Below, piece by piece: positions 1 through 64,000 of a stretch of 64,000 bases of DNA. Every line of letters starts with the position of its first letter. Position 1 is the stretch's first letter. The notes beneath the pieces were generated by a model. That model made no database searches. It was not told where the DNA came from and saw only the letters and a program-made list of their open reading frames with translations. Source of the DNA: Rosa chinensis (taxonomy: Eukaryota > Streptophyta > Magnoliopsida > Rosales > Rosaceae); NCBI RefSeq assembly GCF_002994745.2, contig NC_037094.1, forward strand, positions 4,758,001-4,822,000. Direction: 5' to 3'. The position numbers and the translations under genes were made by a program.

Positions 1-2485
1 AACTCCAATGGAACCAGTTAAGGTTAGACTTTCTGCAACAATGGCATCTGCTGCCATAGCCATATAGTATCCTCCACTTGCTGCCACGTCAGACATTGAT
101 GCAATGACCGGTTTTGATGCAGCCAAAAGTTTGATTTCCCTCCACATCCTGCAAACCATTAAATCACTAACACATCTGGTAACCAGTTAACTGCATGCAG
201 ACAGAGACAGCGTGACAATTCTTCTGCCAAACAGTATTTGACAACACATTAGAGAATTATATAGTTTAGGATCACATATGTTACATTAATATATATACTA
301 GCACTTACAAATCAGAAGCAAGGGCATCACCTCCAGGGCTGTCAATTCGGATAATAGCAGCCTTTGTATCTTTTTGATTCTGGAGATGGACAAAAGAATA
401 TCATAAGCCGCAGACTAAAGATTGGAACAAATCATGATGCAAATAACCTCTTCTCAGAGTTCTCAATTCCAAAACACGAGATATTACATGATTAACCTAT
501 GAGCTTAAATTAGAAAGACCACAATACCTCTTATACTACGGAACTTCTCAATGAACTGTTCTCCAACAATAGATGATCCGGGTAGACTAAAAGAACCTCG
601 TACACGACTAATACTGCCTGAGGCTCTTATTATGGCTATCTTGTCTTTACCGCCTGATAAACCAAGAGTCCATTTCCGGACCTTAGAATATTTCCTGTTG
701 CAATCAAGAAGAAGGAAATGGTAACCGATGGATTTTATCTATCAGACCACAAGATATTTCATCATACTTAAAAATTCGACATTTGTATATGAATCACCAC
801 AAACCAGAAGTCACATACTGAAGACTACCTGTAATCAACCATAGGAAGCTTTTTCTCTTTTTGTACTCCAAGTCTTTCCTTCAACATTGAAGTAACCTAA
901 AAGGGATGCATATTACTTAAATGCTTCCTGAATATTATCACATAAAGAAAAAAGCTTTCAAGAACAACCACTCCCCTGATGACTTTCATATCAAATTTCA
1001 ACAACTGACCAACTTAATTAACATATCCAAAATTAGTAACCCGTAAGAACCCTGCATATTGTAAAACAAGTTAGACCAGGTAATTACCCTTGAAGTTCAA
1101 TACACTCTGACAAAACCTGAGGAGGATGGAGGGAAACTGAGCTATAGACACTCTCAACTCTCTGTAAATATACTTTCTACAATATCTGAATCCAAAATAT
1201 ATCAATATAGCCTTCTAATTCCCTAGTTCTCTAAATGTTTGATCTATGGAACTGATATTGGTTCTCTAAACGTTAAGCATACCTCATCATCATACTGTAT
1301 GTTTGTGATCCAGCCCTCTTCTTTCAGCTTTTCTACTTGGTACACCCCTTCATTAACAAACTTCTCAATATCTTCTCTCTTTTTTCCTGCAGAAAAATTT
1401 AGTTAGTCAAAAGGTGATTTAAAGACCACAACATTAGCCAAATGCCAAATCTCAAAGCACCTCTTGTAGAAGAAATTATGTCCAGCCAGTTCCCATATAT
1501 GTTATCGAGCAATGCTGTCAGCATCTCACAATTTTTTTCGGACATGGTCGTGCACGCAAGTTGGTCACCAGCACTTCTATATTTACCAATCCTCTCCACT
1601 TGTGGCTCAACTCCAATTTTCTCAAGAATGCCTGAAAAACAAAATTTCATGCAAACCTCAGTTAGTAAGTGCTTTCAGTCATCAGTATCCAGACAAAACC
1701 GTAACATTCATATTTTGAAGTTAACATATAAATGGGGAGAAGAATACAAGAGAAACTGACCTCTTACAAATGATGCCTGAAAGCTGAGACCAAACAAAGA
1801 AAAATAAGCACTTGGAGGGGCATAAAATCTCTTGACAAGCAGAAGCAAGGTAATACTCTTTTTCACTACAAGCAGGTGCATATGCCACAACAAACTTACC
1901 TGTAACAATCCATATAAGCTCAAATGCACATATTCAAACACAAATTGAAGTTCGAAACACATAATCACAATTTGCAATATTTAGTCAGTGCCTGATTTCT
2001 AGAAGTCCAATCAATATATGCCTCGAAATTTCTTACACTTTACCCCAACCATAGTTCAAGCTCTCAATTTGAAGATACACACTAGCAATTCGAGGATCAT
2101 ATGCAACTTTCACAAAATTCTCACAAATTTGAGGCAGCGATAATCCACTAGAGAACTGACTCTTTAACTAATCAGTCATCTGGAAAACCAAAAGCCACAG
2201 CTCTTTCAAATTCAACACCAAACACTGTAAATACAAATCAAAAGCGAAAAATGTGAGAATGGATCAAAACCTGGCCTCGCAATGTCATGGTCAAGACGGT
2301 TCCCTTCTTAACCCGCTCCCAAGGATAAGCAAAAAGCATGCGAAGCTTGACGACAAAGCTCTTCAAGAGGCTCGCCGCTCGGTAGCGTTGGCATTCTCGG
2401 CGTCGATTTTAGCCTTGGGAGCTGAAACGGCGCCGTTTTCTGTTGATTCGTCTGGTTTGGTGGCGGAAGGCGCCGAGGGAGAGAA
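1..2485 (-). pseudogene. Decayed duplicate of SPPA (chloroplast signal peptide peptidase / protease IV), 5' part
   Basis: This stretch matches the intact SPPA gene at 26366-28860 exon by exon and in most introns, so it is a segmental duplicate; its 3' part lies left of the window. It cannot encode the enzyme. An extra T near 363 shifts the frame in the exon carrying the [12 protein letters not shown] motif. An extra base near 1828 shifts the exon encoding YAPPSAYF. Exon 1 (about 2272-2485) has lost segments, and the start codon and transit peptide are absent because homology stops near 2485. The catalytic lysine of the SppA family, in motif GKYKSA of the intact copy, reads GKYRSA here (near 1585). 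The serine exon at the window edge (motif AASGGYY) is still intact. Frame changes plus loss of the 5' end make this a pseudogene with high confidence. Confidence 0.9.
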
Positions 2486-2506
2486 GTTCTGTTTCTCCAT
2501 TGCCAA

Positions 2507-2668
2507 ATTGGTTCGTTCACTTGAGCCGTCCCCAACTGGCTCAAGTACTAGAACGATTTGGCATCTTCTTTGGCGTGACAGCATTGTATTTTTCATTTCC
2601 ATTACAATTCCGTTTCCTTTGTGGTTCAAATGTATCACCGGCTTCGCCGTCTCTTGCTGGCAGCCGCC
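2507..2668 (+). pseudogene. Fragment 1 of the small four-helix membrane-protein family
   Basis: The sequence matches the 3' half of the intact gene at 9052-9519, from the NLVHSN region through VLERFGIFFGV and ITIPFPLWFKC. The matching peptide is spread over more than one frame (VLERFGIFFGVTAL, then a shift, then FPLQFR). It lies directly against the broken exon 1 of the SPPA duplicate, on the opposite strand. Confidence 0.75.
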
Positions 2669-2935
2669 ATTGATATAGCCTTGCAATCCATTCACTCCAC
2701 TCTCCCCGTAACCTTTTACTTTCTCGCCTTTGCAATCATATTTCCCATTACTTGCGTCTTTGTGAGCAACTTCATACACTCAAACTACCCAGTACCTGCT
2801 CTCATGCTCGAGCGATTTGGTATCTTCTTTGGCCTCACCGCCTTCTTCATAGCCATTATCATTCCATTTCCTTTGTGATTCAGAGCTGTCATCTGCTTCA
2901 TCTACGTTGTCTCCTAGTCTGCAATATTGTGCTGT
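2669..2935 (+). pseudogene. Fragment 2 of the small four-helix membrane-protein family
   Basis: It starts abruptly at the equivalent of the first helix (AIDIALQS...) and runs in one frame through VSNFIHSNYP and LERFGIFFGLTAFF. It then meets a premature TGA near 2876, where the intact copies have TGG (the W of PLWFKC). Homology continues past the stop (CFIYVVS-like). With fragment 1 it shows two 5'-truncated copies side by side. Confidence 0.75.
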
Positions 2936-3617
2936 AATTACAAACATGCCCAATAAGTAAGAACAAACTCAACCAACAACTAGCAGTTCAAAGTCAACCT
3001 TCACAGTTTTTAGGATTGACAAGAAAAATTAATTAAACTTGTCAAAACTCAAAAGAAATAAATTTAATATAAGAAAAATAATATGTATTTTGTCATATTG
3101 TAATGTTCGACAAAATGTTTGGTCAGATGTCTTTCAATTTTCTTACTGGAGGGGTTAGGTTCATGTCCCCCCCTATCTAGTTAGTATTTCTTCTTTCTTC
3201 TTTTATTAATAAATTTGGGGGGAATTTTCCTCTCTCATTAAAAAAAATGTTCGACAAAATGTTGTTTTAAATCCCTTAAGGATCTCTGTTTGTAATAGTT
3301 ATTTTGATCATTAGGAGAAGAAAAAAAAATTGTTGTGTATCTGCAAGATCCGAATACCTGGGACTAGATGTTCCAGTCTCATTAAAGAAATGTGTTCACC
3401 ATCATTTTTCTTCACACTCCAACTATTTCAAGATTACATCCGTATATAGTGAAATAAACAAGTGTCATTTCTAGCGATGATGCCAAGCCAAACTAAGAAT
3501 AAGTAGATTTTCTGAACATTCAAACAGAAAGATCTGCAACAAAGACAGAATCTGACGTCACAGTTCATACAATTAATAACAGACCTACTCTGTCTCAAAG
3601 TTCATTATTTCTCCAAA
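2936..3617. other. Intergenic, with one short retroposon insertion
   Basis: No coding signal. AT-rich sequence holding the SINE-like insertion at 3120-3245; the right edge is the 9-bp target duplication (3609-3617) of the Mutator element. Confidence 0.6.
3120..3245 (+). mobile_element. Short SINE-like retroposon with 17-bp target duplication
   Basis: The direct repeat ATGTTCGACAAAATGTT occurs at 3103-3119 and 3247-3263 and brackets about 126 bp ending in an A tract. A GGTTCATGTCC stretch inside resembles a pol III B box. Long TSD plus A tail is the LINE-machinery signature. No convincing A box, so it may be 5'-truncated. Confidence 0.7.
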
Positions 3618-3745
3618 GAGAAAATTATACAAATAGTACATGAACTAAGACCCACTCTTAACTTCAGTACCCGATTTTGGTACCCCAAGTTTGAAGCTCA
3701 GCCCAACAATAGTACACGCCGTCCATAACTGTGTTAAGAGCTCAA

Positions 3746-5508
3746 TGTCACAGGCCGACTTTATACGCAACGGATTTAGCCCGTGAGGCGCCAAGGTTCC
3801 TCTGAACCAAGGCCAGCCTATCTTCCTTACTTTCCTGATACTTCATTTTTGTTTTTCTTTCTGTGTGCTTCTCTTGTCAACTTAACCCCCTTCGACATCG
3901 TCCTCTTGCTTGTTGAGGTTTACCAACGAAAGCTACTCCCGCATGAGTCTCACATCTTGTGACTAACCGATCGCTTCCTTGTGTCATGGTTGTCTTCCAA
4001 GACACTCGCCCAACCGATAGGCTTTCATGTCATCCCAGCTTGAGCCAACCCATTACTGACCCGTCGATAGCAAGTAGCATGACTGTGTACCGAGACCAAG
4101 TTGGCATTCACATTTCTTCCATGAGTCATTCACACTTCATCACTTCGTGGGCATCTCTCGCACCACCCACTCAGCTCCAAGACAACACATGTCTTGCATA
4201 TTTCACCTCATAGGCATCACTTATGCGACCCACTCAGTCTTCAGCTCAAGGGCAACCCATGCCTGCGTACTTTGACCTTGTGCGCATCACTTACACACCT
4301 TACTTGACAGCACGTGCCCGCTTACTTCATCTTGTGGCATCACTAGCACAACCCTACGAGCTTATAGGCAACACTTGTTTTCATCCTGCACCTCATGAGC
4401 ATCACTTGTGCAACTCACTCGGCTCGTGGACACCACCTGTCGTCATATTTTGCCTCGTGAGTATCACTTGTGCAACCCACTGGGCTCTTGGGCTACACAT
4501 GCCCTCATACTTCGCCTCATGGGCATCACCTAGACAGCCCACTCGGCTCATGGGTAACCCTTGCCTGTATACTCAAGCCTTGAGTACCAACCTGACAAGC
4601 CATCGAGGCCTTGTGGCTTTTCCCATCTAACAAGGCTACCATGTTCTCTTCTTGATGACTGTCATGACTCCAAGGCATACTCTAGCCCGTAGGCCAATCC
4701 TCAAGAGGCATACCGTCTTGCTTGTTGGCACGCCGCTCGAGTGAGCAACTCAACATTGATGCCCCTCCAAAGCTTCCTTTAGTCTAGCACGGGGTCTCCC
4801 CCCCCCCCCCCCCCGTGCTTGCTGGCATCACTTTGCTTTGGCCAAGGTCGAACGACACATGCCCACGTTGCTTGCTCCGTGGCCAATGAGCACCACGAGG
4901 TCCCGACATATCTTCCGTAAGCCCACATGTTTGTCTAACGCCGATGGCATAAGGATCACCCTCATTGGAACCTCGTCCCTGACGTTGACCCGCAATATCA
5001 GCCTTTCGGCCAATACTATCCACGAGACTTCCTGACTCATGGAAACATGTGTCGCCCCTTTCTGACGACACATGCCTGGCCCCCTAGGCCCCCACTTGTG
5101 CCCGGGAGAAGCTCACTTAGTGCCCCATGAAGGCCAGCACCGGGGGTGGTGGAGAGCTTGACACCATGTCTCCCCCTATAGAGCATATCTTGCTTACATG
5201 AAGCTGGCAGGAGGAAACATCAAAATAGCCGAGGAGACTAATTGTCCATAACTAATTCACATAAAATCTAAATGACATGCTATCAAGTGCGTTGAACTCG
5301 TTTCGACGTCCCGGACATTTCTCGTGTTTTGAGTTTTCCCAAATTCCAAGCTGAAGTACCTCGAACCGGAACTTCCACTTAATTACGACAATGCCACTCA
5401 TCATCACTTTAGCTTCAAGCTCGCCCTTGGGCTTCCAAGGCTCGCCCCTCTCGGTATCTCCCTTATAAAATGTCACGATAGCACTACTCTTAAGTGCGGC
5501 TCGTGACA
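3746..5508 (-). mobile_element. Solo LTR related to the chromodomain Ty3/gypsy element
   Basis: It begins TGTCACAGGCCGA and ends GTGCGGCTCGTGACA, close to the ends of the 528-bp LTRs of the element at 12280-18093, and is flanked by CTCAA (3741-3745) and CTCAG (5509-5513), a 5-bp target duplication with one mismatch. The stretch near 5170-5245 is clearly similar to the Ty3 LTR (near 17890-17965). At 1.76 kb it is much longer than those LTRs because of degenerate tandem units of about 70-80 bp (4130-4570, recurring 'gcatcacttgtgcaacccac') and a 17-base C run (4798-4814). No internal region remains. Confidence 0.7.
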
Positions 5509-5592
5509 CTCAGCCACGTGGCAAAACCTGAAGGGTAATTGTCATTTAAACCCAAATTTACACACACTCTCTCTCTCAATCAAACCCATATT

Positions 5593-6219
5593 TAGGGATG
5601 GCAAAAATTCTCATCGGGTAGGGTATCCATTGGGTATTCGACCCTAACGGGGAGAAATTCGGGTGAAATCGGGATGAGAATCCCCAGTATTCGAATTCTG
5701 AAATCGAGTACGGGGCGGGGATAGTATTTTGATCTCCATACCCATACCCACCCAATAAGAATAATCTGAAATAATATATATATATATATATTATATTTAT
5801 TATATGTATTTTTGATATTATTTATAAATAAATATTTACATAAACTTCATCTTTTTGTCCATACTTAAATTTTGTTAATATTTAATGTTCAAAAAAAAGA
5901 AGATTTTTTTAAATAAAAGATCTTTAACAACATGTCAATTTTCCTTGATTGAAAAAAAATACATTTTATTTTGGTGTTTGATTTTAACTTCATATTTTAC
6001 AATTCATAATTACTTGCATGAATTTTTATATAATAAATTAGTAATATTATTAACTGGGATTGTAGCGGGTACAAGGACCTAATCCCCAATGGGGACGGGG
6101 ATAGGGAATCCCCAATATCTTATTACCGGGATTGGGGCGGGTAAGGAGATGAGGAATGAAGTCGGGTACAGGGATGGTAATTTAATCCCCTTACTCTACC
6201 CTCCCCATTGCCATCCCTA
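5593..6219. mobile_element. hAT-type MITE
   Basis: Terminal inverted repeats TAGGGATGGCAA / TTGCCATCCCTA, flanked by CCCATATT (5585-5592) and CCCAAATT (6220-6227), an 8-bp target duplication with one mismatch, typical of hAT elements. The subterminal parts are rich in 'ggggatagg' motifs on one side and their complement on the other; the middle is AT-rich. No transposase. Confidence 0.8.
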
Positions 6220-6414
6220 CCCAAATTCAACAACTCCACCCAAATCACAACCAACTCCTCCACTTCGTCCGCCTCCTCCACCACTACTAACCCAAATCGC
6301 AACCCAAGAAATTCCAACAATCTATGGAATCGCAGTTCACAAACACAATACACAATCAAATCCTTCACAAACTTTATTAATTTCTCTCTGAAATTCGTAA
6401 ACCCTGTTGCACAA

Positions 6415-6417
<3 letters not shown>

Positions 6418-6511
<94 letters not shown>
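6418..6511. repeat. (GA)n microsatellite
   Basis: About 94 bp of uninterrupted GA/AG. It sits where the 5' leader of the captured ARF gene would lie. The long Arg-Glu and Ser-Leu reading frames here are artefacts of the repeat. Confidence 0.98.
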
Positions 6512-6513
<2 letters not shown>

Positions 6514-6530
6514 GGGGGTGAACAGTGAGG

Positions 6531-7105
6531 GAATACATGGCCGACCCGAAAACCGACGAGGTCTTCAGCAGAATCTGGCTGGTCCCTTCCAAGAGCAACG
6601 AGCTTTTTGCTCAAGAGTCAAGACCAAGGCTCTGTGGGCTCTGATGGGTTTGACAATCTGGAAAAGCCTTCTTCTTTCGCTAAAACTTTGACACAGTCCA
6701 ACACCAACAATGGCAGTGGCTTCTCCGTCCCGAGGTACTGCGCCGAGACCATTTTCCCGAGGGTTGACTACTCCGCCGACCACCCGGTGCAGACAATAGG
6801 CATTTATTGCGCCAGAATCTGGCACCCCTTATCCTCATTTGCTAACGACTGGGTAGAGCATGTCATGAACTAGAAGAAGCTCATCGCCAGCGACTCGATT
6901 TTGTTTCTGTGAGCCGAAAACAGCGGTCTCCGTGTCGGGCTTCGACTGGCCAAGCTAGGATTGCCGGCGGGGTCGTAAGAATCGGGGTGGAACCACAGCG
7001 GTTCTGGGGAGCGTCAGTTTTGCTGTATTCGGGGTTGTCGGTGTTTCTGAAAGATGAAGAGAACAAATGGGGAGAAATCAAGGAGAGAGAAACCAAATTG
7101 CAATG
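6531..7105 (+). pseudogene. Auxin response factor (ARF10/16/17-type) gene fragment inside the Mutator element
   Basis: The reading starts with an ADPKTDEVFSRIWLVP-like stretch (from 6538), typical of the N-terminus of ARF10/16-type proteins, then shifts frame. The clearest block is 6660-6800, with PSSFAKTLTQS, GFSVPRYCAETIFPR and YSADHPVQT, the start of the B3 DNA-binding domain. After that the gene is broken: the GETWKFRHIYRGTPRRH part is replaced or deleted, and remnants matching KKLIAGDSIVFLRAENG follow with stops near 6870 and 6910. No dimerisation or middle region is present. Its position between Mutator inverted repeats indicates capture by transposon rather than local duplication. It cannot make an ARF; a short transcript remains possible. 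Confidence 0.85.
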
Positions 7106-7323
7106 AATTAAAAATATAAAAAATCTGGATTAAGACATGGAATGACCAAAATATCTCTCAAAATGTGTTAATTAAGTGGCACAAGACTTAACACCATTAA
7201 TAACGGCATGTATGATTGTTGGGTCGGGTTTCAAACTTTGGATACCAAAGTGATAATTTTGCATAATCAGGTACTGAAATTAGGAGTCTACCTTAATTCG
7301 GATACTGTTCGTATAATTTTCTC

Positions 7324-7472
7324 TTCTCCAAAATTGCATTACTGAAGCCGACAGTTGCTGCTTGAGAAGCAGCATACCTCTTCATGACATCAACGACTTC
7401 TAGCTTCATAATCTCTCCCTTCTTTGATGCGGCGTTGCAAAGATAGTAAAGTGACCCAATTGCATAACTCAC
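7324..7472 (-). pseudogene. Last-exon remnant of an ARMC7-like armadillo-repeat gene
   Basis: On the minus strand an acceptor (TAG at 7475-7473) is followed by an open frame reading VSYAIGSLYYLCNAASKK, then EVVDVMKRYAAS and VGFSNAILEK. This resembles the C-terminus of plant armadillo-repeat-containing protein 7 as I remember it (LGALYYLCNAS..., VDVIKRYAA, SFSNLA). The Mutator insertion lies at the last codons; across it the frame would end in a stop. No middle exons are found between here and the first-exon remnant at 10188-10259, so the gene is broken. Confidence 0.6.
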
Positions 7473-9051
7473 CTACCAATCAATGATTGTGTCTTTGCTA
7501 CTGGTCACCCTCTTTTTTTTTCTTTTTTTTTTTGTATCCGCGCGCAATATATTTTCGTTTTATAGGTCAGCTTGGTTGGGTATTTGCGCTGGACTTTGGT
7601 GCAGCAGTTACGTATCGAAACATCCTGTTGTCATTCGGACTAAGCCCTTAGTTACTTGCTATTGATTTTGATGTAATGGTTGTATTTTGATTCATATATT
7701 TTTTTTCCAAAGTTTAATTAATAGTGGAAGACGCTACACCTATAGCTCAAAAAAGAGTCGATTGGATTTGGATCTGTAGTATATACACTAGTATTGGGTT
7801 TGTGTTCTTACTATTCTTTGGCCACAGTCATCTTTGTGTCTACATTTAAAGTTCAATTTGGAAAATGCTTGGGATGTAGATGAAAGTGTGATTGACCAAC
7901 AGTCCCGCACTACCACTAGTACTACTTGGGCACAACAGAATGCAAAATCTACAACGAAAAAATACCTACTAAGTACTAATTAACCACCATTGACAACGAA
8001 ACAATTTACTTGTGAATTAGTTACTTCATAATTATACTTTCATGTTAATGCACAAATGTTTCTATAATACCCGAGATCTCATAACAACAAGAACGTGTAG
8101 TGGAAGCCCAAGACACACAGAGATATAACATGACATAAACTTGAAGAAGAAAGCCCCAACGAGCCAGGTTACAATACTTCGGCCGCGCTGGGTGATTAGC
8201 TAGGACCTTATCTCTTAACACAAATTATTGTGGGGTACGTTCTATGGTTCTACCTTCTACTAGTACGGACCTTAGTTCACCGAATTTTTGGCATCATGTG
8301 ATGGACGTTTTATGAAATTTCCTTTCATTTCTTCGTTAACGAAATTTTGGACATTTTGACCAGACCAAAAAAGAAAAACTATTGGACGTTTTGGATGTCT
8401 ACTTTTCTAACACAATCTCCCTTCCTCTCTCACATTTTTATAACAACAAATTATTCTTTTATGTACAACGTCTCATCTTTTTAGTAAGACTATCGGATCA
8501 CTAAAATAGTCTAATAATTTGTTAGATCACTAAATAGTCAAATTTCTAATAAATTATTGATACATATATCTTGCTTTTATGTAAGTTATTCGCATGACGA
8601 AGTCCTCTTAAAAATATGATGTACATACATTAAATAGATAATTGAAACTTAAAAATAAGTTTTTCACTTTTTCTTCACCTTTAAATTCATATACAAAGAG
8701 TGATTAATCATAACTTTCTTTCGGTGATGAGGAATGTTAATTCGTATGGGCTGGAATGGCCTTCCCGATCCTTTAATTTCGTCGTTGTGCATACCGTTGA
8801 CCGTTGCGGTTGCCGATGCCACATCGGCAGACCCTACTCCCAGGAGTCGGCAACATACCGACTCAATATTAGTTAGTCGTTCCCCTAAATGCTAAAATCC
8901 AGTCATGGGTCCACCGACTTGTCGGTCATTTTCTTAATCACGCTATATATGAAGCCAACATCAGCACTCCTTTCTTCACATTCGCTTGCTTTAAATTTCC
9001 CCTTTCTTCTTGGCTTTCCATTTTTCCTGCCACCAAATTGCTGCTAGCAAA
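7473..9051. other. Intergenic; upstream region of the first membrane-protein gene
   Basis: No coding signal. AT-rich, with a T-rich stretch near 7500-7530. A TATA-like TATATATG at 8944-8951 lies about 100 bp before the start codon at 9052 and is a plausible core promoter. Confidence 0.5.
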
Positions 9052-9519
9052 ATGAATTTTTCTGCGGCTATTACCAAACTGCTGCAGCCAGTTCAGAAAT
9101 TTAGCCCATTTCATGGTCTTCCAACTCCTCGCGACCCAGAAGCAGTGGTGCCCGATCATCAAGTACCACGGCGCCAAAACTTGGACTGGGCTAAGATAAT
9201 TGTGGTGTTTAGCTTGGCATCAGCAATCGACATAGCTCTCCTATCAGTCCAAGTTCACTCCCAACTTCCTATAATCTTCTACTTTCTCGAGCTTGCTATC
9301 TTGCTTGCCTTTACTAGTTTCTTCACAAGCAATTTGGTTCATTCAAACTGTCCACTAGTCGCTCAGGTGCTCGAGCGATTTGGTATCTTCTTTGGCGTCA
9401 GTGCCTTCTTCATATCCATCACAATTCCGTTTCCGGCTGTCTGGTTCAAATGCATAGCATGTTTCATCTACGCAGTCTCATGGCTTGTGATATTCTTTTG
9501 TAATTACTTATGTGCTTAA
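9052..9519 (+). CDS. Small four-helix membrane protein of a local tandem family (copy 1, intact)
   Basis: A single-exon frame of 155 aa. The start MNFSAAITKL follows a TATA-like box by about 100 bp and aligns with the start of the sister gene at 11039. The N-terminal 40 residues are polar and variable. The block LDWAKI (44-49) opens the conserved part, followed by four hydrophobic segments at about 48-68, 73-93, 108-130 and 134-153. The link between the second and third contains VLER and leads into GIFFGV, then ITIPFP and WFKC. No signal peptide or known catalytic motif is seen. I do not recognise the family. The same signature occurs in the copies at 2507, 2669, 11039, 19802 and 24321, all on this strand. 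Integral membrane location is inferred from hydrophobicity only. Close to copy 3 at 19802, including 3' flanking sequence. Confidence 0.8.
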   Translation: MNFSAAITKLLQPVQKFSPFHGLPTPRDPEAVVPDHQVPRRQNLDWAKIIVVFSLASAIDIALLSVQVHSQLPIIFYFLELAILLAFTSFFTSNLVHSNCPLVAQVLERFGIFFGVSAFFISITIPFPAVWFKCIACFIYAVSWLVIFFCNYLCA

Positions 9520-10187
9520 TATGACCAAAACATGAAAAATGAATGAGTTGGCAAGAGGGTCGATCCGTATATAGTAAAACTGGTCAATCACCCCATAATT
9601 AAGCACTCTGTCGATCTGCAACTTTCCCATGTGTTTCGTAAGTCATATTTTCTTTTCTGTTACTGTGATAGGGCTACTTAATAGACGCCATACAGGCTTC
9701 AATCAAATAGATCTTGATTGATTTTATTTCAAGTAGTACATCAATATATATTTCAAATTTATACTCAGTAAGCAAGAGTAAATAAACCAACAATGCAACT
9801 CCTATTTTTCCAATAATATAAACCAACAATGAAACAATGAGGAAGTACTAAACTTGCATGTAAGATTTTATTTTTTTGGTTGATGAAACATGCCATCTTT
9901 TTTTGGGTTCACCAATTATGTAAAAAAAAGATGCGGCACTTCGTTTCCTTCAGTATAAAACCCAATCCCCTCACTTACAGGCCGGTAACATTGAAATAGC
10001 AAGAAAGACATGAAATTGAGTCACCAAACACGACACACCTTCACTAGTAGCACTTTGAAATTGAGTCACCAATTCCTCCAACAAAAGTATAAATATATGG
10101 CCAAGTGAAACATTAGGTTCAACTCCAGCATACAAAAAGCAAAGACCAATTGTGTAAAATTAGAAGAAACAGTAGGAGGGAGGTAAC
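9520..10187. other. Intergenic between copy 1 and the ARMC7 first-exon remnant
   Basis: No gene seen. From about 9990 on, the sequence is similar to 23510-23758 (shared phrases such as 'gcaagaaagacat' and 'ccttcactagta'), part of the duplicated block. Confidence 0.5.
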
Positions 10188-10259
10188 CTGAAGGTATTGC
10201 AGCCTTGAAGTTCCATATCTTCCAGTTCGCTCTTCTTGTCTCCGATCATTGGTAAACAT
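10188..10259 (-). pseudogene. First-exon remnant of an ARMC7-like gene (block 1)
   Basis: On the minus strand an ATG opens a 24-codon frame, MFTNDRRQEERTGRYGTSRL then QYLQ, ending in CAG followed by GT, a splice donor. This resembles the start of plant ARMC7 proteins as I recall them. The expected next exon (ELVTQFQ-like) is not found downstream. It points away from the membrane-protein gene at 11039, about 780 bp off. An identical arrangement exists at 23759-23830. Confidence 0.6.
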
Positions 10260-11038
10260 TGTATGCTGTTGTTCCTACTCATAAAGTTGAAAACTTTTTG
10301 TTACTACTACAGTTGTGCACTTCTGCTAATACTTGACCCAAAACACAAATAACCAAACCACTGCAAAAGCAGCTCATATTTGTCTTTCACTGTTGAATGA
10401 ACTCGGAGTTTCTTTTGGGCGGAACTGAGTTACATAACAGATTGAACTCATACAAATAAACATCGTAGTAACTGTTACCTCAGATAGGAATTCTGAAAAG
10501 GAAGAGCCTCTGATTTCCTTTAGGCCCTGTACTTAGCATAGAAGAGTTATCCCCCCGGTTTGGCAACTTTTTTGGAAATGATGCAAAAAACAGACGTCTC
10601 TGTTGAGAATAGAGACGAAAATGGGGACGTGGAAAAGTGGTGGTTTGTTCCTCGTGAGGAAGGGTGGTGATTTTGGTGATCTGTGAATTGGGTTACTATT
10701 GTTGGCCCAATACTTGGCAATGGACAACGCCGGAGTTCTTGACGATTTAAATTTCTTAATGTACAAATCTCAACTGTCGTTCAGTTAAATAATGTTTTGA
10801 GAGGTAATTGAAAGGGACTAATTAGAAGGGGGAAGTGTGTGATTAAGTTGAGGCTTGACTCTCCGGTGCCCATCGACACAAACATTGCTGCTCCGGGGTC
10901 CATTATTGTCAAACATTACTGCAGCTGAGGTGGTTCAAGTAGTCTATTTCCTCATTTCCTGACAGCTTCCCTACTCCCTTGTAGTCTCACACATTATAAA
11001 AGGAGATGATGATTCAAGAACATTACAACACCAACAAC
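10260..11038. promoter_or_regulatory. Region between ARMC7 exon remnant and copy 2, with TATA box
   Basis: Non-coding. A clear TATAAAA lies at 10995-11001. A transcription start 25-30 bp downstream would fall after the ATG at 11006, which is why I place translation start at 11039. Confidence 0.55.
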
Positions 11039-11488
11039 ATGAAGTATACTAAAATTAATCTGAAGGCATTTGCCCTCCACATTCTTACGAAACTCGGCTG
11101 GATTCATCATCCAGATGAAGAAGAAACTAATCAACCACCGGTAGCTAGAAACCGCAGCTTAGACTGGGCCAAGATATTTGTTGTGTTTTGCTCAGCCTCC
11201 GCGATTGAAATGGCTCTCCTATCCGCCCAAATCCACTCTCAGCTCCCGGAAATCTTTTGCTTCCTTGGACTCGCCATCATAATTTCATTTAGTTGCTTCT
11301 TTGTTAGCAAATCCATTCACTATCTGATAGTGGCTGATGTGCTCGAGCGAGTTGGCATTTTCTTTGGGGTCACGGCAATCTTCATATCCATCACTATTCC
11401 ATTTCCCTTGTGGTTCAAATGTGTCACCTGCTTCATCTATGTGCTCAATTGGTTTACAATCTTGTTTTGTAATTACTTCCATTCTTAG
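11039..11488 (+). CDS. Small four-helix membrane protein of a local tandem family (copy 2, intact)
   Basis: A single-exon frame of 149 aa. An in-frame ATG at 11006 would add 11 residues, but it lies only about 5 bp after the TATA box (10995-11001), so the ATG at 11039 (MKYTKINLKA) is preferred; it also aligns with copy 1. The polar N-terminus has an acidic patch (DEEET, 26-30). LDWAKI (41-46) begins the conserved region, and four hydrophobic segments follow (about 46-65, 70-90, 104-125, 130-147). VLERVGIFFGV, ITIPFP and WFKC are conserved with copy 1. Sequence is closest to copy 4 at 24321 (both read CSASAIEMALLSAQI). Family unknown; membrane location is inferred from hydrophobicity. TATA box, intact frame and conservation with copy 1 argue for a functional gene. 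Confidence 0.8.
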   Translation: MKYTKINLKAFALHILTKLGWIHHPDEEETNQPPVARNRSLDWAKIFVVFCSASAIEMALLSAQIHSQLPEIFCFLGLAIIISFSCFFVSKSIHYLIVADVLERVGIFFGVTAIFISITIPFPLWFKCVTCFIYVLNWFTILFCNYFHS

Positions 11489-12274
11489 AATCTTAGTAGG
11501 AAGGAAATGAAAAACGTCTTTGTCACTGATGTAATTGTCTTCTTGTTTTCTCTCTTCCTCTAGATTCTGCTTAGCATTTTCAGTCTCATCAATGCATCAA
11601 GCTCTAGATTCCATTTGGGTTGAGGTTTAACAGCCCGGTGTACTCAGCTTAGTCATATTGTAACTTGATCAAACTGTTTGGGCCTCCACTTGTAGGATCT
11701 TGTTTGGGTCTCGCCTGCTAGCTTGCATGTATCTGACAATTTGAGCTTCACGACTTCTTTCGTCCTAAAGAATTTGAGTGATCACTGCTTTCTTGACTTC
11801 TTCGGATCAGAACACTTTCTGGCAAGCAACATAAAGCTTTCATTGAAAAAAAAATTTACATGGAGGAAAACCATTACTAGAGCTTGGTTTGTTATGATAG
11901 ATTAATAACCATGGTTGATTATAACGAATAAATTGGCAAATTCCTGCTATGAGCAGCGACGCAGCTACGGTCATGGCTGCTTGGGCTGTAGTCCATGGGA
12001 GATTTTGAGCCAAAAGTTGCCAAATATAGGTATTATCCCAAATATATAAAAAAAAATAAAAAAATTATACTAATTGTCTAAGCCCATCAGTGTTCTACTC
12101 GAAGAGACTAGGTCTCAACATTTTGTGTCTCAATCACGGTCTGACTGTTTTAGAAGTGAGAATCACTCCCGCAACAGCAGCGATCGACTTCCTCAATCCT
12201 CATCGCAACTCTCTCTAACTCTGAGGCTCAAACGCTTAGGCTTGCCACCGACTCACCTCCACAACTCCACGTGA
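11489..12274. other. Intergenic, 3' side of copy 2 up to the Ty3 element
   Basis: No gene recognised. A stretch at about 11905-11952 is similar to 18705-18754 on the far side of the retrotransposon, suggesting an older duplication or an older nested element around it. Confidence 0.45.
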
Positions 12275-12279
12275 CCATG

Positions 12280-12808
12280 TGTCACGGGCCGAACTTTGCA
12301 ATGAGCAAAGCAGACCGTGTGGCACTTGCTAGCAAGCAAGTTAGCCAAGTGAGTACCTTGCAAGGAACAATGAAAGCCACACGATATTAAAATAGTGCTA
12401 GCACCAAGCAAGAACACAATTATATAAACGTTTGGCAACCACGAAGAACAATGAATAATCGAAAGGAAAGATCAAAGGGCAATCTCACGAGACACAGATG
12501 ATTGAATAATTCCTCTTTTATTGATGGTAAGACAGCAAGGGAGGCAAAAGTACATGTGCTTACCTATACTAGTTCACTAGTCCAAACTATGCCGACTAGG
12601 AACTCCTCCCCCCAAAGAGCATATCGGCCTTACATGAACATGATAGGAGGAAACATGAAAAAGGTCAAGAAGAATAATGCTAAAATAAAATAAATTACAT
12701 AATTTGTAAATTACCAAAACATCTCTAGCACACAAGCAAACCAACCAAAGGCTTGACCAATGACCTTGGACAAGGTTGCTTGCAGCATTGCAAGTGCGGC
12801 CCCTAACA
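12280..12808 (-). repeat. 3' LTR of the Ty3/gypsy element
   Basis: On plus it starts TGTCACGGGCCGAACTTTGC and ends GCGGCCCCTAACA, matching 17566-18093 almost throughout. Confidence 0.93.
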
Positions 12809-13192
12809 TCATCCCATACTTAAGCTGTCGGCGCTCTCGACGACGACTTTGGCCTTGAAGTCTTCAATCTTCTGCTGGAACTTATTCTTCAGGTATTCAA
12901 CATTCTCCCAACTGGTTTCTTCATCTCCAAGACCCTTCCACTTGACCAGGAACTGCTGGCATGGGCGCCTTGACACTATGGTCACTCTCTTTGCTAGGAT
13001 CTCCTCCGCTTCTTTTGGCTTGGGTGGTCTGATGTCGACGTGCTCTCAAACAGGCTGGTAGCATGCTTGATCTTCATGGTCTGGCTGGTACGGCTTGAGG
13101 TTGCTGACGTGGAAGACGGGGTGGACTCTCATCCAGGTAGGAATATCGACCTTGTAGGAGCATTTCCCCACTTTAGAAATGATGGGGAGCGG
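12809..13192 (-). pseudogene. Ty3/gypsy integrase C-terminus and chromodomain
   Basis: Minus-strand translation gives a VFHVSNLKPYQP-like linker, a stop near 13050, then EEILAKRVTIVSRRPCQQFL and VKWKGLGDEETSWENVEYL, a chromodomain with its conserved aromatic residues. The frame ends at TGA 12811-12809, immediately against the LTR, so the polypurine tract overlaps the end of the coding region. Chromodomains of this type direct integration to marked chromatin. Confidence 0.8.
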
Positions 13193-14017
13193 TCATTCAT
13201 ACTTCCAGAATAGTCGCTTGTCTATGGAGCGCAGGAACCTGAGTTGTTCCGGGAGCAGCTTGACAAGGACCATGTCTGCTGCTTCAAACTCCCTGGGCTT
13301 GCGGCCTTTATCTGCCCACTTCTTCATTCTCCCCGCCGCTTTTTCTAAGTAGGCTTGAGCAATCTCGGCATTGGTCTTCCACTCTTTTGTGAAGTTGAAA
13401 GCACGCGGATTCGCCCCTTTGTAGACTTCTTGCACAGTATGAGGCAAGAGAGGCTGTTGGCCAGTGACAATTTCAAAAGCACTCTTGTTGGTGGATGAGC
13501 TCTTCTTCGAGTTGAAACAAAATTGTGCAACATCTAGCAATTGCGCCCAATTCTGCTGATTGGCATGAACGAAATGGCGCAAGTATTCCTCCAACATCTC
13601 GTTGAACCTTTCTGTTTGCCCATCAGTCTGTGGATGATAACTTGAAGATATGTTGAGCTCAAACCCGAGCAACTTGAATAGCTCGATCCAGAATGTTCCT
13701 GTGAACCTAGTGTCCCTATCACTGACAATGTTTTGAGGCACACCCTAATACTTCACCACATGTTTGAAGAATAGGCTTGCTGTGTCTTCCGCCGAGCAAT
13801 ACTTTGGAGTTGGCACAAAGGTGGCATACTTTGAAAACCTGTCAACCATTACCAGGCCCACCTTCGGGAGGTTAGTAATAAAGTCAAGGGAGACACTCTC
13901 CCATGGGCGAGTCGGAATGTACAGTGGTTCCAATAGCCCTAGAGTCTTTTGACGCTCAATCTTGTCTTGCTGGCATGTTAAGCAAGTCTTGGTGTATTCC
14001 GTGACATCGTCCCGCAT
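13193..14017 (-). pseudogene. Ty3/gypsy integrase core
   Basis: Minus-strand frames give CLTCQQDK (the CC of the zinc-binding HHCC domain), VSLDFITNLP (first catalytic Asp), SDRDTRFTG (second Asp) and SYHPQTDGQTERFNEMLEEY (catalytic Glu). A stop at about 13743-13745 separates the two halves, so the integrase is broken. Confidence 0.88.
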
Positions 14018-14217
14018 CTGGGGCCAATAATAACCCTGCTTGAGAAGTGTGTGGGTTCTCTGCCATCCTGGGTGACCTGCTCACAGGGTGTCGTGACACT
14101 CCCTCATGAGCATTCTTAGTAGTCCGTCCGCTCGCGGAACAAACACTCGTCCTCCTTTGGCCATCAATATGTCATCCTCCATCCAAAATAGACGGCTCTT
14201 CCCTTCCTTCACCATTT

Positions 14218-15605
14218 TTATGAGGGATTACGCCATGGGATCCTTCTCCAAACTCTCCTTGATACGTTGCTTGATGTCTGTGGCAATGATACTGCTCGAC
14301 AAAGCGGCCAACACCTTGAGGGTGGCAAGGTCTGCCTTGCGACTGAGAGCATCAGCAACTTGGTTTGTATGCCCAGCCTTGTGTTCGAACTGGAAGTCAA
14401 ACTCTGCAAGAAACTCCTGCCACCCAGCCTGCTTAGGAGTTAACTTTGGCTGGGTTAGGAAGTGGCTGACTGCAGAATTGTCCGTCTTCACAAGGAACTT
14501 TGACCCCAACAAATAGTGTCGCAACGTCCTCAAATAGTGAATCACGGCTAGCAACTCTTTCTCTTAAGCCATGTACTTCCGCTCAGCTTCCGAGAGTTTA
14601 TGACTTTCATACACAAAAGGATGCCCCCGTTGCAGTAGAACACCTCCTAAGGAAAAGTCAGAAGCATCCGTCTGAACTTCAAACGGCTGATTCAGGTTAG
14701 GTAAGGCAAAGACCGGACCTTCCATCACGGCCTTCTTCAAATCTTGAAAGGCCTTCTCACAATCACTACTCCAGTCCCATGTCACTCCCTTCTTCAAGAG
14801 CTCAGTTAAGGGGGTTGTCTTCTTTGAGTAGTTCTCAATGAAACGTCGGTAGTAATTAGCCAACCCAAGAAAAGAACGTAGCTCTTTCACATTCTTGGGG
14901 TTTTGCCACTCCTTTATGGCTTCTACTTTCTCCATATCCATCCTGATTTGACCCCTTTCAATAACGTGACCTAGAAACTTAATGGTCACTTGCGCGAATG
15001 AGCACTTCTCGCGCTTGACATACAACTGATTGTCCCGCAACTGTTGGAACACCAGCTTAAGGTTATCTACGTGTTCTTCTAGGGTGGAGCTATATACCAC
15101 AATGTCATCCAAATAGACTACCACAAACTTATCCAAGTACTCATGGAAGACTTGGTTCATCAAGGTGCAGAATGTGGCTGACGCGTTGGTCAACCTGAAC
15201 GCATCACCAAGAACTCGAAGCCGCCATAATGGGTGACGCACGTGGTCTTGATTCATCGCCTTCTGCAATGCGAACTTGATAGTACCCCGAGCGAAGATCT
15301 AGCTTTGTGAAATACTTGGCACCACTGAGTTGGTCAAACAGATCTGCAATCAGAGGGATCGGGTACTTGTTGCGCATAGTGACTTTATTAAGAGCCCGAT
15401 AGTCCACACACAATCTCCAACTTCCATCGTGCTTCTTTTGAAACAACATGGGCACACCAAATGGGGCTTTAGATGGCCTAATGAATCCTGCCTTCAGCAG
15501 GTCCTCAAGCTGCTTTCGAAGTTCCTCCAGTTCTGGGGGAGCCATTCTGTAAGGCGCTTTTGCAGGCGATTTGGCCCCCGGAAGCAGTTCAATCTCATGG
15601 TCCAC
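14218..15605 (-). pseudogene. Ty3/gypsy reverse transcriptase and RNase H
   Basis: Reverse transcriptase motifs run in order: [44 protein letters not shown], then a frame change near 15240-15268, then the catalytic [10 protein letters not shown] and [12 protein letters not shown]. RNase H follows: [26 protein letters not shown] and HKAGHTNQVADALSRK, with a stop near 14563. At least two disruptions make this a non-functional copy. Confidence 0.9.
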
Positions 15606-16168
15606 ACTCCTTCTCGGGGGTAATTCCTTGGGAAGTTGGGAGGTATCACATCTATATAGCTCTCCAATACCCCCTCGATCTCCTTCAGAATCACTTCTCC
15701 TTTAATCTCATCCCTTATCATGGGAACTGCTACACAGGTAGGCTCATCACGCTTTACGCCTTTCTTGAACTGAAGGGCGGACAAGAGCCGGGGTTCACTT
15801 GGTTGTTCGATTCTTGCGGGAACCACATACGGCCTTTCTCTCATAATTAGAAAGTGTTGGGCACTAGGAATGGGAATGGCTTTGTTCGCTAATAAGAACT
15901 CCATTCCTAATATGACATCAAAGTCATCCATCTGAACAACTACGAGGTCGGTCTTCCCTTGCCAGTGACCCAACTTGAATGATTCCCCTCGAGATAGGCC
16001 CGTTGTGGGTGAGGCCTTTGAGTTCACAGCTTTCATGCTGCCCACATCCTTCTCCAACTTCAACCCCAACCTCCGAGCTTCAGCTTCTGACACAAAGTTG
16101 TGAGTGGCCCATGTGTCAACCATCACGCTCTTGGCTCCTTTCCCATTAATACTACCATCTACGAACAT
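15606..16168 (-). pseudogene. Ty3/gypsy aspartic protease region
   Basis: The frame contains VMVDTWATHNFVSEAEARRL. Retroviral-type proteases need D-T/S-G; here the glycine is replaced by tryptophan (DTW), so the protease would be inactive even if translated. The later motif DVILGMEFL matches the usual ILG(M/L)(D/E) block. Confidence 0.85.
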
Positions 16169-16198
16169 GAAGCCTTTAGCTTGGGACTTTTTAGGTGA

Positions 16199-17456
16199 TC
16201 ATGGTTGTTTCTCCACCGCACCCAAGAATCTCAAAGCTCCCATGTGACCAGGTTCCTCCTCAGGCTCTTGCTGATCCACTATTTCCTTCGATTGAATATG
16301 AGCCTGTAGGGCAGAGAGAGCAGTCTTATGAGGGCATTCATTCACTCTATGAGGTCCTCTGCACAAGAAGCATGCTAGTGGCTTTGGAGCATACCGAGGG
16401 ATTAAAAGGTCGAGGGGTGAAGACCCCTGTCGAGGCAACAAGCTTGGACGTTGTTGTGTCCCTCACGTTCACTATTCTCCTGTCCCTTCCTCCTGAGTTG
16501 GAAAATTTGGACTCCGCTCCCCCACTTCTACTCGGTCCAGGCCTTACATTTCTGTTGACATTCGTATTCGAAAACGGCGGAGTCTTCTTAGAAGAGTTCT
16601 CTTCGAATGTGTAGTCCGTCAACCTTTCAGCAGCAGCTTGTGCGGAGGCCAAATCTTGGACCCTCTAGCGCTGAAGTTCTGTCCTCGCCCATGGCTTTAA
16701 GCCTTCAAGGAAATAGAACAGCCGATCCTTCTCAGACATATCCGGGATGTCAAGCATGAGCACAGAGAACTTGTTCACAAAGTCTCAGATGTTGTTGGTG
16801 TGCTTGAGCTCCCTCAGTTGCCGTCTGGCAATGTATTCGACATTCTCGGGGAAGAACTGAGCTTTGAGCTCCTTCTTAAGGTCTTCCCAAGTGTCAATGG
16901 TGCATACTCCCCTTTGGATGTCATTATACTTGGTTCTCCACCATAGTTTCGCATCTCCCGACAAATACATTGTTGCCATGTTCACCTTCATCTCTTCCAA
17001 GTCTGGCTTCACTGCTCGGAAGTATTGCTCCATATCAAATAAGTAATTCTCAAGCTCCTTGGCATCTCGCGTCCTTCCAAATGCTTGAGGTTCCGGTATC
17101 TTTAACTTCATGTAGTCTGTCACAGGTTGGTTTCCCATCGCACGGATGATCAGGTTGAGCTTGGTACTCATCTCCACCAGCTCGTTCCTGAATGCATCAA
17201 TGGTGGCTCTGACATCTTCTGCCATATTGTCCACCGTCACCTGGAGTGTGTCAAGGGCATCACTCATTGCCTCCATTTTCTCGTCCGAAATGGGAGTTTC
17301 TTCCTCATTTATCTCCCTTCCGCTTCCTCGAGCTTTACATTTTTCAAGGGCCACAACTCGGTCCTTTAGGCTCTCCACCTCTGTCATCCGTGCCGCCAAC
17401 CCATCTAGGTCAACGCGGTCCAACACATTAGTGATATCAATCAACCTGTCGGGCAC
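16199..17456 (-). pseudogene. Ty3/gypsy gag
   Basis: The first block (17456-16785) has a coiled-coil-like N-terminus, then LKIPEPQAFGRTRDAKELEN, LWWRTKYNDI and QFFPENVEYIARRQLREL, the usual capsid (retrotrans_gag) region. It ends in a stop near 16783. Further on, CFLCRGPHRVNECP is the zinc knuckle. Stops and frame changes lie between the blocks. Confidence 0.88.
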
Positions 17457-17550
17457 CCCCGCAAGTTCTCCGAGTTGCTGGTCATACTAATCGAATCTTT
17501 GGTGGTTTGTCATCTTGCATGTCATCGTAGTGAGCTTCTTGAGCCGAGTT

Positions 17551-17563
17551 GGCTCTGATACCA
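17551..17563 (-). promoter_or_regulatory. Primer binding site, initiator Met-tRNA
   Basis: Minus strand reads TGGTATCAGAGCC two bases inside the 5' LTR; this is the usual plant primer site complementary to the 3' end of initiator methionine tRNA. Confidence 0.9.
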
Positions 17564-17565
17564 AC

Positions 17566-18093
17566 TGTCACAGGCCGAACTTTGCAATTTTCAAAGCAGA
17601 CCGTGCGGCACTTGCTAGCAAGCAAGTCAGCCAAGTAAGTACCTTGCAAGAACAATGAAAGCCACACAATATTAAAATAGTGCTAGCAACAAGCAAGAAC
17701 ACAATTATATAAACATTGGGCAACCACGAAGAACAATGAATAATCGAAAGGAAAGATCAAAGGGCAATCTCATGAGACACAGATGATTGAATAATTCCTC
17801 TTTTATTGATGATAAGACGGCAAGGGAGGCAAAAGTACATGTGCTTACCTATACTAGTTCACTAGTCCAAACTATGCTGACTAGGAACTCCTCCCCCCAA
17901 AGAGCATATCAGCCTTACATGAACATGACAGGAGGAAACATGAAAAAGGCTGAGGAGACTAATGCTAAAATAAAATAAATTACATAATTTGTAAATTACC
18001 AAAACATCCCTGGCACACAAGCAAACCAACCAAAGGCTTGACCAATGACCTTGGACAAGGTTGCTTACAGCATTACAAGTGCGGCCCCTAACA
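17566..18093 (-). repeat. 5' LTR of the Ty3/gypsy element
   Basis: Starts TGTCACAGGCCGAAC and ends GCGGCCCCTAACA on plus; scattered differences from the other LTR show the insertion is not very recent. Confidence 0.93.
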
Positions 18094-18098
18094 CCATG

Positions 18099-19023
18099 AC
18101 TCCTGTTTCTAGAGCTCAAGGTCCTCTTAAATCTTAATCGATTGTTTCAATCTTCGTTTGGAGTTATTTGTTGTGGGTTTACATTAATTGAATATCTTAG
18201 GCTTAGTCACTTAGAGGAATTGAATACATTAATTGAAGTAAGGGTCAATTAGAATTGTTGTTCATTTGCGTTTTCATCGATTCTATTTGTATATGATGCA
18301 ATATTCATGTTTGTATAATCAAAGTTCAATTTCCTTAGTAGCCATGGCTTCCTCCACGGTTTCATTTGGGTTATAATCAAAAGTCTATTTGTATGATGGG
18401 TTGAATACATTAATTGTTTGTTTCCATAGCTTCTCTATTGTTGTATATATCCATTAGAATACCTTGCTTATATAGCTAAAATTAGCCAAACCCATTTTCT
18501 TGACTACGTCCTTGGCTGTGAGAGATAGAGAGCTTAACAAATGACCTAACGGTAGGACAAAACTGTCTTTCCAAATATGAAGGAATAGTGATAGGCCCTT
18601 TAGTATATCGTAAATGAAGCATCATTAATATGCCCAACATGATCATGCCCGACAGGGTCATCCCCACCCTATTAGACCTTGACATTTGTATTTATTTTGT
18701 TATAATAACCATGTTGATTTTAGTGAATAAAGAAATTGGCAAAGTTCCGGCTAATTGAGAAACTAAGCATCCCTATGATCATCCCAACATGGTCAGCCCC
18801 AACATGCTCTTCAAGTCACCATACATACATCTCTCATTCTCTCAACTTTCCCCTCAACTTTTCGCCCATTTTCTCAACTTTCCCCGGTCCACTACTCTAT
18901 ATTCTACAAAGCCTCTATAAAAGCTGGGTACTAGAACTCTTTCCTTCAAATTTAGTTGCTAGACTCTCTCTCATATATTTGTGACCATTGCCCCTCTCTG
19001 CCACAAAATAGCTAGGCTGCAAA
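18099..19023. other. Intergenic between the Ty3 element and LINE remnant
   Basis: No gene seen. 18705-18754 resembles 11905-11952. Confidence 0.45.
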
Positions 19024-19790
19024 ATGATCATCCCAGTGGTCTGGAACCCTCCACCAGTAGGCTGGTTCAAAGCAAACTCATATGGTTCCTTTCATGATAC
19101 TGACCATGCTGGATATGGTGGAGTTTTTAGAAACAACGATGCAACATTCTTGGGTGCCTTCTCTTGTAAAGCATCTGTCTCTTGGGCTATTGATGCTGAG
19201 ATGCTAGCAGTTATTGAGGTAATTAAGGTGGCTCGTGGGAGGAACTGGTTTCCTTTGTGGATTGAGACAGATTCCATGTTGGTTTTGCATTATTTCAGGC
19301 ATATAGCATGGTCCCATGGCGTCCCCGCACCCGTTGGAGGAATTCCATGAACTCTTTTGACCAACAGCAGGTTTATATCTCTCATACATATAGGGAAGGT
19401 AATCGTGTTGCTGATAAGCTTGCAAATTACGGTGCCCTGAATATTGGTACACATTGGTGGAGCATAATTCCCCAATTTTTAATTAGTTCTTTTGGTCATG
19501 ATTTTACTGCTAGAACAGATTACCAGTTTGCTTAAACGGGTTTTTAATTTCTTGTTCAAGTTAGTGAGTCCCCTAGTGCAGTACCTTCATATTTGTAGCT
19601 TTCCTTTTTTGAGGTGGTTTTGGCCTAGTCCCCTTCCTCATGTACTTTGGCCTTTCGGCTACCTTTTATTAATAAGATTCCTAGCGAGGGAAGGGCGGTG
19701 GGCCCCTAGTTGTAGTGGTCCCCTTCGGGGTTGTGTGGGTGCTTCGGCACCCCTTTCAGACCATTGCAGAGAAGCTAATATCGCCTAATC
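19024..19790 (+). pseudogene. LINE remnant: RNase H domain and 3' tail
   Basis: The first frame reads WNPPPVGWFKANSYGSFH, GYGGVFRNNDATFLGAF and PLWIETDSMLVLHYF, the plant LINE-type RNase H (RVT_3) domain. The Asp usual in the first catalytic motif is Tyr here (NSYG instead of NSDG). A frame change near 19310 leads to YISHTYREGNRVADKLANYG, the C-terminal part of the same domain. A G/T-rich tail with 'ttttattaataagattcc' follows, typical of the 3' ends of these elements. No reverse transcriptase upstream: a 5'-truncated, dead copy. Confidence 0.8.
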
Positions 19791-19801
19791 CTAGTTAGTT
19801 T

Positions 19802-20292
19802 ATGAAAAAGCAAAAAAAAATTATCATTACTGCAGCAATCAGAAAAATGATTCAGCTAGTTGAGAAAATTAGTATTAGCCCATTTGAGGATCGCCATCTT
19901 GACCCAGTAGCAGCGCCTGACCTAGCACCACAATACCGCAACCTAGATTGGACAAAGATCATTTGTGTTTGGCTTAGCATCAGGCCATCAGCTATATATT
20001 GACATAGCTCTCCTATCCGTACAAGTTCACTCCCAGCTCCCTATAGTCTTCTTCTTTCTTGAGCTTGCTTTCTTGCTTGCCTTTACTTGTTTCTTTACTA
20101 GCAACTCAGTTCATATATTCCAACTGCCCACCAGTTGCTCAGGTGCTCGAAAGACTTCGCATCTTTTTTGGAGTCACGGCATTCTTCATATCTATTACAA
20201 TTCCGTTTCCAGCTGTGTGGTTCAGATGCATTACAAGCTTCATCTACGCCATCTCTTGGCTTGCAATCTTCTTTTGTAACTCCTATGCTTAG
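19802..20292 (+). pseudogene. Small four-helix membrane-protein family, copy 3 (frameshifted)
   Basis: An ATG at 19802 opens a frame whose LDWTKI marks the start of the conserved region. An insertion near 19975-19995 (IRPSAIY in place of SASA) changes the frame to IDIALLSVQVHSQLPIVFFF, and a second shift near 20115 moves it to NCPPVAQVLERLRIFFGV, ITIPFPAVWF and the end FFCNSYA. Copy 1 has none of these. Two shifts in a 160-codon gene make it a pseudogene. It and its 3' flank are closest to copy 1, as expected if the 9052-11488 block was duplicated. Confidence 0.85.
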
Positions 20293-21035
20293 GAAGAATA
20301 TAACCAAAAATGAGCTTAGAATTATTGACTTGGCAAGGTCTATAAAAGAACCAGTAAAACTTGCAATGATCCTGTTTATGAATGCTATTTGATTAAGAAA
20401 CCTATAATTTGTCTGTGCATAGATGTTCAAAAATCTAATCTTTTTATTTACAGTCGAAACGCTGCGTTTGTTTAGTTGATGCCAACGTTTGGTCCTTGTG
20501 CTGGGAATACGTTAGGTAAGGGTCATCACTGGTTGGTCGACATGTGTCCTAGACAATTCTATATCTACTAGCTTTCTTGTAAAACAATCCATCAAAGAAA
20601 AATCTGCTTTTCTAATTACTTGGTTTTCTCTTCGTTTTTCCTTCTTTATATGTCATTGCATGGCTACGATCGTAACAATTTGACCATCACAGCTAAATCA
20701 ATTCAACATCAAAGCAAAAATCTTAAACCAGGGTTGTAAGAACCATAAGCAAAGTCTGCCAGATTAGCCACAATTTTCTCTTAACTTGTCTCTCCTTGGG
20801 AAGAACAGAACTGAAGTTTTTTGATAGACATGCATATCCAACAGATGAATAAGTGGCCGTTAAAATTTGTAACACAGATAGCCTCAGCCTGACTATTTGT
20901 GGACACCATTTTCAAACCACCAAAGATTATAAACATCAATCTGAATGAACAAGCCATTTCTTATACATACTTCCCGAAATATTATATTAGTACATAATCT
21001 ATAGGTTTCAACAGAAGCCTTCCATACCGTGAGAT
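20293..21035. other. Intergenic between copy 3 and the hAT element
   Basis: No coding signal. The first 80 bp resemble the 3' flank of copy 1 ('ggcaag...agtaaaact'); the rest is unremarkable. The last 8 bp (21028-21035, CGTGAGAT) are the hAT target duplication. Confidence 0.5.
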
Positions 21036-21109
21036 CAGAGCCGGCCCTGAGGGCTGCCCACTGAGGCAACCGTCTCAGGCCACCGGCTTTTAGGGGCCTC
21101 AAAGCTCTG

Positions 21110-23078
21110 TGATGTCGCTAAAAGCAAGCGCATAATTTAACCCTGAAATATCGTTAGTAGTATAAGCAAATAGGGATCGTTCTATTCCGGGGATTGAGGG
21201 TACACCTGTCATTGTGAAACAAATAAAGAAAAGTATTATTTACAAAAATAAAATAAAGAATATAAATATATACAATTGTATAAACAAATAAAGAATTAAA
21301 ATAATAAAGTATTATTTACAAAAATAAAATAAAGAATAAATATATACAAGTAAACACAAATAGGGGGGGGTTAGGATTCTTAAAATTAAAATTAAAATAA
21401 ATAAAATAAAGAAAACATAAAAACATATATACAGGGGTGGAACGCAAGGAACAAAGATCAAAATCAATTCCATGTAATCAAATTCGATTCAAACCCTATA
21501 ATTGTTCTTCCAAGTCATGAGAGAGGAGTTGATCATGTGAAACATTCGAAAGCAAATGATTTCCCATATTTTACTTTTCAATGCTAATTAACCTAAGCGA
21601 AAGCACCTAGATTAATCCTATCAAACATGCAATCAAACCCTAGAAAGCTAGTCAATCATGTCATGTTTAACGCATTACACATAGAGAAAGGCTATCAACT
21701 CAAGTGTACAACTTAGTTATGGAAAAGTCCACCTAATTGCAATCCTCTTCAATTAAATTCGATTCTTGTCCAGAACCTTTACTACTTTTGATTCAAGTTA
21801 CACAAAACGAAAAGTCGATTTCATGTTCTTAAACCTAGCACCAATTACATGCAAATCCTATAAGTGTCGACCCAAATAAGATAAACATATAAAAGTTTTC
21901 TGTAAAGCAAATTTAATCGAACAAACTCACATAAGCAACTTTGGAATCACAACATAAGAATCGAAATTCTTTATTCAATCATAAAAATTGGGCTTAAACT
22001 TTGCCCTAAACGTTAGGTTAACTAGAAACAAGTTCATACGAAATCAAACAAGGAAAACAAAAGATCATTACAAGGAAAAAGAATGAATTACACCGTGAGG
22101 GGAGATGGAGATGGAGAGCTAGATGGTTGGATCTTGAATCTTGGAAGCAAGCCTTCAAGGTGGATGATGGAGGATATGATCTTCACGGCTCCTTCTTCTT
22201 CTTCCTCTCCTTGCTTGAAAATGCAGAAACTTAAAACTAGAGAATGGAGAGAAAAATGGAAAGGAAATGGAGAGACAAAGAAGATGGAATGGATGAAGGA
22301 ATTTTTGTAGGAAATGGTGACTAAGGAAAATGGAGAGGAAATGGTGAGACAAAGAAGATGAGATGGATGAAGGAATGTGTCTAAGGAAAATGGAGAGGAA
22401 ATGGTGAGACAAAGAAGATGGAATGGATGAAGGAATTGGTTTTGAGAGTGAGAGGAGAAGTGTATTTATAGCCCAAAAAATGATGAATGGAGGGTGGAGA
22501 TGAACATAAATGAAGGGCTAGATATGTTAGACAAATTTGTAAAAAAATATCTTCCCACTTGTTTATCACTTGTTCAACTTGAATTGATTTTCCTCCTCAA
22601 GATTTTCCACTTGGTTGCAACTTTGATTTTCCTCCTCAAGATTTTCCACTTAGTTGCAACTTTGATTTTCCTCCTCAAGATTTTCCACTTGGTTGCAACT
22701 TTGATTTTCCTCCTCAAGATTTTCCACTTGCTTGCAACTTTGATTTTCCTCCTCAAGATTTTCCACTTAGTTGCAACTTTGATTTTCCTCCTCAAGATTT
22801 TCCACTTGGTTGCAACTTTGATTTTCCTCCTCAAGATTTTCCACTTGCTTGGAGGTCCTAAAAATAGAAACTAATAAGAAAAATAGAAACTTTCCTAAAA
22901 TGAAAAATGGCAACTTACTAAAAATGATAAATAGAAACTACAAAAATATAAACTTTCTACAAATATGAACTTTCCCAATCAAAGAATGGAAACTTTCCTA
23001 AACAGGATTTTAATAAGGAAATAACGTAAGAAATGTAGGGAAATGCAGTTAAAACGTCGCATTAAAATGCTCCTATCA
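21110..23078 (-). mobile_element. Solo LTR of the WOX-carrying retrotransposon family
   Basis: In reverse orientation this matches the 1.9-kb LTRs at 41119-43019 and 49190-51091 along most of its length: it opens TGATGTCGCTAAAAGC and closes GCTCCTATCA, the complements of those LTR ends. It is flanked by CTCTG on both sides (21105-21109, 23079-23083). A TATAAATA on minus (22463-22470) corresponds to the LTR promoter. It is more diverged than the two LTRs at 41-51 kb are from each other and has gained a 39-bp tandem array. Loss of the interior by LTR-LTR recombination is the usual origin. Confidence 0.9.
22586..22852. repeat. 39-bp tandem repeat, about 6.8 units
   Basis: Units start at 22586, 22625, 22664, 22703, 22742, 22781 and 22820, each opening GATTTTCCTCCTCAAG. 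As 39 is a multiple of 3, every frame stays open and gives 13-residue peptide repeats, but the array lies in LTR sequence and is absent from the young copies. Confidence 0.95.
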
Positions 23079-23758
23079 CTCTGACTTTCAGTAAATATTA
23101 TATAATATATATAAACTCTGTGCCTATATCACTAGTGTTATAAGTTAGAGCAATGGCAAGGTTGTCTATAAGGAGTCTTTTTCAGCATGAGTTTGAATCC
23201 CACTAATGACATTTTGCATATGTTTTCTTAAGTTTTTGTATATTTTTGAATTAATTTCTTTTTTTTTTGTACAGACATGTTCTCGAGTCGTATGTTTTTG
23301 AAGCAGTTATATAACATAAATATTATATGTTTCTTTTCGCTGTTATCATTTTATAATTATTAAATTAAATAAAAAATAACTTGATAAGGAAAAAAAAATG
23401 TATATCTTCACCTCAGGCCTCTACAATCTCAGGACCGGCCTTGCGTGAGATACGATGGCACCTAAAGTCAATGCATCGCAACTATAGATATATAAAAGTG
23501 CACCATCAATTTCAAGTATTAATGAAATAACAAGAAAGACATAAATTAATGATTCATCAAACACAGCATACCTTCACTAGTACTACTCGAAAATTGAATC
23601 ATCAATTCCTGGAACAAAAGGGAAGTATACGACCAAGTGAAATAAATTACAATCATCTCCGGCGAATGCAAATTCTGCAACTAAATCATTCAATAGGAAG
23701 ATTAAGCGAAAACCGATTGTGTAAAATTAGAACAAATAGCAGGAGGAGGTAACTTGAC

Positions 23759-23830
23759 CTGAAGGTATTGCAGCCTTGAAGTTCCACATCTTCCAGTTCG
23801 TTCTTCTTGTCTCCGATCACCGGTAAACAT
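23759..23830 (-). pseudogene. First-exon remnant of an ARMC7-like gene (block 2)
   Basis: Same 24-codon exon as at 10188-10259 with small changes (MFTGDRRQEERTGRCGT...), again followed by GT. It lies about 490 bp upstream of, and divergent from, membrane-protein copy 4. No later exons are found. Confidence 0.6.
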
Positions 23831-24219
23831 TGTATGCTATTAAAGTATTAATACCTACTCAACAGTCTTTGATTTCTTTTTGGCCTCTGTGTTAATTAAG
23901 TACAGAAGAGACGATGAAGGATAAAAAAAGAAAAGAATGAAGTCTTGTAGAGAATTCTCAGAATAGAGATGGTAGGCCCAACGTAGCTGCTTGTAAACTG
24001 ATATGGGCCTTTCTTTCCTGAAAGCCCAATGTGGTGATTTGGCTGCCGTGTTGACTCAACTTACCTATATTACGGAAGCTTCTTTGAAATTGTTTTTTTA
24101 TGACAACTTCTTTGAAATTTACTACCAACAACTGAACAAAGTTTGTATATTTTGTTCATAGTAGTCTACTCGGCACTACTCTGCCTATAAGTTTCGTATT
24201 CTGTCCGAAGAGTACCCAG

Positions 24220-24257
<38 letters not shown>

Positions 24258-24320
24258 TTTTCTGCCAGTGTGCTCAACACATTTGTCCGCGGAGTCATCG
24301 CGGAAACTCCTGACGTAGAA
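23831..24320. other. Intergenic upstream of copy 4, with A34 tract
   Basis: Non-coding. A run of 34 A residues at 24220-24253 directly precedes the truncated copy; its origin is unclear. Confidence 0.5.
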
Positions 24321-24691
24321 ATGGCTCAACCAGCAGCAGAGCCCAACTACTTGTTGTGCTCTGCTCGGCATCCGCCATTGAAATGGCTCTCCTCTCCGCC
24401 CAAATCCGCTCACAGCTCCCTGCAATCTTTTGCTTCCTCGGATTAACCATCATACTTGCCTGTACTTGCTGCTTTGTAGGCAGATGTATTCGCTCCATTT
24501 TCGAACAAGCGGCTCACGTGCTCGAGCGAGTAGGCATTTTTTTTGGGGTCACCGCAATCTTCATATCCATCACTATTCCATTTCCCGCTCTCTGGTTCAA
24601 ATGTGTCGCATTCTTCATCCATGCGCTCTGCTGGCTCACAATCTTGATTTGTAATTGCTTCCATTCTTACTTGCTTGATATAACAAAGTGA
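24321..24691 (+). pseudogene. Small four-helix membrane-protein family, copy 4 (5'-damaged)
   Basis: From about 24356 one open frame reads CSASAIEMALLSAQIRSQLP, then VLERVGIFFGVTAIF, ITIPFPALWFKC and a C-terminal FHSYLLDITK, covering all four hydrophobic segments and closest to copy 2. The N-terminus is lost: the nearest ATG upstream (24321) is in another frame and the correct frame has a TGA at 24311. The LDWAKI segment is deleted. An unannotated upstream exon is conceivable, but family members are single-exon, so a pseudogene is the simplest reading. Confidence 0.7.
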
Positions 24692-25120
24692 CCAAAAGGA
24701 TTTAAAGGAAACCCCCAACCTCCCATATGAGCTCGTAGCTACTTGGTTCTACTACCTAACTACCACAACAGTCGTTTCAGTCATCGGGGCTATTGTTGTA
24801 TTTGCTTTTGCACTTTTTAGGTCATTGGTATTGTAACACTCGGCAAAGGCATATATGTTGGGAATGAATCTAGCTGTAGATTTCCTTTATGGATAAAGCC
24901 TCTCTATGACATATGGATTGTTGCATCTTTGTAACGACTGAATCATAATCCTGTATAAATTATATTGAATTAATATATGGCTGTACAATTGAGAGCCCCA
25001 GTCCAATGGCTGAGGGTCTGAAACAGGCTCCATTCCCAAATTATCAAGGGACATATCCTCTATCAACGTGTAAGGACCTGAATTAATTTTCTATATAACC
25101 CAAAGAAAAAAGAAATCGGA
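24692..25120. other. Intergenic / SPPA 3' flank
   Basis: No coding signal between copy 4 and the SPPA stop codon. The two genes converge, so both 3' ends lie here. Confidence 0.6.
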
Positions 25121-28100
25121 TTACAGGGAACCAAGGTAATCTCTTATCAAATTGAAGATGGGGTTGGCATTAGAAGCTCCCTCCAGTCTCTGAAATAAGA
25201 TTCCATCCATCCGGGCTTGAACTCCATCAGAAAATGTTAAGTCTTGCAACAGTGTCTTCATCGTTTGCTCGACTCCAACCAGAGTACTCCCTACGCCACT
25301 TAAAAGTTCTGGCAGTGAAGGGGAGGGTCTTGCAAGCTCCACAAGTGTAACCTGGAATAATTGGAACAAACCAATTAAAGAACTTTTTACAAAAAGATAC
25401 TGACAAGAACAAAGTAAAAAACGCAAGAAGATCATACACACAACAAATTATGAAGCTAACTTGCTGCATTAACTTATTATTATCTCTCCTATATGCCTAG
25501 CCACTGAAATAAGATTTTTGTCACCAACCTCTGTGTCTTGTGGTATATTTGCCTTGAGCTTTGCTATTGCAACAGCCCGAGAAAGTCCACCAATGGCATC
25601 AACTAAACCCCTCGAAGCTGCATCTTTACCAGCCCAAACTCTCCCTTGTGCAACTTCCTCCATTTTATCTGCCTGGCAACATAACAGAAGGGACATATTT
25701 AAATTCCAGGTAGAAAGGAGTGAAAAGAAAGTGACCAAAACTAAAAAAGAAAGTGACTAAAACTAAAACGAAGATTCCATCAGAACATACAGTCATTGAT
25801 CTGGAAGAAGCTGCCTTGTCCCGAAATTGCTTATACGAATTCTGTGCAGACTTAGCAAAGAGTTCAGCTTCCTCTGGTCTGAGTTAGGAAGAAAATGAGA
25901 ATTAATAATTTTGTCTCTCTCTAGGATTATAAAAGAGAGCACACAAAACAGAGTATGCAACAAGACAATGTACTTGAAGGGTCGTTGTTCAGCTGCAAGA
26001 ACCTCCGCAAATTTCCCCCTTGATATGATTTCCTTGTTGAACCCAATCTTCTCATACAGTTTTCCCAGGTTAAACTTCCCTGCAAACAGAAAACTATAAG
26101 ACAACAACTACTACAGAATTTAGAGGACTCATCTGAATACCAAACGAAAGGGTATGAAGACTTTAAACGGCGAACAGATAAAAACGATCACAAGTATTAC
26201 AAATATCTATTACGCATTTAGATGCGTCTGTCTCTGCTTTTACCAAGGTGGATATAGATCACTTTGATACTATCTGACCAACTTCCTCTTTTAATAGTTC
26301 TACTCCTATCAACTTTGTTTTTTCTCCAAGTCAATTATATAAAATAAATTCATATTCACCTGTGACAACTCCAATGGAACCAGTTAAGGTTAGATTTTCT
26401 GCAACAATGGCATCTGCTGCCATAGCCATATAGTATCCTCCACTTGCTGCCACATCAGACATTGATGCAATGACCGGCTTTGATGCAGCCAAAAGTTTGA
26501 TTTCCCTCCACATCCTGCAAACCATTAAGTCATTAACACATCTGGTAACCAGTTAACTGCATGCAGACATAGACAGTGTGCAATTCTTCTGCCAAACAGT
26601 ATTTGACAACACAATCAGAATTATATAGTTTAGGATCACATATTTTACATTAATATATACTAGCACTTACAAATCAGAAGCAAGGGCATCACCTCCAGGG
26701 CTGTCAATTCGGATAATAGCAGCCTTGTATCTTTTTGATTCTGGATGGACAAAAGAATATCATAAGACGCAGGCTAAAGATTGGAACAAATCATGATGCA
26801 AATAACCTGTTCTCAGAGTTCTCAATTCCAAAACACGAGATATTACATGATTAACCTATGAACTTAAATTAGAAAGACCACAATACCTCTTATAGTACGG
26901 ATCTTCTCAATGAACTGTTCTCCAACAATAGATGATCCAGGTAGACTAAAAGAACCTCGTACACGACTAATACTGCCTGAGGCTCTTATTATGGCTATCT
27001 GGTCTTTACCGCCTGATAAACCAAGAGTCCATTTCCGAACCTTAGAATATTTCCTGTTGCAATCAAGAAGAAGGAAATAAGTAACCAATGGTTTTTATCG
27101 ATCAGACCACAAGATATTTCATTATACTTAAAAATACGACTTTTGTCATATGAATCAACACAAACCAGAAGTCACATACTGATGACTACCTGTAATCAAC
27201 CATAGGAAGCTTTTTCTCTTTTTGTACTCCAAGTCTTTCCTTCAACATTGAAGTAACCTGAAAGGGATGCATATTACTTGAATGCGTCCTGAATATTATC
27301 ACATAAAGAAGAAAGCTTTCAAGAACAACCACTCCCCTGATGACTTTCATATCAAATTTCAACAACTGAACAACTTAATCATAACATATCCAAAATTAGT
27401 AACCCGTAAGAACCCTGTATATTGTAAAACAGTTAGACCAGGTAAATACCCTGACATTGAAGTTCAATACACTCTGAAAAACTAGAGGAGCATGGAGAGA
27501 AACTGAACTTTAGACACACTCTCTCAACTCTCTGTAAATATACTTTCTACAATATCTGGATCCCAAAACATATCAATATAGCCTTCTAATTCCCCAGTTC
27601 TCTAAATGCTTGATCTATGGAACAGATATTGGTTCTCTAAACATTAAGCATACCTCATCATCATACTGTATGTTTGTGATCCAGCCCTCTTCTTTCAGCT
27701 TTTCTACTTGGTACACCCCTTCATTAACAAACTTCTCAATATCTTCTCTCTTTTTTCCTGCAGAAACATTTAGTTAGTCAATAGGTTATTTAAAGACCAC
27801 AACATTAGCCAAATACCAAATCCCAAAGCACCTCTTGTAGAAGAAATTATGTCCAGCCAGTTCCCATATATGTTATCGAGCAATGCTGTCAGCATCTCAC
27901 AATTTTCTTCGGACATGCTCGTGCGCGCAAGTTGGTCACCAGCACTTTTATATTTACCAATCCTTTCCACTTGTGGCTCAACTCCAATTTTCTCAAGAAC
28001 ACCTGAAAAACAAAATTTCATGCCAACCTCCTTAAGTACATGATTTCAGTCATAAGCATCCAGACAAAACCATAACATTCATATTTCAAAGTTAATACAT

Positions 28101-29047
28101 AAATGGGGAGAAGAATAGCAGATAAACTAACCTCTTACAAATGATGCCTGAACACTGAGACCAAACAAGGAAAAATAAGCACTTGGAGGGGCATAAATCT
28201 CCTGACAAGCAGAAGCAAGGTAATACTCTTTTTCGCTACAAGCAGGTGCGTATGCCACAACAAACTTACCTGTAACAATCCATATAAGCTCAAATGCACA
28301 TCTTCAAACACATAATCACAATTCGCAACATTTAGTCGGTACCTGATTTCTGGAAGTCCAATATATGCCTCCGAATTTCTTCCACTTTACCCCATCCACA
28401 GTTCAAGCTCTCAATTTGAAGATACACACCAGCAATTCGGGGATCATGTGCAGCTTTCACAAAATTCTCACAAATTTGAGGCAGCGATAATCCCCTAGAG
28501 AATCGACTTTTTAACTGATCAGTTATCTGGAAAACCAAAAACCACAGCTCTTTGAAAATCAACACCAAACACTGTAAATACACAAAATCAAAAGCAAAAA
28601 ATGTGAGAATGGATCAAAAACCTGGCCGCGCAATGTCATGGTCAAGACGCTTCCCTTCTTGACCCGCTCCCAAGGATAAGCAAAGAGCATCCGAAGCTTC
28701 ACGACGAAGCTCTTCCAGAGGCTCGCCTCCTGAAACTGGAACTCGCCGCTCGGATAGTCCTTGTCCGTCTTAGCTTTGGCATTCTCGGCGTCGATTTTAG
28801 CCTCGGGAGCTGAAACGGCGCCGTTTTCGGTCGTTTCATCTGGTTTGGTGGCGGACGACGAGTCGTCGAAGGCGCGTAGGGAGAGGCGGCGGCGGAGAGA
28901 GAGAGGAGGAGGAGAGTGAGAGAAGAGAGGACGGCAGTGAGAGTGGAGGAGCGGCGTGGAGAGAGAGGCTCCGACGACGGCGGTGAAGGCTCGGGTGTGG
29001 ATTGGGGTGAGGTGGTGGGAAGCCTGGAGGAGAATCAGCTTCGACAT
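25121..29047 (-). CDS. SPPA: Signal peptide peptidase A (protease IV family), chloroplastic, intact
   Basis: Thirteen exons (minus): 29047-28622, 28526-28343, 28269-28132, 28002-27832, 27757-27654, 27257-27190, 27053-26887, 26740-26671, 26514-26360, 26079-25974, 25878-25791, 25672-25529, 25351-25121. All joins keep frame and the sum is 683 codons plus stop, close to Arabidopsis SPPA (677 aa as I recall). The first ~70 residues are Ser/Arg/His-rich and suit a chloroplast transit peptide. The family's Ser-Lys dyad is present: Lys in GKYKSA at about residue 268 and Ser in AASGGYY at about 467; the spacing of ~199 matches E. coli SppA (K209/S409). The protein is a thylakoid-associated serine protease implicated in light acclimation (family knowledge). 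Exon 1 has a Kozak-like ATG at 29047 after a stop-free leader; the ATG further upstream is less likely. This is the parent-type copy of the pseudogene at 1-2485. Confidence 0.93.
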
Positions 29048-29934
29048 TTTTCTCAGTCCCACTGAGAAAAATGAAGTGAAGAAGAATTGCAGAGAAACGT
29101 TGAAGAAGGGAAGAAGAGGATGGACAAGGTTTAATTTTATCCACGTCACCATTTTTGGCTCGTCCACGTGTCATATCCTCGCGCGCTTCTTTTACGAAAT
29201 TGTAATTTTTTTTAATTAATTTTTAAAAAAAAAAAAAATTAGGAACTTGGGCCTTGTGAGAAGAGTGGGCATTGCACGCCGTGCTGTAGCTGTTGAGAAA
29301 CATGAATTGAAGATTATGTTTTCGGGTTTTAGATAACAAAATGACATAATCTTTGAACAACCCTATATGTTCTACTGTGGTCAGGGTTGATTATTGTTTG
29401 CATTTCGGGTTTCGAATTGGGCATGCCTTTTGGGAGTTAGTTTGGGCCTTTGGTTGCTTAGCATTGTGTGAGTTACCCAATTATTGTTGTTTTCTTTGAA
29501 ATAAGTATTGGTATGTATGTTTATGTTATAAACTTTTGTATTGCATGCTCTTCAATTAGTTTCTTCAATTAGATAGTTCAGATGGAATTTCAAAAGTATT
29601 GTCGAGGGCCAATGGAAGTGTCAATAGCAAAAGATCTGCTAATTTTTTGGTTATTTAATTGGTTATTTAGTGATTAAGAGCTGCACAAACTATTTAGAGT
29701 TGTGGCCAGATTTAGTTTTGGAATGGAAAAGGTGAAGGTTGTCGTTAATGGTTAGTTATATATGAACAAATTTCTCTAGCTAAGTGAACTAGGTGTGTGC
29801 ACAAATCCAACCACATTAGATTTTGAATGAGTATGTAGCTGGTCATAATTGGAGCATGTCTTGAGTGGATTGATGATGAGACTAGTATATTTTCTCAGAT
29901 TTTTTTCTCTCTCCCGTTTTGTTGGGTTGATGGT
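29048..29934. other. SPPA upstream region and intergenic sequence
   Basis: Non-coding. The SPPA promoter must lie in the first few hundred bases (minus strand); no clear TATA box. The last 8 bp (29927-29934, TTGATGGT) are a hAT target duplication. Confidence 0.5.
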
Positions 29935-30680
29935 CAGGGGCGGCCCTGAGGGTGTGCAAGCTGTGCCGCCGCACAAGGCCTCCGAAAATTGGAGGCCTCC
30001 AACTTCGAGTTTCAAATACGTATATGTAGGTATAAGTCAATATATTGAATTTAGTTTCCAAAATGGCTACAAAAGCAAGTGTAGTGCAGCTGGTAGGATG
30101 GCAAATGCGCACGAGCCATCATTCCATTTGTTACAATTTCAAGTCGTGGGCTCAATTTCATTCTTTTTCCTTCCCTTTTTTTTTTTTACTTTTCATTTCC
30201 TTTTTTTTTTCTTTTATCCTTTTCTTTTTTAATCTTCCTTTCTTCTTTTTTCTACTTTTTTTACTTTCCTATTTTATTATACCCATTCATTTTCTTTAAG
30301 TTATTATGCAACGAACATAAGAACTCGATTAAATTTTCACATTAGGTCTCTGAATTCTCAGGACCAGAGACCGGTCCTGGCTAAGATTCCATAAATAAAA
30401 AAATATGATTTACACGTTGTGTCAAGCTGTGTTGTCTTGATCATATTATGGATTTCTTTTCCTTCCTTTTTTTTTTTTTACTTTTCATTTCCCTTTTTTT
30501 TTCTTTTCTCCTTTTCTTTTTTAATCTTTCTTTGTTCTTTTTTCTACTTTTTTTCTTTCTTTCTTTTTTTACTTTCCTATTTTATTATACTCATTCATTT
30601 TCTTTAAGTTATTATGCAACGAACATAAGGACTCGGTCAAATTTTCGCACTAGGTCTCTGAATTCTCAAGATCGGCCCTG
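29935..30680. mobile_element. Non-autonomous hAT element with internal duplication
   Basis: Ends CAGGGGCGGCCCTGA and GATCGGCCCTG form inverted repeats related to the element at 21036; the exact 8-bp duplication TTGATGGT flanks it (29927-29934, 30681-30688). The 3' half is duplicated: the T-rich stretch and 'ttatgcaacgaacataag' occur at about 30160-30330 and 30450-30630, and an internal terminus-like sequence sits near 30355-30380. No transposase. Confidence 0.88.
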
Positions 30681-30715
30681 TTGATGGTCTGTATGTTCTT
30701 TGTTTTCTTTCAGAT

Positions 30716-32734
30716 ATGGCTAAGATGGAAGGGGTTGTGCAGACTGATTTGTCAAAAGCAACCAACTTCCTCCATCATTGTCGCATTGGGCTGGATGCAA
30801 TGTACGACCATCCCGTGCGTTGTGTTACCTTAAATCTTCAAACCATCTCTAATGAGCTGGTCTCGCTTTACATTCCTCTCTTTCAGTGTCAGTGGCAACA
30901 TTTGAAATGGCTAGTGGAAGCATTCGCCCCTCCTTCAGGCATTCCTCCTTGGACATATGCTGCAAGAGCTTATATCTCTGCATGGATCCACCATCTATAT
31001 GTTTCAATTTCCAAGGCAGCTCAGAAATACTATGACTGCGTAATTATAGTGTTACTCTCATGATGAAGATTATTATTCTTTAGAATATGATGAATTTCTC
31101 ATTTGCTTGACTGCAGCTATTCGCCCTGCTCACATTAAGGGAGCTATTGGAGACACTATTTATATTCCCATTCTCAATGAATGTCCAGCTTGGAATACTG
31201 ATAATCGATCCATTCCACATTGAGAACTATGTTGTGGACTATCATTTGGTTTCAGGTAAAATTCAGAATGTTAAAGGATGGAAAATTTCAACCATTGTAT
31301 CGAACAAGCTAGGACGCCCCTCCTGGCTGTTTGACTGGCATGAAGAGAAAAAGTGTTGCATGCATGTGCTTGGTTTTCTCCTGAAGGGACTATATAATGG
31401 ATGATGTTACTATTGCCTACATTGTCGGAACCGCCTGTACTCTACATCGTGGACCTAGAGATGTTGATGACTGGCAGAGCGGAACTGTGCCTGAAATTGT
31501 ACGTCCCTAATCCCTTGAACTATGAGCGCATTGTAGATCGAGGTTTTTGTGGTGCTTATGAGGTCAGGAGTCAGGACCATTGAACTTAGAGCAAGTTCAC
31601 CCGTAGTCAAGAAATGTCAAGGTCGAGAAGTCAAGAATTCAACCGGTCAAGATACTGTTCACTGCCACTGGACATGGGTTTGCACCTGTTTTTTTTCTTG
31701 ACCGGTCAAAACTGTTCATCCACTTTTACTGTTCATCCACTTTTACGTTATTTGGGGTCGTGAAAATTGACTTTTTATACGTTAGGAATTTGGGAAACCT
31801 TCCTTCATAAAAGTTGTAAAGCTCGTCGATACGATCTCGTACATATATGAAACGCAATATTTGGAGTTCGTATGAATTTATTATTAATTTTTGAAATCTG
31901 AAAATTTTCTATAAATAGCAAAAAAAAAATTCTATTTTGTTTCAAAGGACGAAAATTTTTGTTTATTGCATTTTCCCCCCTCCGGTTCTCTCTCTCGCAG
32001 CTGCACCAGAGCTGGCGGGTTTCGTCCGACCCGACCCGGATTTTTCTCCGTCCTCCGGCCAAGGACCCGACCCCCCCCCCCCCCCCCGAGGTCGCCTCAC
32101 CTCGGCCGGCCGCTCCGTGGAGTCAGCCCGCCCAGATGCTGCCCCAGGCCGAGATCGAAGCAACCCATGCGGGTCTGCTTGTTGCTGTTGCTGCTTCAGT
32201 TCCACGATGTTGCTGCCCTCGAGGTCGCCTCACCTCTTCTCTCTCCTCACCTCTTCTCTCTCCTCAGACGTCACCCACGTTTGGGTGTGGGCCAAGCTGG
32301 CACAAGCCTTGGCTGGGCAAGGAAAATGTCATCCTCTTGCCTTTTTTCTTGATTGAAGTCAAGAAATTTCTGACTTTGCCCGGTCAAGCTTCTGTTGGTG
32401 GAAGATGGTTTTTTTTCTTGCCCGGTCACCACCTCAGCAAATCCATTCTTTGCCCGGTTAAAGAGTAACCGGTGGACTTGCTCTTACAAAGAGAAATGGT
32501 TAAAACAATTGTTGAGGAAACTTTCCAAGGCCATTCTCCGACCAAAAGGAAGAAGACTTCCACCAGCTCCATGACTGGCACTTCAAATGCTGCAGCAGAC
32601 ACTGGAAGCAAGCCATCTGAGGAGGCCATAGCCACTGACTTCAAGCAACAAGATGCCCTACAGCTGATGCCTAAGCAGTTCAGAATAATTGATTCGACTT
32701 GCTACAGCCGTGTTATAGTGGAGAACTGGAGATG
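30716..32734 (+). pseudogene. Decayed multi-exon gene of unknown family, split by transposons
   Basis: A likely acceptor (TTTCAG at 30709-30714) is followed by a 115-codon frame (MAKMEGVVQTDLSKATNF ..., IPPWTYAARAYISAWIHHL). A second piece resumes near 31120 and shifts frame repeatedly up to 31583 (GRPSWLFDWHEEKKC; then DDVTIAYIVGTACTLHRGP in another frame). After the Harbinger insertion (31589-32483) a third piece reads VEETFQGHSPTKRKKTSTSS and stops at 32734. I do not recognise the family. The hAT at 29935-30680 probably sits in the upstream intron. Frame changes in the middle piece indicate a pseudogene, but with an unknown intron pattern some could be introns. Confidence 0.5.
31589..32483. 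mobile_element. PIF/Harbinger-type non-autonomous element 1
   Basis: Termini GAGCAAGTTCACC / GGTGGACTTGCTC are inverted repeats and the 3-bp TTA flanks both sides (31586-31588, 32484-32486), the PIF/Harbinger signature. The 895-bp interior lacks a transposase, has a C17-19 run near 32071, and shares most of its sequence in inverted orientation with the element at 36435. Confidence 0.85.
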
Positions 32735-34073
32735 AATTCCCGTACTAGGTCGCGTGCTCTTTGCTTCGTTGTGCAAAATTCGGATTGATTTAGTTATAGG
32801 TTAGCGCGCGTATGCTACTCCGCGTTTCTGTCAAGATACATATATTAGTCATGTTCCTTGTGTTTGCACTTGCATGAAGAAATGATTGTATCAACTATTA
32901 ACTATTCTACGTTTTTCTTAGGATATGTGTGAAGATCCCCCAGCAACTACTAATTACTAAATGGGTGAACTTTTATGATCTTAAAGAATGAATGGTTTTC
33001 ACTGGAAAAAAAATGATCATTATTCATTCAGCATCTACTAGTCTACCATACTACTCTTTTCTGAATGATATTCATTCATTCATCCTAACAAGGGAGTCCA
33101 TGATGTCGTGTAATAATGCTCCTTTTTCGTCCTTTCCAAAATTGAAATAACCGTATAAACAGATTGTGAGTTCATTTCTAAAGCTAAGAGTTGGATACAT
33201 CTCTTTTATTTGTTTTGTAGATTCAAAAAATACCGCTTAAAGAAGCAAACATTATTATAACCTTCCTATATCTTGAAAGCTTTTAAAAGCAAGAAGTTGA
33301 AAATTCTGTTCAATGCAAATTAAAAGACAAAAAATCGGGCAAAATATTGAAAAAGATAATTCACCTGCTAATCTTTATGATTACCTTTGAACACATGCAA
33401 CTCATTATATAAAATGTCCAAACTCGGCTGTTTTCAACAATAGGAAAAAGAGAATCCTCTTTACTAGTCCAAACTCTAAAGGGAAGAAACATAAACCATA
33501 TAGTAGGAAGCATAAACCATACTCTATTTTTTGGTCAAATGAGATTCTACTCCAATAATAATCTGTAGCAGATTGTGTGGCCTGGACATATTAAATGCCA
33601 GCCTGGTGTTTTCACTAACCCACCACTGTGTCTTTATGTTGGATATCATCAGTTTGAACACACTATTTAGTTTTAAGGTGCTATTTGCAACACAGACAAT
33701 AGTGTTACTTAACCAGACATATCATGCAGCAGCAGAAGCAGTACTCTTTTTTATCTGTGACAAACATTTAGTACATCCAGGAGTATAAATACAGTTGAGC
33801 ATTATATTCTAGCTGATGGACAATTATTTTCAAGAAAAATATTTATATATGTTGTTCTTAAAACAAAAACTTTGACAACTAAACCATACTAGCCAAAATA
33901 AACTGTAGCCCAGTTTTTCTTAGGTGAGCCTAATTCCGCCCACCTGGCCGCAAACCAAAACAACTATGAACTAGCTAGCTGAAGAACTTGAAAAGCATTT
34001 AGCTGCCTGCCTAAGTTTTCCAAACCTTAATTATCACCTTAATTTCTGAAGTGCTAGTACTGGAGTGAGCTAG
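32735..34073. other. Intergenic
   Basis: AT-rich; no gene, no repeat structure I can define. The last few hundred bases are the likely 3' flank of the SOFL gene. Confidence 0.5.
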
Positions 34074-34454
34074 CTACTTAGCTTTAGAGTTTATGATCTT
34101 CCCCTTCTTCTCGGCTGCTTTACTGAAGTCCCTTCTCATCCTTCCAGCTCCTGATGCACTTGGCTTCTTGGTCTTGGCCTTCTCTTCTTGCTTGCCGACA
34201 TGAACTGATCTGGACCTCTGATGGGTACTTGGGCCAGAAGAAGCATCAGAAACCATGGAATCATCACTGTCATCCTTGTGATCATAGCCATGTGTTTTTC
34301 CATCATGGCGATCATCATCACTGTGATCTTGATCATGTTGGTGATGATCGTTTTCGCCATCTATGCGAGACCCAAGATACGTTGTCCACCCTGATTCACT
34401 GCTTTGACATTCTTCCTCTGCATGATGGCCTCCATAAATTTTGGAAGGGTCCAT
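34074..34454 (-). CDS. SOB FIVE-LIKE (SOFL) protein
   Basis: A 126-aa single-exon frame. The ATG at 34454 (MDPSKIYGGH) is preferred to one nine codons upstream because it matches the usual start of these proteins. The two family motifs are present: ECQSSESGWTTYLGS (residues 15-29) and DDSMVSDASSGP (64-75). Between them is a His/Asp-rich stretch; the C-terminus is Lys-rich (KAKTKKP, and KAAEKKGK near the end) and could serve nuclear import. SOFL proteins are small plant-specific proteins linked to cytokinin levels and photomorphogenesis; no enzymatic activity is known. Upstream (to about 35100) is AT-rich with a short GA repeat near 34988. The call is firm at family level; I cannot say which paralogue. 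Confidence 0.88.
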   Translation of the reverse strand: MDPSKIYGGHHAEEECQSSESGWTTYLGSRIDGENDHHQHDQDHSDDDRHDGKTHGYDHKDDSDDSMVSDASSGPSTHQRSRSVHVGKQEEKAKTKKPSASGAGRMRRDFSKAAEKKGKIINSKAK

Positions 34455-36431
34455 AACTATAACCAAGATCAACAAGAACAAGCATCAGAAAGTAGTAGCA
34501 GATACATCTAACAGAACTAAAGTAGTGCTGTAATAGTAGTAGTTACTAAACCACACGAAAAACTCTCAACAGAAAAACATACCTATCTCAGTTTTGAAAG
34601 CTACACAAACAAAGCTTAACCCAGAGTCTCTTAAATAGTTGTAATTAGCTAGAAGCGAGAATACATGTATATATAAAATACACAAGTATCACTCATCACA
34701 CCAATGACCACACCGCCTGGAAATCTAAATACCCATTAATTCTCTGACTTAATTTACTGAGCAGAAGAAGACAGGTAGAAGAAGATGTCAATGAAAGTGA
34801 AATTTATACATCTTGCAGATTATGCAGAGGAGACGGAATTGAAGGAAGGCATATAAGCCGCTTGCTTCTTAAATTTGAAAGGACATGAGGTGGTTCTGCT
34901 CATTGGCTTTTATAAGAGCAGATACACTCATCTTTATTAATTTCTCTTCTGCCCATCACATTATAGCAAAGGGAAGCAATAGAGACGGAGAGAGAGAGAG
35001 AGCTAGCCTTAAATACATAGACAGAATAGGTCACTAGGCTATGATTATCTAAGCTAGCTGGCTCGGTAGAGAGTAAGAGTATATATGCTATATAAAACCC
35101 ATCATATTTCTTCAAATGGGATACAATAGGACCTTTTCTCTTCTACCTCAGTTAGCTTTCATCACACCCTTAAAGACCCATCTTGTCTTTCATTTAAAGA
35201 TGAACAGACTTTTTACCTGTGAAACAATGAAGGCAACCCACAAGGCCACAACACAACTGGACTACTCGAGTTTAGCTAGGGTCTAGAGATGAGGCTAGTT
35301 ATATCTCTATATGAGAATTGAATGTGAGGAACTCATCAAGTCAAATGTCTCTATCTCCGCCAATTTGATGATGTGTGTGTGTCTCCTCAAAGCAAGATGA
35401 TGTCTTTTGTGTTATTGGGGGAAAGACAACAACAACAAACAGCTCGATCAATTATTTTCTTCACCTTCATTGCTTATATGCAATCCAGCTTGCTAATTAC
35501 TCATATAATATACAAGATTATCTATATGTACATGTGAATTGCCGTAAATATTGAATTTTGTATCAGCAGGATCAGAAAAGCGAGGTTAAATTATTCAGAA
35601 AAAGAAGAAAGGAAAAAAAATCATGGTTAAATCTAGCCACATGCCTTATTTATTGTTCCTGCATGATGAATCATACTTGCAGATTTGGATATAGATATAG
35701 GGGTGAGTTTACTTCTCTAGGCAGCTGTAATAAGTTCTGAAATGACATATTTTCACTTTAACTACTTCTGCTGATGTATGCATTTATGTTCATAGCTAGG
35801 CCTCTATGATCAGTATTCCAATGCGTGAATGCATGAGCTGGCTGCTGGTCTCATTATGAATTTGCAAAGCCTCCAGTGTTCTGGTAAGCCAAGGTATAAA
35901 TTCCCTTCCTTAATCACGTCTTCAAAATGAAGATAAGACGAGAATATTTGTTATTATCGTTCAGCGAAAGTTCTATGTTGTTCCGGAGTGTTTTATACAG
36001 CTTTATAAGGGAAAATGGACAATTCTTTGAGATGGGTCCTTGCATGAACGGTGAGGGCAAGAACAACGAAGATCAGAGTTCGAATCCAGGTGGTTTGGGG
36101 CACACAATGCCCCCCTGATACTTCTGAACACGAATTTTGGCTGTTTCCCACTTTCATTTTCTATCCCATTGTATATTAGATTTATTAGTAGAATTAGGAG
36201 ACAAGTTTAAGGTGAGAGGACCCTCCATTATTCTAGTTGCTTCTCCTTTTTGAGGCGATCGCATCCTGATTTGCTTTCCTCTTGTCTTCCCTTCCCACGT
36301 GAGTAGTAAATTGAAGAAGGCAATATTGTCAAAGCTGGAGCCTGGAGGTTGGAGCAGATATAGAGGCATAGAGCTAGATAGCAGATCTGATTTATTGTTC
36401 TCTTTTTTATTACCTTGTATGCATTCGCTTC
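34455..36431. other. SOFL upstream region and intergenic sequence
   Basis: No gene seen. A 'gagttcgaatcc' near 36080 resembles a pol III B box, but no A box or target duplication supports a SINE. Confidence 0.5.
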
Positions 36432-36434
36432 TAA

Positions 36435-37397
36435 GAGCAAGTCCACTGGTTTGCTCTTGACTGGGCATAGTCAAGAAAAACCTGACTATATGACCTTGAG
36501 ATGGATTTTGCTCCTTCCACCGGTGGTTTTTTACTCGGGCAAAACCAACTCTTTCTTGACTACAACCAAGAAAATAGTCATCCCCATGACTATTTCCATG
36601 ACCGACCAAGCCCAGATGCCCGCTAGGCCCAGGCCATATCGTGGCTGACGTGATGAGGAGCTCAGCAATGGTCGACACGCCAAATGGAGGGAGTGGAGGA
36701 CTGGGCATCGACTCGTGGCGCCGCAAGGATTCACGTGGGCGACGTCATCACCAGACCCTCCACGGGTGGCGCCGCAAAGGCAGCTCGACTGACGTCACAG
36801 AGCGGCCGGACGATTTGCTCCGCCTAGGTTGCTTCGATCTCGGCCTGGGGGAAGCTTCTGGGCGGTTCGACGCCACAGAGCGGCAGGACAAGGTGAGGCG
36901 ACCTCGGGGGGGGGGGGGGGGGGGGGGCCGGGTCCTTGGCCGGAGGACGGAGAAAAATCCGGGTCGGGTCGGACGAAAAACAACGGGTCTGGTGCAGCTG
37001 CGAGAGAGAGAACCGGAGGGGGGGGGAAATGAAAAAATGAAAAAATTTTGTCCTTTGAAACAAAATAGATTTTTTTTTTTTTGCTATTTATAGAAAATTT
37101 TCAGATGTTAAAAATTCATAATAAATTCATACGAACTCCGAATATTGCGTTCCATGTATGCACGAGATCGTATCGACGATCTCTATAACTTTCATGAAGG
37201 AAGTTTTCCCAAATTATGTATGTGTAAAAATGTCGATTTTCGAGACCCCCCTAAAATTATATAATAATGAACAGTGTTGACCGGGCAAGAAACACAACGG
37301 GTGTAAATCCATGTCCAGTGGCAGTGAATAGTAACTTGACTGGTAGAATTCTTGACTTCTCGATTTTGCCTTTTCTTGACTACGGGTGCACTTGCTC
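36435..37397. mobile_element. PIF/Harbinger-type non-autonomous element 2
   Basis: Termini GAGCAAGTCCACT / GTGCACTTGCTC, flanked by TAA on both sides (36432-36434, 37398-37400). 963 bp, no transposase, a G run near 36906. Reads as the reverse complement of element 1 over most of its length. Confidence 0.85.
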
Positions 37398-37400
37398 TAA

Positions 37401-38339
37401 TGGCAATAAAAATGCGTTTGCAATTCACGTGGAGACGATGCGGTTAAGTGGACGATGCGGTCAATTAATATTCCTTTCATTCTAAAAGTCTAGATATATA
37501 GATTTTACCATAGTTTCAGGATATTATTCTGATAATGATTGTAATTTGGGGTTCAGATTTTATATCCGTTTATATTATATAGTTTTATTAATCAAAACTT
37601 GATGTCAGCCGCACCACTGCACCAGTCCCCTTTCAAAAAAAAAAAGTGTCTAGATATAACAGTCTAATTACTAATAAAGTCTTTTAGTATAGGGTTAGTC
37701 TAATCGCTAGTTAAGATGGTTAGACGCATCAATTATAATTTGAAAAGCTAAAATTTTATATTTAAAACACTCGTTAAGTTATAAAACACCATTATCATCT
37801 GATTCGCGAGTTGATCCACGTACTAGGGTCAAGGGGGCTGAACCAAGATCGTTCGGTTAATTCAATTAAATTTAACTTGTTGTAAATGATATTATCAACG
37901 TGTCTTTTCAAATTTCAAACATGCAAACCTTTTTGACATGGCTAGTTGAAAAAAAAAAAAAAAAAAAAACCTTTTTGACATGGGGAAAAGTAACAATCTC
38001 AATCTGGGTCTACATGACTATAGCAATTTGATGTAAACCCTAATGAATGCAAAACGTGCCAGCTTGCTGAGAGTACCAGCTGTGACTCCAACAAAAAGTT
38101 CATACCGTTTCGTTTCGTATATACTATAAATTTTACCCGCGTTTTGCCGCGGTTTTTAGAGCCAACACAACGTAATTTAAGAATTAAATTCAAAAGTATA
38201 GAAAATATAGTTGACATGATCATTATATTAACTATGAAACATTCCATGCATGTCCGAGTTGCAACTTAATGCTAAGAAACCAAGACATTTAATAAGGGCG
38301 GCAAATTACCTATCTGTAGATATCTCTACTATCAAGCTA
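37401..38339. other. Intergenic
   Basis: AT-rich sequence with A tracts near 37637 and 37950; possible retroposon tails, but no boundaries can be fixed. Confidence 0.5.
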
Positions 38340-38790
38340 GTTTGTTATTTCACCAAGCATAAGTAACACTCTCTTAAAGGGGCCCACAAGCCATGGTTGG
38401 ATCCAACCGCGACATGCATCCCGTAACCTGATGTCCAAACTACGCCACGGTAGTCGGAAGCAGTCAATACCTCGCCAGGAAGCCATCTCCCCAGCCTTGC
38501 CAAAACGCCTCCACAACATGTTTTCTAAGACTAGAATAGGGGTTTTGCATCCCACATCTAAGAAAATGTAAATAAGAGGGGTTGTCTTACCTATAAAAGG
38601 ACCCCTCCTCCCAATTAAACTCCATCCCATTACATGTTTTGTAATCCACTTGGGCCGGGAGGCCCAACACACATAGCTAAACATTCAAGTGGACGTAGTC
38701 TCCAGCTAAGGTGGGAGACGAACCACTATATTTCTTATGTCTTCTCTCTCTCTCTCTCTCTCTTTTTAATTAACATTAATCAGGATCACC
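38340..38790 (+). repeat. Possible LTR remnant
   Basis: Starts near TGTTATTTCACC and contains 'gtaatccacttgggccggg' and 'ggtgggagacgaaccac', then a CT repeat (38743-38763). The style recalls the LTR ends of plant retrotransposons with long leaders, but I see no partner LTR, primer site or clear target duplication. Confidence 0.4.
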
Positions 38791-38915
38791 GATTCTAATA
38801 TTAACACTATCATAGATCAATTCTATTAGCTCATCATAGATAAAGTCCTCAACAGTTAAAGGACTTTATCCCACATTGGCTCAGCTAATTACATACCTAT
38901 CATAGATAAATTTTA

Positions 38916-39997
38916 GGATTAATTTCAGTTTACCCCTCTGAGGTTTGGGGGTGTCATTTTTTCACCCTCTCTACTTTCAATTTTGAATTTTTACCCAAAC
39001 TTTCCAATTTCTACTATTCCTTCCAAATTGGACGTTAAGTTTGACTTTTGAGGGCTAAAATGGTCATTTCAACATAAATTTTTTAAAAAAAAAACAATTC
39101 TGTTTTTTAGTTTTTTTTTTTTTTTGTCTTCAACCTATACACCACAAGTTATAATAGGTTTATAAAAACAAAAAAATACTCTAGGTAGTTGAAAGCTGTT
39201 CGCTGGTCTACGATAAAGTGAAAAATTTAGGATATATCCCCAATAAAGTGAAGAAATATCTGTAAAAAATAATTTTACACTTTATCCGTAAATAAATATC
39301 TGTAAAAAATGATTTTACATATATATGTCTTCACTTTATTGGGGATATATAGATATTTACAAATAAAGTGTAAAATCATTTTTTACAGATATTTCTTCAC
39401 TTTATTGGGGATATATCACAAAATTCTTCAATTTATTGGAGATATATCACAAATATCGTAGACCAAAAATGATTTTACACAGATATTTCTTCACTTTATT
39501 GGGGATATACATGTATTTATTTACAGATAAAATGTAAAATTATTTTTTACAAATATTTCTTCACTTTATTGGGGATATATCCTAAAATTGTTCACTTTAT
39601 TGAAGATATATCACAAATATCATAGACCAGCGAGCAGTTTTCAACCATGAACCACCTAGAGTATTTTTTTTGTTTTTATAAACTTATTATAACTTGTGGT
39701 GTATAGGTTGAAGACAAAAAAAATAAAAAAAGAAGAAACAGAAAAAAAAATTTAAAAACAGAAAAAGAAAAAGAAACTAAAAAACAGAAGAAAAAAAATT
39801 ATTAAATTTTTTTTATGCTGAAATGACCATTTTAGCCCTCAAAAGTCAAACTTAACGTCCAATTTGGACGGAATAGTAGAAATTGGACACGACTGCTTGA
39901 AATTGGAAAGTTTATGGGGTAAAAATTCAAAATTGAAAGTAGAGGGGGTGAAATGATGACACCCCCAAACCTCAGGGAGGTAAACTGAAATTAATCC
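38916..39997. mobile_element. Palindromic Mutator-type MITE, 1082 bp
   Basis: Ends GGATTAATTTCAGTTTACC / GGTAAACTGAAATTAATCC; flanked by exact 9-bp TAAATTTTA (38907-38915, 39998-40006). The two halves are near-complete inverted copies (for example 'gtataggttgaagacaaa' near 39702 and its complement near 39125). The centre has several copies of 'tcttcactttattggggatat' in both orientations. No coding capacity. A 395-bp relative is at 52147-52541. Confidence 0.9.
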
Positions 39998-40006
39998 TAA
40001 ATTTTA

Positions 40007-41113
40007 TTAGCTAATCAGTAGACACTAAAGCTGGCTCCACTAATTTGATGGCTTTGTACAGATATTTCAAATGGCTATATTTTAGTTCCCTTCGTAGTCC
40101 TGGAATAATTATGAAAAAGCATGTGTTAGGTAAGTAATAGACTTCATGTAATGTTAGGTTTATAACCAATTCTCTTTATTCATTTAACATTAGGGAATTG
40201 TTAAATGTGTAAAACAAAGGTTATGAGCCAAAATTTACGAAGAACATAGTCAAGATGCTCATCCCCTATTTGCATATCATATTCATCTAGAGGTGCATCA
40301 TAGTCATAGTTAGTTGCAATGAAGGGACTGCTTACGAACAGTAAATGGCCTATGAGGCTATGAACAGTAAGCCGATACACTAAAATGTCTTATGAACAGT
40401 AAATATAGTATAATTACAGTGTGAGGGATCACTCCAACTTAATAAGCGATGCAACACGTGCCCTAGTTTGCATTTAAACAGGAACTCTCCAATTGCAATC
40501 ATATCATAGAGACATCGATAGCTGACTGTGTTATATATCTCAGTGCTGAGTACCTATATGCATGGTTTCGTATTCATACGAGAAAGAAAATATGGTTTGA
40601 TTTCAAATTCATGCAAGCAATCTATTGATTTTTTTTCACGAGTAATCTATTGATTGATGCTGTTTATTTGTGCTGTTATCATTTATCCCCTTGCTCAGTT
40701 TTTATGAGATTATTGTATGAAAAATTGGTGTTGACAAAATTTAATATATTATGACCGGAAAATTATACAACATGTTAACATATAACATACATACAATTAT
40801 CATTTTAAGGTTTAATTATTCTTATGAGAAACTACTACAATTACCACTTTAGTATTTAATTATTTAAATGATAATATATTTTACTCTAACGAGGACCCTA
40901 TTTATTTTAATGAAATTTCTATTTTCTAGTTATCTAGTTTATTTTAATGAGAATCTTATTTACCGTAATGATACTTTTTTTTCTTCTAGTTATTATATGA
41001 GTCTTTTTTTGAAGGGATTATATGAGTCCTTAAATTAGTAAAAATTACATGAAATAAGACATGTATGAGAAATGTTAACTTACCATAACTTTACCCATTT
41101 TGACATGTCATGG
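40007..41113. other. Intergenic, AT-rich
   Basis: No gene, repeat boundary or RNA gene recognised. Confidence 0.5.
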
Positions 41114-41118
41114 CATGC

Positions 41119-43019
41119 TGATAGGAGCATTTTAATGTGGTATTTTAATAGTTAATTCCTCATATTTTACTTAGTTAATTCCTTAACGAATCGATTTTTA
41201 ACTGAATTTCTATTTTCTTAGGTACATTGGAGTAAATGATGGTGAAATGAGCATTATGTCCACACTTACCTACAAATGGTGGAGATAAAATTGAAGTAAA
41301 TGAGTAGGAAATCCATCATCATCATCACCCAAAAATATTCCATCTTTTAGGGTGTAATCATCATGTTTTCTCCATCATTTCTCACACTAATCCACCATCA
41401 TCATCACCCAAAAACATTCCATGTTTTAGGGTGTAATCATCATGTTTTCTCCATCATTACTCACACTAACATACTCCACTTTCATTATTTTTCTTCCACT
41501 CATCATTTCACTCTTCTTTTTCTTCCCTATATAAACACCTTCTCCTCTCATTCCTACACACATTCCTTCATCCATTCCATCTCCTTGTCTCACCATTTCC
41601 TCTCCATTTTCCTTAGTCACCATTTCCTATATACATTCCTTCATCCATTCCATCTCCTTGTCTCACCATTTCCTCTCCATTTTCCTTAGTCACCATTTCC
41701 TATATACATTCCTTCATTCATTTCATCTCCTTGTCTCACCATTTCCTCTCCATTTTCCTTAGTCACACATTCCTTCATCCATTTCATCTCCTTGTCTCAC
41801 CATTTCCTCTCCATTTTCCTTAGTCACCAATTCCTTCATCCATCTCATCTTCTTTGTCTCTCCATTTCCTTTTCATTTTTCTCTCCATTCTCTAGTTTTA
41901 AGTTTCTGCATTTTCAAGCAAGGAGAGGAAGAAGAAGAAGGAGCCGTGAAGATCATATCCTCCATCATCCACCTTGAAGGCTTGCTTCCAAGATTCAAGA
42001 TCCAACCATCTAGCTCTCCATCTCCATCTCCACTCACGGTGTAATTCGTTCCTTTTCCTTGTAACCTTTTTGGTTTCCTTGTTTGATTTCGTATGAACTT
42101 GTTTCTAGTTAACAATAATGTTTAGGGCAAAGTTTAAGCCCAATTTCTATGTTTAAATAAAGTTTTCGAATTCTATAATTGTGATTCTAAGTCGCTTATG
42201 TGAGTTTGTTCGATTAAATTTGCTTTACAGAAAACTTTTATATGTTTATCTTATTTGGGTCGACACTTATAGGATTTGCATGTAATTGGTGCTAGGTTTA
42301 AGAACATGAAATCGACTTTTCGTTTTGTGTAACTTGAATCAAAAGTAGTAAAGGTTCTGGACAAGAATCGAATTTAATTGAAGAGGATTGCAATTAGGTG
42401 GACTTTTCCATAACTAAGTTGTACACTTGAGTTGATAGCCTTTCTCTATGTCTAATGCATTGAACATGTCATGATTGACTAGCTTTCTAGGGCTTGATTG
42501 CATGTTTGATAGAATTAATCTAGGTGCTTTCGCTTAGGTTAATTAGCATTGAAAAGTAAAATATGGGAAATCATTTGCTTTCGAATGTTTCACATGATCA
42601 ACTCCTCTCTCATGACTTGGAAGAACAATTATAGGGTTTGAATTGAATTTGATTACATGGAATTGATTTTGATCTTTGTTCCTTGCGTTCCACCCTTGTA
42701 TATATGTTTTTATGTTTTCTTTATTTTATTTATTTTAATTTTAATTTTAAGAATCCTAATCCCCCCTTATTTGTGTTTACTTGTATATATTTATTCTTTA
42801 TTTTATTTTTGTAAATAATACTTTATTATTTTAATTCTTTATTTGTTTATACAATTGTATATATTTATATTCTTTATTTTATTTTTGTAAATAATACTTT
42901 TCTTTATTTGTTTCACAATTACAAGTGTACCCTCAATCCCCGGATAGAACGATCCCTATTTGCTTATACTACTAACGATATTTCAGGGTTAAATTATGCG
43001 CTTCCCAAAAGCGACATCA
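41119..43019 (+). repeat. Left (5') LTR with promoter
   Basis: 1901 bp, TG...CA ends (TGATAGGAGC / GCGACATCA). TATATAAA at 41528-41535 is a likely promoter. About 4.5 tandem units of 73/61 bp ('cattccttcatccattcc' style) lie at 41561-41850. Confidence 0.95.
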
Positions 43020-43870
43020 ATTTTTGGCGCCGTTGCCGGGGATTGAAAAATCACTTGTTAAATTGTGTCATTTATTGTATATATTTGTTGTATATAAATT
43101 GTTTGAAACTTAGTTTAAATTAACTAGGATGTTATTTATATTATTGAACACGAATTTTAATTGTAGGTTGTAAATTGAGAGGAATAGGTGAAGTCTCTTT
43201 TGTTAATATTGGCCTAAACCCCTTATTGGTACCTAGCTCAGGTCCCTTAAGGTTGAGGGCGGCCTTTATTAACACTTGTTGAACTGTCTTCACACTTATG
43301 AACTTTTTCATCTTAGTAAGTATAGCCTATGTGGAATGGTGTCTAGGAAGGGGACAACGTTCATGACGGGTTTTTGAATCCAGAAGTGCTTGCAAATGGG
43401 CCTAAACCACAATGTGGGAGTAGCTCATGCCAAAATGGATTTTTCCTCTCGTGTTCGCCCTCCCCCACCTGGCCATTTCAGTAAGGTTGCCCAAACGATT
43501 TGAAAGGGAGTTTGTGTCTAGGCGACTATACTTGGGCCGCACGTCCACTTGATTTACCGCTTGGAATTTGATTCGATATCAATAATGTTTATAATAAAAG
43601 AAATACTTGTGAATACTCTATACGTGTAAATTATTTTGTTGTTTCACACTTTAAACTTGTAAAAATACTTTTCACGTTTTATACTCACTTGAGTACTTAA
43701 CTTGTGTCTTATGTACAATATACTTGTTAATTATACTTGTAGTTTGTAATTAATATTTATACTTGTTTTTATTTTGTATTTCTTTGTTAATTATAGTTAC
43801 TAACTTTATTTAATGTAGGTACCGTCTGGCTGCAAGACGTAAAATACAAGCGTTACTTGGGAGGCAACCC
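43020..43870 (+). repeat. Leader module, copy 1 of an 851-bp direct repeat
   Basis: Starts with the primer site and ends at 'ttgggaggcaaccc'. The second copy is 46537-47387. Differences seen are few (for example g43101 / a46618; near 43853). Ends of the repeat coincide with the LTR junction on the left. Confidence 0.93.
43025..43042 (+). promoter_or_regulatory. Primer binding site 1, tRNA-Asp
   Basis: TGGCGCCGTTGCCGGGGA, 18 bases complementary to the 3' end of plant aspartate tRNA, five bases after the left LTR. Confidence 0.9.
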
Positions 43871-44216
43871 ATGCAAATCAGATTTGCTTTCTTTATCCTT
43901 ATCTTTTATTTTTCGTTTTTGCTTATTTGTTTTAGTTGTTATTTTCGTAAATTTCATCCCTATATGCTTACTTATTTCATTGCATGCTTTTAATTGATTA
44001 CATTGAAGATAATGCAATATTTAAGTGTGGGGGAAGAGATTTATATTTTTGTCTTTCATTTTGAGTCCAATATATATTTATATTTGTCTTTTATTTTTTG
44101 AGTCCTTTATATATATATATAAAAAAAAAAAAAAACTGCATTCATTCAGTCTTATTAAATTCAGCTATTTACAAAAAAAAAAAAACAAAAAATAATAATA
44201 ATAATAATACTCTAAA

Positions 44217-44867
44217 CTAAGCCATGTCTGCATCTTTGTAGGAGTTGAGGCTGAGCTCAAGGGAAATGCGAGAGTCACCGCCATAGCCGCTACCTCCGTC
44301 GGAAGTAATCTTCATGTTGCCAAAGATGTCCTCACCATGCATGGGGAATAGTGGAAGGGTTTCAATCTCCTGGTGATCTCCTCCTCGTTGTTCCATGAAA
44401 GATTGTCCTCCTGTTGTGCCAAAGGAGGTAGTACTGGTATTAGTGTTGAAGGGTGAGGAGGAATATAGGTCAACACCATAGCCGACACGTGACCCAAAGT
44501 TTAGATCAATGGATCTACCATCATCAGTAGAACTAGTGGATCCAAAATTGAGATCGAGAGATCCACCAACCGGAACGTTCCGAAATTCCTTCAACTTCTG
44601 CCTCTCACGAGCCTTGAGGTTCTGGAACCAAAAGAAGACGTTTTTGTCCTCGATCTGCCCATACTGTTTCAGATGGAGGCAGATCTCTTGAATCTGCTCT
44701 GGAGTTGGGTACTTAAAACCCTTATCATAGTAAATGCCCTTGAGGATTCTTAGTTGAGGCGGTGTGGGAGCCCACCGGTTATTAGTCCCGGCTGCTTGGT
44801 TGTTTCCTCCATCCTCGATTTGTTGCTGGGTCTGTTGCTCCATTAGTTGCAGAGTTCGTGGTTCCAT
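44217..44867 (-). CDS. WUSCHEL-clade homeobox (WOX) protein carried antisense inside an LTR retrotransposon
   Basis: An intact, intronless 216-aa frame. Homeodomain at residues 31-93 (RWAPTPPQLRILKGIYYDKG at its start, WFQN at 80-83, KARERQK after it). It has the extra loop residues of the WUS group. Usual KNVFYWFQNHKAR reads KNVFFWFQNLKAR, so two normally conserved positions differ. The WUS box TLPLFPMH is perfect (170-177), and an EAR-like SLELSLN lies near the end (202-208); together these are the repression motifs of WUS-clade factors. Two further LDLNFGS-type repeats occur at 104-126. WUS is about 290 aa and WOX5 about 180, so it is intermediate. WUS-clade genes normally have introns, so absence here suggests a processed copy. 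A TATA box lies 114 bp upstream. Family function: stem-cell maintenance transcription factor; activity of this copy is inference. Confidence 0.9.
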   Translation of the reverse strand: MEPRTLQLMEQQTQQQIEDGGNNQAAGTNNRWAPTPPQLRILKGIYYDKGFKYPTPEQIQEICLHLKQYGQIEDKNVFFWFQNLKARERQKLKEFRNVPVGGSLDLNFGSTSSTDDGRSIDLNFGSRVGYGVDLYSSSPFNTNTSTTSFGTTGGQSFMEQRGGDHQEIETLPLFPMHGEDIFGNMKITSDGGSGYGGDSRISLELSLNSYKDADMA

Positions 44868-44980
44868 GTTGATGAAGAAAGGATTTGAGTTTCGAAAGAA
44901 AGGCTGAAGGGTTGAGAGAGAAAGGCTGGAACTCGGAAGAATTTTCTTTTGGAGTGAATAGTCGCTCCCTCAGAATGCAC

Positions 44981-44990
44981 CTATTTATAG
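44981..44990 (-). promoter_or_regulatory. TATA box of the WOX gene
   Basis: CTATAAATAG on minus, about 114 bp before the WOX ATG; position and sequence fit a plant core promoter. Confidence 0.65.
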
Positions 44991-45097
44991 AACGAGTGAG
45001 CGGATCTCTACCGTTGGATGGACGATCTCTAAGATTAAATCTACGCGTTGGATTAAAGTCACCCGAAAACACGGAAAAGCTGTTGGTGCGTGGAAGA

Positions 45098-45294
45098 CAC
45101 GTGGGGGAACCAAGCGAATCTCGAGGAGCTGTGACAGACAAGCTACAGCAGAAAGCAGGTTTAATTGCCGTGAATCAAGGAAAAGAAAGGACGCGTGGGG
45201 GAATCAAACGAATCTCGAGGATCCGTGACAGACAAGCTATAGCCGAAAGCATGCCATAAATCCAGGAAAAGAAAGGAATATTTACACGTGGGGG
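45098..45294. repeat. 94-bp tandem repeat with G-box cores upstream of WOX
   Basis: CACGTGGGGG (45098), CGCGTGGGGG (45192) and CACGTGGGGG (45285) open two full units and the start of a third, each unit with 'gaatctcgagga' and 'gtgacagacaagcta'. CACGTG is the plant G-box. The array lies between the divergent WOX and ORF start codons. Confidence 0.85.
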
Positions 45295-45473
45295 AGTTTC
45301 TTGGGCCGTGAACTATCATAACTCTTCTCCTTCCCGGAGAAGCTTTGTTAAAACCGTGTGCCTGTTGAGATTTCTACCCTATTTTGTGCTTTACATATAC
45401 ATCCTTTTTTGTCTCCTCCAGATTTTACTAAGGTTTGTCTAAGCGTGCAGTTTCAAATTCCTTCTACTTCCTT

Positions 45474-46004
45474 ATGGCTCGAACCAAGGTTACCTCTCGC
45501 AGGGGCGTCAATCAACGCCGTGTTCTCTCTTTGGAAGAAGAAGGTCGTCAAGCGGCCACTAGAGCTGGACTTACTCGTCCATGGGACCATCGTCCTATCC
45601 GTGAGCGTACCCGCAGTCCCCCTCCTCTGCCTCGTCGCTCTCCCAGACTGCATCCCGAAGAGTCTTCTTCCTCACCAGCTGCTCGTGCTCCTCGGCCTAT
45701 GGCCACCCTGGAAAGCTTGTCGGATTTGATTGATGATTTGCGTTCCTCTCTCCGCGATGGTATTATGGTGACAGATTGGAGAGTCAATTGCATGATCGAT
45801 TACATCTCTGAGATGAACTGCTCTTTGATCCGCTGTCACACTGCAATAAACAAGCTTGCTCAGGAAGTCAATAACTTGCAGAGTTATCCTCCTGGGTTTC
45901 CTCGCAAGGACGCTACTGCATCACAACATGAGGACCCGCCTCTGAAGGCTGAAACCAGCAAGAGGGCTGCCACTCGCCCGCATACCGCTCCTCCAAAGGA
46001 GTAA
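45474..46004 (+). CDS. Retrotransposon-borne ORF of unknown function, 176 aa
   Basis: An ATG at 45474 opens MARTKVTSRRGVNQRRVLSL and runs 176 codons to TAA. The first ~75 residues are rich in Arg, Ser and Pro and basic (RTRSPPPLPRRSPRLHPEE inside), suggesting disorder and possible nucleic-acid binding. Residues ~77-137 look helical (LESLSDLIDDLRSSL; CHTAINKLAQEVNNLQ), perhaps a coiled coil. The tail is again polar. No zinc knuckle, protease or polymerase motif. It is in the sense direction of the retrotransposon and divergent from the WOX gene, starting 606 bp from it. After the stop comes 'ggcatgggaggcaaccca', a segment also found after the leader modules. It may be an accessory or gag-replacing protein; I do not recognise it. 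Confidence 0.55.
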   Translation: MARTKVTSRRGVNQRRVLSLEEEGRQAATRAGLTRPWDHRPIRERTRSPPPLPRRSPRLHPEESSSSPAARAPRPMATLESLSDLIDDLRSSLRDGIMVTDWRVNCMIDYISEMNCSLIRCHTAINKLAQEVNNLQSYPPGFPRKDATASQHEDPPLKAETSKRAATRPHTAPPKE

Positions 46005-46536
46005 ATGGAGGTACAAGTCTAGGCTGAGAGACTTTAAACATTAAGCGCAGCGGCATGGGAGGCAACCCATTTCAACCGTAGCTGTGGAGGAGACATCAAA
46101 CGCAAATTTGCTTTCTTAAACTCTTCCTTCTATTTTATTTTCATGAATTTTAAGTTGTTTTAGGTTTCGTTGTGTTAACTTTCTCTTCTATGCTTGATTT
46201 ATGCTTTGCATGATTTATATTTGTTATACATTGAGGACAATGCATGAATTAAGTATGGGGGACGGATTATTGCTTTATTGTGTTTTAGTAGTTAGTATAT
46301 ATAAAAAAAAATAAAAAAAAAAATAGTTGATGTTGGATTGTGTTTTTATTGTGTTTTTAATTGATGTTGTGATACACTAAGGTATATTGGATTAAACATA
46401 GTCTTGAAAAAGGGTAGCTGTTTCAGTCCCATTGCACATCGAGACTCCCTGTTCCCGTACCTAAGTGTTGAAATTAAATTAAATTGTAAAAAAAAAAAAA
46501 AAAAAAAAAATTGTGCGCTTGCTTTCAGGCGCATCA

Positions 46537-47387
46537 ATTTTTGGCGCCGTTGCCGGGGATTGAAAAATCACTTGTTAAATTGTGTCATTTATTGTATATA
46601 TTTGTTGTATATAAATTATTTGAAACTTAGTTTAAATTAACTAGGATGTTATTTATATTATTGAACACGAATTTTAATTGTAGGTTGTAAATTGAGAGGA
46701 ATAGGTGAAGTCTCTTTTGTTAATATTGGCCTAAACCCCTTATTGGTACCTAGCTCAGGTCCCTTAAGGTTGAGGGCGGCCTTTATTAACACTTGTTGAA
46801 CTGTCTTCACACTTATGAACTTTTTCATCTTAGTAAGTATAGCCTATGTGGAATGGTGTCTAGGAAGGGGACAACGTTCATGACGGGTTTTTGAATCCAG
46901 AAGTGCTTGCAAATGGGCCTAAACCACAATGTGGGAGTAGCTCATGCCAAAATGGATTTTTCCTCTCGTGTTCGCCCTCCCCCACCTGGCCATTTCAGTA
47001 AGGTTGCCCAAACGATTTGAAAGGGAGTTTGTGTCTAGGCGACTATACTTGGGCCGCACGTCCACTTGATTTACCGCTTGGAATTTGATTCGATATCAAT
47101 AATGTTTATAATAAAAGAAATACTTGTGAATACTCTATACGTGTAAATTATTTTGTTGTTTCACACTTTAAACTTGTAAAAATACTTTTCACGTTTTATA
47201 CTCACTTGAGTACTTAACTTGTGTCTTATGTACAATATACTTGTTAATTATACTTGTAGTTTGTAATTAATATTTATACTTGTTTTTATTTTGTATTTCT
47301 TTGTTAATTATAGTTACTAACTTTATTTAATGTAGGTACCGTCTGGCTGCAAGACGTAAAATACAAGCGCTGCTTGGGAGGCAACCC
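46537..47387 (+). repeat. Leader module, copy 2, with a second primer site
   Basis: Repeats 43020-43870 including the 18-base tRNA-Asp site (46542-46559). Just before it, 'gtgcgcttgctttcaggcgcatca' resembles but does not equal the end of the flanking LTRs, as if the 3' end of a related LTR were retained. Confidence 0.93.
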
Positions 47388-49189
47388 AATTCCAACGTAG
47401 CTGTGGAGGAGTCGTCAACGCAGATTTGTTTTCTCTTTCCCTTTTACTTCTCCAATTTTCCTTTGTTTTAGTAGTCATTTTCGTAAATTTCATCCCTATA
47501 TGCTTAAGTGTCTCATTGCATGCTAATAATTGATTACATTGAGGACAATGCAATATTTAAGTGTGGGGGAAGGGATTTACACTTTTATCTTGAGTCATAT
47601 ATATTGAAAAATACAAAAAAAAAATCGAAAAATGTCAAAAATTTTTTTAAAAAATTTCGTTGCTTTTGTTTTTGTTTTTGAGTCTTAGGATGCTCTTAAC
47701 GTCTAGGATGAACATGTCTTTGAATTCATGGCTGAAGGTTTTCACAATCGAAATAGGACTTAATTGAATTCTGTGGTTAATCGACATTGTGATGCTTGTA
47801 TGAAGATTTGAGATAGGATTGTAACTTGGTTCATTAAGCATGCTAGGATTAAGTCTAATTCATTTGACCCTAAGTGAGTTGTTGAGCTAAAATACTTTCT
47901 TTTCGAGTGCTTATTGATAAATTCATAATTTCATGGCTGTATTTGCAAAACCTCATCTTTCTTTGAAAATCCAATGATCATGTGTCATAGATATTAATGG
48001 ACTAGAGAATACTAGAACTCGACTTTTGTGACTGTCAAAACTTGTATGCCATAATATGCCCTGATCTTGGATAGGATAGAAGGCATTAGGGTAACCACCA
48101 TAGCCAAACAAGCTTGTGTCCCCAATAGTGCCCGTCGTGGGACTCTTTAGAATGAACCCCTTTGAGCCTACATTGAAAACCTTTGTTTCATCACCCTCAC
48201 TACCCTACCATGAGCTTAGTACAGGATATCTCTACCCTTGTGCTAGGGACTTAGTAGAGCATGACATAGTATGTAGGGGTGACGATGAAAGACAAGTGTG
48301 GGGTGGGGAAAATCAAAGAAAAAAAAAGAAAAAAAATTTTGCCTTGAAAAAAAAAAAAAAAAGAAAGAAAGAAAGAAAGAAAAGCGGCAAAAGAGAAGAA
48401 AAAAATTGAAAAGAAAACTCTTGGGAAAATGTTGAAGTGTGGTTTTGGACTTGCAAATTTGTAGAAGGCTCAAAGTTGAAAATTATGCCTTTGTCCATTC
48501 CCATGTTGGTTAGAGTGAAGGTTTGGCCCAAAACAATGATATTTGGTCTACAAAAATAATGACATAAGGTGGTCCTTATATGCTCTGCTAGGTCCTTAGG
48601 ATTTTTTTTGTATCCTTAATCTTCATTTCGAAAACCCTAGCTTAGCCCCATTACAACCTGTTTTAAGTGCTAACTTGATCCTTGAGATGGGCAATCTTTG
48701 GTTAGTGGAGTCAGTTACGCAGTCGAGCTTATGGTTTAGGTCCATTTGTGCACTTAGTCATTTCATGAGGTCTTTAAAAATTCTTCACAAAATGTGTTTA
48801 TTGATGAAATATGCAAGCTGTTTGTTGCCTTACAATTTGTTCTCTTGCATATACTTGAGTGTGAAGCTTTTAAGCATAGCCATTTCTGAGAGAAAAATCG
48901 AGAGTATGCCCTGTGAGTTTGGATTGGACTTGTTCAAAACATGCTATCATTCACTGTATAACTTAAGTTCTCCATATCTTGCTTAGTCATATGAATGTCA
49001 CAGGTTTATTAACCATGGAATTATCTTTGTGATTTTGATTAAGTGTTTAACGTGAAAGCCATGAGTTTGGAGTCTCTGAGACAACAGTTATGGGCAGTAG
49101 AGTCATTTACTTACTTTTTGTTGAGTCTTTATTTTGTTTTGTGTTTTGATTTTGCTAAGGGACTAGCAAAAGCTAAGTGTGGGGGAATT
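47388..49189 (+). other. Non-coding 3' region of the retrotransposon with polypurine tract
   Basis: No long frame with protein features; A-rich stretches near 48310-48375 explain the lysine-rich ORF there. 'agtgtgggggaatt' (49176-49189) right before the 3' LTR is the polypurine tract. Confidence 0.75.
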
Positions 49190-51091
49190 TGATAGGAGCA
49201 TTTTAATGTGGTATTTTAATAGTTAATTCCTCATATTTTACTTAGTTAATTCCTTAACGAATCGATTTTTAACTGAATTTCTATTTTCTTAGGTACATTG
49301 GAGTAAATGATGGTGAAATGAGCATTATGTCCACACTTACCTACAAATGGTGGAGATAAAATTGAAGTAAATGAGTAGGAAATCCATCATCATCATCACC
49401 CAAAAATATTCCATCTTTTAGGGTGTAATCATCATGTTTTCTCCATCATTTCTCACACTAATCCACCATCATCATCACCCAAAAACATTCCATGTTTTAG
49501 GGTGTAATCATCATGTTTTCTCCATCATTACTCACACTAACATACTCCACTTTCATTATTTTTCTTCCACTCATCATTTCACTCTTCTTTTTCTTCCCTA
49601 TATAAACACCTTCTCCTCTCATTCCTACACACATTCCTTCATCCATTCCATCTCCTTGTCTCACCATTTCCTCTCCATTTTCCTTAGTCACCATTTCCTA
49701 TATACATTCCTTCATCCATTCCATCTCCTTGTCTCACCATTTCCTCTCCATTTTCCTTAGTCACCATTTCCTATATACATTCCTTCATTCATTTCATCTC
49801 CTTGTCTCACCATTTCCTCTCCATTTTCCTTAGTCACACATTCCTTCATCCATTTCATCTCCTTGTCTCACCATTTCCTCTCCATTTTCCTTAGTCACCA
49901 ATTCCTTCATCCATCTCATCTTCTTTGTCTCTCCATTTCCTTTTCATTTTTCTCTCCATTCTCTAGTTTTAAGTTTCTGCATTTTCAAGCAAGGAGAGGA
50001 AGAAGAAGAAGGAGCCGTGAAGATCATATCCTCCATCATCCACCTTGAAGGCTTGCTTCCAAGATTCAAGATCCAACCATCTAGCTCTCCATCTCCATCT
50101 CCACTCACGGTGTAATTCGTTCCTTTTCCTTGTAACCTTTTTGGTTTCCTTGTTTGATTTCGTATGAACTTGTTTCTAGTTAACAATAATGTTTAGGGCA
50201 AAGTTTAAGCCCAATTTCTATGTTTAAATAAAGTTTTCGAATTCTATAATTGTGATTCTAAGTCGCTTATGTGAGTTTGTTCGATTAAATTTGCTTTACA
50301 GAAAACTTTTATATGTTTATCTTATTTGGGTCGACACTTATAGGATTTGCATGTAATTGGTGCTAGGTTTAAGAACATGAAATCGACTTTTCGTTTTGTG
50401 TAACTTGAATCAAAAGTAGTAAAGGTTCTGGACAAGAATCGAATTTAATTGAAGAGGATTGCAATTAGGTGGACTTTTCCATAACTAAGTTGTACACTTG
50501 AGTTGATAGCCTTTCTCTATGTCTAATGCATTGAACATGTCATGATTGACTAGCTTTCTAGGGCTTGATTGCATGTTTGATAGAATTAATCTAGGTGCTT
50601 TCGCTTAGGTTAATTAGCATTGAAAAGTAAAATATGGGAAATCATTTGCTTTCGAATGTTTCACATGATCAACTCCTCTCTCATGACTTGGAAGAACAAT
50701 TATAGGGTTTGAATTGAATTTGATTACATGGAATTGATTTTGATCTTTGTTCCTTGCGTTCCACCCTTGTATATATGTTTTTATGTTTTCTTTATTTTAT
50801 TTATTTTAATTTTAATTTTAAGAATCCTAATCCCCCCCTTATTTGTGTTTACTTGTATATATTTATTCTTTATTTTATTTTTGTAAATAATACTTTATTA
50901 TTTTAATTCTTTATTTGTTTATACAATTGTATATATTTATATTCTTTATTTTATTTTTGTAAATAATACTTTTCTTTATTTGTTTCACAATTACAAGTGT
51001 ACCCTCAATCCCCGGATAGAATGATCCCTATTTGCTTATACTACTAACGATATTTCAGGGTTAAATTATGCGCTTCCCAAAAGCGACATCA
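49190..51091 (+). repeat. Right (3') LTR
   Basis: 1902 bp. Differences from the left LTR that I found: one extra C in the run near 50833 and t51022 instead of c42950. TATA at 49599-49606; tandem units at 49632-49921. Confidence 0.95.
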
Positions 51092-51121
51092 CATGCCATA
51101 AGTGATAAATTATATTAAAAT

Positions 51122-52551
51122 TACTGAAGGACTTGGTTTATAAACCAAAAAAGCGGCGCTCTCTCCTAGGGTTTCACCGAACACAGAGAGGAACCTGTCT
51201 AGTTGTCGGTGGTTCTTCTAGCCCAGGCTCAGTGGTGATCGTGGCTGGTGAAAGTTGTTGTTGCTCTTGCAATGATTCTCGTTTGGTCTTGGTGTTATGG
51301 GTTGAGCACATCCCGGTGGCATTCTTGGTGGTCGGCAACGAGAGGTTTTTCTGATCCGATTGGTGCAGGTGATCGGTGTTGTAGGCGACAACTTTGGTGA
51401 AGATAGAATTTGAATCTGCTGCGTGTGATTTCCAGCATGCTGTGCGAGGGGCTGCAAGGGGGAAGCCGCCTGGATCGTCGGGTCTTTGGAGGTTGCTTTC
51501 TGCCGGATCTGATGCTGCTGTGGAACGGCCGGCCACCAGAAGGGGGAACGGCGGCAAAAGTAGCCTGGCCAGGGCAGGCTAGGGCTACTATTCTCTTTGT
51601 TTGAGTTTGGGCCTTGGTTTATGGGTCTTGGCTCAACCTTTGAATGAGGGGTGCTTGGGCTCTTGGGCTTATGTTTGAGTTCAAGCTTGGGCTGGTTGAG
51701 TCTGCTGCAATGGACAAGAAGAGCAAGACCAACCTGTTGCCGAGGTTGTTGGCTCATGAAGAGACTGAGGAAGGTGCTGGCTCCAACCCTAAGGGGGATG
51801 AGCTAGCATTTTCTTAAGTCTCTCTGCTATTAGACATCTGGTTATAAGCCTTCTAAAGTTGGAGTAATCTCAATGTGTTGTTCTAAGATGTTTCTAGTTG
51901 TTTTTGTACCACAATTGAGTGCTGGCAGACTAGACTAGATGAATGATTTTTTCTTAGAATAACGAGGTTGTTCTTGCTTGTTTTAGGCTTGCGCTTCAGC
52001 GAGCGTCCCTTTAGATTTTAATGAGTTTAGTATTGGCTTAGATAGGTTATTTGGTTTTACAGGATTTCTTGTGTAAGTGTATGTTAAACACTGGCCTGTT
52101 TTATGGCTTTGATAACTAATAATATCAAATCTTATTGAAAAAAAAAAGATCAATTTCAGTTTACCCCCCTGAGGTTTGGGGGTGTCATCATGTCACTCCC
52201 TCGACTCTCAATTTTAAATTTTTACCTCCCAAACCTTTCAATTTCAGTTAGTCATGTCCAATTTCTCAGATTCCGTCCAAATTGGACGTTAATTTTGACG
52301 ATCTAACCTACTTTGAAACCTTTTAAGGACACATATGAGTTTTTTTTGTCTTTAAATGACCATAAAAGGCTTCAAAGTGAGTTAGATCGTCAGAATTAAC
52401 GTCTAATTTGGACTGAATATGAGAAATTGGACATGACTGACTGAAATTGGAAAGTTTGGGGGGTAAAAATTCAAAATTGAGAGTCGAGGGGGTGACATGA
52501 TGACACCCTCAAATCTCAGAGGGATAAACTAAAATTAATCCAAAAAAAAAA
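51122..52551 (+). mobile_element. Short LINE-derived retroposon with A tail, split by a MITE
   Basis: Flanked by imperfect copies of 'agtgataaattatatt' (about 51101-51121 and 52551-52571), as expected of a LINE target duplication. The 5' part resembles a LINE leader; an ATG at 51710 opens a short frame (MDKKSKTNLLPRLLAHEETE...) of 35 codons, then an internal deletion joins it to a 3' tail ending in A10, where a Mutator-type MITE is inserted (52147-52541). No reverse transcriptase. Confidence 0.6.
52147..52541. mobile_element. Mutator-type MITE inserted in the LINE A tail
   Basis: Inverted ends related to those of 38916-39997 (AGATCAATTTCAGTTTACC / ...AAACTAAAATTAATCC). Flanks are runs of ten A on each side, consistent with a 9-bp duplication of the A tail. 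Confidence 0.75.
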
Positions 52552-52835
52552 GTGCTAAATTATGTCAATACTATTTTTTATTTCAAGTGTCATGTATCTA
52601 ACTCACCGCGTTTAGTGCAAATGAATTTCATGTCCTCCTCAATATAGTGAATTGAACAATAAAGAAGCCATTAGCAATATCCATCAATTGTTAAGGCCCT
52701 TAATCAATCTCACACATAGACGCTCGCAAGAATCCATAATCAAACAACTTTCCAAAGTTTGAACTACGATAGAATTTCATCCTCTTGTACCACATCAGAT
52801 AACTAATCTTATTGGAAAAAGTTTATTTGCATATA

Positions 52836-52881
<46 letters not shown>

Positions 52882-53918
52882 CGAGGGCGGTTCCATGAAG
52901 GGATTCATTTTTGTGGTCATTTTAAGGGATCTTTTGTGGGATTAACTTTTCGATCACATATGAGCATCTCGACTGTTTAGTTCTTAAAACTCTATGCATA
53001 GATCACTCATGTAAATTTTCAGCCAAATTGATGACTTTTAAGATATCGAACTAGATTTAATCAATGCACGAACCAAATCTGTCTAACTTGAACCATTCAT
53101 GCTTATAATTGTAAATCACAATTAAAATTTGCAAAAGTGATATACTCATATAGACTTAAAAACCGAACGTTAGAGATGTCGATATGTGATCGAAAAGTTG
53201 CTCTAATAATAGATCCCTTAGAGTGAGTTGTGGCTGGTTGGTTAGTTATGATTCCAACATTGTAAAGCTATTGGGTTCGATATCCTTTATCATGTTCCTC
53301 CTTATGTCACTTTCGGGATTGAACAAGCATCAGATTCATTTTTCTTCATGCTTTCCTCCATCGTCCACTAATAAAATCTCGACAAAGTTCCAACACGTTA
53401 TTTTCTAGAAAAATACATATTATAGTTGGCAATACTGTATCATTTTCCACATCAAATACGGTATCTAATATCATAGTACGAGATTTATGAGTCAATGTAC
53501 CCTTATTTACTCTTTGTTTTCTAAAATCCCAAAAATTTAATTATGTAATAAACTTGTGCAGAATGATTTTCAAACAATGATGTACTAATACTATGATCCT
53601 AACCCCAGACTTAGGAGTCCAAAGCTGATCCTAACCCCAGACTTAGGAGTCCAAAGCTGATTACCACCCTTGGACTCGAGGACAAAAACTTTCCCAAAAA
53701 GCCCAAAATCGGGTAAACCAAACCGGGTCGTCCCAAAACCTTAGGGACCTAGTTTCTGACAAACGGTGGAAAACCGTCGAAGGTCTTATCTATCATAAAC
53801 ACTTGTGGCCTTTTCGAAAGTCAAAAACAGCCTCTGTCTTCTTCGGCGTAAATTCCAAGACAGCAGATCGTCCTGTCCTTCCTTCTCCTCCAAATTCCCG
53901 GGTTCGGTTCCCATCCAG
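52552..53918. other. Intergenic with (AT)n, an inverted-repeat element and a 34-bp tandem repeat
   Basis: (AT)n at about 52839-52879. An inverted-repeat element near 52923-53222: 'aacttttcgatcacatat' near 52947 pairs with its complement near 53180. A 34-bp direct repeat ('gatcctaaccccagactt' start) at about 53595-53662. The last ~100 bp are the LAG1 gene leader. Confidence 0.6.
52923..53222. repeat. Inverted-repeat MITE-like element, about 300 bp
   Basis: About 50-bp arms beginning AAGGGATC; possible TA target duplication, family uncertain. Confidence 0.5.
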
Positions 53919-56509
53919 ATGGATTCGGGTCTCAGTGATTGGGTCAAGTACTTGGAGGAGGAGTCATACCCAGTTCCCAGAGACTTCTTGGCCCTTCCCT
54001 TGTTTGTTCTCCTCTTCCCTACACTTAGGCTCTTCCTTGATAACTTCGTCTTTGAGGTACTACTGTTGTTTCGGCTCTTACTTTATTGGGTTTCTGGTTA
54101 TTATTGGATTCATTATAGCATTGAACTAGCTCTTGTTTTCAACTATGATCATAAAGTTCATTATTTTCAACTAATGGATTGCATTACGTGAACCCTTTTG
54201 GTATAAAGTTCAAAAAGTTTCAAGCTTTTTGTTTGATTTCAATATGGTGTTTGATGTTTTTGGTAGAAAGTGGTTAGATGAGAATTGGGTTTTATTTGAA
54301 TAGTGTGGAGAACTCTGTATTGTTAACAGGTAGGTGTGGTCGATAGCTCTGTTTTAGTTTGGTGTTTACTCTTGGTTTTTCATTCTTGAAAGTTTTATGT
54401 TATTGAATTGATACTTTATCCTGTTACAATTCTAAATGCTGATGAGGTTACTATAAGAGTGAACAAAACTCCAGCAATCCAGATTTGAAAGTGGTGCAAA
54501 AACTTCATTCCCAAGTTAGTTGTCATTTAACCACTACAAGTGGCCTAGTGGTTCTTGCCTAGTTGGGTGTGCTCTCCAACCTAGGTTCGAACCCCGAAGC
54601 TATCAAAATGGCCAAGCACTGTGCTGCAATGCACAGTTGGAGCATTTCACATGCGCCGAAGGGGTTTATCTTGGCCTAGGAAGCCTTTGCGTTTCCCTTG
54701 ACAAAGTCAAAAAAAAAAAAAAGTTTGTTGTCATTTGGAAGTAATAAGCTATCATAACTTCTTTTCGTGGATAAGTAGACTAACTACTACTGGTCACACT
54801 GACTAGGAATGCAAATCTCAGCATTCTGAAGGTCTTCTCTGATGTGCATTTTGTGACAGACTTTTTTTAAAAAAAAGAGTGGTTTTAATCAATTTCAGTG
54901 GCATCTGTGTTTTGCAGAGATTAGCAAGATTGCTTATTGTTGGAAAGGGACAGAAGAAAGTTGAGACACATGATGAGCGGAAAAAAATTACTAAATTTAA
55001 AGAGTCGGCATGGAAATGCCTATACTTTTTTTCCGCAGAGGCTTTGGCGCTTTCCATAACATACAATGAGCCTTGGTTCTCAAAAACAAAACACTTTTGG
55101 GTAGGGCCTGGCGATCAGGTTTGGCCCGACCAGAAAACGAAGTTCGTCCCTTTACTCACTAGAAGAGATGTTTACTTTGATGTCTGATTCATGAGTATTC
55201 ATTCTACAAGCAATTTATTTTTGCATATCATCTGGCTACACATAATTTGACAATTATTCCTTGATTGTCAGATTAAAATTGAAGGCACTCTACATGTATT
55301 CTGCTGGGTTTTACATGTACTCCAGCTTTGCTTTGGTGTTTTGGGAAACAAGGCGTTCTGACTTTTGGGTATCAATGGCTCATCATGTAGCAACAACAAT
55401 ATTGATTGTGTTCTCTTACACAGCGAGGCAAGTTTCTAAGGGTTTCTGCTTTTTTTTCTTGGTGTTCAGACTGCTTAGGAAGTATAGTATGAAATCCTCA
55501 CATTTTTTCATGGTGCATGCTCATGATTCTCAAACAAAGGTTTGTTCAAATTTGGGCTAAAGCGCGAGATACCCTTTTATTCCCCGTGTTTTAATTTTCT
55601 GTTTCATCCCTGCAGGTTTTCCCGAGTTGGTTCAATCATTTTAGCCCTCCATGAAGGATCTGATGTGTTTTTAGAAATTGCGAAACTGTCAAAATATTGT
55701 GGCTTAGAACTGATTGCTAGCGTTTCTTTTGTTATCTTTGTTCTTTCTTGGACAGTTCTACGTCTTATTTACTTTCCCTTCTGGATAATTTGGAGTACCA
55801 GGTGAGTTTAATTTCCACAGATTTTTTATTTTTGTTTTTGTTGAAATCTGCACAGAGAATGTGACAATATAGTTGTTGGGTTTCCTCTTTAAACGATACA
55901 ACATAGTTTCATAATCAACCCTGAATATGCATATCAGAACTTCAACAAAAAATTTACGAACATTAACATGCGAATAAGTAACAGATTCCTCTTTACCGCC
56001 CTTATTATCTGGTATATGAACAACTTAGCCCGTGTCTTATCTTTTGCCTCTTCCTTTTAAGCCCTGCTTTTGTTTACTTAGTACCATATACTACAATAAG
56101 ATTCATCTTTGCTTTATTTTCTTATTGGCAGCTATGAATCTCTTTTGAATTTGGACAAGGAAAAGCACATGGTGGATGGATCTATATACTATTACTTGTT
56201 TAATACTCTTCTAATTTGCTTGCTCATTCTTCATATTTATTGGTGGAAGTTGATGGTTTGGATGCTCATAAAGCAAATCCGCTCATGGGGGAAACTTGAT
56301 GATGATGTTCGATCTGGTAATTAGTTAAATTGTGTTGATTTTGTATTTATATATTATATCTTAAACTATAACTATAAAAACAGATGAAGGTTCTCACTTG
56401 TATGAAGAAACAGTTTCTGAAAGAAACATCATACATTGCTTTCCCTCTTACATGGTATTTTGTGTGGACTGCAGATTCCGAAAGTGATGATGATGAACAC
56501 GATGATTGA
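53919..56509 (+). CDS. Ceramide synthase, LAG1 homologue (LOH type)
   Basis: Six exons: 53919-54056, 54918-55141, 55272-55427, 55616-55801, 56132-56316, 56475-56509; joined frame is 307 codons plus stop, typical for the family (LOH1 about 310). Ceramide synthases of the endoplasmic reticulum membrane acylate sphingoid bases with acyl-CoA. Family landmarks: N-terminal [42 protein letters not shown], then the Lag1p-motif segment [20 protein letters not shown] with the paired His at 158-159, [20 protein letters not shown], and the acidic C-terminus [11 protein letters not shown]. Several hydrophobic segments fit a multi-span TLC-domain protein. Intron 3 appears to use a GC donor. A SINE lies in intron 1. 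It converges on the kinase gene downstream. Confidence 0.92.
54529..54720 (+). mobile_element. tRNA-derived SINE in intron 1 of the ceramide synthase gene
   Basis: A box TGGCCTAGTGG (54541-54551), B box GGTTCGAACC (54584-54593), an A tail, and a 16-bp target duplication with one mismatch (AAGTTAGTTGTCATTT at 54513-54528, AAGTTTGTTGTCATTT at 54721-54736). Confidence 0.9.
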
Positions 56510-57939
56510 CATTAAGAAGATAGTTTTAAATGTGAGGCACCTCTGTATTCTCAAGGTTATAGTGAAACAACAATCACCATGCTTTCTAGCCTATTTAAGC
56601 GATATATACAGTGTTTTATTCCTTTCTCCATGCAGATTGAATATTTATACAGGCAAGTGTGTATATCCAGATTATATCCAAAATTCATACATACACAGGT
56701 TAGATTTGTTCAAAGACTTGCCCCGATAAAATACCATTGAGTTTCCTGAAATGGGATTGTATTATTGATGTCCATGGCACAGTTGCTTGAACAGGTAGGA
56801 TCAGGCAGAGAAACTTAATTCATTATTCATTGCCCAAGCTTTGGGAAGCATAATAAACAGCCACCAAAAATATTGGTTATAGAACATTACTATTGCTTGA
56901 GGTGTCACTGAGCCTGTATTACATTGTTATTGTTGGTGTAAATTACAATATTTCTCTTTATTCATACTATCCGAGAAAGGTGAATCACTTGTTTCATTAT
57001 ATAGTCGCTGATTAAATGAACATAGACAATGGAGGCCTCTGACCTGATTTTTATTTCACTCTTCCTCATTTCTTGCCATGTTCAGCTTCAGGCACACTTG
57101 AATTTTAATTGTAAATTGTACTGCTACAAAATGTAATTTCAAGGTAAATCCTAAGCTGGGCAGTGATCCAGTTAGTTGCATGAAGCGAAACCTAAGCGGG
57201 TGTGGTGTGGTGGTCTTGGTCACTTCACCACTGGTGAAAATTGTTGCTATGCACACTTCTGCCTCTTGGGTTAGTAGCGCTCCCCACCCACAACAGGTGG
57301 GTTGCAAATCAGTGAACCACACGGAGTTGAAGGATAAGACTAAAAATGGTTTGTTATCCTCTTGAACAACTCTGGTCTTTTGTTGTTCTCTTCACAAAAC
57401 GTCACGATTTATCCTCCATGGGAGTTCAACCCGCCTTGCTTTAGCAAAGGGAAACACAAAATGCACAAATAGCTTTTTGATCAGGTGGCATTGGATTGTA
57501 GACCGAAAGGATAGCAGCTACTGTTTACCTTTCTGAACTGAAAGATGCATGCAACACAATGAACTACCTTGTAAATGACGGGAAGAGAATGATAACTTTA
57601 CAAGCTCTTGGAGTGAGAGACAGGATTGTGTATCACAATTATTGTATTGAAGTATTCATAGAAATCCAAGACAAGCGGAGACTAGGAGTTCCATAAATTA
57701 CAAATACAAAATCGAATGGTTGAGACAGAAAAATGTATTAACAATAAACCAAATGCACAAACTGTCAAACCTAACCCAAACAGTACTGTGAAATAATGGA
57801 GGAGCTGCTATAAATTCAATTGCCCTATTGAGTCGGAAGTACAAAAGGAACGGTGTATGATAAACCGACTTTTAAGGAGTTTTGCTGGAATGTGCAAAGT
57901 CAGCACATGCAAAGAAAGTTCATTTCATTCTATATTATC
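56510..57939. other. Intergenic between convergent genes
   Basis: Contains 3' flanks of both genes. No further gene recognised. Confidence 0.55.
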
Positions 57940-60611
57940 TCATTGAGAGAACTTTGAAATCAACTTGTCCACATGTATTATGATATCGTCAATTCGTGGA
58001 CGGACTGCAGCTTGTGGCTGAAGCATCCATGTAATAAACTGATGAAGAGCATCTGGATATGGAGGCTTAGGTCCAGCTGGCCACTTAATCTGCACATTGA
58101 CTATTGCCAATTGTAGGCTTCCTCCAGATTCACCAAGCGCATATTCAAATGGAGATACTCCATACCTATAAAAAGATCAGGCATAAGTATTTGGGGTAAA
58201 ATAGCTACAGATATGATGATGAGGAATTGAGGATAATGATGCTCATAATGATACTAATTGAGTATATCTGGCAGCAAACCATTAAAACATGAGGTAACAC
58301 AGATGCTTTATATTGTGTAGTGTTTAGTTATGCAAAAATAAACCTTTGGTGTCACCTCTGAGCAAGGACACAACAAAGATGCCACATGCATGCCCGATAC
58401 AGATATGCGTACATGTACTTACACAGTTTCTTAAACAATGCAACAGATGCATTCACTAGTGAAACAGAAGGCACACCCCATATGACACTCAAATGTAAGT
58501 AGTCAGGATCAGTACTCACAGTATGGCATACAAAGTGCATCCCAAAGACCATATATCCGTTCTCTCGTCAATATCTGCCTGGCTTGGGCAATCCCACAAC
58601 TCTGGAGCTCGAAATGGTGCAGAACAATGCTCAGATGCCCATTCCTACATAACAAGCAAGAAAAGAAACACTTCACTAAATTTTCTTCTAAAATTTGCTG
58701 ATAAGAGAAGAGCTCAGACCTCATATCAATCCCCACATATTGGTTGAGCACCTTCCCAATAGTGCAATTAACATGCAAAGGTCATTAAATGATAGAAATA
58801 CATATGTTGCTTAAAGGTGTGTATTCTACATGCTGAAACATTTTGCAATTATTGCAAAAAAGAAAAAAAAATTGAAAAAAAGAGAAAGAAAAACACACAC
58901 ACACACATGCATGTAGAAACCAGAGGTGATAAAGAAGATATACCTGCAACTGCAGTGCCTCAGAACGAGTGCGAATTTGTTTCCTTGCAGGTCGAGCACT
59001 GCCAAAATCCATCAATATGGCTAGAGGTGGTTGCCCTTTTCTATGAGTAATCAGGACATTACCAGGTTTGATATCATTATGTGCATATGGTGGTTCAAAA
59101 TTGTGCATGTGCTTGAGTCCTGCACAAAGCTGTGGCATTGATTTTTCTAAGTTAACATGTGTTTGTTGCTTCCAATCCTGTTCTAGTAACGAAGTAAATC
59201 TTGTGGGATGTGGAAGAACAGCTGGGGCATGGTATATCAATTACCCCAGAAGGGGAAAAATTAAAAGTTACCATTCTTTTAAACATGCATGTTGTGCATT
59301 TCAATTTATTTGCCTTGAGCAGATAACAGCAAAGTCTTTTAGTGTGATATCAGTCAATTAAAAGTTACCCTTTTTTAAAAAGAGAAATTGTATCAAATTA
59401 AAAGGGGGATCAATAGGATGAAATCTTCATTCACCTGCCGGAATATTTGAAGAACATCTGTGGTTGAATAGAACTCCTTTTTAGTTTTCATAACCTTTGC
59501 ATTATCCAGTAAAGTTCCATCGAGATGAACTGGAAATAATAAATATGCTTCATGGTTCCAAGATTGGTCTTGTGTAGGCTGCCAAAGTAGATAGGATAGA
59601 TGAATTAATGGCATCGAGTATTAAGAAAAAAACATAGGACACATGAAAATAGGAAAAATAAAGCTTCTAACGGGAAGTTACTGTCCTATAATAGAAGTTC
59701 ATGGACAGAACATGCTACTGTAAGAGAAGTGGTTGGTACTACTGAAAATAAAGAAGCCTAGATCGTAATGATTTGAAGAAACCAAATTAAAGATATAACT
59801 TTGGAACTAATAATATGAAGCAGCGTAGTAATAATATGAAGCATCTCAACTCAAAGCAGGTAAATACTATGACCCAAGCAAAGTAAAGAATTTCAGGATG
59901 TCAACCTTAACGGAAATAATGGCATGATCAAGAAGGGGAAGCAGATTAGGATGAGTGAAAAGTGATGAAACTCGGATCTCCTCCTTGACCAACTCCAGCT
60001 GTTCGCTATTCTGAATGAGAACTTTTTTCATGGCATAAGTTCCATCATCTGCAAGAGAACAGTAAAAACAAAGCTGAACTCACGTCTATAGCTTAATTGC
60101 AAACCAAACCAGAACCAACAATCATCTCAAATCCGTAAACGTAATACAATATCCCATTCGAAAATCCAATACCACACGCAAAGAACAACAAAGCCAAACT
60201 CGACAAATCGTACAAACCCAACCAGATCACAAATTCCGAAACCAAAACCGGTCCGGCACAATAAGAACAAAGCTTTAACTAAATCACATTCATACAATAC
60301 AAATTAACCATTTCAGATTCACATCTACAGGGACCAGATAGCAGAATCGAAAAGCAAAGCAGGGAAATTGAAATGAGGAGAGAGAGAGAGAGAGGAAGCA
60401 GACCAGAAAGGTGAGAAGGGTCCTTGAGTTTCTTGGCGAGAGAGGTAGAGGAGGAGGAGTCGGGGACGACCTCCTTGACCAAAAAGACAAAGGCGAAGCC
60501 ACCCTCGCCGAGCTGCCTGACGATCTTGAACCGGTTCTCGTTGATCCACACGTCACCTCCGCCGTTAACGGCGTCGTACAGAGCGTTCAGACCAGAGAAT
60601 GAACACCCCAT
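57940..60611 (-). CDS. STK16-like serine/threonine protein kinase
   Basis: Six exons (minus): 60611-60404, 60048-59906, 59578-59435, 59129-58944, 58644-58520, 58165-57940; 343 codons plus stop, all joins in frame. The start MGCSFSGLN fits N-myristoylation at Gly2 and palmitoylation at Cys3, as in animal STK16 (MPSK1), so membrane or Golgi attachment is likely. Kinase features: glycine loop LGEGGFAFV (34-42), ATP lysine in YAMKK (about 77), catalytic loop AHNDIKPGN (Asp184, with N in place of the usual R of HRD), DFG at 206-208, and APE in FRAPELW. The peptide SLGCTLYAI-LYGVSPFEYA is characteristic of the STK16 branch of the NAK family. The N-terminal Ser/Thr insert (residues 51-60) before the ATP lysine is longer than in animals. 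A GA repeat lies upstream of the ATG. Confidence 0.9.
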
Positions 60612-62502
60612 CTTCTTTTCTCCAACAAGATCACCGAGCTGAGTTCATGTCAAGAGAGAGAGAGAGAGAGAGTGTGATTTGAGAATTAATAATATTATTA
60701 CAAGGAAGGAAAGCAGCAGTATTTTTGGTGTTGGGAATTGGGATCTCTCAAATCTCAGCCAAACACATGGATCGTTTTTGGTATTGCTGGCTGGTTTTCA
60801 GGGACCGTCACTCTCACTTCTTCCCCCCACCTCCATTTTTTTAATTAATTAATTTTTTTGCATTTTTCAAGTTTTTTTTTTTTCTCTGAACGACAATATA
60901 ACACTTCTAAATAAGATTTTATTTTTATTATATATAATACATATAATGTCTGTATTTTGCAATGAAGTGTCCTTAATTTCTATTTGAGGTTGAAAAATTT
61001 ATATTTAGATAAGATCCCACACATATCATCATATAGGAGAATGATTTTAGTATTCTAAGTCCATATCTTACACATTGTATTTATAATTTTGGTATTATGT
61101 CAATTAAAACACAATCTAAATACCATACTTTACAAATACTGAGATTAATAAACAAGATAATTTGAATAAGAATGAGTTTTGCATGGTTTAATACGTTTGG
61201 GAGATGTCATAAGTGGTACTCATGGACTACAATGACATGCTGAAACATGTTGAACCTTATTAACACTACTTTTCATGCTACCCTTCCATCAAATTTGCTA
61301 CTTTAGGCTTTCAAGATTAATAATTTTGATTCCCTAAATTTTCATAATTAGCCATTTGTTATCTTAAATTTTAAAAATTAATCAATGTTTGGATGGAGAA
61401 ATTGACAAATTAATATGATGAAATGGTAGTAAATTGACTAATTTTGAAAACATAAAGATATCAAATTGGCATAGATAACACTTAGAGTAGTTGATTGACT
61501 AATTGTGAAAATCTAAGTTAGCAAATTTGTTAACATAAAACTTAGAGTAGTTGATTGACACTAATGTAAAACCGAGGACATCAAAACTGACTATTATGCC
61601 GAATATTAAACAAAAATTATTGATTTGATTACAAATACTTGTCCGAGGATTAGTACTTTATGTTCTCCTATAATCTTCTAGTTTTGTTTTCTGAGATGAA
61701 GTTGATTTTTGGTGTTGCATATGATTAAGCCCAACTTAGAAAATGTAATCCTTGATGCGAAGATCTTGATTTCAGGACCAATCATTTCATTGGACATGTC
61801 AAGGGGTTGGCGTCAAAGCATTTATACTTTATTGGGGTTATGGTCTCCCTCAAACTTTAGAGAGATAGGTGAGCTGTGCCTATATACCAATGGTGATCAG
61901 TCAACTCCAATGGTGAAAAAATCAACTTTCTCCTTTCTTCTCTTCTAGGTAAACATTGCAGCCAAACAACATTCCTACCATTGGTAAATCCAGTAAAAGA
62001 TGGAATAGCTACTGTGAACTGTGAAGTTCACATCACTTCCAATCAGTTACTGTCAGTCAGTTTGCCAAACGGACTTGCAGGTAGCTAAACCAGCCAGGTA
62101 TATGAAGAAGTTGAATACTGCTGACAATGCTTGATATAATGAATTCCATTAGCAGAACAGATTGCATGAGAAAACTCAAAAAGTGAGAAGGAATTGGATT
62201 TTCAGTTATAAGAGAACCTGCTCAAGTTAACCTAAAACGCAAGTGTATCAGACCAAAGATACGTTCAGCTGTTTCTGCAAAAACATTATGCAACTTGATA
62301 AACCTAGATTTCGTTAACAATTACCCACTGAAACTCAATTAACTAGCTCTATCGCAAAATCTCTGGTCTCTGTTGCAACAATGCCTGCATAAATTGGAGA
62401 CTTTCCATCTCTGCTTGCGAGTGCCCTGGATCCGAAACAAATGGAACCGATAAAGTGAGCGATGAAATTTATGTCTTCGCTATGCTGCCTGCACCAATGT
62501 CA
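60612..62502. other. Kinase promoter region and intergenic sequence
   Basis: GA microsatellite near 60652-60672, then AT-rich DNA. No gene recognised; the last ~200 bp are the 3' flank of the agmatine deiminase gene. Confidence 0.55.

Positions 62503-64000
<1,498 letters not shown>

Follow-up and report, generated by a model that had tools for sequence, protein, structure and literature searches.

A WUSCHEL-type homeobox gene, probably derived from a host mRNA, carried in antisense by rose LTR retrotransposons

Antisense open reading frames located between pol and the 3' LTR (aORF-3R) are known from maize Grande, rice RIRE2 and Silene Retand (PMC7264820, in the part available to us), and the pol-bearing rose relatives described below carry an antisense gene in the same position. 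In Grande, gene23 has been reported to have its own antisense promoter and to encode a nuclear protein, and the same part of PMC7264820 describes the origin of such frames as mostly unknown and similar genes as lacking outside transposable elements. The rose elements differ from the aORF-3R class in that the product comes from a known developmental regulator and in that the donor gene, the ends of the insert and loci free of the WUS gene are all visible, which makes them a case in which the origin of an antisense frame can be read. Gene transduction by plant LTR elements, as in maize Bs1, likewise places host sequence within an LTR element, in the rose case from a spliced mRNA. Transductions are, according to a review, usually in sense orientation and limited to one or a few copies. 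The rose gene, in contrast, is antisense, present in hundreds of copies, constrained, and found in three LTR families. Retroviruses capture cellular regulators, and the likeness is that in rose a cell-fate regulator was taken as spliced mRNA and altered; the rose case differs in its antisense orientation and its own (predicted) promoter, with no virion or infection known, and, if our reading is true, would parallel in plants the capture of regulators by retroviruses. The AlkB m6A-demethylase domain of Phalaenopsis Ty3 elements, too, resembles a host domain, has become fixed in one Ty3 lineage of plants and has been proposed to serve the element (PMC9289625); there a single lineage of 25-kb elements encodes an RNA demethylase, whereas the rose elements encode a homeodomain protein, and the part of the main text of PMC9289625 available to us contains none of the terms "homeo", "Rosa" and "WUS".

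The window, a stretch of 64,000 nucleotides from Rosa chinensis, contains at positions 41119-51091 what is, judged from its sequence, a young non-autonomous LTR retrotransposon of the Athila type and a recent insertion. We regard it as likely that this element belongs to a large group of LTR elements of rose in which an antisense accessory gene, derived from host WUSCHEL mRNA, was captured, shared, constrained and put to the service of the element. The structural marks listed in the initial annotation were all verified: the 5' LTR (41119-43019, plus strand, TG...CA) and the 3' LTR (49190-51091, plus strand), of 1901 and 1902 bp, differ by one mismatch and one gap column in pairwise alignment; they are flanked by the target site duplication CATGC (41114-41118 on the left, 51092-51096 on the right); and the plus strand carries the primer binding site TGGCGCCGTTGCCGGGGA (43025-43042), which we take to be of the tRNA-Asp type, and the polypurine tract AAGTGTGGGGGAATT (49175-49189). 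A published R. canina ATHILA probe-primer 19-mer (PMC12222009) matches both LTRs with one mismatch (site 42987-43005 in the 5' LTR) and is found exactly in a third LTR within the window, with a mean of 0 in shuffled sequences (n=100); as far as LTR sequence goes, the name Athila refers to this one 19-mer of the published Rosa ATHILA. The Pfam scan covered six of the nine ORFs of at least 80 aa, and the five other than the WOX frame matched no family, which is why we consider the copy in the window devoid of gag and pol domains; elements of this type would need to be mobilised in trans.

The minus strand of the element contains an intact frame of 216 aa (44217-44867), assigned to the WUSCHEL type by ORF, Pfam, PDB and AlphaFold comparisons, which bore out the complete antisense WOX gene proposed before. 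Its homeodomain (residues 30-90, 44598-44780; Pfam E 1.2e-10) is followed by two DLNFG repeats (residues 105-125, 44493-44555) that are evident in the alignment and lacking in host RcWUS, by the WUS box TLPLFPMH (residues 170-177, 44337-44360) and by the EAR-like motif LELSLN (residues 203-208, 44244-44261); the match to WUSCHEL in PDB has an E of 1.2e-21. The TATA box TATAAATAG (44983-44989, minus strand), also correctly recognised at the outset, lies 122 nt upstream of the WOX ATG, within a block that aligns with other copies. The stretch 44217-45000, for which transcripts had been proposed to be sought, is coding up to 44867, and its remainder (44868-45000) consists of the leader and the TATA box; the whole inter-ORF region (44868-45473) comprises the WOX 5' leader and an element-derived candidate promoter, whose activity is predicted from sequence.

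The AlphaFold model of the protein has a mean pLDDT of 57, with confidence confined to the homeodomain, where blocks within residues 31-90 reach means of 88-93 and the top PDB match is the WUS homeodomain on DNA. The base-contacting residues of WUS, R38, Q89, N90 and R94 (PMC7203112, in the part available to us), are retained in the alignment of the window protein with WUSCHEL from PDB, the numbering having been transferred by us; among the 13 copies of the Tat group that were read (L019-L030, L037), 12 have G, E, V or R in place of Q89. Three marks of the WUS clade, namely a WUS-type homeodomain, a WUS box and descent from WUS, are found in the window protein, and the homeodomain, the WUS box and the EAR-like motif, which are common to RcWUS and WUSCHEL, are kept in most copies. 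Compared with RcWUS, the element protein has lost the middle region and gained the DLNFG repeats, and its gene is intronless, with a different C-terminal tail and promoter.

Two genome searches gave 162 and 158 close matches, corresponding to at least 278 distinct full-length places among the matches listed (22 partial rows, 13 + 9, of the 300 listed are excluded from this count). An in-frame stop occurs in 16 of these 278 copies, and 269 of them fall in four genomic blocks, the borders of which were set post hoc, after the data had been seen. There are also at least 91 "older" places, a figure that refers to the upper part of the list and omits the host gene, second pieces and lower-scoring rows of the third family. 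A second copy read whole (L043) has the same design as the window element, with its own target site duplication and LTRs. In a tree of RcWUS and the element copies, from which other WOX genes were left out, RcWUS branches as sister to the remaining rose sequences included, with a support of 0.978, and R. rugosa proteins are interleaved; of the tree placement foreseen by the initial annotation, it is this relation to the host gene that was obtained. Published gene counts may be set beside these numbers. A study of R. chinensis (PMC11405225, in the part available to us) counts 381 "WOX genes", 364 of which are specific to roses; its authors assumed a whole-genome duplication behind them, but detected no collinear genes and called for further data. 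Another source, likewise available in part, has a WUS orthogroup with 46 members in R. rugosa and 14 in R. chinensis, and reports no recent whole-genome duplication in roses (PMC8213826). Element-borne copies of WUS account for the 364 rose-only genes.

The absence of gag and pol holds for the window copy but not for all of its relatives, some of which carry the same gene beside pol: L034 and L036 among Athila-type elements, and L020, L026 and L027 among Tat-type ones. PF13456 was detected in all three of these Tat loci and is absent from L034 and L036; what we take to be the mark of Tat is an additional RNase H domain that follows RT-RNase H, the remaining loci of the Tat group having been assigned by flanking similarity. 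None of the five pol-bearing loci has an uninterrupted pol, the frame being broken by in-frame stops or by gaps between pieces, and no LTR pair was seen within the 10-kb stretches examined around L020, L026 and L027. L034 reads pol, antisense WOX, ORF-B, tail and start of the 3' LTR, and is 93-95% alike to the window element in ORF-B, the tail and the first 177 bp of the LTR. The gene also occurs in a third LTR family, with a primer binding site of the tRNA-Met type (L033). On this sequence evidence, the gene and its TATA block occur together in three unrelated LTR families.

One reading of this distribution is that WUS was captured by accident and copied without effect, intact frames being the product of recent bursts. 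In its favour, the window copy is very young, with one mismatch between its LTRs, the young Athila set taken alone has an omega of 0.60 (p = 0.019), and expression is almost nil in one tissue series, in which 359 of the 364 clade I-V genes are nearly silent during rooting (PMC11405225, in the part available to us). Between element lineages, however, codon models give an omega of about 0.5 and reject omega = 1 (2dlnL 32.2, p = 1.4e-8; 12 Athila and third-family sequences, L036 appearing in the pairwise table and being excluded here with other copies, kappa under omega = 1 chosen from a grid; per-domain omegas used 8 sequences), and the pooled dN/dS is 0.37 in the coding frame as against 0.94-1.12 in four other frames and 0.47 in the fifth, which shares the wobble positions. 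A neutral passenger is disfavoured by these two results, as it is by the persistence of the homeodomain, the WUS box and the EAR-like motif in most copies and by the recurrence of gene and TATA block together across three LTR families, and we consider it unlikely. Recent constraint is either weak or seen in too few data, since the young Athila value is accompanied by an omega of 0.65 in Tat-248 (p = 0.16); one close Tat pair has a dN/dS of 1.32, and several Tat copies contain stops. The proposal that the elements spread a WUS-type gene stands, the frame being neither confined to a single copy nor relaxed in its dN/dS, while of the suggested hitch-hiker under its own promoter only the promoter, as a TATA block common to three families, fares well.

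Selection might also act through the host, if rose had co-opted some of the copies and preserved their frames with no gain to the element. WUS-type genes are potent in plants, which speaks for this reading, as do the five of the 364 clade I-V genes that have counts >10 in at least three rooting stages (PMC11405225, in the part available to us). Yet hundreds of dispersed, near-identical copies, crowded into four blocks as described, are unlike host genes kept in position, and the constraint spans the element tree; host use is in our opinion improbable. We find it very improbable that the antisense transcript matters instead of the protein, by pairing with element RNA and feeding siRNA or tuning copying: PMC7264820 (in the part available to us) considers that antisense ORFs might act through dsRNA, and the TATA block is common to copies, but the constraint acts on amino acids and not on nucleotides only.

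As to the origin of the gene, all element copies read lack the introns of RcWUS. In the Tat-type locus L019 the gene lies within a 1.46-kb insert, which consists of a spliced copy of RcWUS, running approximately from the start of the mRNA to codon 290, and a duplicated stretch of the element that contains the TATA box; all five WUS-free Tat loci read have uninterrupted sequence at the insert site. In copies that retain this end, similarity to the host breaks off close to codon 290, and the TATA block found in the three element families was not found upstream of RcWUS. Capture of the host promoter was rejected, as the promoter region of the window has no match to the RcWUS locus at E 1e-5, and so was a LINE-type retrocopy, as the copies read stop short of the host stop codon and lack the host 3' UTR. 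A Tat-derived tail follows the gene in all six Athila or third-family relatives L031-L036, each scoring above all 300 letter shuffles, marginally in L032 (46 against a shuffle maximum of 45) and L033 (34 against 32); none was detected in the window copy (score 23, shuffled maximum 28), because its C-terminal tail is too altered. That several WUS retrocopies landed independently in different elements might be proposed from the presence of the gene in three unrelated families and from the window tail, but the common end near codon 290, the Tat-derived tail in the six relatives (barely in two) and the shared TATA block across families make this extremely improbable.

Evidently, then, an existing Tat-type Ty3 element acquired in a rose ancestor the insert with spliced RcWUS and the TATA-bearing duplicate; the gene and its TATA block are present also in the tRNA-Met-primed family and in Athila-type elements, in some of which they stand beside pol; and the protein was altered while remaining under purifying selection between element lineages. 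The capture itself may have occurred by a template switch of reverse transcriptase onto WUS mRNA while plus-strand DNA was being made; such a switch would explain both the antisense orientation and the break at the mRNA 5' end.

The broad preservation of the protein in hundreds of places suggests that the elements themselves use a plant developmental regulator. The product would be a DNA-binding, TOPLESS-recruiting repressor expressed from the antisense promoter, acting probably in the meristem or in germ-line precursor cells, and its likeliest benefit would be to keep the host cell, or the expression of the element, in a stem-cell or germ-line-precursor state, such that insertions are inherited. 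More tentatively, and with some doubt on our part, a stem-cell regulator turned accessory gene may also have become a new effector, with extra EAR-like DLN repeats and, in Tat, a changed recognition helix, steering cell fate or silencing in the meristem or in precursors of the germ line, to the benefit of the inheritance of insertions, and behaving as a cassette shared across unrelated LTR families. The WUS target motifs TGAATGAA, TCACGTGA and TTAATGG (PMC7203112, in the part available to us) show no enrichment in either the LTR or the internal region, on which ground self-regulation through the LTR was rejected; in the whole window TGAATGAA occurs 11 times against 6.7 expected, a number reached in 5 of 100 shuffles. 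In these elements the idea of a selfish element that carries a meristem regulator can be put to the test, in a crop where regeneration, sports and double flowers matter.

Two further features of the window element may be recorded. Its 5' block (43011-44055, plus strand) is repeated at 46529-47591 with 94.75% identity, the repeat including a second primer binding site (46542-46559) and being missing at the corresponding place in L034 and L043. ORF-B (45474-46004, plus strand, 176 aa) faces the WOX gene across the promoter region in divergent orientation and has no Pfam family. We do not claim selection on it, since 10 of the 14 pairwise dN/dS values against the window are at 0.7-1.0 or >1.6, the pooled value being 0.56 (15 entries, three with a stop, representing 13 distinct copies, as L002 = L042 and L005 = L043). 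A homologue search with ORF-B found six homologous proteins, and both of those named by organism are from R. chinensis.

The element proposed in the initial annotation is a genuine LTR element: LTRs at 41119-43019 (5') and 49190-51091 (3'), a CATGC target site duplication (TSD), a primer binding site (PBS) and a polypurine tract (PPT) are all present, and its structure is well supported. A single mismatch and a single gap separate the LTRs; at substitution rates between 7e-9 and 1.3e-8 per site per year, their divergence would place the insertion about 20-40 thousand years ago, as an order of magnitude only. By its sequence, the LTR is assigned to the Athila type. A 19-mer of the R. canina centromeric ATHILA probe, as given in an excerpt of PMC12222009, is found with one mismatch in each of the two LTRs (shuffle mean 0) and without mismatch in a third LTR of the window, inverted, at 21124-21142; the same paper reports ATHILA signals in all R. 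chinensis centromeric regions. The element has an internal duplication (43011-44055 and 46529-47591) with a second PBS, a feature absent at this position in two Athila-type relatives, L034 and L043, and has the appearance of having been assembled from two relatives as a mosaic.

The antisense frame at 44217-44867 is intact and encodes a 216-aa protein with a WUS-type homeodomain. In the structural model, the homeodomain is predicted with confidence and has WUS-HD on DNA as its nearest fold; mean pLDDT is 57, and the chain outside the homeodomain is not confidently predicted. By alignment, the window protein retains R38, Q89, N90 and R94, which make base contacts in WUS (excerpt of PMC7203112). 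Of the 13 Tat-group copies (L019-L030 and L037), 12 have Gly, Glu, Val or Arg at the position of Q89 while keeping Asn90, which suggests that DNA specificity is altered or lost in the Tat branch. Most copies keep both the WUS box (missing or altered in 4 of 73 tree sequences) and the EAR-like motif (3 of 73). The middle region of host WUS is gone from Athila-type and third-family copies; these copies, most R. rugosa proteins and one Tat-group copy (L037) carry DLN-type repeats, which are absent from host RcWUS.

Further copies, for which the initial annotation proposed a search, are numerous, and the high WOX copy number is well supported. Whole-genome searches gave at least 162 matches to the window protein (best 150 of 682 candidates scored) and at least 158 to P0018, a second WOX subtype (best 150 of 691 scored). 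At least 278 distinct full-length places were found, 16 with an in-frame stop; these are the full-length rows among 300 listed, and the other 22, partial and some probably frame-shifted, were discarded, which makes the proportion of intact copies an upper bound. ORF-B, the 176-aa frame at 45474-46004 (+), is likewise recurrent, with at least 150 matches among 701 candidates and three with a stop among the matches listed. L043, read whole on contig C3, has LTRs 99.4% alike and the TSD ATCAA on both sides; TSDs were established in this element and the window's. The 5' end of L042 is disturbed.

Four blocks (C1 56-68, C2 34-88, C3 0-17 and C7 2-21 Mb), with borders set post hoc and covering 20% of the genome, contain 269 of the 278 young places and 13 of the 91 older ones. 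Seven of the remaining young places are on small contigs C33 and C43, and two are elsewhere; the window itself is C7:4758001-4822000 of the 515-Mb genome. 'Old Blush', probably the rose sequenced here, is described as a cross of R. chinensis spontanea with R. odorata gigantea (excerpt of PMC6786968); a burst in one parent would produce such crowding, and the blocks are a possible marker of parental haplotypes. Same-strand WOX pairs 7.0-7.3 kb apart were seen at C3:1455964/1462992, C2:69354242/69361548 and C33:12973/20080, as if elements shared LTRs in tandem.

Host RcWUS has three exons. Its introns are absent from every element copy read, and both are cleanly missing in full-length Tat copies. 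The Tat-group copy L019 matches the host exons at 94-97%. In L019 and L020, host similarity extends upstream past the ATG for about 220 bp, ending about 35 nt past TATAGTG of the host promoter; this break would fit the mRNA start. At the other end, host similarity ceases at about codon 290, short of the stop codon, and a non-host tail follows. A 250-bp piece of this Tat tail gave at least 46 rows at 40 places (best 40 of 123 candidates), 18 with and 22 without a WUS match within 2 kb in a partial WUS list. In all five WUS-free loci read (those of highest similarity among the 22), the tail continues after 6 nt into the next element sequence with no WUS between; the sequence so joined is 1.46 kb distant in L019 and 1.21 kb in L022. 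Because all five show the empty site, WUS entered a pre-existing Tat element, and its capture is well supported. The insert comprises the WUS copy and about 370 bp, TATA box inside, duplicating another element stretch (in L019, 4412-4767 and 5870-6229, 93%). We infer that WUS mRNA was copied during plus-strand synthesis of the element, which would account both for the gene lying antisense and for the copy breaking off at the mRNA start.

A TATA block (TATAAATAGGTGCATTCT and neighbours, with few changes) lies upstream of WOX in 8 of 19 element copies scanned, L020 being left out: Tat-group L019, L021, L023 and L030, third-family L031 and L033, L034, and the window element. A scan based on the word TATAAAT detected no such block in the other 11 copies or upstream of RcWUS. 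In each of L031-L036, the Tat tail aligns with the sequence downstream of the gene better than any of 300 letter shuffles, by a narrow margin in L032 and L033; after the window WOX, no alignment exceeded shuffles. The protein tree places RcWUS as sister to the remaining rose sequences included (support 0.978), with Fragaria and Argentina WUS outside; Athila-type and third-family copies alternate, and R. rugosa sequences, compared as proteins alone, fall in several places. Given this scatter and a split of R. chinensis and R. rugosa about 5.26 million years ago (excerpt of PMC8213826), the capture is probably older than that split.

A pol frame in L034, encoding RT, RNase H and the zinc and core domains of integrase, is followed by antisense WOX, ORF-B, tail and the start of the 3' LTR. 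The WOX of L034 differs from that of the window at dS 0.21, though the two elements agree at 93-95% in ORF-B (93%), tail (94%) and the start of the 3' LTR (95% over the first 177 bp); L043 WOX is 98.9% like the window's, and much of its tail only about 70%. These discordant similarities mean that element modules recombine. In L036, antisense WOX adjoins a pol 66% identical to that of L034. In L020, L026 and L027 it adjoins another kind of pol with a second RNase H domain, a mark of Tat elements; L034 and L026 pol are 29% and 36% identical in two matching stretches, L020 and L026 82%. The pol frame is in pieces (in-frame stops or gaps) in all five pol-bearing loci, and therefore none is a demonstrated autonomous copy. 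Tat-group extras include an antisense plant-mobile-domain ORF in L037 and a gag domain in L028. In third-family L033, which is flanked by 2.4-kb repeats (99.9%), the LTR ends are TGTAATACCC and GGGGCGTGACA; after the latter comes TGGTATCAGAGC, a PBS of tRNA-Met type. L035 has a related LTR pair (83%) without a visible PBS of this kind; L031 and L032 were assigned to the third family through flanking similarity. No third-family pol was seen in the loci read.

The initial annotation suggested that the element spreads a meristem regulator, to be checked by dN/dS; selection between lineages is well supported, but the Athila set alone gives a weak signal (p 0.019). Pairwise dN/dS is 0.24-0.55 among Athila-type copies, third family and RcWUS (0.69-0.86 in three close pairs), 0.34-0.70 in the Tat-248 subset with L037 and RcWUS (1.32 in one pair), and 0.24-0.72 in full-length Tat copies. 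Maximum likelihood omega, under a model without recombination, is 0.60 for Athila (n=8), 0.49 for the third family (n=4), 0.51-0.53 for both, 0.65 for Tat-248 (n=4) and 0.52 for full-length Tat (n=5). Neutrality is rejected for Athila and third family jointly (2dlnL 32.2, p 1.4e-8), the third family (p 2e-6) and full-length Tat (p 3e-4); it is not rejected for Tat-248 alone (n=4, p 0.16). By protein part (8 sequences), omega is 0.42 in the homeodomain, 0.53 in the C-terminus and 0.47 in the rest. In the true frame, pooled dN/dS comes to 0.37, against 0.94-1.12 in four other frames; one reverse frame, whose third positions are those of the gene, gives 0.47.

Excerpts of PMC11405225 report 381 RcWOX, 226 of them on chromosome 2, scarcely any expression for 359 of the 364 clade I-V genes across a rooting series, and a motif G/DSHISLELSLNSYRDADMA, which is the C-terminus of P0018; 'transpos' is absent from its main text. 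The WUS orthogroup has 46 genes in R. rugosa versus 14 in R. chinensis (PMC8213826, in part). PMC6786968 mentions a Tat-like family, abundant and equipped with an additional ORF that it interprets as a transposase domain, and PMC11963269, on Retand elements, contains no 'homeo', 'WUS' or 'WOX'. Among the matches listed in open-licence literature, no title links WUS or WOX to a retrotransposon carrier.

Elsewhere in the window, an inverted Athila-type LTR piece (21108-22851), 95% like the element's LTR, includes a 39-bp-period repeat at 22584-22851. A minus-strand Ty3 element at 12274-18097 has 0.54-kb LTR-like repeats (94%) and pieces of gag, protease and RT, and positions 1-2376 and 26367-28727 form a direct repeat over 2.4 kb, 93% identical.
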